Positions 1 to 64,000 of a stretch of DNA of 64,000 nucleotides are shown in pieces (position 1 is the stretch's first letter; each line of letters starts with the position of its first letter). A program made the position numbers and the translations under genes. The stretch is from Clostridium beijerinckii (lineage in GTDB: Bacteria > Bacillota > Clostridia > Clostridiales > Clostridiaceae). The notes beneath the pieces are model-generated. The model was not told the origin of the DNA. It made no database searches and was given only the letters and a program-made list of their open reading frames with translations. The stretch lies in the NCBI RefSeq assembly GCF_036699995.1, contig NZ_CP144906.1, positions 3,235,001 through 3,299,000 on the forward strand, in the 5' to 3' direction.

Positions 1-328
1 CAGTTTTTATTCCAATTTCCTTCAATTTTGCTAAAGAACGATCTAACATTCTTTTTTCGATTTCATTAACTCTATATTCACTATATATAGCAATATGATA
101 TATAAATCCTCTTATACCATCGCTGCCACATAATAAAGCTCCAATTACCTTTCCATCTTCGTTACATGCTACAGAGCTGGCTTTTGGATTCTTTTTTAAA
201 TATGTAATTAATTGTTCTTTAGTCACAGATTCTTCTAAAAATGATGAGCCAAAAATATCTCTCCACAGTTTAATTACTTGGTCTATATCAGATTCCTTCA
301 TAGCCTTCACCACTATAGTATTATTCAT
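1..328 (-). CDS. GNAT family N-acetyltransferase, N-terminal part (cut by window edge)
   Basis: The minus strand opens with ATG at 326-328 after a GGAGTGGG ribosome site and stays open to the window edge. The product begins MNNTIVVKAMKESDID and has the GNAT opening: a first beta strand, a helix with LWRDIFG, then KASSVACNEDGKVIGALLCG, which matches the central strands before the acetyl-CoA loop. The CoA-binding motif itself lies outside the window. Family membership is inferred from this pattern; the substrate cannot be told. The 750 bp downstream of the start hold repeats, so the gene has its own promoter. Confidence 0.75.
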   Translation of the reverse strand, partial: MNNTIVVKAMKESDIDQVIKLWRDIFGSSFLEESVTKEQLITYLKKNPKASSVACNEDGKVIGALLCGSDGIRGFIYHIAIYSEYRVNEIEKRMLDRSLAKLKEIGIKT

Positions 329-370
329 TTATCCCACTCCATTCCTATTCTTAAGTATTATATATTATTA

Positions 371-460
371 TATTGCAAAAATACTTCTTCATCATAATTC
401 TAAAAATATTGCTAGAATTTCAGCCATAATTGTGAATTGTGAAATATGCATTGTAAACTG
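371..460 (+). repeat. Dispersed intergenic repeat, copy 1
   Basis: This stretch of about 90 bp matches the reverse complement of 3391-3473 at roughly 80 percent identity by eye. Both copies share TATTGCAAAAATA, ATAATTCTAAAAATATT and AATTGTGAAAT. The copies lie in opposite orientation on either side of the chemoreceptor gene. Confidence 0.7.
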
Positions 461-660
461 CAACATATATTTAATAGTAACACTCTATTATTTTATTGGA
501 TACATAAATATATTAAATATTGTTATATATTTAATATAGATAAATTATAAGTTAGATGATATCTCTCAACTATAAATAAGCAAGGGTTTAAATCCAAATA
601 ATATTTTGAGCAGATTTATCTAATACAATATCACTAGAACTTATATAATTTAAAACTAAA

Positions 661-704
661 AAATACTTTTTACATAGTCTAATCACCACGTAAAAAGTAT
701 TTTT
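661..704. terminator. Terminator-like hairpin
   Basis: Perfect 13-bp arms, AAATACTTTTTAC at 661-673 and its complement at 690-702, enclose a 16-nt loop. T-rich tracts follow on both strands, so it could stop transcripts from either side. Confidence 0.65.
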
Positions 705-855
705 ATTATGTTGAATTAATTTATATAGTTTAATATCTGAACTATATATCTACAGATATTTAGAGCCCTAAAACTGTAATTATTATACTTAATTTATAGA
801 TAATTCAATTATAAGTTAGATTTATACTATGAAATATATCCTAACTAGAAATGGG

Positions 856-1033
856 TAATATACTTTTGTGGAATGTTTCATTGGTAATTATGATGGATGT
901 GATTCTTTGGCTATAAGTTGTTCCAAATGTGCTAGTTCAAAGCTTGTTCTTTGAGGCTAGCACTTTGGGTGCAACTTTATAGCCTTAGAATCACCCATCA
1001 GAATTACCTAGAAACTGGAACAAAAGTACATTA
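856..1033. repeat. 178-nt imperfect palindrome downstream of mcp
   Basis: The left arm (856-942) and right arm (949-1033) pair over about 85 positions with scattered mismatches. Shared blocks include ACTTTTGT, GGTAATT, TGATGG, GATTCT, GGCTATAA and GCTAG. The loop is only about 6 nt. It lies just beyond the mcp stop, so it would form a very long hairpin at the 3' end of that transcript. A small non-autonomous palindromic element is another reading. Confidence 0.7.
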
Positions 1034-1081
1034 TTCATTCCGGCGAGATATACGCATAAGTATAGATTATAGTTGGTTTAT

Positions 1082-3082
1082 CTATATCTTAAATCTAGCT
1101 AATTCCTCTCCCAATTTTTCTGAAAGTGATTGAAGTTCCTCTGCATGCTTAGTGAATCTAACCATAGCAGAATCTATTTCTTCTGTTGATGCACTAACTT
1201 CCTCTGATGCAGCTGCAGTTTCTTGTGATATTGATGAAATATTTTCAATTTCAGCTATTACACTTTGTTTACTTCTATTTATATCAACTACAGATGCTTT
1301 TACCTCATTAACCTTAGCACTCATTACCCCAATTGATTCTATTATCTCTTTAAATATTTCCAGTGTCTTACCTACTGCTAATTCCTGTTCTTTTACCATA
1401 TTCTCAGCAGTTACAATGGCACCTGTTGCTTTATCTGACTTATTTCTTATATTTACAATAATCTCCTTTATCTCTTCAGTAGATACTTTAGATTGTTCTG
1501 CAAGTTTTCTTATTTCTTCAGCCACAACAGCAAAGCCTTTTCCTGCTTCACCAGCACGTGCTGACTCTATGCTTGCATTTAATGCTAAAAGGTTTGTCTG
1601 TTCTGTTATTTGAGATATTTTTTCAGATATAGTATCTATCGTTTTAGTATTTTCAGCCATTTCTTGAACAATTCCATTAACTTCATCTGTAGCATTTTTC
1701 GTCTTATCTGATTTTTCTATCAAAGTGTCAATCATAGATAGTCCTTTTGCTCCTAATTCCTTAGTATTTGCAGAAAGTTTGTCCATTTCATGTGAGTTTT
1801 CATTAATTTCATCTAATTTACCTGATAGCTCATTCATTTCTAAAACCCCATGCTGAGCATTCTGAGACTGATTAACTGCACCATGTGAAACGTCTTCTAT
1901 TGATTTTGATACTTCTTCTATTGATGCTGTTACCTCTTCTGACATATTTGCTAGGTTTGATGATGTCTCTAATACTGTTTTAGATGATTCTGTAACATTT
2001 TCTATAAGCTTTGATATATTAGATATCATATCATTAAAAGATTGTGAAAGTTCCATAAATTCATCTTTTGTAGATAAATTTATCGATGCAGTTAAATCTC
2101 CCTTTGAAGTTTTTTCAAATACTTCTTTTAACTTTTTAATATTTTGTGCTATACCTTTACTTAAAAATAATGATAGCATTATACAAATTATTAATATAAC
2201 TAAAGATATGTATACTGTTGTCGCGAGTATTGAATTGGTATCATTAGTTACTTCTTTCTCATCAAGAGTAGCTACGACCTTCCATCCAGTAGTAGGGTTT
2301 GTCCCATATACTCCAAATTTCTTTGTATTATTAAATTCATATGTTAAGAATCCCGCATTATTATTTTTTACATCTTCCCAAAATGATTGCTTAGATGCTA
2401 CATCTGTTCCAATTAAATCTTTATTCTTATGCGCTATCATATTTTTACCATCTATATCTGAAACAAATATATATCCGGTATTACCTATTTTCTTAGTTGA
2501 TATCTTTTCTGTAATTGTATCTAAAGACACGTTCATTGCACATACACCAACTAATTTTCCATCCTTTTCCACTGCCTTAGCTATAGCTACAACATTTTTT
2601 CCAGTTTGAGCACTTTTAAATGGTAAAGTTATTATAACTTGGTCTTTATGTTCTATTGCTTGCTTATACCAATCCCTATCACTAGCCTTATATCCATCTG
2701 GCATTTTCTCACTAGGATATATTTCAAATTTATCATCTACACTTGCAAAATATGTACTAAAGATATCGTTATCACTTTCCTTGACATCTTTTAACATACT
2801 AGCTATAGCTAAGTATGATTCATCTTTATCAGAATTAACAAAATTATAATTAGTTGATAATGCTTTAGTCATGCTTACAAACCCACTAAAATAGTTATCA
2901 ATTCCATCATTTAATTCTAAAAGAGTTTGTTGACTTGTAAGTTTCAATTTTTGATTAAGAATCGATTTAGCTTGTTCATTGGCACCAAATCCAAGAATTA
3001 TCAAAGGAATTAAGCATATTCCTAATAAACTCATAACAAGCTTGGTTCTAATACTTTTTAGTTTAATTTTCTTTAACTTCAT
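1082..3082 (-). CDS. Methyl-accepting chemotaxis protein, dCache type
   Basis: This 666-residue chemoreceptor has a short basic N-terminus, a membrane segment at about 15-35 and an extracellular sensor at about 37-280. DRDWYKQA and [12 protein letters not shown] are typical of dCache_1 domains that bind small organic ligands. A second membrane segment (about 285-307) is followed by HAMP and a long coiled-coil signalling domain. The kinase-contact tip reads [19 protein letters not shown], so it should couple to CheA/CheW at the inner membrane face. GGGGAAA precedes ATG. It is monocistronic, with a hairpin in its 5' leader and a large palindrome after the stop. The ligand is unknown. Confidence 0.95.
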
Positions 3083-3176
3083 TATTATTTCCCCTTTATC
3101 GCAAGTATATTAAATATTTATAAATATTGTTGTACAAAATTTTATTGTAAAGTAGTATTACTGTGTTATAAAAACA

Positions 3177-3222
3177 AAAAAGTCTCATTTCATAAATTTC
3201 ACAAAATAAGACTCATTATAAT
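3177..3222 (-). terminator. Hairpin with T-run in the mcp leader
   Basis: On the minus strand AGTCTTATTT pairs with AAATGAGACT around a 12-nt loop, followed by TTTTTTGTTTTT. It lies about 100 nt upstream of the mcp start, in the same direction. No minus-strand gene lies upstream, so it may stop read-through or act as an attenuator in the mcp leader. No known riboswitch consensus was recognised. Confidence 0.5.
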
Positions 3223-3390
3223 TTAAATTATATTAACTTTTACCATCATTTAATCATATTGCCATTATATATGTAGTGTCTTTTATTGTCAATACTTATT
3301 ATTTTTATCGAAAATCGTTAGAATTCATACTATTTGATTACCGATAAATGTTTTACTGTAAATTAGGAAATATTTTTTAATATATATTTT

Positions 3391-3473
3391 AATTCACAAT
3401 GCACATTTCACAATTACAGCTAAAATTCTTGTAATATTTTTAGAATTATCATAAATGATTATTTTTGCAATAT
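3391..3473 (-). repeat. Dispersed intergenic repeat, copy 2 (inverted)
   Basis: Inverted partner of 371-460 with the same blocks. It lacks a short internal direct repeat (TGTGAAT type) present in copy 1, which suggests slippage within the element. Confidence 0.65.
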
Positions 3474-3777
3474 ATATTCTAAAAAAATTAATTCATCAAA
3501 AGCCATCTCAATCTATAAATCAATGCAAGTTAATTATCTGTTTCTTCAAAAGAACTTATTAAATCTCAGTACACAAAGTTTTCATCAATTTATTAATGCT
3601 AAAAAATATATAGGTACAATATAAAATTGCATCATTAAATTTCAGAAATAAATCTGTTACATAAACTCTCAGCAATTTAATATACTATAATTAGTGTATT
3701 TTCTGTCAGCCTATTAATTTTCACATTAAGTATTAATTATATGCTTTCACATAAATATTAAATAAGGAGGATTATAT

Positions 3778-5796
3778 ATGTTTACTTATATCTTAATATT
3801 ATTAATTTGCATTTTACTGTCAACTATAATAAGTAGATTTATACCTTCCTTATCAGTTCCTATTGTACAAATTGCAATTGGATCACTAATTACAATAATA
3901 CATTCAGAATTTAGTATTGAGCTGGATCCTCATACATTTCTAGTAATGTTTATTGCTCCCCTTCTTTTCCGTGATGGGAAAAATGCAGATAAAAGATCTC
4001 TATGGAAACAGAGAAGAAATATCCTTTTAATGGCACTAGCTTTAGTTATCGCAACTGTAATATTAGTTGGATTAATTATAAATAAGTTAATTCCATCTAT
4101 TTCATTGCCTTCAGCTTTTGCACTTGCAGCTGCTTTATCTCCAACTGATTATGTTGCTGTCAGCGTACTTTCAAAAAAAATCTCACTTCCAAGGAAAGTA
4201 CTTCATCTTATCGAAGGCGAAGGACTTATGAATGACGCATCAGGCCTAGTATCTTTTAAATTCGCATTAGCTGCAGTACTAACTGGAACATTCTCATTAT
4301 TCGATGCAACTATAAGTTTTTTTATAGTCTCTATTGGGGGAATCATTGCAGGATTAGTTTTAGAGCATATTCTAATTAAGTTCGAGCTTTGGATAAGAAG
4401 TCTTGGAATGGAAGATATTACAGTTGAAATACTACTTCAAATTCTAACACCATTTATAATATATCTTGTATCAGAGGAAGTATTTAAAGTCTCAGGTATA
4501 TTAGCTGTGGTTGTAGCTGGAATGGTATATTCACTATCATCTAAAAAACTGAAGTTTAGAAATGCTAGACTAAATGCTGTATCAGAAAATACTTGGTCAG
4601 TTTTGGCCTACGTTCTAAATGGTCTTATATTTATAATAGTTGGATTGCAACTGCCAAATATAATTAAAATTGCTTTTTATGAAGTTACAATCAATAATTT
4701 TGAAGCTATCATTGATGTTTTATTAATAACATTATCTTTACTTACACTTAGATATCTATGGGTTTTATTTATGTATAGGTTTGGAGATAATGCCTGCAAA
4801 GCAGAAAAAAGAAGTGTTAAATTTCACGCTGCACTTTTAACTTCCCTTTCAGGAGTAAGAGGAGCTGTCACATTAGCTACAGTTCTTTCGATTCCTTTGG
4901 CATTAGAAAATGGTGAACCCTTTCCTGAGAGAACATTAATTTTATTTTTGTCCGTTGGGGTAATTCTAACTACACTTCTTATTACAACTTTCATATTACC
5001 CCTATTTGCTAATAAAAATATCCCTAAAGAGACCGATTATTTACAGATAATGAATAAAGCACAGATAAAAGTTTGGGATAACACTATAAATAAATTAAAA
5101 TTAGAAATTGATAATAAAAAGTACATTAATATGATTATAAGCGAGTATAAATATCGTATTCATCAATTAAAACGTGGAAATTCTTATTATAAGAACTGGA
5201 ACAGGAGCAGCAAAGAGGAAAAGAAATGGATGCTTATATGTTTTAAAAAAGAAATTGAAAATACCAGAAAGATGTTACAAGAAAATAAGATAGATGAATC
5301 AACTGCATACTTTTATGAAAAATCAGTTAGAAATAAAATCAAATTAATGTCATCAGTTGAAGGTTTTTCGTTGATTTTCAAAGAGGCTTTAATGCGGATT
5401 TCTTCTTTAATTTTTAATATTAAAAAACTTAGGTATATATTAAGAGGAATTGAAAACAAAAAAAGAAGTGAACAACAATTAAAAGATTTAGCCATGAAAG
5501 ACCTTTATTTTACTAATGCAAAATACTTAATTCAATATGTTAAATCTATCATCACTCCTGAAAATGAAGAAACGCTAAAGAAAATAATTTTATATTATCA
5601 AGGTGTCTATTGGGTTGCAAGCAAACCAATCTTAGGAAAAGCTAGCAAGTATGAAAAGAAAAAAATTCAAATTAAAGCAATGCAACTAGAAAGAAATACT
5701 ATACAATCTTTATTTGAAAATGGAGATATAACTTGGAATATAGCATCTGAACTAAGAAAAAATCTAAATTATATTGAAAGTGATGTTTTAAGATAA
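3778..5796 (+). CDS. Cation:proton antiporter, CPA1 (NhaP) family
   Basis: This 672-residue membrane protein has about 12 N-terminal hydrophobic segments (residues 1-415). It then has a hydrophilic, Lys-rich cytoplasmic tail of about 250 residues. Family marks are SPTDYVAVSVLS near residue 122, which carries the conserved Asp, and GEGLMNDASGLV, the ion-binding ND motif; SGVRGAVTLA follows near 360. CPA1 proteins exchange Na+ or K+ for H+ across the cytoplasmic membrane. The long tail resembles regulatory C-termini of this family. AAGGAGG lies 7 nt before ATG. It is monocistronic with its own terminator. Confidence 0.93.
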   Translation: MFTYILILLICILLSTIISRFIPSLSVPIVQIAIGSLITIIHSEFSIELDPHTFLVMFIAPLLFRDGKNADKRSLWKQRRNILLMALALVIATVILVGLIINKLIPSISLPSAFALAAALSPTDYVAVSVLSKKISLPRKVLHLIEGEGLMNDASGLVSFKFALAAVLTGTFSLFDATISFFIVSIGGIIAGLVLEHILIKFELWIRSLGMEDITVEILLQILTPFIIYLVSEEVFKVSGILAVVVAGMVYSLSSKKLKFRNARLNAVSENTWSVLAYVLNGLIFIIVGLQLPNIIKIAFYEVTINNFEAIIDVLLITLSLLTLRYLWVLFMYRFGDNACKAEKRSVKFHAALLTSLSGVRGAVTLATVLSIPLALENGEPFPERTLILFLSVGVILTTLLITTFILPLFANKNIPKETDYLQIMNKAQIKVWDNTINKLKLEIDNKKYINMIISEYKYRIHQLKRGNSYYKNWNRSSKEEKKWMLICFKKEIENTRKMLQENKIDESTAYFYEKSVRNKIKLMSSVEGFSLIFKEALMRISSLIFNIKKLRYILRGIENKKRSEQQLKDLAMKDLYFTNAKYLIQYVKSIITPENEETLKKIILYYQGVYWVASKPILGKASKYEKKKIQIKAMQLERNTIQSLFENGDITWNIASELRKNLNYIESDVLR

Positions 5797-5830
5797 TAGG
5801 CTTTTATTTTTATAAGCCTATTTTTTATTT
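5795..5830 (+). terminator. Terminator of antiporter gene
   Basis: AATAGGCTT at 5795-5803 pairs with AAGCCTATT at 5814-5822, followed by a T-run. It overlaps the stop codon. Confidence 0.85.
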
Positions 5831-6050
5831 TCTAGAAATTCATATTTAAGTTAAATCTATGAGAAGTTATTGGAGAGACTAATTCTGAAATCTACAGTTC
5901 CAGAATCACCTACGGTTTTTTTATGTTATTTTACATTTAGTGTTGCACTTCTAATTCTAAAAAAATGATTTCCATATAGTATAAATTTTTTATTGAGAGA
6001 TAATCTAATATTGAATATTATAATTTGACAAGTATGCACGGAGGATTAAA

Positions 6051-7103
6051 ATGAAGATATTAAAAAAGGTACTATCTCTTACTTTCATATCTATATTTTT
6101 ATTATATAGTATTAGCCAAACTTCATATGCCAGCCCGGATATTAGTTCTCAAACTCCACTTAAAGTAGGTGTATTCTTAAATAGTTTTAATGATCTATTT
6201 ATTTCTAATGTAAAGAAAAACTTAGAGGATATTCAAAAACAAAATGAAAATAAAGTCCAATTTACTTTTTTTAATGCCAATGGAAACCAAGTTGTTCAAA
6301 ATGAAGATGTTGACAAAGCACTCAATGAGAACTTTAATCTTCTTGTATTAAATCCAGTCAGCACCAATATGGATCAGCTTCAAGATACTCTCAATAAAAT
6401 AGCACAAAAGGATATTCCATTAATTTTATACTATGCAAAAACTAAACCAATAGTAAATTTTATAAAAAATTATCATAATTCTGTTGTTATTGATACAGAT
6501 GTTGATCAGTCTGGAATTATTCAAGGCAAAATCATAGTAGATACATGGAATACTAATAAAGAAAAATTAGATAAAAATAAAGATAATATAATTCAATATA
6601 TCATGTTAAAGGGCCCATCTAATAGTCCAGAAACAATTGAAAGAACTAAATATTCTATATTAACAATTAATGAAGCAGGAATAAAAACTCAAGAGCTTTT
6701 ATCAATACCTTATAATTGGGAAGAGGAATGTGGTAGAACTTCAATGGAATCAACTTTATTAACACTTGATGGTAAAATTGAAGCAATAATTTCTAATAAT
6801 GACGCCATGGCAATAGGTGCCATTAAAACACTCCAAAAATATGGTTATAATAAAGGTTATAACTCAAGAAACATTCCGATTGTTGGTATTGATGGTTTGC
6901 CAAAAGCTCAAGAATTAATTAATCAAGGAATTATGACAGGTACTGTTGTACAAGATTCACAAGCTCATGCCAATGCAATTTACACAATAGGAATGAATCT
7001 AATTTCTGGCAACAATCCTCTTAATGGTACCAATTATAAATTTGATGAAAGTGGAGTTACAATTAACATCCCTTATCAGGAATACAAACCACAAAAGCAG
7101 TAG
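6051..7103 (+). CDS. Galactose-type sugar-binding protein (Peripla_BP_4)
   Basis: This 350-residue secreted protein has a signal peptide (MKILKKVLSLTFISIFLL, likely cleavage after SYA near residue 27). A type I periplasmic-binding fold follows: VGVFLNSFNDLFISNV, LLVLNPVS, IISNNDAMAIGA and VGIDGLPKAQE. These match MglB-like binding proteins for galactose and related sugars. No lipobox Cys is evident, which is unusual for a binding protein of a cell without an outer membrane. No ABC permease or ATPase is adjacent. It may serve a remote transporter or a chemoreceptor. GGAGG precedes ATG. Family is well supported; ligand is inferred. Confidence 0.88.
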   Translation: MKILKKVLSLTFISIFLLYSISQTSYASPDISSQTPLKVGVFLNSFNDLFISNVKKNLEDIQKQNENKVQFTFFNANGNQVVQNEDVDKALNENFNLLVLNPVSTNMDQLQDTLNKIAQKDIPLILYYAKTKPIVNFIKNYHNSVVIDTDVDQSGIIQGKIIVDTWNTNKEKLDKNKDNIIQYIMLKGPSNSPETIERTKYSILTINEAGIKTQELLSIPYNWEEECGRTSMESTLLTLDGKIEAIISNNDAMAIGAIKTLQKYGYNKGYNSRNIPIVGIDGLPKAQELINQGIMTGTVVQDSQAHANAIYTIGMNLISGNNPLNGTNYKFDESGVTINIPYQEYKPQKQ

Positions 7104-7125
7104 CTGAATCACCTAGCTACTGCTT
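7095..7125 (+). terminator. Hairpin overlapping the sugar-binding protein stop
   Basis: AAGCAGTAGCT pairs perfectly with AGCTACTGCTT across a 9-nt loop and overlaps the TAG stop. The following tract is AT-rich but without a strong T-run. Confidence 0.6.
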
Positions 7126-8068
7126 ATAAAATTATTCCCTAGTTTTTTCCTACATCAATTCTATAATTGAAGCACATAATAAACAAAAAAATACTAAATA
7201 TAAATTCTATTTTATACAAAATAACTCTAAGCCCGCATTCTGAGTGCATATTCTTTAGAATATATATTCTGAACCATGTCTGTTAAGGGGTTAAGAATTG
7301 CATACAGTTTAAATTTTTGCTTTACAAAATTACTATATATAATATATCTTTAGATTTGAAACTATCTTTTTATGTATCTTATCCTTGGAATTCGCCATTT
7401 AAAAACTGCCCTTGCTTTTTTGTTCCATTTATCAAAATCAATGTGCCTGTCCCATCTTCTCTACCATGTTTAAATTCCCCTTCATATTTATTACCATTGG
7501 CATAAACTAATGTTCCTATTCCATTCATTTCTCCAGCCTTACACTCACCTTCGTACTTTGCACCATTTGCGTAATTAAATGTACCTTTTCCTTACATACT
7601 GTGCCAACATTTTTCTGTGGAGCTTAAAAGGCTATATTATATTTAATCCAGCTTCTAATTCTTTGAATTCACCTTTCTATACTTCAGCCAGAATTATCTG
7701 TTTCCATCAGATCATGAAAATATATTCATATGCTTTTCAAATATAGAATACATTAAAAGTTCAAAACTAAATTTTACAAAAAACATATACTTTTTGTCAT
7801 AATATAACATACCATCTAATTATTTCTTGATCGATAATTTTATTATTGGTATAATAAGGCATTATCAAAAAATTAACTAGTCAATCGGTCTGTCTATTTG
7901 TACTTGTTATTCTATTTCATATGTCTAAAGTTAATTTTTTGAAGGTAGAATAACTTTATACCTGCTCAATATATCTAAAAAGCCATATCATGAATATATA
8001 TAAAAAAGCGTGCTTAAAAATAGAAGTTATGTGTATTGAAGATTTTCTAACATTATGGAGGTAATAAA
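7104..8068. other. Long intergenic region with a decayed gene
   Basis: Besides the MORN pseudogene (7379-7680), this holds a motif GTGCATATTCT followed by AGAATATATATTCT (7244-7270) that recurs near 21.4 and 26.8 kb. A 13-bp inverted repeat (CAAAAAATTAACT near 7867 and its complement near 7929) lies about 130 bp before the NHL gene. Confidence 0.5.
7379..7680 (-). pseudogene. MORN-repeat protein remnant
   Basis: The minus-strand frame 7591-7379 reads as successive MORN repeats: GKGTFNYANGAKYEGE, GIGTLVYANGNKYEGEF and GTGTLILINGTKKQGQF, then a stop. MORN repeats are about 23 residues with the pattern YEGEF..G..G.G. Directly upstream the same frame has a TAA (7592-7594) where the repeat should continue. 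Another repeat piece (KGEFKELEAG) lies at about 7648-7677 after further stops. There is no start codon or ribosome site for the readable part. It is a decayed gene; the original length is unknown. Confidence 0.8.
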
Positions 8069-9661
8069 ATGACATATATAGCTATTCTTTTGGTTGTATT
8101 AAAATCTCACCCAGTGCTGAGTATTTGCGGATGTATTCTTTTTGGTATCATTAGTCAGTCTGCTTTCCCCAAAAAAGCCAGATTTCATTTAGCAAAATTT
8201 TCTATAATATTTTTTGTGATTATTATTGCTAATATTTTTGTAGGACATTTTTTAACTAATATTATTATTGACAATTTTGGTGAAAAAGGAGAAGCTATGA
8301 TCTTAGATAATTCACCAACATCAGACCAATATAATAATGAAAGAGTTTATCGTTATAATGTTATGATTAGACCCGACAATGATAGCAATGCTATTTCAAC
8401 TTACTTTTTATCATCTGATTTTAATATTGTTCATAATGATTCACTTAATAGATACTCCTATCCTTCAACTGGAGTCAAATTCAATGTAAAGTATATAAAA
8501 GCTTATCCAAAAGCTTTTGTTATTATAGCCAATGATGATAGTGAATATGGTAGACAAGTTCAGATTAATAAGTATTCATCAGAGAAATCTAAAATAGAAA
8601 ATCAATTAAAAATGGACCCTGAAAACTCCGATCTTAAAGAAAAGCTTAAGGAATTGGATAATAAAATTCAATCTATTATTGATAGCAATAGTGGTAATAC
8701 TAGTGAGAATGCAAAAAAACTTCAGCTTAACAATTATTTATCAGAAAAATCTAATATAGAAGATCAATTAAAACTTGATCCTGAAAACTCTACTCTCAAG
8801 AAAAAACTTGAAGAGTTAAACATAAAAATTCTTTCTATTAATAACAGTAATTTTTCTGGAGAATTAGTCGCTATATTCGGCGGGAAAGGTACAGATTCTG
8901 GGAAACTGAATGATGCAAGATATATTACAGTAGATTCTGATAATAATGTTTGGATAGCAGATTATACTGATGGGCGAATTCAGCAGTTTAATAACTCTGG
9001 TGAATTCATTAAGATGATTCAAATAAATGGAGATAAAAATGACTCTAAACTAATTAAAGGACTAGCTGCAGATATGAACGGAAATTTATATATCTCTTCT
9101 GGTAGCACGATTCAAAAATATAAAATAGCTGATGGTAGTTTATCAGCAACTTTTAAGGGAAATGATTATTATGGTCCTTTAGCAGTTGATAAGGATAATA
9201 ATATATATTTGCTAACTTCTTCAGCAACAGAAAACACATTATTTAAGTTAAACTCTGATGGAGCAGTACTTGCTCGTTTTAATAATATTATAAAAAAAGC
9301 TAATCAAGATGATCCAGGTATGAATGCTGACTTGGCATTAGATAGTTCTGGTAATATCTATATCTTTAGTGAATATAGCAAAAAGATATATGTATATAAT
9401 TCTAATGGAGATTTCGTTAAATATTTAGATTTAAAGCTTAATAATCAAGATATCAACATTGAGACAATTTCTATAGATAATAGCGATAATTTATATGTAA
9501 AAAATTTTAATGGAAATTATAAATTTGACCTTAATGGCAATTTACTTAACATTTTACCTGATAAAAATTACTATAGTACTGATGTGGATTCAAACAACAA
9601 TATTTATATGTCTGATAATGATGATATATTTGAATATAATCTAAATGGTCCTACACAGTAA
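8069..9661 (+). CDS. Membrane-anchored NHL-repeat protein
   Basis: This 530-residue protein has two hydrophobic N-terminal segments (about 1-30 and 48-75), then a soluble domain facing outside. Residues about 165-265 carry two tandem copies of a charged coiled-coil unit (SEKSxIExQLKxDPENS). The C-terminal half is a beta-propeller of NHL type: ITVDSDNNVWIADYTDGRIQQF, LAADMNGNLYISS, LAVDKDNNIYLL and LALDSSGNIYIF. Such propellers bind proteins or polymers. No catalytic residues are evident. GGAGG precedes ATG. It is monocistronic. The function is not known. Confidence 0.85.
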   Translation: MTYIAILLVVLKSHPVLSICGCILFGIISQSAFPKKARFHLAKFSIIFFVIIIANIFVGHFLTNIIIDNFGEKGEAMILDNSPTSDQYNNERVYRYNVMIRPDNDSNAISTYFLSSDFNIVHNDSLNRYSYPSTGVKFNVKYIKAYPKAFVIIANDDSEYGRQVQINKYSSEKSKIENQLKMDPENSDLKEKLKELDNKIQSIIDSNSGNTSENAKKLQLNNYLSEKSNIEDQLKLDPENSTLKKKLEELNIKILSINNSNFSGELVAIFGGKGTDSGKLNDARYITVDSDNNVWIADYTDGRIQQFNNSGEFIKMIQINGDKNDSKLIKGLAADMNGNLYISSGSTIQKYKIADGSLSATFKGNDYYGPLAVDKDNNIYLLTSSATENTLFKLNSDGAVLARFNNIIKKANQDDPGMNADLALDSSGNIYIFSEYSKKIYVYNSNGDFVKYLDLKLNNQDINIETISIDNSDNLYVKNFNGNYKFDLNGNLLNILPDKNYYSTDVDSNNNIYMSDNDDIFEYNLNGPTQ

Positions 9662-9765
9662 TAAAGGATTGACTGGCCACAATGCTCTTTATGTAATTTT
9701 TGATTATCTTTAATGAATATTTCTCAATGTTCTGCAGATAATATAATTGTTCAGACTCAAACACA

Positions 9766-9810
9766 AAAAGAGATAGCAATTCCCCCATTCTCCCTGCTAT
9801 CTCTTTTCTA
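9766..9810. terminator. Bidirectional terminator
   Basis: AAAAGAGATAGCA (9766-9778) pairs with TGCTATCTCTTTT (9795-9807). It lies between the converging NHL and RND genes. Confidence 0.8.
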
Positions 9811-9921
9811 TATATTAAATTCTATTTTTTATCTTAATTCTTTAAACAATTCAAAGCTTTGCTTTCTATTAAATGCATTTGAATAATTTTATAATTTGAA
9901 TAATCTCTTTTATCTTTCATT

Positions 9922-12900
9922 TTATAAACTTATATTTCCATTCATATCTTCTGTTCTTTGTGATTCTCTAGAATGAATCTTTTTTCTAAACTTTCTTTTC
10001 AAATCATCAAAAACTGTATACATGATTGGTACTACAAATAATGTTAAAATTGTAGAAGTAACTAATCCACCAATTACAGCTTCTGCCATTGGTGCACGCA
10101 TTTCAGATCCCATGCCATTAGATATAGCAAGAGGAATCATTCCAAAGATCATAGCTAAAGTAGTCATAACTATTGGTCGCAATCTTATTAAACCCGATTG
10201 CTTGATAGCTTCTTCTCTTTCCATGCCTTCGTTAATTCTTTGCTTAGCTGCATCTATAAGCAATATTCCATTCTTTGCAACTAACCCCATAAGCATTATT
10301 ATACCTATAATAGACATTAAACTTAATTGAGTTTTGCAAACAAATAAACCTAAAACAGCTCCAATTATTGCAAGTGGCAAAGAGAATAATATAGATATAG
10401 GATCAACGAAGCTTTCAAACTGTGCTGCCATAACTAAATATAAGAATAATGCAGCCATAGCCATTGCCTGCTCTAAACTTCCGAGGCTGCTTGTCATAGA
10501 TCCCCCAGCTCCTCCTAAAGATACCGAAATACCTTCTGGCATATTCATTTGAGTTTGAATCTTTTTCATGAATGAATTCATGAAAGTTCCTGAAGCTGAA
10601 CCTGAAATATTACAAGATATCTGCATTTCTGCAAGTCTATCATATCTAGTCAACTGTGCTGACGCTGTTTCAAAAACCTCATCTGTTACTTCTGATAGAG
10701 GAACGAGCTTATTATTTGAACCTGAAACATAAACTTGTTTAAGATTATCAAGGCTTGCACGTTGATCTTTTTGTAAATATAATACTACGTTATCTCTATT
10801 TTTTCCATCATCATACTTAGTTACAGTCGTACCACTAAATAAAGTCTTTAACGTAGTCGCAGCATCCGAACTGCTTACTCCTAAATCTGCCGCTTTATCG
10901 CGATTAACTTCTAAAGCTATTTCTGGAAGACCTGATTTATCATTACTACTTATTTCTCTTACCCCAGACTCTTTAGCCAATTCTTCTTTTACTTTTTGTC
11001 CAAAAGCTTGAAGCTCTTCCCTATTGTCTCCAACAAGTTCAAAAGTTGCATCTTTTGATGATCTTCCACCACTTGCCATAGAGGCAGCTGCTACTGACAC
11101 TTGTGCTCCTGGTATGTTCTGTAGATTTCCACTAAGTTTTCTAGCAAAATCTCTTGAATTTTCTTTACGTTTGTTTTTGTCTGTTAGTTCTATTTTAATT
11201 GATGAACTATTTTTTGAAACAGTAGTATACATACCACTGACCTCTGGATATTTCTTAATAATACTTTCAATTTGTTTAGCTTTTTCTGATGCATTATCTA
11301 ATGTTATACCTGAATCAAAATTTGCACTTACAGTCACTTGATTATTATCTGTTGATGGCATCATAGTAAATCCAAGAGATGAAATAAGTGTAAGACTTCC
11401 TGCAAACATAACTCCTGCAACTATTATAATTATTAGTCTATGATGAAGAGACATAACTAAAAGCCTTGAATACTTATGCGCTAAGATATCAAACTTACTA
11501 TTAAATCCCTTAAAGAATTTGCTAAGAATATTTTCTTTTTTATTTCTTTTTATTCTTAACATTTTAGATGATAGCATAGGCACAAGAGTAAAGGATATAA
11601 ACAATGAGACTGCCATACTAAATACAACTGTTAGGCCAAATTGAAAGAAGTATCTTCCAATTGTTCCACTTACCATTGATACTGGTAAGAATACAGAGAT
11701 AACAGCTGATGTTGTAGCTATTACGGCAAAGCCTATTTCAGAAGTCGCTTCTCTAGCTGCCTCTCTTGGAGATTTTCCCATATGCAAATGCCGCACAATA
11801 TTTTCTATAACAACTATAGCATCATCTATCAAAAGTCCTACAGCAACTGATAATGCCATTAAAGTCATTGTATTTAGAGAAAAAGCTTTTACCTTCATGC
11901 AAACAAAAGTTGTTATTATTGAAATTGGAAGTGTTGTTGCACTTATAAGGGTACTTTCCCATTCATTTAAAAATAAGAATACTATGACAACTGCTAGTAT
12001 ACAACCATCCCTCATAGTTTCTAAAACACTATCTATTGTGCTTTGTATTGATACTGAATCATCACTTACAATATCAACATGCACCCCTTTTGGTAAAGAT
12101 GATTTAAGCTTAGTCAATGTCTTTTTTACATCGTCTGCCAATTGAACAGTATTTGAACCAGATTGCTTAACTATATCAATACCAATTGCTGGCTTTCCAT
12201 CGTAATATGCATAACTGCTTCTATCTGCAACTCCATCTTCTACTTCTGCAATATCTTTTACTCTGATTTCCGTACCATTTTTATTAGCTATTAAGATATT
12301 TTTAAAATCATCTACTTTTTTTATCTTACTGCTTATTTTAACAGAAATCTCATTATCTTTATCGGTGATTTTCCCCGTAGATTGGTCTACATTATCCTTT
12401 TTAATTGCATTTGATACATCAGTTGTTGCAAGTCCATACTTTAAAAGCTTATTATTATCTAATTTTATATGGATTTCCCTTGTATCTTCACCAGATATAT
12501 TTACTGATCCAATACCAGACACTGTGTATAGTTTCTTTTCAATGGTATCAACAACATCTGATAATTGTTGGTTATCATCTAATCCGTAAACAGCAACAGA
12601 TAAAATTGATGTTGCTGATGAATCAAATTTAGAAATAATCGGTGTATCTATGTCATTTGGTAGCCCCCTAATACTTGAAACTTTATCTCTCACTTCTTGG
12701 GCTGCAACTTCTGGATCTTTATCTAAATCGAATTGTATATTAGTCCTTGAACTTCCTTCTGTTACAGTTGATGTTATATGACTAACTCCCGAAATTTTCC
12801 CAACTGCATCTTCTACAGGTTTTGTAACATTTGTCTCTATATCTGTTGGAGATCCTCCTGTTTCTGTAATGGAAACTGAAACTGATGCATTCTCAGCTTC

Positions 12901-13014
12901 TGGCATGTCATTAACAACTAATCTTTCATAACATACCATACCCACAATCGCAAAAACTAACATGATAACTGTGATAAATACTGGTCTTTTAATACTAATA
13001 TTTGCTATATTCAC
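9922..13014 (-). CDS. RND efflux transporter, AcrB/HAE1-like
   Basis: This 1030-residue protein has the AcrB/AcrD/AcrF architecture. TM1 (ISIKRPVFITVIML) is followed by a large extracytoplasmic loop, TM2-6, a central loop, TM7, a second large loop and TM8-12. TM4 has the proton-relay pair in GLLIDDAIVVIENIV, and TM10 has the Lys in MGLVAKNGILLIDA. Full length is normal. It exports lipophilic compounds using the proton gradient. The adjacent gene (12 bp upstream) encodes its fusion partner. No outer-membrane channel gene is present, consistent with a single-membrane cell. The substrate is unknown. Confidence 0.95.
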   Translation of the reverse strand: MNIANISIKRPVFITVIMLVFAIVGMVCYERLVVNDMPEAENASVSVSITETGGSPTDIETNVTKPVEDAVGKISGVSHITSTVTEGSSRTNIQFDLDKDPEVAAQEVRDKVSSIRGLPNDIDTPIISKFDSSATSILSVAVYGLDDNQQLSDVVDTIEKKLYTVSGIGSVNISGEDTREIHIKLDNNKLLKYGLATTDVSNAIKKDNVDQSTGKITDKDNEISVKISSKIKKVDDFKNILIANKNGTEIRVKDIAEVEDGVADRSSYAYYDGKPAIGIDIVKQSGSNTVQLADDVKKTLTKLKSSLPKGVHVDIVSDDSVSIQSTIDSVLETMRDGCILAVVIVFLFLNEWESTLISATTLPISIITTFVCMKVKAFSLNTMTLMALSVAVGLLIDDAIVVIENIVRHLHMGKSPREAAREATSEIGFAVIATTSAVISVFLPVSMVSGTIGRYFFQFGLTVVFSMAVSLFISFTLVPMLSSKMLRIKRNKKENILSKFFKGFNSKFDILAHKYSRLLVMSLHHRLIIIIVAGVMFAGSLTLISSLGFTMMPSTDNNQVTVSANFDSGITLDNASEKAKQIESIIKKYPEVSGMYTTVSKNSSSIKIELTDKNKRKENSRDFARKLSGNLQNIPGAQVSVAAASMASGGRSSKDATFELVGDNREELQAFGQKVKEELAKESGVREISSNDKSGLPEIALEVNRDKAADLGVSSSDAATTLKTLFSGTTVTKYDDGKNRDNVVLYLQKDQRASLDNLKQVYVSGSNNKLVPLSEVTDEVFETASAQLTRYDRLAEMQISCNISGSASGTFMNSFMKKIQTQMNMPEGISVSLGGAGGSMTSSLGSLEQAMAMAALFLYLVMAAQFESFVDPISILFSLPLAIIGAVLGLFVCKTQLSLMSIIGIIMLMGLVAKNGILLIDAAKQRINEGMEREEAIKQSGLIRLRPIVMTTLAMIFGMIPLAISNGMGSEMRAPMAEAVIGGLVTSTILTLFVVPIMYTVFDDLKRKFRKKIHSRESQRTEDMNGNISL

Positions 13015-13026
13015 CTATGGTCCCTC

Positions 13027-14289
13027 CTACTTAGAAGTTGTGTCTTCTGTGCTGTCATCTTGCTTTACTACTGCATCTACTTCACTACCGTCTTGCAGTG
13101 TACTTGTATTTGAACAGATTATTTGATCTCCATCTTTAATGCCAGATGCTATTTCTACATTATTACCATTAGTTTCCCCAATAGTAACTTTAGTTTTCTT
13201 AGCCGTTCCATTATCATTAATAAAAACATAATAGTCGCCTTCATTTCCTACCAAAGCATTAACTGGTACAGTGATTATTTCATTGTTTTGATCACTTACA
13301 AGCGTCACCTTTCCATAAATACCTGGCAATAAAGACTTATCACTGTTATCTATTTTAACTTTGCAGTTAAATACCCTTGAAGTTGGATCAGCTGCTGCAT
13401 CAATAGTTTGTATTGTTCCATTATGAGTTTGGTCACTTCCTTCAACTATAACGGTAGCTGCCTGTCCTATTTTTACTCCACTTATTTTTTCTTGTGGTAC
13501 CTGTATTGTTGCATATACAGATGATACATCATTAACAATTGCAAGGGCTGTACCTGTAGATGCCATTTGCCCAATATTCATACTTTTACCACTTATTACT
13601 CCACTTATTGGTGCTTTAATTACTGTGTTAGCTAAATCACTTTGGTTTTTAGCTAAAGCTACCTTCTGTGCTTCTAAATTTGCTTTTGATGTTTCAATAC
13701 TTGCCTGTGAACTTTGAATACTTGCATTTCCTGAATCATAATCTGCCTTAGCTGAATTTAAAGCTTTTTCAGCTGCTTGAAGATCTGTTTGTGATATTGC
13801 TCCACCATCAAATAGTGATTTTTGTCTTTCGTAATTACGCTGAGCATCATCTAAATTAATTTTATACTTTTGCAGGGCTGCCTGCGATACATTTAATGAT
13901 TGCTCTGCTACTTCTACTTGTTTCTCATTCACAGCTATTTGAGCTTGTGCAGTTTTTATACTATTTTGTATATCTTGATCATCTAAAGTTGCTATTGTAT
14001 CACCTGCATTTACATATTGTCCATTTTCAACTGATACGGAAACAATTTTCGCTGCTATTTTACTTGTTACTGTACCTTGTTGAACAGCCTCTAAACTAGC
14101 CTTGTATGCATCTCCTGCATTTTTTTCTACTGTTTTAGCTGTCTGTACTTCTACTGATGTTTTGCTTGCAACTGCTTGAGTTGATTTGCCTTTTGCACTT
14201 GCTGATAACCTACTTTTAAGTGCAATTGCTCCCCCTACCACAACTGCAATAATCACAGCATACACAACTATTTTTTTTACGTTTTTCAT
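13027..14289 (-). CDS. RND periplasmic adaptor (membrane fusion protein)
   Basis: This 420-residue HlyD/AcrA-type adaptor has a single N-terminal membrane anchor (about 8-27). A lipoyl half (KIVSVSVENGQYVNAGDTIATLDD) leads into an Ala/Gln-rich alpha-hairpin coiled coil at about 115-215. The second lipoyl half (VIKAPISGVISGKSMNIGQ), a beta-barrel and a C-terminal membrane-proximal domain follow. It bridges the RND pump to the cell exterior. AGGAGGATCACA precedes ATG, and it is the first gene of the two-gene operon. A two-component system lies about 670 bp upstream in the same direction and may control it (inference). Confidence 0.93.
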   Translation of the reverse strand: MKNVKKIVVYAVIIAVVVGGAIALKSRLSASAKGKSTQAVASKTSVEVQTAKTVEKNAGDAYKASLEAVQQGTVTSKIAAKIVSVSVENGQYVNAGDTIATLDDQDIQNSIKTAQAQIAVNEKQVEVAEQSLNVSQAALQKYKINLDDAQRNYERQKSLFDGGAISQTDLQAAEKALNSAKADYDSGNASIQSSQASIETSKANLEAQKVALAKNQSDLANTVIKAPISGVISGKSMNIGQMASTGTALAIVNDVSSVYATIQVPQEKISGVKIGQAATVIVEGSDQTHNGTIQTIDAAADPTSRVFNCKVKIDNSDKSLLPGIYGKVTLVSDQNNEIITVPVNALVGNEGDYYVFINDNGTAKKTKVTIGETNGNNVEIASGIKDGDQIICSNTSTLQDGSEVDAVVKQDDSTEDTTSK

Positions 14290-14959
14290 TGTGATCCTCC
14301 TCTATTTGTAACATCATATATTGCTTTTCTTATATAATTACTTCTATATCTTCTTTTGCTTCCACTCCTCTTAAAACACTCCTATGGATAATTTTCATTT
14401 TTGCTCATGTTTATTAAACTTCTGAGAATTTAACATTCAACTTATCTATAATTCTTAGAAGCATAATTTTATATAATCCCATTGTCATTAGTCATATTTT
14501 CACATTATGTAGAATACTATCAATCTGGGCATCTATGTATATTTTTTCATATCTTTATAAACAATTTCTAAACTTTTTTAGATTTTAAAATATAATCTAA
14601 AACTAACGATATAATTTTCAAGATAAAAACAGAAATGGCTACCCCACGCTCTCTTTTGATTACTTTTTTACAAGTTAACCTCAGCCTCATCTTATTTATA
14701 TAACCGCCTTTGAAAACTCAAAAGTTTTATTCCATTCTAGTATTATAAATACTAGAAAATAAAAAGATCTTAGATTAATAAATTTATTATTAGTCTAAGA
14801 TCTTTTCTTAATTTTATAGATATACAGTTTAAACATTTAACTTTTTAAATAAACATATTTACAAATTTTCCAAAACTTCAACATTACATATTCATTAAAA
14901 ATTATAACTTAAATGTAAGTAATACTTCTTATCTCATTTGCTATATTTTTAATAATGAA
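14290..14959. other. Intergenic region between response regulator and efflux operon
   Basis: Holds the promoter region of the adaptor gene and the terminator at 14761-14807. No gene or remnant was recognised. Confidence 0.5.
14761..14807 (-). terminator. Terminator of the response regulator gene
   Basis: AAAGATCTTAGA pairs with TCTAAGATCTTT, extended by AT pairs. On the minus strand TTTTTATTTT follows. Confidence 0.8.
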
Positions 14960-15658
14960 CTATAATTTAAATCTATATCCCGCGCCCCACACAGTCTCAA
15001 TGAATTGAGGATTGCTGCTATCTTCCTCAATTTTATCTCTTATTCTATTAATATGCACAGTAACAGTTGCAACATCTGCAAAGGAATCCATACCCCAAAT
15101 TCTGTCTAAAAGAATTGTTTTTGAAAATACGATATTAGGATTTGTTGCTAAAAATAACAGCAATTCAAATTCTTTGTTAGCCAATTTAACTTCTTTATCA
15201 GCTACATATACCCTTCGTTCCCTTTTTAATATTTTTAACCTTTTAAATACCATGACTCCATTACCTATATTGTCTTTTTTACCAATTGAAGTTAGTCTAT
15301 CATAGCGTGAAAGATGTGCATTTACTCTAGCGACAAGCTCACTTGGATCAAAAGGCTTAACAATATAATCATCTGCTCCAATATTAAAACCTTTTATTTT
15401 ATCTACCGAATCCTTTTTAGCTGTAACCATCAGTATAGGTATCTCCTTATTACTTCTTATCTCTTTGCAAAGCTGAAACCCATCTTTACTTGGAAGCATT
15501 AAATCAAGCAGTATTAAATCAAATTCCTTATTCAATGCAAAATTTAATCCGTCTTCTCCATTAAAGGCAATTTCAGTTTTAAATCCGCTTGCCTCAAGAT
15601 AATCCCTTTCTAGTTCTGCAATCAATTTATCATCTTCTATTATCAATATTCTTCGCAT
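14960..15658 (-). CDS. OmpR/PhoB-family response regulator
   Basis: A receiver domain (about 1-115) with phospho-acceptor Asp in LILLDLMLP and conserved Lys in IVKPFDP is followed by a winged-helix DNA-binding domain ending in VWGAGYRFKL. I place the start at MRRILIIEDD (ATG 15656-15658) because GGGAGAAAAGAAG sits just before it; an ATG at 15671-15673 lacks a ribosome site. The partner kinase is upstream, separated by about 170 bp, so the order is kinase first, the reverse of the common layout. It lies between two efflux operons and is a plausible regulator of one or both. Confidence 0.93.
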   Translation of the reverse strand: MRRILIIEDDKLIAELERDYLEASGFKTEIAFNGEDGLNFALNKEFDLILLDLMLPSKDGFQLCKEIRSNKEIPILMVTAKKDSVDKIKGFNIGADDYIVKPFDPSELVARVNAHLSRYDRLTSIGKKDNIGNGVMVFKRLKILKRERRVYVADKEVKLANKEFELLLFLATNPNIVFSKTILLDRIWGMDSFADVATVTVHINRIRDKIEEDSSNPQFIETVWGAGYRFKL

Positions 15659-15832
15659 CTTCTTTTCTCCCATTATGTTTATATGTAATTAAGCTTAATA
15701 AGCAATATAATTTTTCTTACCGCAATAAATATATAAACTCTAAATAATGTAATTCTTTTTTTATCGTTTAGTCCACAATTCCTTCTAGCTTAAGATATAT
15801 TTTTATAAATTAACCTTTTTAGAATATATATG

Positions 15833-17287
15833 TTAAATTTTCTTATTAATCGGCAAAGTTATAATAATAGCTAATCCATTGTCATTTTTAGCAGTAATTG
15901 TACCATTATGAGCTTTTATTATATATTCGCAAATTGAAAGCCCAAGTCCACTTCCTTCACTTGAATTGGCTCTCGATTGGTCTTCCCTATAAAAACTAGC
16001 AAATAGTTTTGATAAATTTTCTTCTAAAACTCCTGGCCCATCATCCTTTATTTTTAAAACAACGCTGCCTTCCATTTCTTCTATGGTAATATCTACCTTA
16101 CCATATTCTTGCACTTTGTATTTTACACTATTCTCGAGTATATTTGTAAGCACTCTTCGAATTTCTTCAAAATCCATTCTAATAAAAATATTATCTTTAC
16201 AATTATTTTTATAAGTTAAATCAATACCCTTGCCTCTAAATTCTGGTATAGCATTACTAAAAAAATCTAAAAAGAACTCATTGCAATTTATATTTTCAAA
16301 GTTAAAAGGAAATTTTCCAGTATCTAATTTGGAAAAGAAAAATAATTTATCTACAAGATTGTCCATATCACAAGTTTTACTATATATAATTTCATAATAC
16401 CTTTCACGTTTTTCATCTGTATTTGCAATTCCATCCTTTAATCCTTTTGAATATCCTTTAATTGTTGTTAATGGTGTACGTAAATCATGAGATATTCCTG
16501 CGACCAATTCCTTTCTATTTTGCTCATATTTTAGCTGCATATCAATTGATTCTTTAAGCCTTACTCTCATCTTATCAAAATCCCTACAAACTTTTGCAAA
16601 TTCATCTGTCCCTTTATAACTCAGCTTAAAATCAAGGTTTCCTTCTTCTATTTGCCCTGCGCCATAGCTTAGTAACTCTAAAGGTTTAATCAAACTTTTA
16701 GATACTCTTGATGATAATATACCATTAGTTAACATAATTATAAGCAGCGCTACTATGAATACAACCCCCATGTAACTTAATAGAAAAGTTCTTGCTTCTG
16801 CTTTCATTTGCTGTCTGCTCATTAAATTATTATTTGATTTTACAGCAAGCATATTAATATTTTTTCCATCTTTAGTTAAACTATTTTTAACTAAACTAAT
16901 AGAATTAACCTCAAGAACTATAGAATCTGAAGATGTAAGAACGTCTCGTTCAAGCTTGGACATAGCATTTTTATCAGCATCAGTTATATTAGAAAATATC
17001 GTATCACCGTCACTCGTAATTATAAAGTCATAACCGGCATTTTTAAGATCTTCCTTCGTCTTGTTATAATCATTAATTTTATCATAATTATTCCTAATTT
17101 CTTTATTATACATAAATAAAGTTTTCTGAATAAATGATATTCCACTATCCTCTTCAAAAACTTTTATTTTCTTACCATATATCTCTGTAAATCCTTCTAG
17201 AACTCCAACTGCAATAACCACTATCAATATTGCTGGAACTATCAACATAAAAAGATTTGACATAGCCAGCCGTTTTTTTATCATCAT
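15833..17287 (-). CDS. Sensor histidine kinase (HAMP-HisKA-HATPase)
   Basis: This 484-residue kinase has TM1 at about 10-30, an extracytoplasmic sensor of about 130 residues without a recognised fold, and TM2 near 168-190. HAMP, an H-box (ISHDLRTPLT), an N-box (LTNILENSVKY) and G-boxes (DDGPGV, SGLGLSICEYI) follow. It should phosphorylate the regulator encoded immediately downstream. AAGGAGAT precedes ATG. The stimulus is unknown; flanking pumps suggest a toxic compound or envelope signal (inference). Confidence 0.93.
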   Translation of the reverse strand: MMIKKRLAMSNLFMLIVPAILIVVIAVGVLEGFTEIYGKKIKVFEEDSGISFIQKTLFMYNKEIRNNYDKINDYNKTKEDLKNAGYDFIITSDGDTIFSNITDADKNAMSKLERDVLTSSDSIVLEVNSISLVKNSLTKDGKNINMLAVKSNNNLMSRQQMKAEARTFLLSYMGVVFIVALLIIMLTNGILSSRVSKSLIKPLELLSYGAGQIEEGNLDFKLSYKGTDEFAKVCRDFDKMRVRLKESIDMQLKYEQNRKELVAGISHDLRTPLTTIKGYSKGLKDGIANTDEKRERYYEIIYSKTCDMDNLVDKLFFFSKLDTGKFPFNFENINCNEFFLDFFSNAIPEFRGKGIDLTYKNNCKDNIFIRMDFEEIRRVLTNILENSVKYKVQEYGKVDITIEEMEGSVVLKIKDDGPGVLEENLSKLFASFYREDQSRANSSEGSGLGLSICEYIIKAHNGTITAKNDNGLAIIITLPINKKI

Positions 17288-17757
17288 AATTACAATATCT
17301 CCTTCTAATTTCCCTGTTAATCAAATACTTTCATTAAAGTATGCCCCTCTAAAATGGCTAATTTTTAGCTTACTCTCATAAATTAACATAATTATAATAT
17401 AAAATACCACTTTATTCATCGTTAATCAATGCTAGTGTTTCAATAATTCGATCATTCTAAACTAATCTATCAATAACTTCACAACCAATACGACACTTAT
17501 AATAATATGACCTACTTCTATTATAAAACTACTCATTTTTACACATCTGCTCCTTATATCTATAAATTTTTACTTTATCTAGGCATGAGATGAAAGTATA
17601 ACAGCTCCAAGGTCAATCTTTACCTTAGAGCTGTTATTATTAATGTATTAATAAATTTCATGAAAAATATTCTTACAATTGTAACTGCATATTTGTTAAT
17701 TTTATATCATTCTGACAATTAATGATTTTATTCGTAAAATACCTTATTAAGTCGTTT
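17288..17757. other. Intergenic region upstream of the kinase gene
   Basis: Contains a 17600-17635 hairpin (AACAGCTCC pairing with GAGCTGTT and an inner AAGGT/ACCTT pair) just beyond the MFS gene stop, probably its terminator although no strong T-run follows. Otherwise nothing recognised. Confidence 0.5.
17600..17635 (-). terminator. Hairpin after the MFS pump operon
   Basis: AACAGCTC at 17600-17607 pairs with GAGCTGTT at 17628-17635, extended inside by AAGGT/ACCTT. The lack of a clear T-run lowers confidence. Confidence 0.5.
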
Positions 17758-19305
17758 TTATCCTTCTGCCACTACTGCATCTGTTTCTTCTTGTTTGCCT
17801 TGTTTTAATAAAAGTGTTGGAATTATTACAATAGCAGTTATGATTGAAATTATAAACATTGTCTCATTAAGTGCTTGAAGCTGTGCCTGACTTGCAACTT
17901 CCCCAAAAATCTTACTTAAAGCAATTCCTTTAGCATCACTGCTTGATATCCCGCCCTTAATAAGTGCACCTTGAAGCATTTCAAATAGCTTCATGCTATT
18001 TTTATTAAAAGATGTCACTTGCGAAGCTAAGTTAGAATAATCAACCACATTTCTATGTTGCATAATACTTGTAATAATTGTGACACCTATGGAAGTCCCT
18101 ACTTGCTTAACTGTATTAGTCAAAGCAGATGCATTTGACATTGCTGTCTTTGGTAATCCACTAAAACCTACGGTCTGAACTGGTGCCATAAGAAATCCTA
18201 CGCCAAAACCTCTAATCATTAATAGGATTGTGATATCTATATTAGCAGTATCCAACGTAATTTTCGACATACTATAACTGTTAATGCCTATCAAAATCAA
18301 CGCAAATACAGCAAATAACCTAACGTCAAATTTATTACCAATTTTTCCATATAAAATCATTGATATAGCTGTCGCTATTGCTTCTGGAAATAAAATCAAG
18401 CCTGTACTCATCGAATCAAGACCCTTTATTTGTTGAAGAAATATTGGCATCAGAAACACACCACCATAAAGCGCTAACATCGCAACATTCATTATAATAT
18501 TACTCATACAGAATGTATAATTCTTTAAAAGTTTTAAATCAAGCAAGGGTTCTTCAATAAGTAATTCATTTACAACAAATATTAAAAGGCTGTAACATCC
18601 AACAATCATAAGAATGATATTTTTTATGTCGTTCCAGTCCAAATCACTTTTCCCAAGTACATAGAGAACGCATGACATTCCGATACTTGAAGTTAAAAAT
18701 CCAATAATGTCGAATTTCTTTGAGGACTTATGTTCCGATTTCTTAAATATAAGTATAGCCATTATTGTAGCTGCTATTCCAACTGGAAGGTTTATAAAAA
18801 AGAGAAATCTCCAATTGAAATTTTGAATGATATATCCACCTAAACTTGGTCCTAGGGCAGGTGCCGCCATTACGCACATTCCCATTACCCCTATTGCCAT
18901 TCCTAGCTCACTTTTATCAAAAGTAGTCATTAATATTGTCATACCAAGCGATATTATACAAGCTCCTCCAATTCCTTGAATTACTCTTGCAATTATCATT
19001 ATAGTTTCATTCCATGAAATACCACATAGTAATGAACCTAAAGTAAATAAAATCAACGCAGTAACAAATACATTTTTAGTTCCAAATCTATCTCCAAAAT
19101 AACTTGTTGACGGAATTGTAACTCCCAAAGTTAGAGTATATGCACTAACAACCCATTGTATTTGATCTATAGATGCATTAAATGTCTGCATCATTTTTGT
19201 AATAGAGATATTAATAATGCTTGTATCAAGATTTGCCATAAAAATTGCCATGATTACAACACTCATAATAAGCCATTTAGATGAAGATTCTTTTTTATTT
19301 TCCAT
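17758..19305 (-). CDS. EmrB/QacA-type MFS drug transporter (DHA2)
   Basis: This 515-residue, 14-helix MFS exporter has LDTSIINISITKM in TM1 (family motif D1), the motif-A loop GDRFGTKNVF, motif C (GVMGMCVMAAPALGPSLGGYI) and a repeated GxxxGP pattern in TM5. It expels lipophilic cations or drugs against the proton gradient. It is the last gene of an operon with two HlyD-type adaptors, 8 bp downstream of the short one. This arrangement resembles EmrAB. Family certain, substrate unknown. Confidence 0.94.
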   Translation of the reverse strand: MENKKESSSKWLIMSVVIMAIFMANLDTSIINISITKMMQTFNASIDQIQWVVSAYTLTLGVTIPSTSYFGDRFGTKNVFVTALILFTLGSLLCGISWNETIMIIARVIQGIGGACIISLGMTILMTTFDKSELGMAIGVMGMCVMAAPALGPSLGGYIIQNFNWRFLFFINLPVGIAATIMAILIFKKSEHKSSKKFDIIGFLTSSIGMSCVLYVLGKSDLDWNDIKNIILMIVGCYSLLIFVVNELLIEEPLLDLKLLKNYTFCMSNIIMNVAMLALYGGVFLMPIFLQQIKGLDSMSTGLILFPEAIATAISMILYGKIGNKFDVRLFAVFALILIGINSYSMSKITLDTANIDITILLMIRGFGVGFLMAPVQTVGFSGLPKTAMSNASALTNTVKQVGTSIGVTIITSIMQHRNVVDYSNLASQVTSFNKNSMKLFEMLQGALIKGGISSSDAKGIALSKIFGEVASQAQLQALNETMFIISIITAIVIIPTLLLKQGKQEETDAVVAEG

Positions 19306-19313
19306 ACTTCCAC

Positions 19314-19967
19314 CTACTTTATATGTATTTTTATATCTGCATTTGTACCAGGTAGAAGATTAGCATCATTTTTCTCAAATTCAATTTTTACAGGTACCTT
19401 TTGAACAACCTTAGTGAAAGTTCCACCAGAAGAGGATGGTAGAAGTGAAAATGCTGAATTTGAAGCTTTTCCTATATACTCAACTTTACCTTTAAATGAT
19501 TTCCCTTCAAATTGATCAATTTTTATATCTACACTTTGTCCTTCATGTAATTTTTCAACCTTGATTTCTTCTATATTAGCAGTTATATAAAGCTTTTCTG
19601 GATCAGTCATTACAGCAAGTGTCGATCCAGCCGAAACATATTGTCCCTCCTCAGCTTCCTTTTTAATAATTATCCCATTAGTTGGTGCTCTAAGTAAGGC
19701 TGAATCAATATTAGCATCTGCTAAACCATTAGCATCTACACGACCTAAAATTTGATTTTTTACATCTTTGTCCCCCTCTTTTACATTAAATTCAAGAAGT
19801 TTACCTGATACTTGTGGAGTTATGCTGATAAAATCTCCATCAACCTTTGCATCTTCTGTTGAAACAAAGTTTTCATTGTTATACCAGTAATAAAACCCTA
19901 CTCCACCAAGAGTAATTAACATTGCACATAATATTAATAAAATTATTGTTTTACGTTTTTCTTTCAT
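19314..19967 (-). CDS. Short HlyD/EmrA-like adaptor
   Basis: The 217-residue product has one N-terminal membrane helix (about 9-28) followed by the EmrA signature NFVSTEDAKVDGDFISITPQ and lipoyl-like halves (LLEFNVKEGDKDVKNQ, LLRAPTNGIIIKKEAEEG). A beta-barrel ends at LPGTNADIKIHIK. It lacks the long coiled-coil hairpin of classic EmrA, so it is short for the family. I choose the ATG at 19965-19967 because AAAGGA lies 8 nt upstream; the ATG three codons earlier overlaps that site. It sits between the lipoprotein adaptor and the pump. Confidence 0.88.
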   Translation of the reverse strand: MKEKRKTIILLILCAMLITLGGVGFYYWYNNENFVSTEDAKVDGDFISITPQVSGKLLEFNVKEGDKDVKNQILGRVDANGLADANIDSALLRAPTNGIIIKKEAEEGQYVSAGSTLAVMTDPEKLYITANIEEIKVEKLHEGQSVDIKIDQFEGKSFKGKVEYIGKASNSAFSLLPSSSGGTFTKVVQKVPVKIEFEKNDANLLPGTNADIKIHIK

Positions 19968-19982
19968 CACGGTCATCCTTTC

Positions 19983-20969
19983 TTAGCCTTTTATACCAAC
20001 TTCAGCAAACATACCTGGTTTCAATTGCCCCTTTGAATCTGTTAAAAGAATTTTAACTAAAACATTGGAGTTTTGAGAGTTTAATGTTGAATTTATTACT
20101 GATATGGTTCCTTCAAATTCTGAATCTTCTATTTCTGATACTTTAACTGCTACAGCTTGTCCTTCTTTCAAATCTTTTACAATCCTTAGAGGTGCATATG
20201 CATTCACACACAAAGCATCTGGATTAGATATTGAAATAAGTGTGCTGCCAGGTGCTGCCATTTCGCCTTTACTTATATTCTTAACAGTAACATTACCTGA
20301 AATAGGTGCTGTAATGGTTCCATTACTTAATGCCACCTGCGCTGTTTTCACTGCTTCTTCAGCTTGATGTACTTGAGCCTTGTAAACATCTATACTTGTT
20401 TCTGTAGCACCATTTTTAAGCATTTCTAATTGTTCTTCTGCAGACTTTTGTCCTGACTCAGCTGATGTAAGCTGTTGCTGTGCAGTTTCAAGCTGCACCT
20501 CTGTAGCTGCGCTAGCATCAACTAAAGCTTTTGTACGATCATAATTCTTTTTAGCAACATCATAGGTTGCTTTAGCGCTATCCAAAGTTGCTTGCGCTTG
20601 TGATATTTGTTCAGGCCGAGTGCTATTCATAGCATTATTTAAATTTGCATTTGCAGTATTTACTGCTGCCTGTGCTTGATCTACCTGTGCCTGAAGATCC
20701 TGAGTATCTAATTTAATCACAGCATCACCTTGATTTACAGTTGATCCTACATTAACTAATACATCTGAAACTCTAGCAGAAATTTTTGAAGATACATTAA
20801 CTTGATTATCAGTCTCAATCTTTCCAGCCATAAGATATATGGAATTTTGCTTATTAACCTCTTCTACTTGAACAGCATTTTCATTCCTATTATTTTTTGC
20901 AGCGCATCCCGTAAAAAGAGAGGTTCCTATAAGCGTTGGTAATATAATTAGCAATACATATTTCTTCAT
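19983..20969 (-). CDS. Lipoprotein HlyD-family adaptor
   Basis: This 328-residue protein has a lipoprotein signal with lipobox LFTGC (Cys about 22). Typical fusion-protein parts follow: lipoyl half (VSDVLVNVGSTVNQGDAVIKLD), an Ala/Gln coiled-coil hairpin (about 80-190), second lipoyl half (TITAPISGNVTVKNISKGE) and a barrel domain ending in LKPGMFAEVGIKG. Lgt (encoded at 48.4-49.2 kb) would lipidate it. Two adaptors of different anchoring in one operon suggest they act together with the MFS pump. AAAGGAG precedes ATG. It is the first intact gene after the TetR remnant. Confidence 0.9.
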   Translation of the reverse strand: MKKYVLLIILPTLIGTSLFTGCAAKNNRNENAVQVEEVNKQNSIYLMAGKIETDNQVNVSSKISARVSDVLVNVGSTVNQGDAVIKLDTQDLQAQVDQAQAAVNTANANLNNAMNSTRPEQISQAQATLDSAKATYDVAKKNYDRTKALVDASAATEVQLETAQQQLTSAESGQKSAEEQLEMLKNGATETSIDVYKAQVHQAEEAVKTAQVALSNGTITAPISGNVTVKNISKGEMAAPGSTLISISNPDALCVNAYAPLRIVKDLKEGQAVAVKVSEIEDSEFEGTISVINSTLNSQNSNVLVKILLTDSKGQLKPGMFAEVGIKG

Positions 20970-20997
20970 AAATTAATTACTCCTTTAACAAACTAAT

Positions 20998-21207
20998 TCA
21001 TTTTATGCCTTCATTTGAAATTACATCTCGTATATCTTCAGTTCTTATAATTTCAAAGATTGGATCTAAAACCTTTAATAGTACTATTAAATCTTTTCTT
21101 AATGAACCATAATCAGCTATTTCTAATTCTATTGATGGTGCTTGCCGGCTTATAGCAGCAAGTATAAGAAAATACTTTTGTGGCCATCGGAGATAAATCA
21201 CCCCTCC
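20998..21207 (-). pseudogene. TetR-family repressor remnant
   Basis: The minus-strand frame contains GVIYLRWPQKYFLILAAIS, the end of a TetR helix-turn-helix (family pattern TIYLRWPSKEALILAAL). The start of the effector domain follows: DYGSLRKDLIVLLK. The DNA-binding helices before it are missing, replaced by unrelated sequence and a palindrome, and the frame ends about 60 residues later instead of about 130. This is a truncated repressor of the downstream efflux operon. The operon may have lost its specific repressor. Confidence 0.75.
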
Positions 21208-21255
21208 AATAATCCAATTAATAATCTGGAATTTACAAAACCTAAAGGCTACGAA

Positions 21256-21303
21256 TGTTATACTTCCTATAAGGTACTCAGGTACCTTATAGGAAGTATA
21301 ACA
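21256..21303. promoter_or_regulatory. Perfect 22-bp inverted repeat, probable operator
   Basis: The arms at 21256-21277 and 21282-21303 are exact reverse complements with a 4-nt centre (TCAG); the inner part is TATAAGGTAC/GTACCTTATA. It lies just upstream of the TetR remnant and the efflux operon, where a TetR-type operator would sit. No T-run follows, so it is not a good terminator. Confidence 0.65.
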
Positions 21304-21494
21304 TTGGAAATTATAAAATGCAATACTAAATATTTGCATTAATAAATCATAAATATCTCTGAAGCCTAAGAATCCTTAATAGATGCAAGTTCCACCATTT
21401 TTTCTTTTTATGTGCATATTCTCAAGAATATATATTTTTTAGAATATTACCATATTGGTTCTAGTATTCTGCCCCTATGCCAAGAACAATAAAA

Positions 21495-21544
21495 AAATAC
21501 CTATAGACCAAACACTTTGTTCATGTGTCTTGTTCATAGGTATA
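21495..21544 (-). terminator. Terminator of the DEAD-box helicase gene
   Basis: ATACCTAT/ATAGGTAT outer stem with an inner ACAC/GTGT pair; a run of seven T follows on the minus strand. Confidence 0.75.
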
Positions 21545-21551
21545 GTTTAAA

Positions 21552-23126
21552 TTATCTTTTTGATTTTGTTGAAATTTCGACATTTAGCTTTCTTCCAGCA
21601 AATTTCTTTCCAATGCAATGCTTCATTATAGATTCCGCTGCATCCTCTGTTACATTTACAAATGAAAACTTTTCAAGAATATCAATATCTCCGACATCTT
21701 CTCTTTTTACCTTTGCATTCTCATTAAAGAAATCCACTAGCTTCCTTGGATTAATTTTATCCAAGCGTCCTACATTCAAAAATAATCTCTTGTAATCTGT
21801 CTTTGAACCTATTTCATTTTCAGTATAGTCATAATTCACTTCCTTGCTATATACCATATCCATCAATGCCGCTGCCACTTCTACGAGGTTAAACTCTTCA
21901 TCAAGTTCTGTTGCCATCGGTATAAATTTCTTATAGCTATCCTGCTCCAAGGTTTCCTTTATCTTTGAAAACATATTTTTGTACTTTGAAACAAATATTT
22001 CATCGACAGTAGGAATTTCTCTTCTTCTTATCTTGCTTTTTGTCACCTTTTCAATATGCTTAAGAGACATATATTCCCTTGCAGTAACTAGTGTGTAAGC
22101 AACACCTTTTCTATTTGCTCTACCTGTTCTGCCTATTCTGTGAACATAGGATTCTACGTCCTGAGGCAAATCGTAATTTATAACGTGAGTTACATTTTCA
22201 ACATCTATACCTCTTGCTGCAACATCAGTTGCTATTAAAAATTCTAAATTTCCTTCTTTAAATTTTCTTAAGGTATTTATTCTCTGATTTTGATTCATAT
22301 CTCCATGCATTCCTTCAGCAGTATAACCTCTCCCTTGAAGACCTTCTACCAGTTCATCAACGTTCCTTTTGGTCTTACAAAAGATTATTGCAGATGCAGG
22401 TTCATCAACATCCAGTATCCTACATAGTGTTTCAAATCTATCCTTGTTTTTAATTTCATAATAGTATTGATCCACTGTAGCTACAGTCATTGCATTTTTT
22501 AAAATGGCTATGTGTTTCGTTTCAGACTTCATATATCTTTTAGCAAGCCTTTTGATCTCTTCAGGCATAGTAGCTGAAAACAACATTGTTTGTCTGTCTT
22601 GATTTGAATTTTTTATTATTTCTTCTATATCGTCAATAAATCCCATGTTTAACATTTCGTCGGCTTCATCCAATACAAGAAATCTAATAGAGCTCAAGTT
22701 TAAAACTTTTCTTCTTATTAAATCCAGCACTCTCCCCGGAGTTCCTACTACTATATCTATCCCTCTACGTAAAGCTGAAATCTGTCTGTCAATAGGTTGC
22801 CCACCGTATACAGGCAGCAACTTAATCTTAGTAAATTTAGCTATACGATTCAATTCATCATTTACCTGTATAGCCAGTTCTCTTGTAGGCGTTAGTATTA
22901 TACTATTTACCTTACCATCTTGCTTTCCAATTCTGCTTAATATTGGTGCACCAAATGCCAGTGTCTTTCCTGTTCCTGTTTGTGCCTGCCCAATAACATC
23001 ATGACCTTCTAAAAGAACTGGTATTACCTCAGCTTGAATCTTAGAAGGTTCTTCAAATCCCATTGCATCAATGGCTTTAAGAATACTCTCATCAAGACCT
23101 AATTCGCTAAATACCTTATTTTCCAA
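21552..23126 (-). CDS. DEAD-box ATP-dependent RNA helicase with DbpA-type RNA-binding domain
   Basis: This 524-residue helicase has the Q motif (GFEEPSKIQAEVIP), Walker A (AQTGTGKT), DEAD box (VLDEADEMLNMGF), SAT motif and motif VI (HRIGRTGRANRKG). The C-terminus (about 440-515) has a DbpA/CsdA-type RNA-binding fold (RLFLNVGRLDKINP). Such helicases remodel rRNA and mRNA, often in cold adaptation. A cold shock gene lies upstream in the same direction, separated by a terminator. The leader between them contains several stem-loops. Could be CshA-like; the DbpA domain favours a ribosome role. Confidence 0.93.
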   Translation of the reverse strand: MENKVFSELGLDESILKAIDAMGFEEPSKIQAEVIPVLLEGHDVIGQAQTGTGKTLAFGAPILSRIGKQDGKVNSIILTPTRELAIQVNDELNRIAKFTKIKLLPVYGGQPIDRQISALRRGIDIVVGTPGRVLDLIRRKVLNLSSIRFLVLDEADEMLNMGFIDDIEEIIKNSNQDRQTMLFSATMPEEIKRLAKRYMKSETKHIAILKNAMTVATVDQYYYEIKNKDRFETLCRILDVDEPASAIIFCKTKRNVDELVEGLQGRGYTAEGMHGDMNQNQRINTLRKFKEGNLEFLIATDVAARGIDVENVTHVINYDLPQDVESYVHRIGRTGRANRKGVAYTLVTAREYMSLKHIEKVTKSKIRRREIPTVDEIFVSKYKNMFSKIKETLEQDSYKKFIPMATELDEEFNLVEVAAALMDMVYSKEVNYDYTENEIGSKTDYKRLFLNVGRLDKINPRKLVDFFNENAKVKREDVGDIDILEKFSFVNVTEDAAESIMKHCIGKKFAGRKLNVEISTKSKR

Positions 23127-23159
23127 ATTAATCCCTTCTTTCTTTTTTTATAGAATTTA

Positions 23160-23300
23160 TACATTTATCTTATCTATAGCTACTGTAACACTCCCACCTC
23201 TTTTTAGGTTGTAGATAACAGCGCCACGCTCAAAGATTAGTTCAACTAAGATTCAGATGGGGATATCCCTATCTCCCACCTTAATCTAGTTTCACTTGAT
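23160..23300 (-). ncRNA. Structured leader or element upstream of helicase gene
   Basis: On the minus strand several short stems follow one another: AGAT-A-GGG/CCC-C-ATCT around 23257-23276, TTAGT/ACTAA near 23240, and ACCT/AGGT near 23205. A GGTGGGAG motif occurs at both ends. The segment AATCTTAGTTGAACT also occurs at about 43532-43546. It could be a regulatory leader, or the relic of a mobile element end. No known RNA family is assigned. Confidence 0.4.
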
Positions 23301-23307
23301 TTCAATG

Positions 23308-23331
23308 AAAAGCCACCTTAGACAAGGTGGC
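23308..23331 (-). terminator. Terminator of cold shock gene
   Basis: GCCACCTT (23312-23319) pairs with AAGGTGGC (23324-23331) with a 4-nt loop; TTTT follows on the minus strand. Confidence 0.85.
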
Positions 23332-23374
23332 AAAAATCACCTAATATGTTGTTAATGAACATCAAGATGCTATT

Positions 23375-23566
23375 TTATACTCTTTGAATATTGGTTGCTT
23401 GAGGACCTTTTGTACCTTTTTCAACATCGAACTGAACTTTATCTCCTTCTTGTATACTAAATCCTGAAAGAGAAGATGAATGTACAAAAACATCTTTTTC
23501 TCCCTCTACCTCGATAAAACCAAATCCTTTTTCTGAATTAAAAAACTTTACTGTACCTGTTTTCAT
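23375..23566 (-). CDS. Cold shock protein (CspA family)
   Basis: The 63-residue product [20 protein letters not shown] has the RNP1 motif (KGFGFIEV) and RNP2 motif (DVFVHSSSL) of cold shock OB-fold proteins, which bind single-stranded RNA and DNA. AAGGAGG lies 6 nt before the ATG at 23564-23566; the upstream in-frame codons have no ribosome site. It has its own terminator. A strong hairpin lies about 260 bp upstream. Confidence 0.96.
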
Positions 23567-24074
23567 AAATATCCTCCTTGTAAAAATATTGTATTTTGAT
23601 TTGTCAAGCATGTCATCACTTGTGAAAGCAAGTTATGATTTATCTTTACTAGACTTTTCCCATTATTGAGTATTCCCATCCTTTCATAAAACAATACTTT
23701 GGGAATCACAAAGTAAAATATACATTTTTATCAATTTTTATTTGCCTATTAATTAACTTGGTTAATTCATCCGCTTAATTGATTTTTTCATATAAAATTA
23801 TGGAAAAGTTATAAAAACAAAATTAGGCCAAGTATATCTCTACTCGGCCTACCTTTATTGGTGTTTTCTAGTAATATTATGGATATAATTATTGTAACAT
23901 ATTATTAGAAAAGAATCTATATTAATTAGGATTTTCTTTCCATAAACATTTAATTTACAGGCTAATAATAATTTAATATTTACAACTTATGCTATAATCT
24001 ATCCACAATTAATGAATGATAATAAAGAAAGTTATCGATAGAAAATTGGTCTAACAAAGTTAAATTTATAATGA
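23567..24074. other. Intergenic region upstream of cold shock gene
   Basis: Holds the cold shock promoter region and the 23824-23851 hairpin. No gene recognised. Confidence 0.45.
23824..23851 (-). terminator. Strong hairpin upstream of cold shock gene
   Basis: TAGGCC-A-AGTA pairs with TACT-C-GGCCTA around a 6-nt loop. On the minus strand TTTTGTTTTT follows. No minus-strand gene lies directly upstream, so it may end a short RNA or act in the leader of the cold shock gene. Confidence 0.55.
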
Positions 24075-24383
24075 ATTACTGCTTTATTACTTGGTTATGA
24101 AGACAAAACCAAAGCACTTCACCACAAAAGTGGAAGACTTAAAGATTCTGGAATTATACATTACGATACATATAAAAAACTGACAACAGAAGAAAAAGAA
24201 GAAATAATAAAAACTGTTAATGATCCAGAAAATCATTTCCATACAAAAGGAAGAGAAAAAGGTAATTGTAGCACTTACCTTGAATTCTACTATACTAAAT
24301 GGTCACCACCTAGAGACCCAGAGGTCATAAGCAAAATGGATGATATGCTATATAACAAGCTAACATCATTTATTAAAAAATAA
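24075..24383 (+). pseudogene. Frameshifted small gene, unknown family
   Basis: A frame of 102 codons runs to the TAA at 24381-24383. It reads ITALLLGYEDKTKALHHKSG, then DPENHFHTKGREKG and YYTKWSPPRDPEVISKMDD, with protein-like composition. It has no start codon of its own. An ATG at 24071-24073 lies in the neighbouring frame, so loss of one base just after the start would explain the break. I do not recognise the family. Confidence 0.5.
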
Positions 24384-24729
24384 TTTTTGTATTTTTGACC
24401 TGTAACATTTGAGGAACATCAACAGCCATTATTATCTCTAAAAAATGCAATATAAACCAAAATATACATTTAAAGAAAATGAGAATAATAATAAATTAAA
24501 TATGAAAAATAAAGACTATTCAATTTACACACAAAAAAGTTCTTGTTCTTAGAAACAACGGAATTAAGCAATGTACATTAAAATAGACTATATTATAAAA
24601 ATAAATTCTATAATATAGTCTATTTTTAATGCAGTTATTTATAATTGATCTACAACTATGAAACATCTACTATATAATTGTGATTTGATTGTTGGTATCC
24701 AAAATGAGAAGTTTAGAAAATAAAAATAT
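24384..24729. other. Intergenic region with bidirectional terminator
   Basis: Nothing coding was recognised; it contains the hairpin 24581-24627. Confidence 0.5.
24581..24627. terminator. Strong bidirectional hairpin
   Basis: AAAATAGACTATATTATA at 24581-24598 pairs exactly with its complement ending at 24627. A- and T-rich flanks allow termination both ways between converging frames. Confidence 0.75.
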
Positions 24730-25128
24730 CTATTTTTCAGCTTCAGATTTTAATAAAGAATATAGATTCAAATCAACAACACCTTGTCCCTTCCAAGTAT
24801 ATCCCTGCCTAATTGTCCCCTCTTTAATAAAACCATTTCTTTCTAATACATTCTGAGATTTAATATTTTCTGGCATGACAAATGCTTGTATTCGATTTAT
24901 TCCAATATCATTAAATAAATAGTCTACCATCACCTTTACAGCTTTAGTAGCAATTCCGTTACCCCAAAACTTATCGTTCAACCTGTAGCCTATAGTTATC
25001 ATATTTACCTCGTTAGAATAGTCAAATATCTCTGCTATTCCAACAACCTTCTCAGGTTCATCATTTAGACATATGCCAAGAAATATACATTTTTTCTTAT
25101 TTATAAAATATACCTTTCTACTGCGCAG
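24730..25128 (-). pseudogene. RimJ/RimL-type GNAT acetyltransferase, 5'-truncated
   Basis: The frame reads CIFLGICLNDEPEKVVGIAE, then MITIGYRLNDKFWGNGIATK with the acetyl-CoA loop (WGNGIATKA), then ERNGFIKEGTIRQG, the usual RimL ending. The N-terminal 60 or so residues are missing. The frame begins directly after the TAG of the YciI-like gene and in the same frame, so a deletion has joined the two. An internal ATG (25000-25002) gives a 90-residue frame but would lack the first strands of the fold. Confidence 0.75.
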
Positions 25129-25392
25129 CTAATTATCATCTGATGATATCAACAAATCCCATTCATAAACCTCTACTCTATATAGACCACTTTTAATTAT
25201 CGGGTCTTTTTCAGCAATCATTCTTGCCTCCTGTAAATCCTTAGCTTTAAATATAATCATGCCACCTCTGGCATTAGCGAATCCTCCTCCAACAAAGTAT
25301 CTTTCACTAGCAATACCATTTAGATACTTTACATGATCTTGGAAATCTTTTTCTGTAGTTTCTAATCCATTATTCTTATAATCAATTCTCAC
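25129..25392 (-). CDS. YciI-like protein
   Basis: This 87-residue protein matches the YCII fold: an N-terminal strand, DFQDHVKYLNGIASERYFVGGGFA, then GGMIIFKAKDLQEARMIAEKDPI and a last strand with VEVYEWD. The His of DHVKYL and the Asp of KDPI are the residues conserved in this family, whose role is mostly undefined. It starts with GTG, with AGGAG about 11 nt upstream. Its stop directly abuts the truncated acetyltransferase, so its own C-terminus (LISSDDN) may also be affected by the deletion. Confidence 0.8.
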   Translation of the reverse strand: MRIDYKNNGLETTEKDFQDHVKYLNGIASERYFVGGGFANARGGMIIFKAKDLQEARMIAEKDPIIKSGLYRVEVYEWDLLISSDDN

Positions 25393-26005
25393 AAATAACT
25401 TGTCTCCTTTTTTTACACTTCTTCTTCCTCCGTCTTCTTAATTATCCATGTAAAATCCTGTACAGGTCTTATATAGTCCTCTTTAATTATTTTCTTTATT
25501 GAATATGTTTTTACCCAGAATAACATATATGGCTATTATTGTAAATACAGTATAACCCAATATTAAAAAGACATTCAATACAGGAAGTTCCCTTGCGAGA
25601 TTTGCTGTGCGACAGATGTGATTATTACGAATTAAGATCAGCTTTAAATAACCTAACAAAATATGAAATGGAACTTGCAGGTTTTTTCTTCTTCAAAAAA
25701 TAATGCATTAGAAAGAAAATTTCCAATTATATTCTATACTATTATAAAAGTACAAATGTTTAAAGATCCAAAGTTAATTAATGACTTGGATCTTTACTTT
25801 ATCAGATATTATGCATTCTATTTGCGGATATTAATTTATTATAGCATTGTTTAAAAATGCTTTTTTAAGAATTCACTTCCCTGATCGGCTTGTCTAAAAT
25901 ATATAATACCTTCTTCAATAGTTATGAAATCTTAGCAAGTAGCATTCTATTAAATTTTTCAAGCTCACTCTTATAAGATTTTATATTTTCATTTACAAAG
26001 CAATT
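25393..26005. other. Graveyard of gene fragments
   Basis: On the minus strand, 25617-25483 reads LARELPVLNVFLILGYTVFT, then IIAIYVILGKNIFNKENN and a stop, the hydrophobic C-terminus of a membrane protein, possibly an ABC-2 permease. On the plus strand, 25608-25703 reads CDRCDYYELRSALNNLTKYE, then a stop, of unknown origin. Near 25980-25925 a minus-strand piece reads NENIKSYKSELEKFNRMLL. None has a start. Confidence 0.5.
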
Positions 26006-26704
26006 CTAATTTTCGTATCCATAAGATTTCCTAATTAGATCGAAATGTTCTTGCATAGCATTGTAAGCTAGTGATTCATCCCTTTTCTTTAAATTTCTTA
26101 ATAAATTCTCATGTATCCATAATAAGCTTTCTTTTGTATTTCCCTCATGAAAAATTTGCATTCTAGCTTTTCGAATAAATTCGTCTACAAGTTGAGATAT
26201 AACATTAAGTACATTAATTAATAATACATTTCTCGATGCCTTTGCAATTAATTGATGAAACTTAATATCTAATTCAACACTTTCCTCTTCACTACTAGCA
26301 ATATACATCTTATCTAATAATTCTGCTAAAAGTTCAAGCTCGCTATCTTCTATATTTTTAGCTGCTAATTTAGAACATTGAAGTTCTAGCGTTTCTCTTA
26401 AATCATACATTTCTTTGGGCGAACTCTCCTGTAACATAAACATTATTGAAAGAGGTTCAAGCAAAGAGTTATTAAAATTCGTTCGTATATAATTTCCGGC
26501 TCCATGTCTGCTTTCTATTAATCCTATGACTTCTAAAGCCCTCATCGCTTCCCTAACAGATGCACGCGATACCCCGAGAGATTCTGCCATCTCTCTTTCT
26601 GTCGGCAATTTATCTCCCTTTTTTATTTCTCCATATTTTATTTTATCCTTAATTTTCTCTATAACTTGATCATATACTTTTGGATTTTTATTAAGTACAA
26701 GCAT
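26006..26704 (-). CDS. FadR/GntR-family transcriptional regulator (FCD domain)
   Basis: This 232-residue regulator has an N-terminal winged helix (KLPTEREMAESLGVSRASVREAMRALEVIGLIESRHGAG) and an all-helical FCD ligand domain. The latter shows DLRETLELQCSKLAA, DIKFHQLIAKAS and a terminal HFDLIRKSYG with the metal-binding His residues. FadR-type proteins respond to organic acids such as lactate or gluconate. No catabolic operon is adjacent, so it is an orphan or regulates at a distance. GAGGGGACATAAC precedes ATG. A GAAGAATATATATTCTTC palindrome lies about 75 bp upstream. Confidence 0.92.
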   Translation of the reverse strand: MLVLNKNPKVYDQVIEKIKDKIKYGEIKKGDKLPTEREMAESLGVSRASVREAMRALEVIGLIESRHGAGNYIRTNFNNSLLEPLSIMFMLQESSPKEMYDLRETLELQCSKLAAKNIEDSELELLAELLDKMYIASSEEESVELDIKFHQLIAKASRNVLLINVLNVISQLVDEFIRKARMQIFHEGNTKESLLWIHENLLRNLKKRDESLAYNAMQEHFDLIRKSYGYEN

Positions 26705-27132
26705 ATGTTATGTCCCCTCCTTTTCTTATTGATATTTCTTAATACATTATACATCAATTTTCTAAATTCTAATATTCTGAAGAATATATATTCTTCCATG
26801 GTAATATTCTTCACAATATTTATTCTTTACCATATGAGAATCTACACTATTTAAACATATCTCCAATAAACTGATGACTATAATTAATAAACGTACTGCA
26901 AACGGCACCAATATCCTAGAATAGAGCACAAAAGCTCTGATAAAAAGCAAACATTTTCATCTATATATACATAGGATCCATTAATATTTTTGTTAAATAT
27001 AGAGATAATATTAATATTAATTTGTATGAATGTATTTAAATAAAACTATGCTGTAACATTTTTCTCAAAATATAGTTTATAAATCTCTTCACAACTATTC
27101 TTAATTATGCTTAAAGAAATTAAGGTGATATC
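26705..27132. other. Divergent intergenic region with palindrome
   Basis: The 18-bp perfect palindrome GAAGAATATATATTCTTC occupies 26779-26796 upstream of the GntR gene, and AATATTCTTC recurs just after it. It could be the regulator's own operator. The rest is promoter region for the SDR gene. No gene seen. Confidence 0.5.
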
Positions 27133-27924
27133 ATGAAAAAAATACTAATCACAGGTTGTGGTTCTGGTCTTGGACGCGAAGCCTCATTTGCTCTAGCAAA
27201 TAGAGGTCATTATGTCTATGCAACAACCCACACTGAAGAACAAGCCGCTAGAATTAACGCCATAAATAAAAAATATAATCTTCCTATTGAAAGCTTTAAA
27301 TTGGATATTTTACATAGTAATGATAGAGCTAGGGTAACTAATCTTGAAATTGATGTTTTAATAAATAATGCAGCCATTGGAAATTCAGGTTCAGTGGCTG
27401 AAGTGGATTCCGATATATATCGGGAAACTTTTGAAACAAACGTTTTTTGTCCAATTGAATTGACTCAACTTGTATTAAAACAAATGATTCCTCGAAAAAA
27501 AGGAAGGATAATTTTTGTATCATCTTTGGCTGGACGCTCTCCAATTCCATTTTTATCTCCATACTGCGCAACTAAATTTGCATTGGAAGCCATAGGTCCG
27601 TCTTTAAACGAAGAGCTTAAAGAACTTAATGATGTTAATATTCCTGTTATTTTAATAGAACCCGGAGGCTACTCTACGGGATTTAATCAAAAAAATATAG
27701 CAAAGCAATTTAATTGGATGAAAATTCATTCTTATTTCAAAAACAATATACATTCCCTAGAAAGCAAGCAATATGCATACTTTAAGCTGACAGAATCTAC
27801 TAATTTTGATTCTATTATGGATAAATACATAATAGCAGTCGAAGACAAATATCCAAGGGAAAGATATGTGTCGCCTTCAATTCAAGGTGCTTTCATTAAA
27901 ATTAAAAACATCCTAAAAAAATAA
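27133..27924 (+). CDS. Short-chain dehydrogenase/reductase (SDR)
   Basis: This 263-residue classical SDR has cofactor motif TGCGSGLG at the N-terminus, NNAA near residue 78, catalytic Ser in VSSLAG and the YxxxK pair in SPYCATKFALE. The PGG/YSTGF segment follows. These enzymes reduce carbonyls or oxidise alcohols with NAD(P)H. The loop after TGCGSGLGREAS suggests no clear NADP preference. AAGGTGAT lies before ATG. It is monocistronic. The substrate is unknown. Confidence 0.93.
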   Translation: MKKILITGCGSGLGREASFALANRGHYVYATTHTEEQAARINAINKKYNLPIESFKLDILHSNDRARVTNLEIDVLINNAAIGNSGSVAEVDSDIYRETFETNVFCPIELTQLVLKQMIPRKKGRIIFVSSLAGRSPIPFLSPYCATKFALEAIGPSLNEELKELNDVNIPVILIEPGGYSTGFNQKNIAKQFNWMKIHSYFKNNIHSLESKQYAYFKLTESTNFDSIMDKYIIAVEDKYPRERYVSPSIQGAFIKIKNILKK

Positions 27925-28264
27925 TTATAAAAGACTAATATAACTTATCAATGTATCACATCAGTTATATTGGTTTTTACCAAGCAAAAATAACCCTTAT
28001 GCTATATTATATTTATATATACAAGTACCAAAAATTTAAAGCATAAATTATTATAGAAATGATTGGGCATCATTTCTTTTCCACTAGATAACTTGATTAT
28101 TTTACTAAACGTTCCAAAAAAACAATAAAATTATATCTATTACCTTTAATATTTAAAAATTATACTTCTAACATTCATTGCTATATAAAAATTAATTTAA
28201 CAGTATAAAATATTATTCAAGTAGAATAATAAATGTATCTTGTAAAGATTGGAGGTACCAATAA
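27925..28264. other. Intergenic region before DUF421 gene
   Basis: Apart from the SDR terminator, only AT-rich promoter-like sequence is seen. Confidence 0.4.
27934..27978 (+). terminator. Terminator of SDR gene
   Basis: ACTAATATAACT pairs with AGTTATATTGGT (one G-U) and TTTTT follows. Confidence 0.8.
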
Positions 28265-28993
28265 TTGAATGAAGGATTAGTAGTTTTTGTGCGTGCTATT
28301 ATTGCATTCTTTTCTTTACTTATTTTTGCAAAGATACTTGGAAAACAGCAAATCAGTCAACTGACATTCTTTGATTATGCCCTTGGAATAACAATTGGAT
28401 CAATTGCTGCAACTCTTACTACGGACTTATCAAGCAGGGCATGGCCCCATTTTATCGGATTGCTCACTTGGTGTTTACTTGGATATTTAATGGAATGCAT
28501 TACCGAGAAATGGAGATACGCTGCAAAATATATCGAAGGCGAACCTACAATTGTAATTATGAATGGCAAGATAATGGAAAGTGCATTAAAAAAAATGAAA
28601 TATACAGCATCAGATCTCATGGGACTATTAAGAGTTAAAGATATTTTTGATTTGTCTAAAGTAGATTTTGCAATTATTGAGCCAAATGGCCAATTATCTG
28701 TTCTAAAGAAACCAGAGTATGAACCTTTAACACCTAAAGATATGAGTATTCAAAAAGAACCAAGCGGTATAAGTACTGAACTCATATATGATGGAATTCT
28801 TATAAATGAAAATTTGAAACAACTTAATAAAACTGAAAAATGGCTTATTAATCAACTAAAAATTCATAAAGTTAAGGATGTTTCAGAAGTATTTCTTGCG
28901 ACCTTAACTCCTTCTGGCTCCTTATATATAGACAAATATGATGATCATATGGTAAAAGTAACTGATATTGGTGATTATAAAGGACCATATTAA
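28265..28993 (+). CDS. DUF421 (YetF/YrbG-type) membrane protein
   Basis: This 242-residue protein has three N-terminal membrane helices (about 5-25, 35-55, 60-80) with LGKQQISQLTFFDYALGITIGS, the mark of the DUF421 family. A cytoplasmic domain (EGEPTIVIMNGKI, MGLLRVKDIFDLSKVDFAIIEPNGQLSVLKK) and a C-terminal extension typical of Firmicute members follow. The start is TTG (28265-28267), with GGAGGT about 8 nt upstream. It is co-transcribed with the DUF4363 gene 14 bp downstream, a common pairing in spore formers. Role unknown. Confidence 0.92.
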   Translation: MNEGLVVFVRAIIAFFSLLIFAKILGKQQISQLTFFDYALGITIGSIAATLTTDLSSRAWPHFIGLLTWCLLGYLMECITEKWRYAAKYIEGEPTIVIMNGKIMESALKKMKYTASDLMGLLRVKDIFDLSKVDFAIIEPNGQLSVLKKPEYEPLTPKDMSIQKEPSGISTELIYDGILINENLKQLNKTEKWLINQLKIHKVKDVSEVFLATLTPSGSLYIDKYDDHMVKVTDIGDYKGPY

Positions 28994-29007
28994 AGGAGGA
29001 ATTTATC

Positions 29008-29373
29008 ATGAGAAAATTTTTAGTAATATCGATACCTATAGTTGCACTGATTTTTTTTGTATTAATCATGCTTAGTGGCAATATTTTGAAGGAACCTATG
29101 GGCGATGATGATAACATTCCCGAATCAATACAACTACTTATGCAGGATATAGAATCAGGAAATTGGGAAAATGCTGATATTAAAACAGATAACCTATCTA
29201 AATCATGGAAAAAAGTTGTCAAACGAGTCCAATTTAGCTCTGAAAGAGATGAACTAAATCAATTTGATATATGTGTCTCACATCTTCGTGGAGCTATAAT
29301 GGCTAGAGATAAATCTAATTCACTTATTGCTTTAAATGAAGCTTATGAACATTGGATTGATCTAGGTAAATAA
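29008..29373 (+). CDS. DUF4363 family protein
   Basis: This 121-residue protein has an N-terminal membrane helix (VISIPIVALIFFVLIML) and an extracytoplasmic helical domain containing DNIPESIQLLMQDIESGNWE and a final LNEAYEHWIDLGK. It matches DUF4363, regularly found downstream of DUF421 genes. AAAGGAGG lies before ATG. The two products probably act together at the membrane; the function is not established. Confidence 0.85.
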   Translation: MRKFLVISIPIVALIFFVLIMLSGNILKEPMGDDDNIPESIQLLMQDIESGNWENADIKTDNLSKSWKKVVKRVQFSSERDELNQFDICVSHLRGAIMARDKSNSLIALNEAYEHWIDLGK

Positions 29374-29450
29374 ATATTAATGCATTTTAAATTCTAAAAT
29401 TAAAGGACCACTGTATTAAAATATATATTTTCCTTTTTTACTTATTAAAT

Positions 29451-29510
29451 ATTATTAACATATGCCATTAATAATATTATCATGATATATAAACGGCATA
29501 TGTTAATAAT
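29451..29510. terminator. Bidirectional terminator
   Basis: Sixteen-bp perfect arms (ATTATTAACATATGCC and its complement, 29451-29466 and 29495-29510) lie between the DUF4363 gene and the converging helD. Confidence 0.7.
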
Positions 29511-29610
29511 CTTTTATTATATAATCAACTTAAACTTCTATAACTTTAGGTAATGTATTAGCCTATATGTTCTTTCCTTTCCACTAACTTTTATAGCAAA
29601 TAATTTCTCT

Positions 29611-31878
29611 TTAAATTAAATTTGTAGCTTCATCTTTTATTATTATATATTCTAAATGTAATGCCCTAGTTAGTGAAACATATAATAACCTTTCATCTAA
29701 AATATTTTCTTTATAGTTGTTTTCACTTGGATTCAATATTATTGTACAATCAAACTCCAATCCTTTTGTTAAATATGATGGAATTATTATTAGATCTTCT
29801 GCTATTTCTTTTTCCTTGCCTAATATTAATTCAAAATTATATTTGCTCTCTCCTTTTAGAAGCCTGTATATTTCTTCACCTTGTAACATATTTTTTGTAA
29901 TTATTGCTATTGTTCTCTTTCCGTAGTTCTGCACTTCGCTAATGATTTTCTCTATAGCTGAAGTATATTCATGTTCACTAGAAATCTTTACTATTCTAGG
30001 CTTTTCACCATGTCTTAAAACTGGTTTGGCATCCTTAAGCCCTAAGTTTTGAGATTGTAATGTTTTCTTTGCAAAATCAATTATTTCTACTGTTGATCTA
30101 TAGCTTTGTGTCAATTGAATATAGGTTGCATTTCCATCAAAGACTTGTTTGGTTATATCTTCCCATGTCTTTAGACCTTTATAATAATAAATTCCTTGAG
30201 CTAGATCCCCTACTAAGGTTAACGCATTACCTTTAGCAAAACTATTAACTAAATATACTTGGAATGGGCTATAATCCTGAGCTTCATCCACTATAATATA
30301 TTTAAATTTTTCTTCCTCATCAATTCCTTCAAGTAAAATTCTTATATATGCAAGAGCTGGCAAATCATCTTCATCGATTATATTCTTCTCAAAATTACTA
30401 TTGAATTCTTCCTTCATATAATCTGCCAATACCTTAGGAATCTTACCTCCAGTTGCTGTTTCAAATAATTCATCATTATAAAAATTATAATAGATATCTC
30501 TAGAATTTATATCCTTCCAATCTTTAAAGTAATTATTAAATTGCTTTTTACTGTTAGCTTTTACATTTTCCTTTATTTTATCTCTCTCTTCATATAGACT
30601 TATAAGTAATTTTCTTCTTTCCGGTGAATCTTCATTTTCTCTTCTTATTTCTCTTATTTTCTTTTCCCATTCATTATCTATTTCTATTAATAGGCTTTCT
30701 ATTCTTTCTTTTATTTTTAAATTTAAATATCTTTTTATCTCCTTTTTTCTTTTGTTAATTGGATAAGCTTTTAAATCTTTTATATATAACCTCATTATTT
30801 CTTTTTTATGAAATAATATCTCATTTCCAACTTTAATATCTTCAATATGAATTGCATCTTTTTCCATTAATGCTATATATCTATCAAGCATTGTTTTAAA
30901 TAGCATGGTTCCTTTAACTTTGCTTGAATTTACAACAAGCTTTTTTAGATTTTCATCATTTTCTTCTATTATCCTTAATAATTTTTCATCCTTATTATAA
31001 ACTTTTCCTTTTAGTTTTAACTTTGATAATACCATTTCCTCAAAAGTACTTTGATTTACTTCTTCCGCTCCTAGGCTAGGTAAAATATCTGAAATGTAAC
31101 TTAGAAATAGTTTATTAGGAGCTAAAACTAAAATTTCATCTCCACTCATGCTTTCTTTATATCTATAAATGAGATAAGCTAACCTGTGTAACGCTATTGT
31201 TGTCTTACCTGAACCTGCTGACCCCTGTACTATTATAGGCAGATTTTTAGGCCATCTTATTATTTCATTTTGTTCTTTCTGAATTGTTGCAACAACTTCT
31301 TTTAGCTTTTTCCCACTGCTTTCTTCAAGATTTATCTTTAAAAACTCATCAACTAAATTTTGTCCTTCTTCTTCATTTATAATGATGTTATTTATTCCTT
31401 CATCAAATACCTTTTCTATATCACTATTCTTATATAAAAATTTTCTTTTTAGTTCTAGCTTTCCTTCAACTATTCCTTGTGGTGCTTTGTAATACGCATC
31501 TCCACCAGTTCCGCTGTAATAAAGATCCGCAACTGGCGCTCTCCAATCAACAACAATTTCTTCTCCATCTTTGCTGTTACTTATACCTTTTTTCCCAATG
31601 TATATACTTTCAGTAAACCCCATATTTTCTCTAAAGTCTACTCTACCAAAATAAGGCTCTATTAAAGATTCTTCATATTTCTCAATATCTTGAGATAAAT
31701 AACTAAATATTCTTTCATTAGCTTGCTTTTCTTCACTAAAGCTTTTTACTTGTTTATTTAAAGTCTTAATTTTTTCCCCTACTTCTTCAAATTTTTGTTT
31801 CTTTTCTTTTAATTCTTGTTTTATTATATCTTTCTTCTGCAGTAATACGTCTCTTTCTTCGTTCAAAATTGTATCCAT
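29611..31878 (-). CDS. helD: RNA polymerase recycling helicase HelD
   Basis: This 755-residue UvrD/Rep-type protein starts with a long coiled coil (about 1-75), which in HelD reaches into the RNA polymerase secondary channel. Walker A (QGSAGSGKTTIALHRLAYLIY) lies near residue 220, and motif II is VDEAQDYSPFQ. Motifs III (TLVGDLAQGIYYYKG) and IV (QSYRSTVEIIDFAK) and the C-terminal VSLTRAL motif follow. The N-terminal segment WRAPVADLYY is typical of HelD. It releases stalled RNA polymerase from nucleic acid. It is monocistronic. Confidence 0.92.
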   Translation of the reverse strand: MDTILNEERDVLLQKKDIIKQELKEKKQKFEEVGEKIKTLNKQVKSFSEEKQANERIFSYLSQDIEKYEESLIEPYFGRVDFRENMGFTESIYIGKKGISNSKDGEEIVVDWRAPVADLYYSGTGGDAYYKAPQGIVEGKLELKRKFLYKNSDIEKVFDEGINNIIINEEEGQNLVDEFLKINLEESSGKKLKEVVATIQKEQNEIIRWPKNLPIIVQGSAGSGKTTIALHRLAYLIYRYKESMSGDEILVLAPNKLFLSYISDILPSLGAEEVNQSTFEEMVLSKLKLKGKVYNKDEKLLRIIEENDENLKKLVVNSSKVKGTMLFKTMLDRYIALMEKDAIHIEDIKVGNEILFHKKEIMRLYIKDLKAYPINKRKKEIKRYLNLKIKERIESLLIEIDNEWEKKIREIRRENEDSPERRKLLISLYEERDKIKENVKANSKKQFNNYFKDWKDINSRDIYYNFYNDELFETATGGKIPKVLADYMKEEFNSNFEKNIIDEDDLPALAYIRILLEGIDEEEKFKYIIVDEAQDYSPFQVYLVNSFAKGNALTLVGDLAQGIYYYKGLKTWEDITKQVFDGNATYIQLTQSYRSTVEIIDFAKKTLQSQNLGLKDAKPVLRHGEKPRIVKISSEHEYTSAIEKIISEVQNYGKRTIAIITKNMLQGEEIYRLLKGESKYNFELILGKEKEIAEDLIIIPSYLTKGLEFDCTIILNPSENNYKENILDERLLYVSLTRALHLEYIIIKDEATNLI

Positions 31879-32300
31879 ATTTACACACTATATAATGACA
31901 GGTAGCAAAATTCATTATACTTTTCCTTCCATTAAGATAAATTACTATAATTAGGTATTATACCATAATATCTCGAATTAATAATTCAAATTTTCTAATA
32001 ATTTTACACTTCTAGATCAATGTATATTATTTTACTAAATGCAGCCAGAAATGCCCGCTTGGCAGTTAGTTTTTTGAACACCAAAACATAAAATTAAAAA
32101 CTCAAGTAATTTGTTATTAGAATCACTTGAGTTTTTAACGTTTTGTATATATATATAATATTATCTTTTTCATTTACCTTGAGTCATTTTACTCTTATCT
32201 AAAATTTTAGATATACCAGATGTTTCCCAATCTTTTATCTCATTAATGGCTTCACTAAAAGTCATTCCTTGCCCTACATATATCCCTATCATGATTAACT
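31879..32300. other. Intergenic region with a small uncertain frame
   Basis: A minus-strand frame 32292-32170 (40 residues, MIGIYVGQGMTFSEAINEIK, then DWETSGISKILDKSK) looks protein-like but has no good ribosome site and may be the tail of a lost gene. The hairpin at 32099-32135 follows it. The rest is featureless. Confidence 0.45.
32099..32135 (-). terminator. Terminator-like hairpin
   Basis: AACTCAAGT (32099-32107) pairs with ACTTGAGTT (32125-32133); T-runs follow in both directions. Confidence 0.7.
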
Positions 32301-32582
32301 CTATAACTTTCCTTTATTTAAAAAACATTTTATTTGCCTTCTCCTAAAAAGTCTTATAAAGAAATATGCAATAATAGCAAAGCCTATTAATTCAGGTAAA
32401 TAATAAGTTGTATCTGTAATAAGTCTAACAATATCACTATTTACCCAATTACCTTCTGGTCTTGCAGGAAACTTTCATCCCAAGTATGGCCAAAACAATA
32501 TATTAGGATATAACCACATGCTATCTGATACTAAATGAAGATAACTAGCGATGACAATAATAAAATTTAACCAAATAACTTT
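32301..32582 (-). pseudogene. Metal-dependent hydrolase (YdjM/DUF457-like) remnant
   Basis: The frame reads VIWLNFIIVIASYLHLVSDS, then MWLYPNILFWPYLG, a TGA, then KFPARPEGNWVNSDIVRLIT and a hydrophobic tail. Family members have HLxxDSMW and FWPFLGWxFP, so the TGA most likely replaces the Trp codon TGG. The N-terminal half is also missing. This is a nonsense-interrupted, truncated gene. Confidence 0.7.
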
Positions 32583-32717
32583 TCATTAAATTTTATCACT
32601 AAGACTCTTATTTAATCAATTTTACCCTATAAAACATAGCTATAAATTATTAAAAGTACAAAAAAATTCAGCCTGAAAAAAGCTAAACTTTCTTATACTT
32701 TTAATAATGTTTTTTAA

Positions 32718-33191
32718 TTATTGAACATTATACATGCCTTTACTCTCCATATACTTAAATATAGATTCTCCATGCTTTTGTTCTTCTTTTTGTATATGAT
32801 TTAATACATCTCGTACTTCAGTATCCTTAAATTCAAAAATTGCAGTATCATAAGCTCCTGACACATATTTTTCTGTCATTAATAAATCTGAGCATATTTC
32901 CTTATCTGACAAATTACTTGTAGTAGTTTGAGATTTATTTGCATTTTGATCAACACCTTGGTTTTTTTGTCCACCTTGTTGTTGATTCATCTGAGGAACA
33001 TTACCACTTAGTAACTGATTAATTGTATTAAGATGGCTTCTTTCAATTTGCTCGTTATTCTTACAAATTTGTTTCAATTGTGGATCTTGTACCTGATTAG
33101 CATAATTCGAATATTTTTGTATACAAATTTCTTCATGACTTTTTTGGTCTTCTAGTAGCATTTTTTCTTTTTGTGTCAAATTTACTTGCAT
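32718..33191 (-). CDS. CotF-family spore coat protein
   Basis: This 157-residue protein has two helical halves around a Gln/Asn-rich linker (about 72-92). The first half has SHEEICIQKYSNYANQVQDP. The second, LSDKEICSDLLMTEKYVSGA and AIFEFKDTEVRDVLNHIQKE, is the ferritin-like core seen in CotF-type coat proteins. GGAGGTG precedes ATG. It is monocistronic and likely expressed in the mother cell during sporulation (known for the family). It supports a spore-forming host. Confidence 0.88.
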   Translation of the reverse strand: MQVNLTQKEKMLLEDQKSHEEICIQKYSNYANQVQDPQLKQICKNNEQIERSHLNTINQLLSGNVPQMNQQQGGQKNQGVDQNANKSQTTTSNLSDKEICSDLLMTEKYVSGAYDTAIFEFKDTEVRDVLNHIQKEEQKHGESIFKYMESKGMYNVQ

Positions 33192-33326
33192 AATAAAACA
33201 CCTCCATTTTTATTCTTTGAAGGTGCTCTATTTTTTATTCATTTATAAATTAATTTTTTTCCTTAAGTAAGAAAGCCTTGTTATGAAATCCTTTTTATTT
33301 TAACATACGGGTCTTATTAAGCAAAA

Positions 33327-33375
33327 AAGGTGAATATAGTTGCTTTTTGTAAAACAAATCTACTAAATTCACCTT
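33327..33375 (-). terminator. Terminator of second mcp
   Basis: AAGGTGAAT-TAGT arms pair with one mismatch; TTTTTT follows on the minus strand. Confidence 0.8.
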
Positions 33376-33386
33376 ATGTTAATTCC

Positions 33387-35495
33387 CTATATCTTAAATA
33401 TGGATACTGCTTCTAATAATTTATCTGCACATTCTTTTGTCTTATGTGTTTGTTCTACAACTTCTTCTGTTAAATTAACTACCTCATTTGACTTATTAGC
33501 GATTAAAGTTGTTCCTGTAGCACCTTCGTTAGTTGCCTCCGCAACTTCATTTATTGCTGTTATAATGTCTTCTGTAGAATTAATAAGTTCATCTGATATT
33601 TCACCTATAGTGCTAACTAATTCATTAAATACAATAGCATCATTTCTATATTGTTCCCCTGTGTCTACAAGTTTGTCATAGTCTTTCATCACTTGAGTTC
33701 CAATAAAATTAATAACTTCATTTGATGTTCCTTTAAGGTCATTCACAGCCATAACAACCTCTTTATTTATCTGCTGTATTTCCATTGTCGTTTCTTTTGA
33801 GTTTTCCGCAAGTTTCCTTATTTCATCCGCAACAACAGCAAATCCTCTACCAGCTTCTCCTGCCCTTGCTGATTCTATAGCTGCATTTAGTGCTAATAGA
33901 TTTGTTTGCTCTGTTATTTCTAATATCCTGGCTGTTAATTCATTTATTTTATCTACCGCCTTAGATTTCTCCACTGCAACTCTTAAGCTTTCTTGCATTT
34001 TCAAAGTTATGCTGCTAGATTGCTCCCTTGATTGCAATGCATCAGATTTAAGTTTTTTAGCTCTTTCCTCAATTTCCTTTGCAGTTACCTCTCCGCTTCC
34101 AACACTTGATTCCATAGTCTTTATTATGGATTTCATATTTGCTGATGAAGCATTTACTTCCTCTGTAGATGCTGCCGTTTCCTCCATACTTGCAGATAAC
34201 TCCTCAGTTGTAGCGGATACATCTGAAATTTGGTTATTTAAGTCTACTATATTATCTTGTGTAAAGTTTATTGAATCTAAAACCACATTACATTCACCTT
34301 TAACACCAGATATTATATTCCTTAATGATTTTTGCATTTCATTTATAGACTTAAACATTTTTCCTATTTCGTCTTCTCTGTCCACATATTTTTTGTCAAC
34401 CTCTGCTGTAAGATCTCCTTTAGACAGTAACTCCATTTGTTCTTCTGCATATCTTATTCCTTTTGTCATTCTTTTAATTACAATATGTATTACAGCAATA
34501 ACAATTAATAATGATAAAACTGCTGAAATTAAAATAACATTAAATATTTTATTATAGCTTTCTAATGTTTTCTCTTTTGGAATTTGGCTGCATAGTATCC
34601 AATTAGTCTTTGTATTTTCTAAGTTAACCGGATCTGCTACCATTAAAACTTCCTGTCCTTTTTTTACCGAAGCTCCATAAGTATAAAATTCTTTACCTTG
34701 TGAAGTTTCACTTATAACTTTCGCCCAAGCTGCATTATTTTGTTTTGCATCTTTCATCTTTAGGCTTGGATCTTCACCACTTGCTACATAAATACCTTGA
34801 TTAGATATTAGTTCAACTGTGCCTCCGAGTGGTGTTTTTTCCAATACAAGTTTTTCTAATGTATCGAGCTTATAATCTATAGATATTACTCCTAAGAACT
34901 TTCCACTATCATCCAATATAGGCATAGCTAAAGATACCATTGAAATATCTTGTCCATTAACAGTATAAACTGTCGGTTCTGTAATATAAGTACCTTTTAA
35001 TTCCTTTGGCTTATTGTACCATGTCATATCTGTCTGATCATCATACGCTGGTAATACTACTGTTTGATCTCCATCTCTACTTGCATAAGGTATGAACTTT
35101 CCATCCTCTGCAAACTCTTTTCTGCCTTTATAGTAATCATCTTTTCCATCAAATGCATTAGCCTCAAATGCAACTGTAACACCAAAAATTTCAGAATCTG
35201 TCTTTAATATTTCTTTTTGCATTTCAATAACCAAATCCCTGTTCTGTGAATTAAGCTTAATTTCGTTGGTTAGTGAACCCCTTAAATCCTTACCTATTGT
35301 TTCTAACTTTTCAAAGTTAGATGTAATCTGTTCTGCATAAGATGAAGATATTTCTTTTGCTAAAGTTTCACTATCCATTATGCTTTTAGACTTTATTTGT
35401 ACTAATATACTTGCAAACACTGCTATATAACACACAAGGATTATTGATCCTATTATTATACTTATTTTTGTCCCTAAATTAAACTTTTTAATCAT
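33387..35495 (-). CDS. Methyl-accepting chemotaxis protein, dCache type
   Basis: This 702-residue receptor has TM1 at about 10-32 and a large extracellular dCache sensor (about 35-315). The sensor includes [19 protein letters not shown] and [15 protein letters not shown], resembling receptors for amino acids. TM2 is near 318-340, followed by HAMP and a signalling domain with tip [21 protein letters not shown] shorter, CACHE-adjacent coiled coil with [11 protein letters not shown] methylation-type repeats lies before the tip. It ends with EAVSIFKI. It is monocistronic, with a palindromic hairpin in its upstream region. Confidence 0.95.
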
Positions 35496-35926
35496 GCTAC
35501 GTGTCCCCCTTTATGTTCTAATCTATTGCAACAATATAAGTAATTATAGCATTAATTTGTCATATCTTGTAGTTTCTTAACGCAATTCTAACAGTTTTAT
35601 ACTAATCAGTATAATTATGCTGTGTGTCCTGATATTTTTTACGCATCTATCTTTTCGAAAGCATGTGTAAAAAATCTGCACATCAGAAATGGCAGCTATG
35701 CTGCATATAAGAACATTTTATGCAAGCGGATATACTCTATTTTTTTATTCTCTATCAAAACATAACGTTCTGAATCAGCTATTTTCATAATTTATACACA
35801 CAGTGACACAATGACCACAAATTCTCTAACTATATAATTTCATAGGAACTAAAAAAAGTCTAACCTTAAGACTATAAATTACTAGGTTAGACTCATATTA
35901 GTTTGATCTTAATTTTCTTCAATAAT
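35496..35926. other. Upstream region of mcp with hairpins
   Basis: Contains TTATACT-AATC-AGTATAA (35597-35614) and a long stem ATTTTTTACGCAT (35634-35646) pairing with ATGTGTAAAAAAT (35663-35675), both in the putative mcp leader or promoter. The cupin gene terminator is at 35852-35893. No gene seen. Confidence 0.5.
35852..35893 (-). terminator. Terminator of cupin gene
   Basis: AGTCTAACC (35857-35865) pairs with GGTTAGACT (35885-35893); seven T follow on the minus strand. Confidence 0.8.
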
Positions 35927-36514
35927 TTATTCAGAAGGTTTAGTTACATGTACTGTTCCATATGGATGCTTAGGTGGGGCATAAATAGAGTATACTTTAA
36001 GTGGTTTGTTCCCTGTGTTAATAACATTGTGCCAAGTGCCAGCAGGGATAATGATTGCAAAGTCATCACGAGCATTTGCTTGAAACTCTAGATTATCTTT
36101 ACTTCTTCCCATTTTAACAATTCCTTGTCCGTCTTCAATACGTATGAATTGATCAGTGTCTGGGTGGATTTCTAGGCCTATATCATCGCCTACATTGATG
36201 CTCATTAATGTAACTTGAAAATGCTCTCCTGTCCATAAAGCAGTACGAAAATTAGTATTTTGCTTGGTAGCTTTATCAATATTAACTACCAAAGGCTGTG
36301 GTCCATAGTCTTTAAGATCCATTTTGCTATTTCCAGTTGCTGATTGTGGAATATCAGCCCTATAATCGTACTCCATTTCATCAAATAGCATAGAATATGG
36401 GACAGACCTAAAATTAGAATTCTGGTATGTCCAATTATTATTGTATCCGTTCTCTAAGTTATAATCTGATGTTTCAGTTGAATAATCTACTGAATACATA
36501 CTATCATTATTCAT
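35927..36514 (-). CDS. Cupin-domain protein
   Basis: This 195-residue protein has a hydrophilic, Asn/Tyr-rich N-terminus (about 1-70) and a C-terminal cupin barrel. Cupin motif 1 is GLEIHPDTDQFIRIEDGQG, with only one His plus Glu, and motif 2 is PAGTWHNVINTG. It resembles single-domain cupins related to mannose-6-phosphate isomerase-like proteins of clostridia. The Tyr/Asn-rich N-terminus recalls spore or surface proteins. AAGGAAG lies before ATG. Metal binding is likely; the reaction is unknown. Confidence 0.85.
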   Translation of the reverse strand: MNNDSMYSVDYSTETSDYNLENGYNNNWTYQNSNFRSVPYSMLFDEMEYDYRADIPQSATGNSKMDLKDYGPQPLVVNIDKATKQNTNFRTALWTGEHFQVTLMSINVGDDIGLEIHPDTDQFIRIEDGQGIVKMGRSKDNLEFQANARDDFAIIIPAGTWHNVINTGNKPLKVYSIYAPPKHPYGTVHVTKPSE

Positions 36515-36756
36515 ACTTTTCTTCCTTGTTTATTATTTCAAAAATATAATATGTTATAATTTCACGGATGTTCCATTTTTTAGTAAATATTCATATTAAA
36601 AGATATTTCTTAATTTTTAATATCTACTTTAAAACATAAACATTTAGAGACGCCTTATGAAGATTATAATTATTTAAATAATACATCCTATACTCATATT
36701 ATTTAAATAAATATCATAGTTATTAATTATAAGCTACATATAAGTGGGTGTAAGTC

Positions 36757-37062
36757 ATGACAGGTTTTGAAAACTTAACTCCTGAAGATTCTTTAATTTT
36801 AACAAATGCAATTGCTATTTCACTTGCAAAAGGTAAAAATGCTGATGAAATAAATGTTATTGGAAATTTCCTTGTAGGTATAGGTTGTTTACTACTAACA
36901 ATAGCCTCACAACAACAGTATTTAACTGTATTACAGGAATCTAGGAATTCTAATTCTACACAAAATAACGACAATGCAAATAACACTAATAACAACAATG
37001 CCAATAATAATAATAATAATAATGCAGAATCAGCTGCGGCTGATGATGTAATAATTGGTTAG
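36757..37062 (+). CDS. Small Asn-rich protein
   Basis: This 101-residue protein has a conserved-looking first half (MTGFENLTPEDSLILTNAIA, then ISLAKGKNADEINVIGNFLVGIGCLLLTIA) with a possible membrane helix near 37-52. Its tail from 67 onward is almost only Asn with some Ala, Ser and Thr. The tail is encoded partly by an AAT microsatellite near 37006-37022, which should vary in length between strains. GTGGGTGTAAG precedes ATG. Function unknown. Confidence 0.75.
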   Translation: MTGFENLTPEDSLILTNAIAISLAKGKNADEINVIGNFLVGIGCLLLTIASQQQYLTVLQESRNSNSTQNNDNANNTNNNNANNNNNNNAESAAADDVIIG

Positions 37063-37065
37063 CTT

Positions 37066-37093
37066 TAGTAGATTAAATATATTTAATCTACTA
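37066..37093. terminator. Perfect palindrome between converging frames
   Basis: TAGTAGATTAAAT, AT, then ATTTAATCTACTA. It follows the Asn-rich gene and also covers the last codons of the pseudogene on the other strand. Confidence 0.65.
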
Positions 37094-37409
37094 GGGTTAT
37101 CCCAAGCTTTTCATAGAATTCCTTATTAATATCATGGCATTCTTTAAGGTTATTGTCTTTCCTAAATTCTATTACATATTGATTAATTCCTTCTCCATAT
37201 ATGCCATCTAATTTCCTAGGCTAATAACCTTTTTCCTTCATTTTTCTTTGTACCTCCAAAACATCTGAACCCATATCTCCAGGCTTTAAATTTACTAATC
37301 CTTTTTCAAAAGGACCGTATGGGCCTGCATATTAATATATTTTTTTATACATTTTAAATCTAGCATAATTCTTACATCCTATTCCATAGGTAATGATAAA
37401 TTCAGCCAT
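37083..37409 (-). pseudogene. Peptidoglycan-binding-domain protein with two in-frame stops
   Basis: From ATG 37407-37409 the frame runs 109 codons, interrupted only by TAA after MYKKIY and TAG after MKEKGY. Otherwise it reads MAEFIITYGIGCKNYARFKM, YAGPYGPFEKGLVNLKPGDM and GSDVLEVQRKMKEKGY, then PRKLDGIYGEGINQYVIEF. The middle is a PG_binding_1 domain (GSDVLEVQxxLxxxGYYxxxLDGIYG). GGAG lies 13 nt before the start. The intact frame indicates very recent inactivation, or readthrough. Confidence 0.8.
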
Positions 37410-37574
37410 AATAATCTCAACTCCAATACTAACTCTTAGCACAATAGCTATCATTATCAATTGATAATACTCTTCAACGTTAATCTCTTGACTTTTCACG
37501 CATATAAATATATTATAGTGTTAATTTGTTTTATCAAATGATAAAACTTATGTTAAATTATGGAGGCGTTTTAT

Positions 37575-38471
37575 ATGAATGCAAAAGTTAAAATTGCAAG
37601 ATTATCTCTATTATCAAATAGCATCCTAATAACTCTAAAATTAATTGTTGGACTTGCTACTGGTTCAGTAAGCATAATATCTGAAGCTATACATTCGACT
37701 ATGGATTTGTTAGCCGCTGTAATAGCGTTTTTTTCAGTTAAAATATCTGATAAACCAGCTGATGACATACATCCCTATGGACATGGAAAAATAGAAAATG
37801 TTTCTGGCGTAATTGAAGCAATTCTTATACTGTCAGCTTCTATTTGGATAATAATTGAAGCAGTAAAAAAATTAACAATTCCTGGATCTGTGGAATCAAT
37901 TGGCCTTGGATTTATAGTTATGTTTATTTCCTCTGCTATAAATTTTATGGTTTCCAGAAAAATATATAAGGTTGCTAAACAAGAAGACTCTATAGCTCTT
38001 GAAGCAGATGCTCTTCATCTAAAAGCTGATGTTTATACATCATTAGGTGTAGGAATTGGTTTGTTTCTTATATGGATAACTAAATTGGATTTTTTAGACC
38101 CAGTTGTGGCTATTTTAGTTGCTATATTTATATTAAAAGAAGCTATTGAACTATTAATATCTGCATTCAATCCACTTTTAGATACTAAGTTATCTAATGA
38201 TGAAATCAAAATTATTCAAAACAGCATAAATAAGTTTTCGAGTATCTATTGCAACTACCATAACTTTAAAACAAGAAAATCCGGACGAGTTAGGTATATC
38301 GAATTACATTTAGTATTTCCTGAAAATATGCGAATTAAAGATGCTCACGACGTATGTGATAGAATTGAAAATGATATAAAAAACTCTCTAAATTACTCCG
38401 AAATTATGATTCACTTAGAATCTTCAGAATCTAATCCTAATTGCGATAAATGTAAGAATAAGTGTGATTAA
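37575..38471 (+). CDS. Cation diffusion facilitator family transporter
   Basis: This 298-residue CDF protein has six hydrophobic segments. The TM2 metal site is SEAIHSTMDLLAA (HxxxD) and the TM5 site is EADALHLKADVYTS (HxxxD), followed by a cytoplasmic domain with HLVFPENMRIKDAHDVCDRIE. It exports divalent metals such as Zn2+, Fe2+ or Mn2+ by proton exchange. The tail ends CDKCKNKCD, a Cys-rich end that may bind metal. GGAGG lies 8 nt before the ATG at 37575; the ATG at 37560 overlaps the ribosome site. Confidence 0.93.
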   Translation: MNAKVKIARLSLLSNSILITLKLIVGLATGSVSIISEAIHSTMDLLAAVIAFFSVKISDKPADDIHPYGHGKIENVSGVIEAILILSASIWIIIEAVKKLTIPGSVESIGLGFIVMFISSAINFMVSRKIYKVAKQEDSIALEADALHLKADVYTSLGVGIGLFLIWITKLDFLDPVVAILVAIFILKEAIELLISAFNPLLDTKLSNDEIKIIQNSINKFSSIYCNYHNFKTRKSGRVRYIELHLVFPENMRIKDAHDVCDRIENDIKNSLNYSEIMIHLESSESNPNCDKCKNKCD

Positions 38472-38564
38472 ATCCATAATTATGCAAAATATAGATATCC
38501 AACTCTAAAACTAAATTTATGTGATAACTTACCGAAATCATAATAACCCATACACAGTTATGCT

Positions 38565-38604
38565 AAATAAAGCGATGGATTAAACATATTTCACCGCTTT
38601 ATTT
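38565..38604 (+). terminator. Terminator of CDF gene
   Basis: AAATAAAGCG pairs with CGCTTTATTT, extended inside by TG/CA. Confidence 0.75.
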
Positions 38605-38618
38605 GCAAATCTGCCTTC

Positions 38619-38643
38619 ATCCACTTTTAAAAGTGGATTTTTG
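38619..38643. terminator. Second terminator between CDF and thioredoxin genes
   Basis: Perfect palindrome ATCCACTTTT/AAAAGTGGAT followed by TTTTT on the plus strand. Confidence 0.75.
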
Positions 38644-38677
38644 CAATTCGCCTGAATTTAAACCTATATCCTATTAT

Positions 38678-38995
38678 TTATAAATGTGCATTAATTTTAT
38701 TTAGTATATTTTGTTTTGGCATAAAGCCTGATAAATTTTCTACTGGTTTCCCATCTTTAAATACAATCATAGTCGGTACTGCATATATTCCATACTTTTC
38801 TGCTATTCTTTCACTTGCATCTATATCAACTTTAAAGAATTTAGCTTTCCCCCTAGCTTCCATACTAGCTTCTTCAAATACTGGAGCTAACATTTTACAT
38901 GGTCCACACCAAGTTGCGAAAAAATCAACAACTGCTATTCCTTTTGAGTTCTCAACATTTTCAATAAATTCATTACTGCTTATTATTCTAGCCAT
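38678..38995 (-). CDS. trxA: Thioredoxin
   Basis: This 105-residue thioredoxin has active site WCGPCK in DFFATWCGPCKMLAPVF, the cis-Pro loop AVPTMIVFKDGK and a normal length. It reduces disulfides in the cytosol and can feed electrons to CcdA. GGAGG lies just before the ATG at 38993-38995; an in-frame TTG five codons earlier overlaps that site. The next genes upstream on the same strand encode TlpA/ResA-like and CcdA proteins, so the three form a thiol-transfer set, although about 145 bp separate it from tlpA. Confidence 0.96.
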   Translation of the reverse strand: MARIISSNEFIENVENSKGIAVVDFFATWCGPCKMLAPVFEEASMEARGKAKFFKVDIDASERIAEKYGIYAVPTMIVFKDGKPVENLSGFMPKQNILNKINAHL

Positions 38996-39140
38996 AATTA
39001 ACTCCTCCAATTTATAATCTAAATTTTTGTTTTCCTATACTTTAAGTATAGTCTTATTTTCAACTTAATTCTGTGACTTAATCACCATATATTTTACTTC
39101 TTTGATTAATCAATACTTTAATTTTAATTTAATGTTTATC

Positions 39141-39740
39141 TTATTTACTCAATAATAGCTGCACTTGACTTTTTAATTTATCTTCAGTTATTTCTCCTGA
39201 ATGATCTTCAATTACATTTCCATCTTTATCAATGAATAAAGTTCTAGGTATAGATATAATATTATAATTTATTGAAGCAGTTCCATCATTATCAAATAAA
39301 ATTTTCATATCATAATCATTATCTAATATAAATTTTTTAGCTTTATCCATTGTTTCTCTTTGACCATCTGTTAAATCCACCATTAAAACCGTTAATTCTT
39401 CTGCTTTATATTTACTTGAAAGCTTATTAAATAAAGGCATTTCTTCTTTACAAGGAGGACACCAGCTAGCCCAAAAATTTACTATAACAGGTCTTCCTTT
39501 ATAATCTGATAACTTCACTTTATTAAGCTTTTCATCATATACAACAAAGTCCTTCTCCATTTTTTTGTCTTGTTCATTAGTATTGTTAGGCTCTTCTTTA
39601 TCCTTAGAAGTATCTTTACTTATGTTTATATCTTTCTTATGATATTTTGAACCTAATGAGTTATATGCCAAATAAGATATAGCTAAAAATCCTGCAAAAC
39701 CTATTGCTACTACTGTTAATATTAATTTTTTATTTTCCAT
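39141..39740 (-). CDS. TlpA/ResA-like membrane-anchored thiol-disulfide oxidoreductase
   Basis: This 199-residue protein has a single N-terminal membrane helix (about 7-25), a charged Lys/Glu-rich linker and an extracytoplasmic thioredoxin fold. The active site is NFWASWCPPCKEEMPLF, and the cis-Pro is in ISIPRTLFID. It likely reduces disulfides of exported proteins or apocytochromes using electrons from CcdA. The ccdA gene is 9 bp upstream in the same operon. A decayed second copy of this gene pair lies at 55.1-55.3 kb. Confidence 0.92.
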   Translation of the reverse strand: MENKKLILTVVAIGFAGFLAISYLAYNSLGSKYHKKDINISKDTSKDKEEPNNTNEQDKKMEKDFVVYDEKLNKVKLSDYKGRPVIVNFWASWCPPCKEEMPLFNKLSSKYKAEELTVLMVDLTDGQRETMDKAKKFILDNDYDMKILFDNDGTASINYNIISIPRTLFIDKDGNVIEDHSGEITEDKLKSQVQLLLSK

Positions 39741-39749
39741 AAAAACCTC

Positions 39750-40427
39750 CTAAATTGTAAGGAATGAAATTAATTTATTTAGGTATCCAGTAATAATTGC
39801 AATTCCTACAATTATAATGATTAACCCAGATAACATATTTATAATTTTGTAATTTCGTTTTATTAAGTTAAAAGTATCTTTTAAACCATCTATTAAAATA
39901 GCGCATATTATAAAAGGTATTCCAAGCCCTATACTGTATATTAAAAGCATTAGTGTCCCTTTTAATATATCGTGAGAGTTAACTGCAATCATTAAAGCTG
40001 CACTTAAGAATGTGCCTACGCAAGGTGTCCATCCTATTGCAAAAATCATTCCAAATAAAATTGATGATAAAAACTTAAAAGTTTTTATTTGCACATTTAT
40101 CTTTGAACTTTTTTCTAAAAATGATATTTTAAATAACCCAATATAATTGATTCCAAAAACAATTAATATTAATCCACTTATTATATTAATAATATTATTT
40201 TCAGTTTTTATTAAGCTTCCAAAAGACCCTGCAAAACTTCCAAGCAGCGTAAATATCACTGTAAATCCTAATACAAATCCTAAAGAATTTACTAATGCAT
40301 TATACTTATTCTTATCATTTGTTATATTGTCTCCTGCAAAATACGATATGTAAAGAGGTATCATAGGCAAAATGCATGGTGATATAAATGTTATAATTCC
40401 TTCTAAAAATAATAGAAAATATTCCAT
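39750..40427 (-). CDS. CcdA-type thiol electron transporter
   Basis: This 225-residue, six-helix protein has Cys in SPCILPMIPLYISYF and GWTPCVGTF, the redox pair of the CcdA/DsbD transmembrane domain. It carries electrons from cytosolic thioredoxin across the membrane to TlpA-type proteins. I choose the ATG at 40425-40427 because AAAGGA precedes it; the ATG eight codons earlier lacks a site. A TGAGTGAA/TTCACTCA palindrome lies about 100 bp upstream. Confidence 0.93.
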   Translation of the reverse strand: MEYFLLFLEGIITFISPCILPMIPLYISYFAGDNITNDKNKYNALVNSLGFVLGFTVIFTLLGSFAGSFGSLIKTENNIINIISGLILIVFGINYIGLFKISFLEKSSKINVQIKTFKFLSSILFGMIFAIGWTPCVGTFLSAALMIAVNSHDILKGTLMLLIYSIGLGIPFIICAILIDGLKDTFNLIKRNYKIINMLSGLIIIIVGIAIITGYLNKLISFLTI

Positions 40428-40524
40428 AGTTTGTCCTTTCTTAATAAACATGATATTTTATTATATATTACCTTTATTATACATTATAAATGATTTACTA
40501 AAGTTTTTAGCTTTGATAAATATT

Positions 40525-40542
40525 GAGTGAACTTTCACTCAT
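40525..40542. promoter_or_regulatory. TetR-like operator palindrome
   Basis: TGAGTGAA-CT-TTCACTCA is a perfect palindrome in the divergent region between ccdA and the nuclease-like gene. It resembles operators of AcrR-type repressors in form. No tetR gene is adjacent. Confidence 0.5.
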
Positions 40543-40635
40543 CTAAATTATTCTTTCTCAGTTTACATATTATATATATTTTTGTTATTTTATGCTATCC
40601 TAAATATTATAAAAACATATTATGGAGGCATACTC

Positions 40636-41904
40636 ATGGATAATTCAAATATGATTAAACTCGTTAATCGATATAAAAGTGATTCAGAATCTGTTTATAA
40701 CACATGGTTCACATATAACGAAACTAGACTTAAAGCATTTAGATCAATAAGATGTGGAGCAATAGATATAATTAATTCTATTAAAAATAATTCTTTTGGA
40801 AATGACTTTAAAGGTTCTCCATTAGAATTTGTACTTAAGTGTATAACAGAACAGAAGCAAATTTTTGAAGGCGCAGCACATCCATTCTTCTGGAAACCAA
40901 AACTTAGAATACCTGATATCTATGAAAATGAAGAAAACAAGAAAATTTTTGGTCAATTTTTAGAATCTTGTTTATCAGCTAATAATGAGGACAAGTTAAT
41001 AAAAGAAATTATAAAATTAGATAGTTATAAGATAAAAGGCTTAGGTCCATCTGTGGCAAATATACTTTATTTCTTACATCCTACACTAATGCCTCCTTTT
41101 AATACTGCCATGGTAAATGGATTTAATGCTATTTTTTCTGATAAAAAGAAACTCGGATCTTGGACTGATTATTTGCATATGAGAGAAGTAATTATAAAAA
41201 CTAATGAAGAACTAAATCCTTTATTATCAAAAGACTTAGGTGCAATATCAGGTTTATTATTTGATGTAGGCATTGGGAAAATTTCTTTAAGTGAAAATTG
41301 GGAAACTTCTCTAAACTTTGAGAAAAGTAAATTAGAAAAAGCTTTAAATAAGCGCCGCCTTGAAATAGAAAATGAAGTTAAAGAAGAATCAGAACATTTA
41401 AAGGTACAATTTTTATTAACTGAGATAGGTAGAAGCCTAGGTTATAATGTCTTTGTTGCTATCAATGATAGGACAAAATCTCTTAATGGAAAGAGCTTAG
41501 AATTTATCACTCTATCTGAACTTCCGCCATTAGATCTTCCAAAAGATGTTTTGAGAACAATTTCTCTTATTGATGTTATTTGGATAAATAAAAATACTAA
41601 TGAGATTGAATGTGCTTTTGAAGTTGAAAAAAGCACCTCCATATATTCAGGAATATTGCGTTTAGTTGACTTAGCATCATCACTAGGCTCTAAACAATAT
41701 AACTTTTTCTTAGTTGCACCTGACTCACGCGAAAAAGAAATAATTGCTCAATTAAATCGACCATCATTTAGAAACTTAGAATGTATTACTTTAAGATATA
41801 TGTTATTTTCTAAACTATATGAGAACTCTAATTCATTAAGCACGTTTGGTGATGATTATAAAATACTTTTTAAGATTGCTAATGAAGTTAATACTTGTAT
41901 TTAA
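40636..41904 (+). CDS. Uncharacterised protein with HhH-like and PD-(D/E)XK-like segments
   Basis: The 422-residue product starts at the ATG 40636-40638, with GGAGG about 8 nt upstream. The first half is helical and includes [20 protein letters not shown], which resembles a helix-hairpin-helix DNA-binding or glycosylase-type segment. The C-terminal part has [20 protein letters not shown], then [20 protein letters not shown], matching the spacing of a PD-(D/E)XK nuclease core, although the last residue of the triad is shifted. A role in DNA restriction or repair is inferred. It is a lone gene facing away from ccdA, with its own terminator. No methylase is adjacent. Confidence 0.6.
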
Positions 41905-41919
41905 TTCATCAAAATAAAT

Positions 41920-41950
41920 AAAGGCGGCTAATAGCTAGCTGCCTTTATAT
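41920..41950 (+). terminator. Terminator of the nuclease-like gene
   Basis: AAAGGC-GCTA pairs with TAGC-GCCTTT, followed by AT-rich sequence. Confidence 0.7.
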
Positions 41951-42022
41951 TATTTCTGCTATTTAATATTACTATAGTTTAACATTCTATTCTATAATAA
42001 ATATATTAGATATAACTTTTAC

Positions 42023-42727
42023 TTATTTAGTCCCATAATGTATAGATGCAATTCCAAAAGTTAAAGATTCATATTCTGAATTTTTAAAACCTATCTTCTC
42101 AAGTGCATCCTTAAGCTGCTTTTTATTCATAAAATTATTTACTGAATCTCTAAGATAATAATACGCTTTTTTATCACCTGTACCTATTGAACCTACTGCT
42201 GGTAACACATGATTAAAATATAAGTCGTATATATTTTTTAAAATAGGTATATTAGGTTTAGAAAGCTCTAAGCATACCACTTTCCCTCCTGGTTTTAAAA
42301 CTCTATACATTTCTGATAATGCTTTATTTTTATCTGGAATATTTCTTAACCCAAAAGCAATTGTGATACAGTCAAAGGTATTTTCTTTAAAGGGCAATTC
42401 TAAAATACTGCCTTTAATTAATTCATACGTATAATCCTTTAATGATTGATTTAGCCTTTTCGCCCCAACGTTAAGCATTTCTTGGCTAAAATCTACACCG
42501 ATAACTGTTGTATTTTTTCCAACCGCCTTACATTCATAATTAATCATTTGTCCTGTACCACAGCACAGATCTAATACTTGATGCCCCTCCTTAATATTAC
42601 ATATCTTTATTGCTTTTCTTCTCCATAATCTATCGATGTTTAAAGTTAATATTGAATTTAACATATCATATCTCTTTGCAATAACAGAAAAAATCTTTTC
42701 CACATCTGTTACATTAATTTCAGCCAT
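42023..42727 (-). CDS. menG: Demethylmenaquinone methyltransferase (UbiE/MenG)
   Basis: This 234-residue SAM methyltransferase has VLDLCCGTGQM (SAM site), IGVDFSQEMLNVG, FDCITIAFGLRNIPDK and KPGGKVVCLELSKPN, all characteristic of UbiE/MenG. It methylates the ring of demethylmenaquinone in the last step of menaquinone synthesis. I place the start at the ATG 42725-42727 behind GGTGG; in-frame GTG codons lie just upstream. It follows the CPBP and menA genes in the same direction. Related methyltransferases exist, but the length and motifs fit MenG well. Confidence 0.88.
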   Translation of the reverse strand: MAEINVTDVEKIFSVIAKRYDMLNSILTLNIDRLWRRKAIKICNIKEGHQVLDLCCGTGQMINYECKAVGKNTTVIGVDFSQEMLNVGAKRLNQSLKDYTYELIKGSILELPFKENTFDCITIAFGLRNIPDKNKALSEMYRVLKPGGKVVCLELSKPNIPILKNIYDLYFNHVLPAVGSIGTGDKKAYYYLRDSVNNFMNKKQLKDALEKIGFKNSEYESLTFGIASIHYGTK

Positions 42728-42843
42728 TATAACCACCACACATTCTTTTATTTTACGCTTATAAAACCTAATAAGTATTTAAATTAGTTATATTTCTTTA
42801 AATTAAGCTTTTTAATTACTATTTTTAATTTCCATATATCTTA

Positions 42844-43470
42844 TTACATTAGTGGAAACAAAACAAATACAGTAAAATCCCAAATTGCATGAGATATTAT
42901 TATTGGAACAAGGCTTTTTTCTTTCTTATAAATCCATCCCCAATATATTCCACATACTAAAGCAGCTACCACAAGCATAAAGTTCAATGTAATTATATGA
43001 ACACCAGCGTACAATAGCGTTGCAAATATATATCCTTTATCTTCTCCAAATTTTTTTGCAAGATTGTTTTGTATAAATCCACGCCAATATATTTCTTCTC
43101 CTGGCCCTATTATAAATAATAGTAGAGCTCCAATAAGTAATGAATTTCCTTGTGCTCTATTGCTATAAACTGATGCAATTTGGGCATCTTTAAATGGAAA
43201 TAAATATCCCGAAATTATATTTCCAGCATAAAAAACAAAGTACAATATTATTGCTGAAATAATTCCGATTAATATGTGTCTTAACTTTATATTTCTGAAT
43301 GAAATTAAGTTCTTTTCAGAAAACAAAGCTACCATTACTAACGCTAATATTGATACTCCCATTTCAATCCAAAAATTAAATGGTTTTAATACGAATATTA
43401 CAAACCACAATATTGTAGCTATAATTAACGAAGATATAATGACCTTATTCTTACTTTTCTGTCTCTCCAA
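42844..43470 (-). CDS. CPBP family intramembrane metalloprotease
   Basis: This 208-residue membrane protein has about six helices. The CPBP (ABI/CAAX-like) motifs are GEEIYWRGFIQNNL with the Glu-Glu and Arg, AGVHIITLNF with a His, and a last SHAIWDF. Members cleave prenylated or membrane proteins, or serve in bacteriocin immunity. It sits between menA and menG in the quinone block, which may be coincidental. The substrate is unknown. Confidence 0.88.
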   Translation of the reverse strand: MERQKSKNKVIISSLIIATILWFVIFVLKPFNFWIEMGVSILALVMVALFSEKNLISFRNIKLRHILIGIISAIILYFVFYAGNIISGYLFPFKDAQIASVYSNRAQGNSLLIGALLLFIIGPGEEIYWRGFIQNNLAKKFGEDKGYIFATLLYAGVHIITLNFMLVVAALVCGIYWGWIYKKEKSLVPIIISHAIWDFTVFVLFPLM

Positions 43471-43504
43471 AACTTTTCCACCTTTCTATAAAATTAAGTA
43501 AAAC

Positions 43505-43620
43505 TTGATTCGGATGAAGTTTAAACCTTAGCCAAATCTTAGTTGAACTTATAACCACAAGGGTCACAATATATCCTAAAGAGCTATCTAGTCCATGAGC
43601 CTAGTGCCACCCCATTGAAA
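43505..43620 (+). ncRNA. Possible structured intergenic element
   Basis: The segment shares AATCTTAGTTGAACT with the minus strand of the helicase leader (about 23235-23250), and CCTAAAGAG parallels CCTAAAAAGAG there. It has short complementary blocks (AAACCTTAG/CTAAGATTTGG-type and GTGGC/GCCAC). It could be a second copy of the same RNA or mobile-element end. Direction is uncertain. Confidence 0.3.
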
Positions 43621-43646
43621 ATGGATTGTGAATTATTGTCAGTTAG

Positions 43647-44546
43647 CTATAGGATATAAGATAAAAGTATAGATAGAATTAAAAGAATTCCAAATTGACC
43701 TTGAAGCTTACCACTCTCTTTATCAAGTTCTGCAATATTCCCACTTGAATCTCCATCCTTTTTTAATTTATTAATGTTTTTAATAGCAGCTGGCACTGTT
43801 AATAAACAAATTAAACTTAGATAAGGAGTATATTTAAAAATAATCATTATGATAAGAGAAATATATGAAAGTATAATCAAGCTTGAATATACTTTTTGTG
43901 CCTTCTTATAACCTATACTTATTGACAGTGTTTTAATACCAGCTTTCTTATCATGATTTATATCCCTAATATCATTAGCATGCAATATTGCAGTAGTAAG
44001 AAGTGCTGTTGGGATTGATATTAAAAACGACTGCACGGTAAACTCCTGCATCTGCAAGTAATAACCTCCAAGTGTCATCAATGGTCCAAAAATTATAAAT
44101 ACTAAAGGTGCACCTAATCCCCTATATTTGAGCATTAACGGTTTTCCTGTATAAAAATATCCACATAAAGCTCCAACAATCCCTAAAATGAGAATCATAA
44201 TGCCTACATTGTAAGCTAAAAATAAACCAATTAAACATCCTAAAATAAGTAATAGAATACCACTTCTATAAACTTCTTTTAAAGTCAGCAAACCTTCAAC
44301 AACTACTCCGCTAGAACTATGAGACTCCTTTGTATCAACTTTATTTATAAAATCATCATGATCATTTAACAAATTAACTGAAGCCTGCTGAAAAACAATT
44401 GCTATGATTGAAAGTATAAAATATTCAAGATTAAAATTAGGCTCTTTTAATGCTAATATTCCCCCAAGAACAACTGGAATTGCTGAAGCTGTTAAAGAAA
44501 AAGGCCTTGAAGCTCTGATAAATAACTTAATTTTTTCAATTGTCAT
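43647..44546 (-). CDS. menA: 1,4-dihydroxy-2-naphthoate polyprenyltransferase (MenA-like UbiA)
   Basis: This 299-residue UbiA-superfamily protein has eight or nine helices. The first Asp-rich motif is NLLNDHDDFINKVD and the second is DIRDINHDKKAGIKTLSISI. These bind the prenyl diphosphate through Mg2+. The N-terminus RASRPFSLTASAIPVVLGG is typical of MenA. It attaches the polyprenyl tail to the naphthoate ring, yielding demethylmenaquinone. The hepT product would supply the tail and MenG would methylate it. A terminator separates it from the upstream napH-like gene. The naphthoate-forming genes are not in this window. Confidence 0.9.
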   Translation of the reverse strand: MTIEKIKLFIRASRPFSLTASAIPVVLGGILALKEPNFNLEYFILSIIAIVFQQASVNLLNDHDDFINKVDTKESHSSSGVVVEGLLTLKEVYRSGILLLILGCLIGLFLAYNVGIMILILGIVGALCGYFYTGKPLMLKYRGLGAPLVFIIFGPLMTLGGYYLQMQEFTVQSFLISIPTALLTTAILHANDIRDINHDKKAGIKTLSISIGYKKAQKVYSSLIILSYISLIIMIIFKYTPYLSLICLLTVPAAIKNINKLKKDGDSSGNIAELDKESGKLQGQFGILLILSILLSYIL

Positions 44547-44628
44547 TTTCTTTTAACCACCTCTATAAACTAATCTTTATTCATTAGTATTAATTTATTC
44601 TTCTTACAAGATGCAAGAAAAATAATAT

Positions 44629-44664
44629 TATAGCTTATCTAAAATAATTTTTAGATAAGCTATA
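44629..44664 (-). terminator. Terminator after the napH-like gene
   Basis: TATAGCTTATCTAAAA pairs perfectly with its complement at the right; AT-rich sequence with TTTTT follows on the minus strand. It likely ends the hepT-doxX-fixH-napH operon. Confidence 0.75.
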
Positions 44665-44672
44665 AAGAATCA

Positions 44673-46064
44673 TTACATACGCATTGCCATAGGTAATGAG
44701 AATAACATTATATTAACTACTGCAAGTAATATTAAAAGAGCAGAATATACTATCGTTGTACTGAATGCCTTAGCTTCATAATTATTCTTAGATATTTTGT
44801 ATACAGTATAGATTGAACCAAGAGTTCCTATTCCTATCAATATGAATTGAAGCGCTTGAATTGTCGGATCATCTAAAATAGCTGAAGATGTATGTTGAAC
44901 TTCAACTCCAAATAATTCTATAAATGTGTAAAATACAGATTTCCCTTCTGCTAATAAATGGAATAAATTATGTGCTATATGTGCAGCCATATCTAATGGT
45001 ATGAGCGCATATCCATACTTCGTGAAATTTTCTTTTAATAAAGCTTTATTAAATATTTTTGCAACTAATCCTGTTATAGATAATAATGCTACAGGTATAG
45101 CCATAGCTATAATAAATGTTATAGTAAAAGTAATAGCATAATTTTGTGTTCCAGTTACATTCTCAAGCCATTTGAGCATTCCATCCCATATTTCTAACAT
45201 TGTAATGTTTTGTACAAATACTATACCCATAATTACAACAGCTAAAAATGCTGCATCTAATCTTGGTTTTCTTATAAACCACAATTCTTTTGTAGGTACA
45301 CGCAATGATATGTTAATTGAATTGTTAGGACAATTCTTTACACAATTACCACAGAAATTACATTCTGAATTATCTTCCATAGTTTTTGGGAATTCAAACA
45401 TTGGACATCCTTCTGCCCTTTCAGTTCCCTTATAACAATGTGCCGCTGTACATTTAGCACAAATATCTTTTGTTCCACGCAATTGTAGCATCCCTGCTCT
45501 AGAGTAATTTCCAGATAATCCGCCTAAGAAACATAGATATCTACACCAGGTTCTACGCTCCCAAAAAGCACCTGAGAATATTACACCAATTGTAATAAGT
45601 AGGAGTAATGTTCCTGAACCTCTAGGTGATTCAACAACTCCAAAAACGTGATCACTCCATGTAATCGCTAAGAACATTGCATCTATAAGCCATACTCCAT
45701 ATTTTTTCAAAAACTTAGGTACTGGCTTTTTGCTTCCTACAAATTTTTGTACCACATCACTTAATGCGCCAAATGGACATATTGAGCACCAAAATCTACC
45801 TGTTAAAAATAATAGTATAGGAAGTATAGGCCACCATAATACCCAAGTTCCTGCTGTACCAAAGTTATCGTGAGCTTCGTCAGGTCCAGTTAGTAATTCA
45901 AACACGATGAATGCAAATACTATTCCTACAAATAACTGAAATATTCCTGGATACCACTTACTTTTAATGAAGCTCTTAAGCATTTTATTATTTAATAAAT
46001 TATTTCCTCTTTGCTCTTGTGATGACTTTGTTTCATCACTAAGTTTCTTGTCCAACTTTGACAT
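44673..46064 (-). CDS. NapH/NosR-like 4Fe-4S membrane protein
   Basis: This 463-residue protein has about eight helices and four Cys groups. WCSICPFGALSD (CxxCP) and WCRYLCFLGGLSG sit at membrane edges as in the NapH/NosR/RdxA group. ICAKCTAAHCYKGTERAEGC and ECNFCGNCVKNC form two ferredoxin-type sites near residues 200-250. NapH-type proteins are thought to pass electrons from quinol to acceptors outside the membrane. It is the last gene of a four-gene operon with hepT, doxX and a FixH-like gene. The acceptor is unknown. No nitrate or nitrous-oxide reductase genes are nearby. Confidence 0.85.
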   Translation of the reverse strand: MSKLDKKLSDETKSSQEQRGNNLLNNKMLKSFIKSKWYPGIFQLFVGIVFAFIVFELLTGPDEAHDNFGTAGTWVLWWPILPILLFLTGRFWCSICPFGALSDVVQKFVGSKKPVPKFLKKYGVWLIDAMFLAITWSDHVFGVVESPRGSGTLLLLITIGVIFSGAFWERRTWCRYLCFLGGLSGNYSRAGMLQLRGTKDICAKCTAAHCYKGTERAEGCPMFEFPKTMEDNSECNFCGNCVKNCPNNSINISLRVPTKELWFIRKPRLDAAFLAVVIMGIVFVQNITMLEIWDGMLKWLENVTGTQNYAITFTITFIIAMAIPVALLSITGLVAKIFNKALLKENFTKYGYALIPLDMAAHIAHNLFHLLAEGKSVFYTFIELFGVEVQHTSSAILDDPTIQALQFILIGIGTLGSIYTVYKISKNNYEAKAFSTTIVYSALLILLAVVNIMLFSLPMAMRM

Positions 46065-46090
46065 TAGACTATCACCTCTATTCTTTATCT

Positions 46091-46630
46091 TTATTTGCTA
46101 CTTTTTTTCTTTACTGCAGCTACTATGATTATTACTGCCACTATTCCTACGAATCCACCTATAACTATCCAGTTTGGTCCGCTACTAACCACATCAGCAT
46201 CAAACTGTACATCCTTCTGTTCTCCATTTACCATAATGTTAGCTGTAATAACCCATTTACCTTTATCAGTGAAATTAATTTTTCCCATGTATTCACCATT
46301 TTTACTATTTTCCAATGATACTTCAATTGGTTTTTTCCCATTCATATCCATTCCCATATCAGAGTTCTTATCCATTTCTGCACTTATCTTAATATCGGCA
46401 TTTTCAATTTCTTTATCATTATCATCATGTAATGTGATCATTACATCATTGTCACCTGTTTTTACTTTGTTATCTTTATTAAACGTTAATTCTGCATTTA
46501 TACCATTTACACTTTTTTCTGTTCCTTTTCCCATATCCATGTTACCCATTCCATCAGCAAAAGCTGCTGTTGAAAGACCTAACGTAAGAATTAAACTTAA
46601 TATTGCACCTCTAATTGTTTTCTTTTTCAT
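46091..46630 (-). CDS. FixH/YtkA-like exported protein
   Basis: This 179-residue protein has a signal peptide (cleavage near AFA-DG, residue 25) and a Met/Asp-rich start (GMGNMDMGKG). An immunoglobulin-like beta domain (VMITLHDDNDKEIENADIKI, MGKINFTDKGKWVITANIMV) resembles FixH/YtkA proteins. A C-terminal membrane anchor (IVIGGFVGIVAVIIIVAAV) ends KKKSSK. The internal DMGMDMNGKK segment recalls Met-rich copper sites. It is 26 bp from the napH-like gene. A metal-binding or assembly role is inferred. Confidence 0.75.
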   Translation of the reverse strand: MKKKTIRGAILSLILTLGLSTAAFADGMGNMDMGKGTEKSVNGINAELTFNKDNKVKTGDNDVMITLHDDNDKEIENADIKISAEMDKNSDMGMDMNGKKPIEVSLENSKNGEYMGKINFTDKGKWVITANIMVNGEQKDVQFDADVVSSGPNWIVIGGFVGIVAVIIIVAAVKKKSSK

Positions 46631-46707
46631 TGTTTTTTTGCTCCCTTCTTTATCACGTCTAAAGACTTAATTTTTTCTTTGTTATATTTTAATTTTCTAT
46701 GCTATAT

Positions 46708-47202
46708 TTATTGTTTGCCATATTTCTTTTTCCAAAATGATACGATTAACTGATCAATCCCAATTTTATAAGTGCTTGCTCCAGCTGCCATTAAAATTAT
46801 AGCTGCAGTATATAAAATTGGATTCGTACTAGTAGTTCCTGCTAATAAGTAATTTAAATTCATAAATGCTCCACCAATCAAACCTGCTATAGTAAAAGCT
46901 CCAAGGATTAAACTAATACCAACAAGAAGTTCTCCGACTGGAACTACATACGTGAATACTCCTGCATTTGGCAGAGCAACACTTTCAACAAATCTTGCAT
47001 ACCACCACTGTACTGATGGATGATCTCCAGTTGCTTTAGCTAAAGCTCCTTTTAAAAATCCTGTTATTGCTACACCTGATTGACTACCAACCCATGTTGG
47101 ATCCTCAAGCTTTTCTATTGCTGGAACTATCCATTGATAACCTAGCCATATACGTAAAATTGTCCATACAGGAACTAAATATTTATTTCTAAAAATCCTC
47201 AT
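46708..47202 (-). CDS. DoxX-family membrane protein
   Basis: This 164-residue protein has four helices and the DoxX signs: RIWLGYQWIVPAIEKLEDP near the start and PVGELLVGISLILGAFTIAG in the third helix. The family includes the small subunit of thiosulfate:quinone oxidoreductase and proteins of unknown role in redox stress. Placement between hepT and the FixH/NapH genes fits a role in quinone-linked redox. AGGGAGATGACATTAA precedes ATG. Confidence 0.88.
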   Translation of the reverse strand: MRIFRNKYLVPVWTILRIWLGYQWIVPAIEKLEDPTWVGSQSGVAITGFLKGALAKATGDHPSVQWWYARFVESVALPNAGVFTYVVPVGELLVGISLILGAFTIAGLIGGAFMNLNYLLAGTTSTNPILYTAAIILMAAGASTYKIGIDQLIVSFWKKKYGKQ

Positions 47203-47243
47203 TTAATGTCATCTCCCTTATGATATTTATTATGAATTTAATA

Positions 47244-48068
47244 TTAAGCATTTTTTGTTTTCTTGTTTGAAGATTCAAGTACATAATTTAAAAGACTATT
47301 CAAGTTATCCTTATAAACTGAAGGTTCTAAATTCTTAATTGCTTGTTCAGCTTTTAAAGCAAACTCTTTAGCATCTTCAACAGTTATATTATTTTTAGTA
47401 GCGTTAGAATCACCATCTGTGCAATCATCAATGATTTGATATAACATTCCTAAATTTAGGCCGTAATTTTCCAAAGCTTCAATTTCTTCTTTTGCATTAA
47501 CTATTTTTGCTCCAAGCTTACAGCAGGCAGCCATAAATGATGCAGTTTTACCTTCTATTATGTTAAAGTAATCCTGCTTTGTAATTTCATGATTTTGAGC
47601 TTGTTCAATTTCTGCAACGCACATTTTTTCAATAACTTGTGTAATTATTTCTTCTGCATCATTTGTTGGTAGTTTTAATAATATTGAAAATGCTTTAGCA
47701 TAAAAGGCATCCCCTGCGAGAACCGCTACCTTTCTACCATATATATTATTTAACGTCTTTTGACCACGGCGAAATAAATCATTGTCAATTATATCGTCAT
47801 GTACCAAACTAGCACTATGTATTAGCTCAATTGCTACACATAAATTAATTAATTGCATTCTCTCATCTATAGTCATTTTGGGATTTATAGCTTTAGCTGA
47901 AAGTATTACAAGGCTTGGACGAAGATATTTTCCTGGAACCTTAAAGAAATATTCAAATATCTCTTGAGTTGAGCCCGAACTAAAATCTTTTCCAATATTT
48001 TTTAAAATCATCTCAGCTTCATAAAGCTCTTTACTCACAGCATTTTTAGCTTTTATAAAATTTGACAT
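47244..48068 (-). CDS. Polyprenyl diphosphate synthase (HepT-like)
   Basis: This 274-residue trans-prenyltransferase has the first Asp-rich motif SLVHDDIIDNDLFRRG and the second YQIIDDCTDGD, with GKYLRPSLVILS upstream. It makes long-chain polyprenyl diphosphate, probably the menaquinone tail. I choose the ATG at 48066-48068; the in-frame TTG six codons earlier lies on the AGGTGG ribosome site. It is the first gene of the operon hepT-doxX-fixH-napH and has a promoter of the direct-repeat family about 85 bp upstream. The chain length is not predictable. Confidence 0.9.
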   Translation of the reverse strand: MSNFIKAKNAVSKELYEAEMILKNIGKDFSSGSTQEIFEYFFKVPGKYLRPSLVILSAKAINPKMTIDERMQLINLCVAIELIHSASLVHDDIIDNDLFRRGQKTLNNIYGRKVAVLAGDAFYAKAFSILLKLPTNDAEEIITQVIEKMCVAEIEQAQNHEITKQDYFNIIEGKTASFMAACCKLGAKIVNAKEEIEALENYGLNLGMLYQIIDDCTDGDSNATKNNITVEDAKEFALKAEQAIKNLEPSVYKDNLNSLLNYVLESSNKKTKNA

Positions 48069-48152
48069 GACCTCACCACCTCTCAATAATCTAATCTTTT
48101 AGTATAATTATTTATTTTAATCTTTATATAATTGAATTACTGTTCTTTAGAG

Positions 48153-48186
48153 AGTATACAAAGAACATGTGTAGAAATTATGAAGA
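48153..48186 (-). promoter_or_regulatory. Direct-repeat promoter of hepT operon
   Basis: In gene direction: TCTTCATAA (48186-48178), TT, TCTACACAT (48175-48167), 8 nt, -10 TATACT (48158-48153). The second repeat takes the place of a -35 box. Confidence 0.75.
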
Positions 48187-48285
48187 TAATTTTTTAAAAA
48201 CCAAAATGTTAATTGATTCCTTACTTGTTAGATTTAATCCAAACTTAATCATTGCCATATGTAGTAGATAGTATTAAAAATATAA

Positions 48286-48326
48286 TAAGAGCTCCAATAA
48301 AAACCAAAGTTTTATTAGAGCTCTTT
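48286..48326 (-). terminator. Terminator of lgt
   Basis: AAGAGCTC-AATAAAA pairs with TTTTATT-GAGCTCTT; T-rich tract follows on the minus strand. Confidence 0.8.
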
Positions 48327-48388
48327 AAATTTATAATATTTTACTCTTTTTTAATTCAGTTACTCACACAATTTGTTAATTCCCCTAG

Positions 48389-49222
48389 CTACCCTTGTAC
48401 AAAATAAAATACAAATATAGATATTAGTATTAACGCAGCTAAAATAATTATTGAAGTTGTTACTTTTAATTTATTATCTTCCACATAAATCCTTTGACTT
48501 TCTGTATTTCTCTTGGCTAACAATATATAAATAGCTAACCCAATAATAACTAAAGCAAGACTTAATAAATGCGAAATTGAAAATGGTCCCCAGATAACAG
48601 GATTTATTCTAAAGAATTCTACAATACCTCTTATTAAGGCAAAAGCAATTAAGTAAATCACAAACAACTCACCTTCAAACTTTTTCTTATAGTTTCTTCT
48701 CCATAGAACTATAAATAGTATGTAATCTAAAATAAATTCATATACTTGTGCAGGATGAAGTATTTGGCCATTATAGTTAATTCCCCATAGCATTATATTT
48801 GTCATTGGTTTACCAAATACGTCACAACCTACTCTTCCTATACCTTGAGCCAATGCGATACCCACCACTGCAATATCTGCAAGTTTTAAAAATGATATCT
48901 TACTCTTAATTGAGTAAAGGTATCCTGCAAGCACGGCTGAAACAATTCCTCCATGAATAGATAACCCACCTTCATTTATTTTAAATATTTCTCCTGGATT
49001 ACTAAAATAAAATGATGGATTATAAAAAAGAATATAAAATAATCTAGCTCCTAATACACCCGCTATAACAACAATAAAAATTAGATTAAATATTATGTCT
49101 TCATTTATTCCTCTTTTTTCCCCTTGCTTAATTGCAAATGCTCCGCCTGTAATTGCAGCTATTGCTATCATTAATCCAAAAAAGTATATATGTATTGGGC
49201 CAAAACTAAAAAGTTCCTTCAT
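48389..49222 (-). CDS. lgt: Prolipoprotein diacylglyceryl transferase
   Basis: This 277-residue protein has about seven helices. It begins IHIYFFGLMIAIAAITGG and has GLSIHGGIVSAVLAGYLYS with the key His-Gly pair. GRVGCDVFGKPMTN is the Lgt signature with variation (GRVGC for the usual GRIGN), as in other clostridial members. HPAQVYEFILD and RGIVEFFRINP near the end complete the family pattern. It transfers diacylglycerol to the lipobox Cys of lipoproteins. It shares a promoter with the small Cys-rich gene 42 bp upstream. Confidence 0.93.
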   Translation of the reverse strand: MKELFSFGPIHIYFFGLMIAIAAITGGAFAIKQGEKRGINEDIIFNLIFIVVIAGVLGARLFYILFYNPSFYFSNPGEIFKINEGGLSIHGGIVSAVLAGYLYSIKSKISFLKLADIAVVGIALAQGIGRVGCDVFGKPMTNIMLWGINYNGQILHPAQVYEFILDYILFIVLWRRNYKKKFEGELFVIYLIAFALIRGIVEFFRINPVIWGPFSISHLLSLALVIIGLAIYILLAKRNTESQRIYVEDNKLKVTTSIIILAALILISIFVFYFVQG

Positions 49223-49264
49223 AAATATTAACTTCCTTCCTACAAATTTAAAATAACTATAAAA

Positions 49265-49405
49265 CTATTTACTACACTTTTTCTTAGACTTTCTATCTTT
49301 ATTACAACAACATACCACTGAAGCTTTTTTTATTACTTTGTGATAAAGAATATGCGCAACAAATAAAACCACTACTACCGTTATTGCTACTTCAATGACC
49401 ATCAT
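49265..49405 (-). CDS. Small Cys-rich membrane protein
   Basis: The 46-residue product reads MMVIEVAITVVVVLFVAHIL, then YHKVIKKASVVCCCN and KDRKSKKKCSK. One membrane helix is followed by a basic tail with a CCC cluster and a further Cys. Such tails occur in FeoB-associated Cys-rich membrane proteins; no feo genes are near. GGAGGT lies 4 nt before the first ATG and 7 nt before the second. It has its own direct-repeat promoter and leads into lgt. Metal binding is inferred. Confidence 0.75.
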   Translation of the reverse strand: MMVIEVAITVVVVLFVAHILYHKVIKKASVVCCCNKDRKSKKKCSK

Positions 49406-49489
49406 TCATACCTCCAACTACAATATCTTAATTTAAAATTTTATATTGTCTATTCTAATGGCTAAAAATATTAGCTTATCTAGTTAAAC

Positions 49490-49523
49490 ATTATAATAAT
49501 GTAATGTGTAGATTATATGAAGA
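49490..49523 (-). promoter_or_regulatory. Direct-repeat promoter of the small Cys gene and lgt
   Basis: In gene direction: TCTTCATAT, AA, TCTACACAT, 8 nt, -10 TATAAT (49495-49490). Same geometry as the other seven sites. Confidence 0.75.
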
Positions 49524-49698
49524 ATTATATTTATTATTTATCATAAATATATTTTACCTAACAACTGCTCCTTTCATTTTAATCCTATTGTCATTACAAG
49601 TTATAACGGATAATAACTCACGATATAATATAATTTAATTTTAAAATAATAAAACTAGATTGTCCCCTATATATAATTTTGAATTCAAATTACTCCAT

Positions 49699-49727
49699 AA
49701 AAAAACCGCATCAGATGCGGTTTTTTT
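49699..49727 (-). terminator. Terminator of the PcsB-like gene
   Basis: CCGCATC-A-GATGCGG with A-run before and T-run after; works on both strands. Confidence 0.9.
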
Positions 49728-49754
49728 AGTATATATAATTCTACTATTAAAAAA

Positions 49755-50858
49755 TTATTTAACTCTTCTAGCTGTGATATAATCTGGTCTGCTCATTGAT
49801 GATATTTTTATCACATCACCTGTTCTCGGCGCATGAATATATGTATTATTACCAACATACATACCCATGTGAGTAGGATCACCATTCTTACCAAAGAATA
49901 CAAGATCACCAGGTTGCAGTGCATCTCTTGAAACTCCATAACCATCATTTATTTGGTCATAAGTTGTTCTTCCAAGGCTAATCCCAAAGTGTGCATATAC
50001 ATATTGTGTAAAACCAGAACAATCAAATCCTGTAGAAGGACTTGTTCCTCCCCACAGGTAAGGAGTTCCTAAGAAATTTGAAGCATATGCTATTATGTTA
50101 TTATCAGAAACGGGTGCAGATTTTGCTCCTCTCGATGCATTAGTAACTCTAGGTGCTTCATTTCTTATTTTATTTACTTGATTCATAGTTGCATTTACTT
50201 GCACTTGAGATTCATCTACTTTTGATGCAAATAATTTTTCCTGATCTTTAGCCTCTTGAATAAGCTTCTTTTGATCTGCTATATTTGTATTTAGACTTGT
50301 AAGCTTGTCTTCATTTTCGCTTTTTAATGCAAGCAAATCATTATACTTAACTTCAAGAGATGTTTTTTTACTTTCTACTTCTGACTTCTTATCATTTAAA
50401 TCACTTATTACTTGTTTATCAAGTCCAATTATTTTTCTAATTACTTCAGCTCTTGTTATTAAATCACTGAAACTTTCAGATTCCAATAAGATTTTTAGAT
50501 AGTTAGACTGCCCATTTATGTACATAGCTCTTACTCTTTGATCTAATACATCTTGCTTAGCTTCTACTTCTTTTTCAACCTGAGTAATTTGCTTTTTTGT
50601 TATTTGGATATCGTTTTCTGCCCCAGTTATGTTCTTCTTATTTGCTTCAATCTTCATCATATAATCTTCAATTTGATTATCCAACTCTTCAATGCTTGCT
50701 TCAAGCTGGTGTCGTTTATCTTGTACTTCCTTTAAAGAATTTTTATTTTGTTCTAATTGAGTTTGTGCTTGATTAGATGTTGGTGCAGCAAATGCTGAAA
50801 TTTGAGTAATCATCACTAATACTGTTGCAAGCATAATCGTTTTAATTGTTTTTTTCAC
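49755..50858 (-). CDS. PcsB/CwlO-like NlpC/P60 cell-wall hydrolase
   Basis: This 367-residue secreted protein has a signal peptide (cleavage near AFA-AP, residue 24). A long coiled coil (about 30-235) includes RVRAMYINGQSNYLKILLES, the hallmark of PcsB/CwlO regulators. The C-terminal NlpC/P60 endopeptidase has catalytic Cys in GFDCSGFTQYV and His in PTHMGMYVG, then IHAPRTG. The coiled coil keeps the enzyme inactive until FtsEX acts on it (known for CwlO and PcsB). The ftsEX genes are immediately divergent, and both sides carry the same promoter type, so joint regulation is likely. Confidence 0.93.
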   Translation of the reverse strand: MKKTIKTIMLATVLVMITQISAFAAPTSNQAQTQLEQNKNSLKEVQDKRHQLEASIEELDNQIEDYMMKIEANKKNITGAENDIQITKKQITQVEKEVEAKQDVLDQRVRAMYINGQSNYLKILLESESFSDLITRAEVIRKIIGLDKQVISDLNDKKSEVESKKTSLEVKYNDLLALKSENEDKLTSLNTNIADQKKLIQEAKDQEKLFASKVDESQVQVNATMNQVNKIRNEAPRVTNASRGAKSAPVSDNNIIAYASNFLGTPYLWGGTSPSTGFDCSGFTQYVYAHFGISLGRTTYDQINDGYGVSRDALQPGDLVFFGKNGDPTHMGMYVGNNTYIHAPRTGDVIKISSMSRPDYITARRVK

Positions 50859-50916
50859 TTATATCGCTCCCTTATTTATAGAGTAATACTTGTCTCTCTT
50901 TTGTAAATTCAATCCT

Positions 50917-50950
50917 ATACTACACTAAAATTGTGTAGAAATTATGTAGA
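50917..50950 (-). promoter_or_regulatory. Direct-repeat promoter of the PcsB-like gene
   Basis: In gene direction: TCTACATAA, TT, TCTACACAA, 8 nt, -10 TAGTAT (50922-50917). Confidence 0.7.
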
Positions 50951-50980
50951 TTCATATAAAGGAATACATTACCATAAGGA

Positions 50981-51014
50981 AACACATAATTTCTTCATAA
51001 TAATAAGTTATAAT
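50981..51014 (+). promoter_or_regulatory. Direct-repeat promoter of ftsEX
   Basis: AACACATAA, TT, TCTTCATAA (50992-51000), 8 nt, -10 TATAAT (51009-51014). The first repeat matches only in its second half. ATG is at 51067. Confidence 0.7.
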
Positions 51015-51066
51015 ATTACAAAAACACACAAGTATATTTAACTAACATCTAATTGGAGGATTACTA

Positions 51067-51675
51067 ATGATTAAATTTGTAGACGTTACTAAAGTATATG
51101 ATAATAACACCTTGGCTCTTAAAAATGTTAACTTAACTATAGAAAAAGGTGATTTTGCTTTTTTAGTAGGCTCAAGCGGTGCTGGCAAATCAACAATAAT
51201 AAAAATGCTTTTTAAAGAAATTGAGCCGACGCAGGGTAAGTTAATATTAAATAATACTGATGTAACCAATCTAAATAAGAATCAAATACCGTTTTACAGA
51301 AGAAATATAGGTGTAATATCTCAAGATTTCAAACTAATTCCAACTCTTAATGTCTATGAAAATGTTGCTTTTGCATTAAGGGTTATTGGTGTCAGTACTA
51401 AAGATATAAAAAAGAAGGCACCTATGGCTTTATCAGTAGTTGGATTATCTGATAAATTCAAGTCATTTCCAAGCCAATTGTCAGGCGGTGAACAGCAAAG
51501 AGTTTCAATTGCTCGAGCTATAGTGAATAATCCTAATATTTTAATTGCTGATGAACCAACAGGAAATCTCGATCCTGAAACTGCAATGGGAATTATGGAC
51601 ACGCTCGACAATGTTAATAAAAACGGTACTACAATACTTATGGCTACTCATGCAAGGATATCGTTGATTCAATGA
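51067..51675 (+). CDS. ftsE: Cell-division ATPase FtsE, 3' end frameshifted
   Basis: This ABC ATPase has Walker A (GSSGAGKSTIIKML), Q-loop (ISQDFKLIPTLNVYENV), signature (LSGGEQQRVSIARAI), Walker B (ILIADEPTGNLD) and the His loop in MATHA. Its frame then ends after 202 residues at ARISLIQ. In the next frame the sequence continues as KDIVDSMRKRVIAIENGTII, then RDEIRGTYDNEY, the normal FtsE ending, up to TAA at 51750-51752. Loss of one A in GCAAAGG near 51654 explains this. All catalytic motifs precede the break. With FtsX it would control the divergent PcsB-like hydrolase. Confidence 0.85.
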   Translation: MIKFVDVTKVYDNNTLALKNVNLTIEKGDFAFLVGSSGAGKSTIIKMLFKEIEPTQGKLILNNTDVTNLNKNQIPFYRRNIGVISQDFKLIPTLNVYENVAFALRVIGVSTKDIKKKAPMALSVVGLSDKFKSFPSQLSGGEQQRVSIARAIVNNPNILIADEPTGNLDPETAMGIMDTLDNVNKNGTTILMATHARISLIQ

Positions 51676-51741
51676 GAAAGCGAGTTATTGCTATTGAGAA
51701 TGGAACTATAATAAGAGATGAAATTAGGGGGACTTACGATA

Positions 51742-52635
51742 ATGAATATTAATACCTTCAAATATTATATTATTGATGCATTAAAGAGTTTAAATAGAAA
51801 TAGAACCATTAGTCTAGCATCAGTTATTACAGTGACCGTAACTTTATTTATAATGGGAGTTTCAATACTATTAATGCAAAATATAAATATAGGAATGAGT
51901 AATGTTGAATCGCAGGTTCAAATACAAGTATTTTTAAATAATAACATTACTAATAAAGATCAAGAAAACTTAGAGCAAAAGTTAAATAATATTTCTGGTA
52001 TCAAAAGTGTTAAATTTGAAGATAAATCAAAGGCTTTAGAAAAGTTTAATAAACAGGTTTCTGAAGATAATAGTTCTTTATTAAATAATTATGATTCTTC
52101 CAATAATCCTTTACCTAATTCATTTATAATAGATCTAGAAAATCCTGAAGTATCACATCAAGTGATAAGTACAATCGAAAATATGCCTGGTATAGAATCC
52201 ATTGGCAATGATCAGGAATTTACAAATAAAATAATTTCAATATCTAAAAACGTGAAATGGATTGGAATTGCTTTATTCATATTAATGGTATCAGTTTCTA
52301 TATTCCTTATTAGTAATACTATAAAATTAACGATTTACTCAAGACGTAGAGAAATTGGAATAATGAAATTTGTTGGAGCAACTGATTGGTTTATAAGATG
52401 GCCGCTTATTATCGAAGGTGCACTTATTGGTTTGTTTGGGGCCGTATGTTCCAATATCTTAATATACTATCTCTATAAACTAGTTTTTATAAAGATAAAT
52501 GAAAATTTACTTTTAATAAACTTATTATCACCATCTTATATTACGCAAACCCTCCAATGGCAGTTTATATTAGTTGGGGTTTTAATCGGAAGTGTAGGAA
52601 GCTCCTGGTCTTTAATTAAATTTTTAAAAGTATAA
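51742..52635 (+). CDS. ftsX: Cell-division protein FtsX
   Basis: This 297-residue protein has four helices in the usual layout: TM1 (TISLASVITVTVTLFIMGVSIL), a large extracellular loop (about 50-165) that contacts the hydrolase, and TM2-4 with SRRREIGIMKFVGATDWFIR between. The start is the ATG 51742-51744 with GGGGG upstream. It overlaps the restored end of ftsE by 11 nt, the usual ftsE-ftsX coupling. Without the full ftsE end, translational coupling may be weakened. Confidence 0.92.
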   Translation: MNINTFKYYIIDALKSLNRNRTISLASVITVTVTLFIMGVSILLMQNINIGMSNVESQVQIQVFLNNNITNKDQENLEQKLNNISGIKSVKFEDKSKALEKFNKQVSEDNSSLLNNYDSSNNPLPNSFIIDLENPEVSHQVISTIENMPGIESIGNDQEFTNKIISISKNVKWIGIALFILMVSVSIFLISNTIKLTIYSRRREIGIMKFVGATDWFIRWPLIIEGALIGLFGAVCSNILIYYLYKLVFIKINENLLLINLLSPSYITQTLQWQFILVGVLIGSVGSSWSLIKFLKV

Positions 52636-52650
52636 ATCATAAAAGATACT

Positions 52651-52698
52651 AAAAAGTGTATTGAAAACTAATTATTTTAGAATTCAATACACTTTTCT
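52651..52698 (+). terminator. Terminator of ftsEX
   Basis: AAAAGTGTATTGAA (52652-52665) pairs with TTCAATACACTTTT (52683-52696). Confidence 0.85.
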
Positions 52699-52782
52699 AT
52701 ATATTAAGAACTATGAATTATGATTACATAAACTACTAAATTTTAATAACTTAAATTAAATTTATTCTCATTAGAATATTAA

Positions 52783-53106
52783 TTACCTGTAGCTTATTCC
52801 ATTTGGTTCTCCTTCTACTTTTGTGGTTTTAATAACCTTATCTGTGCTATTGTCAATAACACTTACAGTTCCATCATACATATTAGTAACATAAACATAT
52901 TTATTATCAGGACTAACTACTACTCCGTGAGCTCCTTTTCCAGTTTCTATTGCTGCAACTACTTTCTTAGTTGACATATCTATCTTTGAAACAGTATTTG
53001 ATGGTGCATCTTCTGTTCCTTGATTTGCTACAAATGCATATTTATCATCTGATCCAATGTAAACTTAAGTAGGTCCTTTTCCTACTACGATAGTACCATT
53101 CCCTTT
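52783..53106 (-). pseudogene. YVTN beta-propeller protein remnant
   Basis: The frame reads GNGTIVVGKGPT, a TAA (53065-53067), VYIGSDDKYAFVANQG, then VSKIDMSTKKVVAAIETGKG, VVVSPDNKYVYVTNMYDG and TVSVIDNSTDKVI. These are YVTN-type propeller blades (about 40 residues each). The N-terminal part is missing and an in-frame stop interrupts the second blade. The last 64 codons start with ATG but form only one and a half blades. Confidence 0.75.
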
Positions 53107-53128
53107 ATATTTTTATACAACATATTAG

Positions 53129-54841
53129 CTATATTTTAAATTTTTGCACTAAGAAATTAAGTTCTTCAGATAATTCAGCTTGTCTTTGTGCTGAACTCGC
53201 AACTTCTTGAGTTGCGATAGTTGTTTCATCTACACTATTTAATATCCCTTCTGAACTTTCTGCCGATTGCTGAGCAGTAGACGAAACTGTTTCTATTGCA
53301 GCACTAGTTTGCTCTATTGAACTAAGTATTTGATTTGTACCATTTGCAATTTCTTTTGCCATAGCTTTAATAAAGACTGCATCCTTTTCATATTTAAAAG
53401 CAGTTTCTAAAAAAAGCTCATAATCTGGATTTACATTATTATCAATATGCGCCAATATCTCTTGAGTGTTATTCGAAAGATTATTGAAGGCATTGTTTAC
53501 CTGAGTAATAACTTCTTGTATGTTTGAAACATTCTCTGCTGACTGTTCTGCAAGCTTGCGTATCTCATCTGCTACTACAGCAAAACCTTTTCCCATTTCA
53601 CCAGCTCTTGCCGATTCAATGGCCGCATTTAATGCTAAAAGATTTGTTTGCGATGCTATATTTGCTATAGAATCAGCCATTACTTTAATTTTTTCAACAA
53701 CTTTTCCTTCTTCTATTGCTTTTAATATATTTTCTTGCTTTTCTTTATATATTTTCTTAGAAATATTTATTGATTTTAATCCCTTATCTTTTATTTCTGA
53801 GGCACGTATCTGAATATCATTAGAAGCTTGATCGCAATCCTTTGCCTTATTTGATAACTCAATAGAATTTGAAGTTATTTCTTCAATTGATGCATTTACT
53901 TCTTGTGATGTTGCGCTCAATTCTTCTGTACCAGTTGTTATTTCCTTTGTAGCTTCATTAATATTGTTCATTTTTGTAGAAATTCCTTCTATAGTGCTAT
54001 AGATTTCTTCACTTGATTCTTTTATAATGCTAGAATTTGAAATTATTGTTGATATAAGACTTCTAGTGTTTTCAGCAGCTTTATTTAAAGCATTTGATAT
54101 TTTTCCTATTTCATCTTTTGAATAGAAATCTATTCTCTGAGTTAAATCACCTCTACCTAGAGCATCCGCAAATACTAAAACCTTATTTATTTGTTTTGAT
54201 ATTAATGTTGAAATCAAAACTCCAAGTAAAATTGCAAATATGAAACCGAATATAACTATACCAATCATTAAATCGAATGAATTTTTAAATATTAAATTAT
54301 TAGCACTATTTGCATTTTCAGCTTCTTTTATATTTGAATCAATTATTTTATTAATACTATCAAAAGTTTTATCCCTAGCCTCAGTTACCTTTTGAAAAGC
54401 TGTTTGTGCTTCATCATATCTATTGGCATTTATTAAATCCATAAAATCTTTACGTGACATCATATATTCTTCGTGAAGCTTTATAAAATTTGTTAATAAT
54501 TTTTCTTCTTCACCTGCTTCACCTGAATTTTTAAATTCTTCAGAAATCATCATATCTTCATTTGTTAATTTTTCTATTTCACTTTCAATATCCTGTTTTT
54601 TAGTTGCATCTTTTGTTGTTAAAAGTGCTAATAAATCTGAGTGTATCTGTAAAAAGTTTGCTTTTAACTCCTCAACTGTTTTTAAATGTTTCAAATTATC
54701 TTCATACATAGATGTTGAATTTGCATTTATTTTTTTTATTTCCGATATCCCTCTAAATCCAATAATTCCTATAAGGAATGAAATTAATAAGAAGCAAAAT
54801 ATAAGTTTTTGCGCAAGTTTTAAATTATTTAATATTTTCAT
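53129..54841 (-). CDS. Methyl-accepting chemotaxis protein, 4HB type
   Basis: This 570-residue receptor has TM1 at about 10-30 and a helical extracellular sensor of about 155 residues with the four-helix-bundle (4HB_MCP) pattern. [19 protein letters not shown] comes near its start and [16 protein letters not shown] near its end. TM2 near 190-210, HAMP and a signalling domain with tip [20 protein letters not shown] follow. 4HB sensors bind small ligands or respond to redox and metal ions in some cases. It has its own direct-repeat promoter, so it belongs to the local regulon. Confidence 0.95.
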
Positions 54842-55087
54842 ATTGTTCCTCCTCAGTCTATATGTTATCTCCTAATTGAATACACACATGATTTTGTTTT
54901 CTAAATGATTCTTAAAATATTAACTTTTAACAACTCAAATAATAGCATTCTATTATGAAGAACTTATGAAGAATATTCCAATTTATAATAATATATTCAA
55001 TTTCTAATCTCCTAATTTTACGCTGTCTAATATAATAAATTTCACACCACGTAAATAAAATTAAATCTCCTTTTAGTTCAATAATTA
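54842..55087. other. Upstream region of mcp
   Basis: Apart from the promoter at 54939-54972, only AT-rich sequence is seen. Confidence 0.45.
54939..54972 (-). promoter_or_regulatory. Direct-repeat promoter of third mcp
   Basis: In gene direction: TCTTCATAA, GT, TCTTCATAA, 8 nt, -10 TATTAT (54944-54939). Both repeats are identical here. Confidence 0.75.
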
Positions 55088-55192
55088 TTGGAATGGAGTT
55101 TGCTGCTGGATGGACTCCTCATTGGACTTGCTGTTCCATTTATTCTAATAGCTCTGGTTATAGATGGATTTGCCGAACAATTCAAAAACTAA
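55088..55192 (+). pseudogene. ccdA remnant
   Basis: The text GMEFAAGWTP in one frame corresponds to the GWTPC segment of CcdA. GLAVPFILIALVIDGFAEQF in another frame corresponds to a later helix and ends at the TAA 55190-55192. The pieces are brought together by an internal deletion. The beginning of the gene is missing. Confidence 0.65.
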
Positions 55193-55337
55193 CTCATCCA
55201 TATCAATTACAAGCGACAAAAATAATGCTTCAAATCAAACTATTGAAGTAACTCCTAATAATATTAAAACCAAAGCCATTGATTTTAAATTAAAAGATTT
55301 GAACTCAAATGAAAGCCTATATGAAAACTCTAGATAA
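55191..55337 (+). pseudogene. tlpA/resA remnant
   Basis: The frame reads SSISITSDKNNASNQTIEVT, then NNIKTKAIDFKLKDLNSNES, matching the linker and first strand of TlpA-like proteins (KAxDFKLKDLxGNExxLSDYKG). It stops at 55335-55337 before the CxxC site. It lies right after the ccdA remnant in the order seen in the intact operon at 39.1-40.4 kb. Confidence 0.65.
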
Positions 55338-55352
55338 ATAACCGGCTTTAAT

Positions 55353-55402
55353 AAAAAATGAATTAGAAGTCTCTAATCTGAGATTATTCTAATTCATTTT
55401 TT
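55353..55402. terminator. Bidirectional terminator
   Basis: AAAAAATGAATTAGAA (55353-55368) pairs with TTCTAATTCATTTTTT on the right, between converging frames. Confidence 0.8.
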
Positions 55403-55409
55403 TACTTAA

Positions 55410-55958
55410 TCATTTTTTTGTAATTGTAATCTTTATAAATATTAGGCCAATAACTGTTATGACTAGCCTTATCCAATTGTCATAAATATTAATTATGTCA
55501 TAGCTAACAAGTGTCTCTAAAGCTATAGATGGAACCTTTCCAATCAATGTTGCAACAGTGAATATTGTACTATCAACATTACTTATTGATGCTGCAAGTG
55601 TTATAATTCCTGATGGTATAAATGGAATTATTCTTCCTTGAAATATTAGTAGCCCCGCCTCTCTTCCATCACTTTTAACTATTCTAGAAATTAACCTATT
55701 TCTATCTGTGAATTTTTCAATCTTTCTTTTAAAACCTAATCTATATATAATAAATGTAATATATGCCCCTATTGTTTCACCTAACAGAGATATGAAAAAA
55801 CCATTAATAGGACCAAAGAAAACTATGTTCGCTCCTGTTATAAATACTGACGGCAATATACCAACAAGGGAAATGCCTATACTTATTATTAGACTTATAG
55901 GTATCGCAATAGAGCTATTATTTCTAAAGATCTCTATTACATCATTTATATTAAACAT
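55410..55958 (-). CDS. TVP38/TMEM64 family (VTT-domain) membrane protein
   Basis: This 182-residue protein has about five helices with the VTT pattern: ILPSVFITGANIVFFGPING near the start, LGETIGAYITFIIYRLGF in the middle and RIIPFIPSGIITLAASIS near the end. Family members move or flip lipids, and some act in metal tolerance. It lies between ccdA/tlpA relics and small metal-type proteins. AGGAGAAATCC precedes ATG. Confidence 0.88.
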   Translation of the reverse strand: MFNINDVIEIFRNNSSIAIPISLIISIGISLVGILPSVFITGANIVFFGPINGFFISLLGETIGAYITFIIYRLGFKRKIEKFTDRNRLISRIVKSDGREAGLLIFQGRIIPFIPSGIITLAASISNVDSTIFTVATLIGKVPSIALETLVSYDIINIYDNWIRLVITVIGLIFIKITITKK

Positions 55959-56183
55959 GGATTTCTCCTTTATTAATATTCTAATTTAAAATTTTAATTT
56001 CCCAATACTATATCTTTATCACGTACTATCTTGATTACTATCTGCTATTCTACAACATTCTTATAATCAATTCAAATAAAATAAGACTCAAATTTTAGCT
56101 TTTACGGCTCTTGAGCCTTTTACATATCTATGGTACTTTTGCTTAAACATATTTAAAATGATTGTATAACTTTTCTTATCCTT

Positions 56184-56393
56184 CTAGGCTACTTCACTAT
56201 TAGTTCCTTTGAATAATAAATAAATTGCATATATCCCTGCTATACCAACAATGCCGCAAACTACTCTATCTACCCAAGACATTGTTACAGGTGCAGAACC
56301 AAAGGCAAGCCCTATGAAATCATCACCCAAAAAACCTATTATTCCCAATCTTATAGCGGCTGCAACAACCAATACCCATGTTATTGTTCTCAT
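56184..56393 (-). CDS. DUF378 family membrane protein
   Basis: This 69-residue protein has two helices. VLVVAAAIRLGIIGFLGDDFIG and VDRVVCGIVGIAGIYAIYLL match DUF378, found in many spore formers, function unknown. AAAGGGAG precedes ATG. It is monocistronic, with a long AT-rich palindrome upstream at 56445-56497. Confidence 0.88.
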   Translation of the reverse strand: MRTITWVLVVAAAIRLGIIGFLGDDFIGLAFGSAPVTMSWVDRVVCGIVGIAGIYAIYLLFKGTNSEVA

Positions 56394-56444
56394 TTTCTTT
56401 AACTCCCTTTTATTAAATATATTTTATATTATGTTAAATTTAAA

Positions 56445-56497
56445 TTACAAATAATATTTAGATATTTTAAATATCTAATCTATTATTTGTAAATCAC
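56445..56497. repeat. Nested AT-rich palindrome
   Basis: ATTACAAATAATA pairs with TATTATTTGTAAT, enclosing AGATATTTTAAATATCT. It lies between the DUF378 gene and the next upstream gene. It may be a regulatory site or a weak terminator. Confidence 0.45.
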
Positions 56498-56558
56498 CTT
56501 TTATTATACAAAAAAACAAACTAATAACTGTTCATTTTTTATTTCTTTGTCTAACTAA

Positions 56559-56603
56559 AAAAAGAAGTTAATAGTAACATACGATACTAGTTAACTTCTT
56601 TTT
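56559..56603 (-). terminator. Terminator of the HMA/Cys operon
   Basis: AAAAAGAAGTTAA (56559-56571) pairs with TTAACTTCTTTTT (56591-56603). Confidence 0.8.
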
Positions 56604-56610
56604 CATTAGC

Positions 56611-56895
56611 CTATTGCTCTATTTTGTTTTGATTTTCATTAACTTCTTTCTTCTCACTGCAACAGCTTCCATGTTTGCCTTTAAACATCATTCCCATCAT
56701 AAGTACCATCATTATTGGACATATGAAAGGTGCTATCCCACCTATAGCTGCTTTAAATCCTGTTCCGACATTTAAAAGAGGAAGTGCTGCTACAATTATA
56801 AACGGTAATCCACAACAAAGCACCATCATTAAGATATGCTTTATTGGATTGTGTTTTTTATTTTCTCCATTTTTATTATTTCCATGACAATTCAT
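56611..56895 (-). CDS. Small Cys/His-containing membrane protein
   Basis: This 94-residue protein begins with a His/Asn-rich segment (MNCHGNNKNGENKKHNPIKH). It has a helix with MVLCCGLPFIIVAALPLL, a second helix with FICPIMMVLMMGMMF and a tail GKHGSCCSEKK. CC pairs, Met-rich helix and His residues suggest soft-metal binding (inference). It lies 30 bp after the HMA-like gene in the same operon. The family is not recognised with certainty. Confidence 0.7.
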   Translation of the reverse strand: MNCHGNNKNGENKKHNPIKHILMMVLCCGLPFIIVAALPLLNVGTGFKAAIGGIAPFICPIMMVLMMGMMFKGKHGSCCSEKKEVNENQNKIEQ

Positions 56896-56925
56896 AATAA
56901 ATTCCCCCTCATATTCTCATTAGAA

Positions 56926-57156
56926 TTAATATTCAAGCTTAATTACCTTACCACTTAAAATTGATCTATTTACTATTTCTTTAATATCATCTCTTGATAC
57001 CTCTTTATCTCTATAGATTACTTTAATTTTCTTTGATTCTAAACTAACATCAACTCCTAATAAACCTTGAAGGGAGCTTAATGTTTTTACAACATTCATT
57101 AGACACCTATGACAAAGCATATTTTCTTGTTTAAAACTTAAACTATAGCTTTTCAT
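56926..57156 (-). CDS. HMA-like metal-binding protein
   Basis: The 76-residue product has the ferredoxin-like layout of heavy-metal-associated domains: a first strand, a Cys pair in NMLCHRCLMNVVKTLSSLQG (MxCxxC), then LLGVDVSLESKKIKVIY and a final VIKLEY. In copper chaperones the pair binds Cu(I); here the spacing is CHRC. GGAGG precedes the ATG at 57154-57156; a GTG one codon earlier is less likely. It is the first gene of a two-gene operon with a direct-repeat promoter just upstream. Confidence 0.78.
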   Translation of the reverse strand: MKSYSLSFKQENMLCHRCLMNVVKTLSSLQGLLGVDVSLESKKIKVIYRDKEVSRDDIKEIVNRSILSGKVIKLEY

Positions 57157-57179
57157 CACTATCGCCTCCCTGTAAATAC

Positions 57180-57213
57180 ATTATAAATAAATGTTATGAA
57201 GATATTGTGTAGA
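57180..57213 (-). promoter_or_regulatory. Direct-repeat promoter of the HMA-like operon
   Basis: In gene direction: TCTACACAA, TA, TCTTCATAA, 8 nt, -10 TATAAT (57185-57180). The ATG lies about 24 nt downstream of the -10. Confidence 0.75.
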
Positions 57214-57329
57214 TAAAAATAAATTTTAAACATTAATTAAAATTCTAATTATCAGGATAAATGTAATCCTCTATATAATTAGTGCTTAAATTATATTACA
57301 TAACTTTCACAATAAAACCTGAATTTCTA

Positions 57330-57833
57330 TTAAATTTTTTCGGGCTCATTTATGGACTCAATGCTATCTGTAACTTTAATTATTCCTTTTATCATTCCCA
57401 TCCAGCAACTAAACTCTATATCTTCATCTTTGGGGATAAATTCTATTATATTTTCTCCTGATTTGAAATCTTTATCTATATTGAAATATGGTACTACTAT
57501 TCCATTATTACACGAATTAAGTTGATTTCCTTCAAATATCAACTTAACAGGAATATCTTTTTGAACATAAATAACATCAGGCGTATAACCATTATTATCT
57601 ACTGTTATTCTTACCACCTGAACCCCATTTTCAATAGATGCCTTAGCTATATTTAAGTAAGAGGCATTAGCTTTATTTACTGATAAGTTATGTTTTAGTT
57701 TTTCACTCATATAAAAACTTGATACAAAAGTACTAAGTAATAGAATAACTGCACCTATAGCAAATAATCTTACATATTTTCTGTTATTTAAACATTTATA
57801 TATTGATTTATTAACTTTTCTTATAATATTCAT
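57330..57833 (-). CDS. Membrane-anchored cupredoxin-like protein
   Basis: This 167-residue protein has an N-terminal membrane helix (FAIGAVILLLSTFVSSFYM) and an outside cupredoxin-type beta barrel. VRITVDNNGYTPDVIYVQKD and IPVKLIFEGNQLNSCNNGIV precede IEFSCWMGMIKGIIKV. The Cys of NSC and the CWMGM segment occupy copper-ligand positions in EfeO/cupredoxin_1-like domains. The start is the ATG 57831-57833 with GGGGTG upstream; an in-frame GTG lies three codons earlier. It has its own direct-repeat promoter and lies beside a two-component system. Confidence 0.8.
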   Translation of the reverse strand: MNIIRKVNKSIYKCLNNRKYVRLFAIGAVILLLSTFVSSFYMSEKLKHNLSVNKANASYLNIAKASIENGVQVVRITVDNNGYTPDVIYVQKDIPVKLIFEGNQLNSCNNGIVVPYFNIDKDFKSGENIIEFIPKDEDIEFSCWMGMIKGIIKVTDSIESINEPEKI

Positions 57834-57895
57834 GCTTGTCACCCCTATAATTATAAATATTTTATTTCAGAAAAAAGTCACTTATTATATAGTAA

Positions 57896-57929
57896 AGTAT
57901 AATAAAAAGTTATGAAGATTCTATAAGAA
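57896..57929 (-). promoter_or_regulatory. Direct-repeat promoter of the cupredoxin gene
   Basis: In gene direction: TTCTTATAG (weak copy), AA, TCTTCATAA, 8 nt, -10 TATACT (57901-57896). Confidence 0.65.
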
Positions 57930-58048
57930 TGATATATGAAATTTCTGTCAAATTATATTGGTGGTTATATGCTATTATTAAAACATAATAAATTATCTAT
58001 ATTCTAAGGAAATAAAAAATCAACAAAATGATTCTCTAAAAACAAAAA

Positions 58049-58096
58049 AGGTATCTTAAAATCACTTTCTAAAGTGGTTATAGATACCTCCTTTTT
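58049..58096 (-). terminator. Terminator of the second two-component operon
   Basis: AAGGTATCT pairs with AGATACCT with an inner ACTT/AAGT stem; TTTTTTGTTTTT follows on the minus strand. Confidence 0.8.
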
Positions 58097-58125
58097 TTGT
58101 GTAGTTTGTGATAAAAATTTATCTA

Positions 58126-59499
58126 TTAATTACTTTTGTTTATGCATACTGTAAATACAGTTTCCTTATTTTCCTTACTTTCTACATCTATTGTTCCAGA
58201 ATGTAAAGTTAATATCTTCTTTACAAGTGTAAGACCTATTCCGCTCCCCTCAATTTTATGTCTGCTTTTATCTCCACGATACATTCTTTCAAAAACATAA
58301 GGTAAATCTTCTTTTTTAATTCCAATTCCATTATCCTTAATTTTAGTGATAACTGAGTTTATATCGCTACTAATATTGACCCATACAGTTCCATTTATAT
58401 TGTTAAATTTAATTGCATTAGATATAAGATTTATAAATACTTGTTTCAATTTATCGTAATCGCCTACTACAATAAAATTTTCACCTTCTTCTTTATTAAT
58501 AATTAACTTTATATTTTTTTCATCAGCAGCAATATTAAAATCACTAATTACATTTGAAATAAGCTCCTCTATATTAACCCTTCCTAATTTAAGCACTATT
58601 TCATCTGACTCTATTTGTTTTAGTGAATTCAAATTATTTAAAAGCTTGCCAAATCTTATTACTTCATCATTTAAGCTATTAAGTTTATCAGTAGTTACAG
58701 GTATAATTCCATCTATCATTGCCTCTAAATTATTTTGTAACACATTTAGTGGAGTTCTAATTTCATGTGATATATCTGAAATAAGACGCTTTCTTAATAA
58801 ATCCTGACTATTTAATTTCTCACCTAAATCATTTATGCTCTCTGTTAAATTCCGAATTTCTTCAATATTACTTTTTATATTTGATCTAGAATTATAATTT
58901 CCTTTTGATAAACTTACAGAAGTTTTTGAAACTTCTTTTATTGGTTCAGAAAATTGCTTTGATATAATAAGACTTATCAATGCTACCACTAATAATGTTA
59001 ATATTCCACTAAATACAATACTCTTATTAATTTGTGTCTTGAAATTGATATCTTCCTGAGAAAGTAATACAGGAGAATATTGACCTACAATGATATATCC
59101 TACCGTTTTATTATTTACATTTATATCAAAAGTATTAGCGGTATAAACTCCCGTTTCCTGCATACCATTAACTGTGATATGATTTTTTTCTCTTATATCT
59201 TCATGATTCATTTCCCATACAACTTTTCTATTATCATCTAAAAGACTTAAACAGTAATTACTCATATACGCTTCATGCATCATTTCTTCCCCTGAAGTAC
59301 TATTCCATCCACCATCACTTTTATAAACTTGTTGAAAGTATTCTACTAACCTTGTATTTCTTTGAGTTTGTATATTTTCCATATACCTATTAAATGTATC
59401 AGTTATAGTTTTATTTACAATTAAAGCTGATAATAATACAGTAGCTACTGCGCAAAATATTATAATAAAACTCAATCTTCCCCTAATACTTTGCTTCAT
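58126..59499 (-). CDS. Sensor histidine kinase
   Basis: This 457-residue kinase has TM1 (about 7-30) and an extracytoplasmic sensor of about 120 residues with LSLLDDNRKVVWEMNHED, a small PAS-like fold by pattern. TM2 near 160-180, HAMP, an H-box (ISHEIRTPLN), an N-box (FINLISNAIKFN) and G-boxes (KDNGIGIKKED, GSGIGLTLVKKIL) follow. It overlaps the response regulator stop by 4 nt, so the two are co-translated. Its neighbours encode metal-type and redox-type proteins, and it is the best candidate sensor for the local promoter family (inference). Confidence 0.93.
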   Translation of the reverse strand: MKQSIRGRLSFIIIFCAVATVLLSALIVNKTITDTFNRYMENIQTQRNTRLVEYFQQVYKSDGGWNSTSGEEMMHEAYMSNYCLSLLDDNRKVVWEMNHEDIREKNHITVNGMQETGVYTANTFDINVNNKTVGYIIVGQYSPVLLSQEDINFKTQINKSIVFSGILTLLVVALISLIISKQFSEPIKEVSKTSVSLSKGNYNSRSNIKSNIEEIRNLTESINDLGEKLNSQDLLRKRLISDISHEIRTPLNVLQNNLEAMIDGIIPVTTDKLNSLNDEVIRFGKLLNNLNSLKQIESDEIVLKLGRVNIEELISNVISDFNIAADEKNIKLIINKEEGENFIVVGDYDKLKQVFINLISNAIKFNNINGTVWVNISSDINSVITKIKDNGIGIKKEDLPYVFERMYRGDKSRHKIEGSGIGLTLVKKILTLHSGTIDVESKENKETVFTVCINKSN

Positions 59500-60179
59500 A
59501 CTTCATCACCAAATTTATAACCAATTTTTGTAACAGTAACTATATATTGAGGAGACTTGGTATCTTCCTCAATTTTCTTACGTAAATTTTTGATATGAAC
59601 ATCTATACTTCTATCTGAGCCATCAAATTCGATCCCAAAAGCTCTCTCTATTATTGCTTCTCGTGTAAATACTTTTCCTTGATTTGAAGCTAAAATATAT
59701 AATATATCAAATTCATTTGGAGTTAAACTTATTTCTTCTCCATTCAATTTAACTAATCTCTTATCAAAATCAATTATTAATTTGTTATCATTAAAAGAAA
59801 GTACATTTTCTTTTCTTGTTCTTACTCTTCTAAACAATGCATTTACACGCGCAGTAAGTTCTCTTGGACTTAATGGTTTTGTTAGGTATTCATCTGCTCC
59901 AATATTTAAGCCTTCAATTTTATCGCTTAATGTACTTTTAGCAGTTAGCATAAAAATATATACATCTGATATTTTTCTTAATATCTTACAAACTTCTTCA
60001 CCATCAATATCTGGAAGCATTAAATCTAAAATTACAAGATCAATTCTTTCCTTTCTAAAAACTTCAATTCCATCTAATCCATTTTCAGTGGAATACACCC
60101 CATATCCTTCTCTTTCCAAATATGCTTTTACAACGTCTGATACGCTTTTTTCATCTTCAATTATTAAAATGTTGTTCAT
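59496..60179 (-). CDS. OmpR/PhoB-family response regulator
   Basis: This 227-residue regulator has a receiver domain with Asp in LVILDLMLPDIDG and Lys in LTKPLSP, and a winged-helix domain (SLTPNEFDILYILASNQGKV, ending TVTKIGYKFGDEV). The start is the ATG at 60177-60179, preceded by GGGGGGA; an ATG five codons upstream sits on the ribosome site itself. OmpR-class proteins bind direct repeats with 10-11-bp spacing, as in the eight local promoters. Its own upstream region lacks such a site. Confidence 0.93.
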   Translation of the reverse strand: MNNILIIEDEKSVSDVVKAYLEREGYGVYSTENGLDGIEVFRKERIDLVILDLMLPDIDGEEVCKILRKISDVYIFMLTAKSTLSDKIEGLNIGADEYLTKPLSPRELTARVNALFRRVRTRKENVLSFNDNKLIIDFDKRLVKLNGEEISLTPNEFDILYILASNQGKVFTREAIIERAFGIEFDGSDRSIDVHIKNLRKKIEEDTKSPQYIVTVTKIGYKFGDEV

Positions 60180-60310
60180 AACATTTCCCCCCATATAGTT
60201 AATTTTAATATTACTTTATCATATATTTAATAATTTAACTAAAAATTATTCCTCCAATAAGTTCTCTTATTATTTTAAATTTCAAATTCTGTTACACTTA
60301 ATAAAAGAAA

Positions 60311-60345
60311 GTACTTCAAAATGATTGAAAATCATTTTGAAGTAC
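60311..60345 (-). terminator. Terminator of the 27-residue gene
   Basis: GTACTTCAAAATGATT (60311-60326) pairs perfectly with 60330-60345; TTTCTTTT follows on the minus strand. Confidence 0.8.
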
Positions 60346-60349
60346 ATCC

Positions 60350-60433
60350 TTAATGGCAGCATCCTCCACCGCCTTTGAATACTCTAAAAACTATAAAAGC
60401 AACAACTGCAATTATTAATATTGTGGCAACCAT
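60350..60433 (-). CDS. 27-residue Cys-tailed membrane peptide
   Basis: The peptide MVATILIIAVVAFIVFRVFK-GGGGCCH is one membrane helix with a short GGGGCCH tail. GAGGAAA lies right before ATG. It has its own direct-repeat promoter and terminator, so it is very likely expressed. The CCH end suggests metal or thiol chemistry, as in FeoB-associated Cys-rich peptides; no feo gene is adjacent. It is below the size most gene finders report. Confidence 0.75.
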   Translation of the reverse strand: MVATILIIAVVAFIVFRVFKGGGGCCH

Positions 60434-60476
60434 TTTCCTCATCCTTCCTGCTATCTATCACTTGAAAATGATTCTT

Positions 60477-60510
60477 ATTATATATTAAAATTATGTAGAA
60501 ATTATGAAGA
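60477..60510 (-). promoter_or_regulatory. Direct-repeat promoter of the 27-residue gene
   Basis: In gene direction: TCTTCATAA, TT, TCTACATAA, 8 nt, -10 TATAAT (60482-60477). Confidence 0.75.
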
Positions 60511-60550
60511 TAATGATTATTACAAAATAGAATTTTTAGTAATTCTTATA

Positions 60551-61969
60551 TTAGGATAAAAATGCTTTAGATACTGACAAAACTACATTTGCTACTTGGC
60601 TAGGATAAATTCCAAGAATAACAAGTACTGTCATAGATATAGTTAGTGCTAATTTTGTACTTATGGATACCGGAATTGATTCAAGTTTAGTAGGACTTTC
60701 TCCAAAATACATAACCTTAACAACTTTAAGATAGTAATATACTGATATAACGCTCATACCAATACTTAAAAATGCTAACCATATCTGTCCCTTTTCTATT
60801 ATAGATAAAAATAAATAAAACTTACCTATAAATCCTGCTAAAGGTGGAATTCCTGCTAAAGAAAGTAACGATATAAGCATAACAGCTGCTAAGAAAGGTG
60901 ATCTCTTAGCTAAATAAGCATAATCTTTAATTTCATCGCTTCCTGTTGCCTTTGAGACAGCAATTACAACTCCAAAGGCTCCCATGTTTGCAAACAGATA
61001 AAACAAACTATAAAGTAAAATTGATGCTACACCAAGGTTTGAGTTAGCAATAATCCCTAGCAAGAAATAACCTGCTTGGGAAATGCTTGAGTAAGCAAGC
61101 AACCTTTTAATATTAGTTTGAGGAATAGCAACTAGATTTCCAAGTACTAAAGTTATAACAGCTAAAACAACAATTAATTCGATCCAGTAGCTTGACACAG
61201 AGGGCATACCAGTCATAAATAATCTTAATAAAACTGCTAAACCTGCTGTTTTAGATGCTACCGCTAAAAATACTGTAATCGAAGTAAGTGCTCCTTCATA
61301 AATGTCTGGAGCCCACATATGAAAAGGAACAATGGCTATTTTAAAAGCAAAACCTGCAATTAAAAATATCATGCCTAGTATTTCTAATGGTGCTATCTGT
61401 CCTGTGACCAGTGCTTCTGCAATTTCTTTAATAGCCGTTGTTTGAGTAATCCCATATATTAAACTTAATCCATACAAGAAAATTGCTGAAGACATTGCAC
61501 TTAAGATAAGGTATTTTAAACTTGCTTCTTTTGATTTATCATCACCTTTATAAGCAATTAAAACGCAAAAGGATATAGTCATTAATTCTAGCCCTATATA
61601 TATTGCAATGAGCTCTCCCGATGATACCATAATCATCATTCCAAGTAGCGCAGACACAATTAATGCATAGAACTCTCCTTGTTTTGAAACCAGATGATCT
61701 CTAGAAATTAGCACTGTTAATACTGCAGCTATCAAGAAAAGCTGTTTAAAAAAAGTACTAAAAGGATCATTAATATAAGCTCCACCAAAAAGAGATTGTG
61801 ACTGACTTCCATTCAATAGTGCCCCACTAAATAATGATACTATTAAAATTATAAATAGACATATTCCTGTAAATAAACTAAGCTTTTCTTTATACCTTTG
61901 CAGTAATAAACTTGCTATCAAAAGTACAAGACATAAAACTGCAGTTAAAAGTTCAACTATATAACTCAT
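60551..61969 (-). CDS. nuoN: NADH-quinone oxidoreductase subunit N
   Basis: This 472-residue protein has about 14 helices. [19 protein letters not shown] (conserved proton-channel loop), [20 protein letters not shown] (with the TM8 Lys region) and [18 protein letters not shown] are typical of NuoN. As an antiporter-like subunit it moves protons as electrons go from NADH or ferredoxin to quinone. It is the last gene of the operon, 2 bp after nuoM. Intact complex I is uncommon in clostridia. The nearby menaquinone genes give it a possible acceptor. Confidence 0.93.
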
Positions 61970-61971
61970 AA

Positions 61972-63495
61972 TTAAAATCCTCCCATTATCATTCCTATGT
62001 CTGATATCTTACCCATAAGTGACATTGCTCCACTATGAATAAGGTCAATTAGTGGTGAAGGGAATAAACCAAAAAATATTAATACACCTGCGAGCATCAC
62101 TATAGGTATCATTTCCACTCCTTTTGCATCCTCTAAATGATCCCATTCTTCTTTTCTTGGACCAAGAAAAGTGCTTTGAATTACCTTTAATATATAAGCC
62201 GCAGTAATAACAATTCCTAGAATAGCCATTATTGAGATTGCTTTAAAAGGTATTACTGAAAATAATGTTCTTGGTTCATCATGAGATCCTAAAAATATTA
62301 GAAATTCAGCAACAAAATTGTTTAGCCCTGGAAGTCCCAAAGATGCAAAACCAGCAATTATAAAACCAATGGCTACTCTTGGCATTTGATGTATTAAACC
62401 ACCAAACTTAGCTATTTCTCTTGTATGAGCCTGATGATAAATATTTCCTATTAGCGTAAAGAATAATGCTGTCATAATACCATGGGCAAACATCTGAGCT
62501 ACTGCTCCATCTATTCCTTCAAAGTTTAATGAAGCAATTCCGAGTAGTACGTACCCCATATGGCTTACACTAGAATAACCAATTACAAATTTCAAATCCT
62601 TTTGAGCCATAGCAACCATAGCACCATATACTACATTAGCTATTGATAGCGCTGCAATTAAAGGAACCCAGTATTTTGCACCTTCTGGAAATAAAAACAC
62701 CCCCGCGCGGATAATTCCATAACCACCTAGTTTCATTAAAACACCTGCATGAAGCATACTTACAGCTGTTGGCGCAGCTACGTGTCCATCTGGAGACCAT
62801 GTATGAAAAGGCCACATAGGAACTAATATACCAAAACCTATTAACATTAGGAAAAAAGTAAATTTTTGAAAGCTGGCGCTATATTCAATAGTACTTAGGG
62901 TTTGTATGTCAAAACTTCTTATTCCTAAATTATTAGCATATACAAAGGTCGCAATAATTCCAATTAGAATAAATGCACTTCCTACTAATAAATATAAAGT
63001 AAGTTTCATTGCAGCATAATTTTTTCTTGTACTTCCCCAAACTCCAATTAAGATATACATTGGAATAACAGCTATTTCAAAAAATACGTAGAATAAAAAT
63101 AAATCTCTTGAAATGAATACCCCAAAAACACCTGCAACTAGTAAAAGCAGGAAAATGAAAAATTCCTTTATTCTTTTTTCCATTTTCCATGATGAAAAAA
63201 CACCTGCAAAAATAACGATAGCAGTAAGCAATATTAAAGGTATGCTTAAACCATCCGCACCAACAGAATAATTAATTCCAAAGGCAGGTATCCAAGAATA
63301 GGTTTCTTGAAATTGAAGTTCTCCCATTTCCTTATTGTAAGTAACAAAAGCTATAATCGAAAGCAACAATGAAATAAACGTGACAATTGCTGCTGTAACT
63401 TTTATTTCCTTTTCCCTACTTTCTGGAAGCAAAAGTATTATGATTATACCCAAAATGGGTGCTAATAATATTGATGTTAATATCGGAAATTGCAT
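61972..63495 (-). CDS. nuoM: NADH-quinone oxidoreductase subunit M
   Basis: This 507-residue protein has about 14 helices. [40 protein letters not shown] and [20 protein letters not shown] mark Nuo[21 protein letters not shown] holds the TM8 Lys, and [20 protein letters not shown] comes near the end. It is an antiporter-like proton-channel subunit in the membrane arm. It starts immediately after the nuoL stop codon. Confidence 0.95.
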
Positions 63496-64000
63496 CTACA
63501 TCCCTCCTAAAATCGGTGCTGCGAGCCAAAGAATTATCAAAGCAATTGCTATGAAAAAGATTAGAGCATAATTTTGCACTCTGCCCGAATGAATAAGTCT
63601 AAGCTTATCTCCTATTCTGATTATGAAAGAAGTCGTGTTATCAAAAATTCCATCTACTACGTTACGATCGCACCAATTGAAAAGATAAGAAATATTTAAA
63701 ACTACTTTTTCATATATCCATTGATAAAGTTCATTTATATAATATTGATTAAAAAGAAATTGATGAATTGATCTAAACTTCACACTTAGAGCTTCACTTG
63801 ATATTACTTTTTTACCATAGATAAGCCATCCAAGTAGTATTCCTCCAGATGCTGCTGCTACTGATTCACCCATAACCATTAAATTTTCTTCAGGAATTTG
63901 AGATGTTTGAAAGTATATATATGAAGCAAATGTTTCATTTATAAAACCATAAATTACTGAAAAAACTGATAATATGATTAATGGTACAGTCATACACCAA
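63496..64000 (-). CDS. nuoL: NADH-quinone oxidoreductase subunit L, C-terminal part (cut by window edge)
   Basis: The frame is open to the window edge; the first ATG in the window (63991-63993) is internal. MTVPLIILSVFSVIYGFINE matches the TM15-16 region of NuoL. FNQYYINELYQWIYEKVVLN is part of the long lateral helix, and ALIFFIAIALIILWLAAPIL is the last helix. Together they identify the C-terminal third of NuoL. The lateral helix couples proton channels along the membrane arm. Confidence 0.9.
   Translation of the reverse strand, partial: WCMTVPLIILSVFSVIYGFINETFASYIYFQTSQIPEENLMVMGESVAAASGGILLGWLIYGKKVISSEALSVKFRSIHQFLFNQYYINELYQWIYEKVVLNISYLFNWCDRNVVDGIFDNTTSFIIRIGDKLRLIHSGRVQNYALIFFIAIALIILWLAAPILGGM

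Follow-up and report, generated by a model that had tools for sequence, protein, structure and literature searches.

A BaeSR-like two-component system and a conserved direct-repeat promoter box suggest a copper and envelope-redox regulon in Clostridium beijerinckii

The 64,000-nucleotide stretch of Clostridium beijerinckii DNA analysed here (the window) encodes a two-component system that resembles BaeSR and, as judged from sequence comparison, probably activates a regulon of copper and envelope-redox genes. The prospective targets lie behind a direct-repeat promoter box that is conserved across the family, and the boxes are linked to the gene of the regulator (Table 1).

Table 1. Promoter boxes and genes of the locus; positions refer to the window, and scores are in bits
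Feature	Position	Strand	Remarks
Box and -10	48153..48186	-	33.8 bits; heads polyprenyl synthase/DoxX/YtkA/NapH-like/UbiA/CAAX/UbiE genes
Box and -10	49490..49523	-	33.1 bits; before Cys-tail membrane peptide and lgt
Box and -10	50917..50950	-	31.8 bits; before PcsB-like NlpC/P60 hydrolase
Weaker box and -10	50981..51014	+	20.4 bits; before ftsEX
Box and -10	54939..54972	-	33.7 bits; before methyl-accepting chemotaxis protein
Box and -10	57180..57213	-	33.7 bits; before HMA-domain protein and memCys94 genes
Weak box and -10	57896..57929	-	14.3 bits; before cupredoxin gene
Box and -10	60477..60510	-	36.2 bits; before Cys-tail peptide, then regulator gene
UbiE/COQ5-family methyltransferase	42023..42739	-
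UbiA-family prenyltransferase	43647..44546	-
NapH-like 4Fe-4S membrane protein	44673..46064	-	Below cut-off
YtkA-like protein	46091..46630	-	FixH of the sequence-only reading
Polyprenyl synthase	47244..48086	-	First in gene run down to 42023
lgt, prolipoprotein diacylglyceryl transferase	48389..49222	-	PF01790
46-residue membrane peptide, Cys-rich tail, before lgt	49265..49405	-	Similar ones in L094, L267, L275
PcsB-like NlpC/P60 hydrolase	49755..50858	-	CC_PcsB and NLPC_P60; below NCBIfam PcsB equivalog
FtsE, ABC ATPase	51067..51675	+	PF00005; named FtsE because it adjoins ftsX
FtsX	51718..52635	+	FtsX_ECD and FtsX
Methyl-accepting chemotaxis protein	53129..54841	-
memCys94, Cys-rich membrane protein	56611..56895	-	No Pfam family
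HMA-domain (CopZ-like) protein	56926..57159	-	Below CopZ cut-offs
Cupredoxin-domain protein	57330..57842	-
Cognate sensor histidine kinase	58126..59499	-	Best NCBIfam match BaeS_SmeS, below cut-off
OmpR/PhoB-class response regulator	59496..60179	-	Proposed to read the box; recognition helix DRSIDVHIKNLRKKIE
30-residue membrane peptide, C-terminal GGGGCCH	60350..60442	-	L265 and L271 have similar ones behind boxes

Direct-repeat boxes in the window and in the genome

The window has a GC content of 29%. Its sites were ranked with a matrix built from 229 boxes, which is mildly circular, as six window sites are among these boxes and the two weak ones lie outside it. The top eight ranks are exactly the eight promoters that a sequence-only reading of this DNA had proposed, all of them present, with scores from 36.2 to 14.3 bits, and the ninth rank scores 2.2 bits; the first 48 kb contain none above this value in the matrix scan, in agreement with the absence of comparable sites claimed there. 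The best matrix score per window had a mean of 5.5 and a maximum of 16.4 over 60 random windows from a Markov-1 model. Seven window sites reach at least 15 bits, compared to a random mean of 0.017, and eight reach at least 10 bits, compared to a random mean of 0.1. The eight promoters are confirmed as a genuine sequence feature.

The single strict geometry ascribed to all eight sites is found in six of them, where TCTWCAYAW-N2-TCTWCAYAW occurs with no mismatch and a spacer of exactly 8 nt separates it from TANNAT or TATACT; at the ftsEX and cupredoxin sites the upstream halves are degenerate. The ftsE site reads AACACATAA TT TCTTCATAA, with three mismatches to the 20-mer, and the upstream half of the cupredoxin site is TTCTTATAG, weaker than the strict sites. 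The proposed assignment to direct-repeat promoters of the OmpR/PhoB class (class II) holds well: the two half-sites are 11 bp apart, the distance of 8 nt to the -10 is constant, and no TTGACA occupies the place of the -35 hexamer, matrix columns 6-11 being ATAAAA. In addition, TANNNT lies at offset 8 in 20 of 25 boxes and at other offsets in 0-4, the -10 not having been used for selection. Among 256 half-sites from 80 loci, pairs 4-40 bp apart are spaced only by 11 (8) or 22 (1).

Genome searches show that the strict boxes are not chance and that loose matches mostly are. The 34-mer with up to one mismatch has 10 sites in the genome compared to 0 for the reversed pattern, and the looser search with up to three mismatches separates more poorly, with 31 compared to 14. 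Similarly, the 20-mer with up to two mismatches occurs 118 times in the genome and 72 times when reversed, and with up to three mismatches it occurs 17 times in the window compared to a shuffle mean of 8.0. For the strict boxes an origin by chance in AT-rich DNA was rejected, and 224 of the 229 boxes lie outside any open reading frame (ORF) of at least 100 residues. Among 25 listed places that were scored, non-regulon ones reach up to 16.8 bits, apart from one at 3688986 with 22.4 bits, which faces the 3' end of an opposite-strand gene and was judged to be chance. At genome scale the cupredoxin site is therefore at background level, and it was accepted because the orthologous sites in relatives score 22.1 (L307) and 26.0 bits (L267). 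That all boxes are ordinary promoter-like sequence is a virtually negligible prospect: it draws on the low GC content of the window, the AT-only -10 and the many chance matches in loose searches, but boxes also occur in loci of 41-55% GC (L119, L123, L125, L135, L141, L155), lie outside ORFs as above, and greatly outnumber the reversed pattern in relatives (below).

The regulon is local only in part. Six of the seven perfect 20-mers of the genome lie inside the 12-kb region, as the sequence-only reading would have it, but four further strong boxes lie elsewhere, two of them approximately 1.6 Mb from the locus. Further boxes of this genome stand before an operon headed by nuoA, before a UbiA gene, a DUF6803 gene and an HMA-DsbD-cupredoxin gene.

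The regulator, the kinase and their occurrence in relatives

The box regulon is conserved across the family and sporadic across the phylum, which answers favourably the comparison with related clostridia that had been suggested. A search of 225 genomes of the order, this one among them, gave 578 boxes with up to one mismatch, compared to 5 for the reversed pattern. A regulator orthologue is present in 149 of these genomes, which hold 554 of the 578 boxes; a box occurs in 126 of the 149 regulator-positive genomes compared to 11 of the 76 regulator-negative ones (Fisher p=2.7e-25, a value that overstates independence because the genomes are related). In the other 23 regulator-positive genomes, the search with up to one mismatch found no box, and in C. 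acidisoli (L112), whose regulator is 73% identical, no box exceeds 9.6 bits in 20 kb. Among the matches listed, 75 of 130 boxes from genomes with a listed regulator lie within 20 kb of it, and five lie 39-65 bp upstream of its start. Four of the 11 box-only genomes were looked at: in G006, G027 and G039 the box is beside and divergent from another HIKN[LI]R regulator gene, and in G022, which has no regulator match, the kinase is cut by the contig end.

Individual sites recur as well. In G045 (L307), a box identical to the 48153 box is present, and the distance from the 60477 box to the start of the regulator match is 298 bp there and in G000. The ftsEX box recurs in L307 (20.5 bits) and L265 (18.8 bits), and L273 has a box with one mismatch before ftsE. 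Boxes before lgt are also found in L094 and L267; in G045 (L307) none above 8 bits lies at that place.

Based on this co-occurrence and linkage and on the recognition helix, the box is very probably read by the regulator encoded in the window, the candidate named by the sequence-only reading. The genome contains 24 PF00486 winged-helix regulator domains, and only the window regulator has the HIKN helix (HIKNLR); its helix shares HIKNLR and 12 of 16 residues with that of Escherichia coli BaeR. The 24 domains would offer room for another OmpR-class reader of the PhoP, WalR or CopR type encoded elsewhere, and WalR controls PcsB/CwlO-FtsEX in other Firmicutes. Such a reader is nevertheless improbable, as one helix in 24 has HIKN, the boxes track and adjoin orthologues of the window regulator, and the three exception genomes have boxes beside other HIKN[LI]R regulators. 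PhoP or WalR elsewhere was rejected as reader on this helix and linkage evidence, which disfavours the PhoP-type regulator previously regarded as the main alternative. The regulator scores 197.8 bits on the WalR/YycF model NF040534 (cut-off 340), 181.6 on the PhoB model TIGR02154 (cut-off 296.2), 182.8 on the BaeR model NF007982 (cut-off 380) and 170.3 on the heavy-metal regulator model TIGR01387 (cut-off 279.2), all below the cut-offs, and it scores higher on MtrA, RpaB, VanR and YycF models than on BaeR. The kinase likewise stays below the cut-offs of the heavy-metal kinase model TIGR01386 (166.2, cut-off 292.55) and of the BaeS models NF012163 (239.7, cut-off 500) and NF007837 (203.4, cut-off 603), but the two BaeS models are its best matches. 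Its residues H75 (30/31), M79 (30/31), C83 (29/31) and M97 (31/31) are conserved; the L114 kinase lacks H75, M79 and C83, though the L114 regulator has the helix.

Target genes and the probable signal

The first downstream ORFs of the 229 boxes (207 ORFs) were grouped, and one member per group was scanned for some groups only. The HMA-DsbD_2-cupredoxin group comes first behind 24 of the 229 boxes, followed by PcsB-like genes (20/229, the second most frequent target), memCys94 genes (17/229), the regulator gene itself (11/229), the CsoR family (8/229), multicopper oxidase (7/229), methyl-accepting chemotaxis protein genes (6/229), an HMA gene (5/229) and CopA-like genes (3/229). Two CcdA-like genes and a subtilase also lie behind boxes, and a PspA gene is the second ORF behind one L267 box. 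Copper efflux, oxidase and chaperone genes of the CusRS/CopRS type are thus behind boxes in relatives, and the window has HMA and cupredoxin proteins; the PcsB, FtsEX, complex I and chemotaxis targets are not copper genes. Among these 207 ORFs, of which some groups were Pfam-scanned, neither an RND pump nor Spy was recognised, and the RND gene of the window (9922-13014) has no box in the matrix scan.

From these observations we infer the following mechanism. The kinase would respond to a signal from outside the cytoplasm and phosphorylate the regulator; Cu(I) or a different soft metal, bound through the conserved His, Met and Cys residues, is the most likely signal. A regulator dimer may then bind head-to-tail to the two TCTWCAYAW half-sites, which end 8 bp before the -10 and would replace the -35 element, so that transcription is activated in the class II manner of PhoB. 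The predicted targets are copper and thiol envelope proteins, the PcsB-like hydrolase, FtsEX, Lgt and the chemotaxis receptor, together with quinone-prenylation genes and the nuoA-headed complex I operon.

It is conceivable, although less likely, that the same regulator and box respond to damage of the envelope in general, such as misfolding, wall stress or thiol stress, with the copper genes as only one output. The rank of the PcsB-like genes and the presence of FtsEX, Lgt, CcdA-like, subtilase and PspA genes would fit such a signal, and in the available part of one report (PMC3160322) BaeSR is described as a system for envelope stress, with data on metals that conflict. On the other hand, soft-metal ligands are kept in the sensor, and boxes repeatedly precede CsoR-family, CopA-like, multicopper oxidase and HMA-DsbD-cupredoxin genes, which favours the metal signal.

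Comparison with known systems and implications

In E. coli and Salmonella, the BaeR box is TCTNCANAA and the core targets are spy, mdtA and acrD. The clostridial half-site fits this box, the helix core HIKNLR is common to both regulators, and the E. coli spy promoter has an equal 11-bp repeat (2 of 500 shuffles, which kept base composition only, were as good). The mdtA promoter was rejected as a second example, 31 of 500 such shuffles being as good. On the other hand, the clostridial proteins are below the curated BaeR/BaeS cut-offs, their predicted targets belong to copper handling, the wall and quinone/complex I functions, and the conserved His/Met/Cys residues of the sensor are absent by eye at the matching places of BaeS. 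Some metal response has been reported for BaeSR: according to the accessible part of PMC3160322, copper, zinc and iron induce mdtA in Salmonella by way of BaeR, only zinc of 19 metals induces E. coli spy through BaeR, and E. coli baeR mutants are not copper-sensitive.

The parallel drawn earlier with the Pho box is apt for the promoter class, but the BaeR box is the better parallel. Pho-box promoters likewise lack a -35 hexamer and have a pair of 11-bp direct repeats immediately before the -10; their box, CTGTCAT, is unlike the clostridial one, and the regulator is below the PhoB cut-off. CusRS/CopRS systems, such as Corynebacterium glutamicum CopRS as far as seen in PMC3140484, share copper-type efflux, oxidase and chaperone genes behind the box, but the clostridial proteins are below the corresponding cut-offs, and genes for a wall hydrolase and for respiration are further members of their regulon. 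Streptomyces CutRS is likewise a two-component system with conserved sensor cysteines, but its motif in the part of PMC12802291 available, TAWATAAA, differs from the box and was rejected as a match. The Fusobacterium CarR motif, in the part of its description available, is 17 bp and AT-rich. No published description of this box or of a clostridial copper two-component regulon was found, which is weak evidence given partial literature coverage with few subscription journals.

The combination of HIKN[LI]R and tandem TCTNCANAA may be a code that has been kept from BaeR of enterobacteria through to Clostridia and Bacilli and was recruited in this Clostridium lineage, in an anaerobe, to tie copper or soft-metal stress to PcsB-FtsEX wall hydrolysis and to quinone/complex I electron transport, a proposal we regard as evenly balanced. 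On this evidence, the BaeR box known from E. coli may represent one special form of a more ancient code. For a two-component system present in 149 of the 225 sampled genomes of the order, the analysis names a regulator, a box and a set of targets that can be tested, and this system would link the handling of copper to electron transport and to hydrolysis of the wall.

Promoter geometry and distribution of the boxes

The eight promoters recognised in the sequence-only reading are present as described, and they are the top eight positions of the window by matrix, scoring 36.2, 33.8, 33.7, 33.7, 33.1, 31.8, 20.4 and 14.3 bits when all positions on both strands are considered; the ninth-best position reaches 2.2 bits. 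In 60 random Markov windows, the best score averaged 5.5 and never exceeded 16.4. The matrix comprises 34 columns and was built on 229 boxes, including six of the window sites; the two weak sites (ftsE and cupredoxin), whose upstream halves are poor, were left out. The ftsE position is also boxed in the related genomes G045 and G062, and the cupredoxin position in G045 and G074. The lgt box is absent at the corresponding place of G045, as scored with the matrix.

The geometry was examined in 80 loci picked by regulator similarity, the box not being a criterion. These loci hold 25 boxes with at most one mismatch, detected with no requirement for a -10, and TANNNT lies exactly 8 nt downstream in 20 of them, every other offset occurring at most four times. 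Among 256 half-sites in these loci, same-strand pairs 4-40 bp apart are spaced 11 bp (eight pairs) or 22 bp (one pair), and each of the six window pairs is spaced 11 bp. Together with ATAAAA at the -35 place, the 11-bp spacing and the fixed 8 nt to the -10 bear out the OmpR/PhoB-type direct-repeat geometry proposed earlier; the box promoters have class II geometry.

The regulon extends beyond the local set suggested earlier: with at most one mismatch, 10 sites are found in the whole genome (5.55 Mb) versus none for the reversed pattern, and four of them lie outside the window. Chance matches predominate once two or three mismatches are allowed. The complex I run behind one of these boxes (PF00507 and PF00346 members scanned) extends into the window. 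In G074, a subtilase-related gene is preceded by a strong box, the counterpart of the weak own-genome site. The ORF directly before the 1647669 box is likely, judging from its sequence, a relic of a second regulator copy; in G046, an identical box and a complete regulator gene are separated by about 1.5 kb. Among 299 genomes from the phylum, the box occurs in 23 (own included) and the reversed control in none, so that the box is sparse, yet not confined to the family of Clostridium beijerinckii.

Boxes outside the window and other features (G000, own genome; L numbers, fetched loci)
Feature	Position	Description
Box outside window	3305564	upstream of nuoA and further complex I genes
Box outside window	3306678	upstream of UbiA gene; overlaps 3' end of upstream ORF
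Box outside window	1632615	upstream of DUF6803
Box outside window	1647669	upstream of HMA-DsbD_2-cupredoxin protein
Weak site	1649823	14.0 bits; upstream of subtilase; recurs in G045
ORF before 1647669 box	L090:4523-4714 (G000 about 1647523)	resembles start of window regulator (75% identity over 28 residues)
Complex I genes	window:61972 and 60551	PF00361
Window regulator	window:59496-60179 (-)	OmpR/PhoB class
YNCE-like piece	window:52783-52977	64-residue ORF matching part of propeller lipoprotein
YNCE-like lipoprotein	L267:10153-11250	complete (365 aa), with own box, in relatives
ftsE of close relative G045	L307:9426-10035	two overlapping ORFs instead of one
Quinone-related genes	window:42023-48086 and L091	polyprenyl synthase, two UbiA prenyltransferases, UbiE-type methyltransferase, complex I genes
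RND transporter (ACR_tran) and membrane-fusion partner	window:9922-17287	adjoin second regulator/kinase pair, helix HINRIR

The putative reader of the box

The box regulon has a well-supported putative reader in the window regulator, the candidate named earlier, through orthologue-box co-occurrence, proximity and a recognition helix found once in the genome. A profile of this regulator and five relatives splits orthologues (at least 283 bits) from other regulators (at most 270) in 40 relatives, some regulators that share the helix scoring below the orthologue line. In the order, 225 genomes were compared: 126 carry the box plus the orthologue, 23 the regulator only, 11 the box only and 65 neither (Fisher p = 2.7e-25, a value inflated by the relatedness of the genomes), and 554 of 578 boxes lie in regulator-positive genomes. 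Four of the 11 box-only genomes were looked at: in G006, G027 and G039 the box lies divergent to a more distant regulator that shares the helix, and in G022 the contig ends inside the kinase. In L062, L064, L066 and L078, the box is divergent from the gene of a shorter kind of regulator, 218-221 aa long, with helix HIKN[LI]R.

Where both the regulator and boxes of a genome are listed, 75 of the 130 listed boxes are no more than 20 kb away from the regulator, with five at 39-65 bp upstream of its start; the regulator is the first downstream ORF (at least 60 residues) for 11 of the 229 boxes. All 24 PF00486 helices of the own genome were read, and HIKN occurs in the window regulator alone, which is also the sole match to a DNA pattern for the helix restricted in its last residues. 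No box was found by the matrix scan near the window's RND transporter and second regulator/kinase pair.

The recognition helix reads DRTIDSHIKNLRRKLE in BaeR versus DRSIDVHIKNLRKKIE in the window regulator; the second-closest own-genome helix to that of BaeR is HIKTLR (11/16). The region upstream of E. coli K-12 spy contains TCTTCATAA TC TCTGCAAAA, and TCTTCATAA agrees at every specified position with the BaeR box TCTNCANAA (Yamamoto et al. 2008, in the portion quoted in PMC3799227). Scores as good were obtained in 2 of 500 composition shuffles for the spy repeat and in 31 of 500 for the mdtA promoter. BaeS provides the two best curated models for the adjacent sensor kinase, with scores below the cut-offs; the regulator also falls below the BaeR cut-off, and BaeR is not its best-scoring model. 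Consequently, the names BaeR and BaeS are not applied to the two proteins, which seem to resemble BaeR and BaeS in the way they function.

Genes behind the boxes and the signal

Of the 229 distinct boxes in the fetched loci, 224 lie outside any ORF of at least 100 residues (the remaining five include two instances of the UbiA box, which sits at the 3' end of an ORF), and an ORF of at least 60 residues begins within 400 bp of 207. The survey is weighted to box-rich genomes and close relatives, so its group counts are not frequencies, and each group was named from one scanned member or from BLAST to the own genome. Besides the regulator, the most frequent first downstream groups are HMA-DsbD_2-cupredoxin (24 boxes, including two CcdA-like), PcsB-like (20), the Cys-rich membrane protein memCys94 (17), a lipoprotein without Pfam family (10), polyprenyl synthase (9), DUF6803 and CsoR family (8 each), multicopper oxidase (7), and SHOCT, nuoA and MCP (6 each). 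In addition, small membrane peptides whose tails are rich in Cys are found repeatedly behind boxes, and in Paenibacillus boxes precede DUF1541 and a YtkA-like lipoprotein (25.7 bits, cut-off 25.9). Of the YNCE-like lipoprotein, the window and G045 yielded only the 64-residue piece. Prenylation, methylation and complex I genes are present, but neither the MqnA/D family (PF02621) nor MenD, the two head-group families tested, was found above cut-off; the cell may import the quinone head group or synthesise it by another route.

Our first choice for the signal is Cu(I) or another soft metal, because of the copper genes and the conserved sensor residues: in 31 kinases (window included), H75 is kept in 30, M79 in 30, C83 in 29 and M97 in all 31, and more distant kinases carry other His/Met/Cys-rich stretches in the sensor. 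The main rival is general envelope stress. The literature on BaeR and metals is mixed: according to PMC3160322, Salmonella mdtA shows BaeR-dependent induction by copper, zinc and iron, E. coli spy is induced via BaeR by zinc alone of 19 metals, and baeR mutants are described there without copper sensitivity.

The box set is a real conserved regulon, for which binding by the regulator and the signal are proposed. Class II two-component control is of an already known kind; what is new is a box common across phyla, the combination of copper, wall and respiration genes, and the assignment of the putative regulator.
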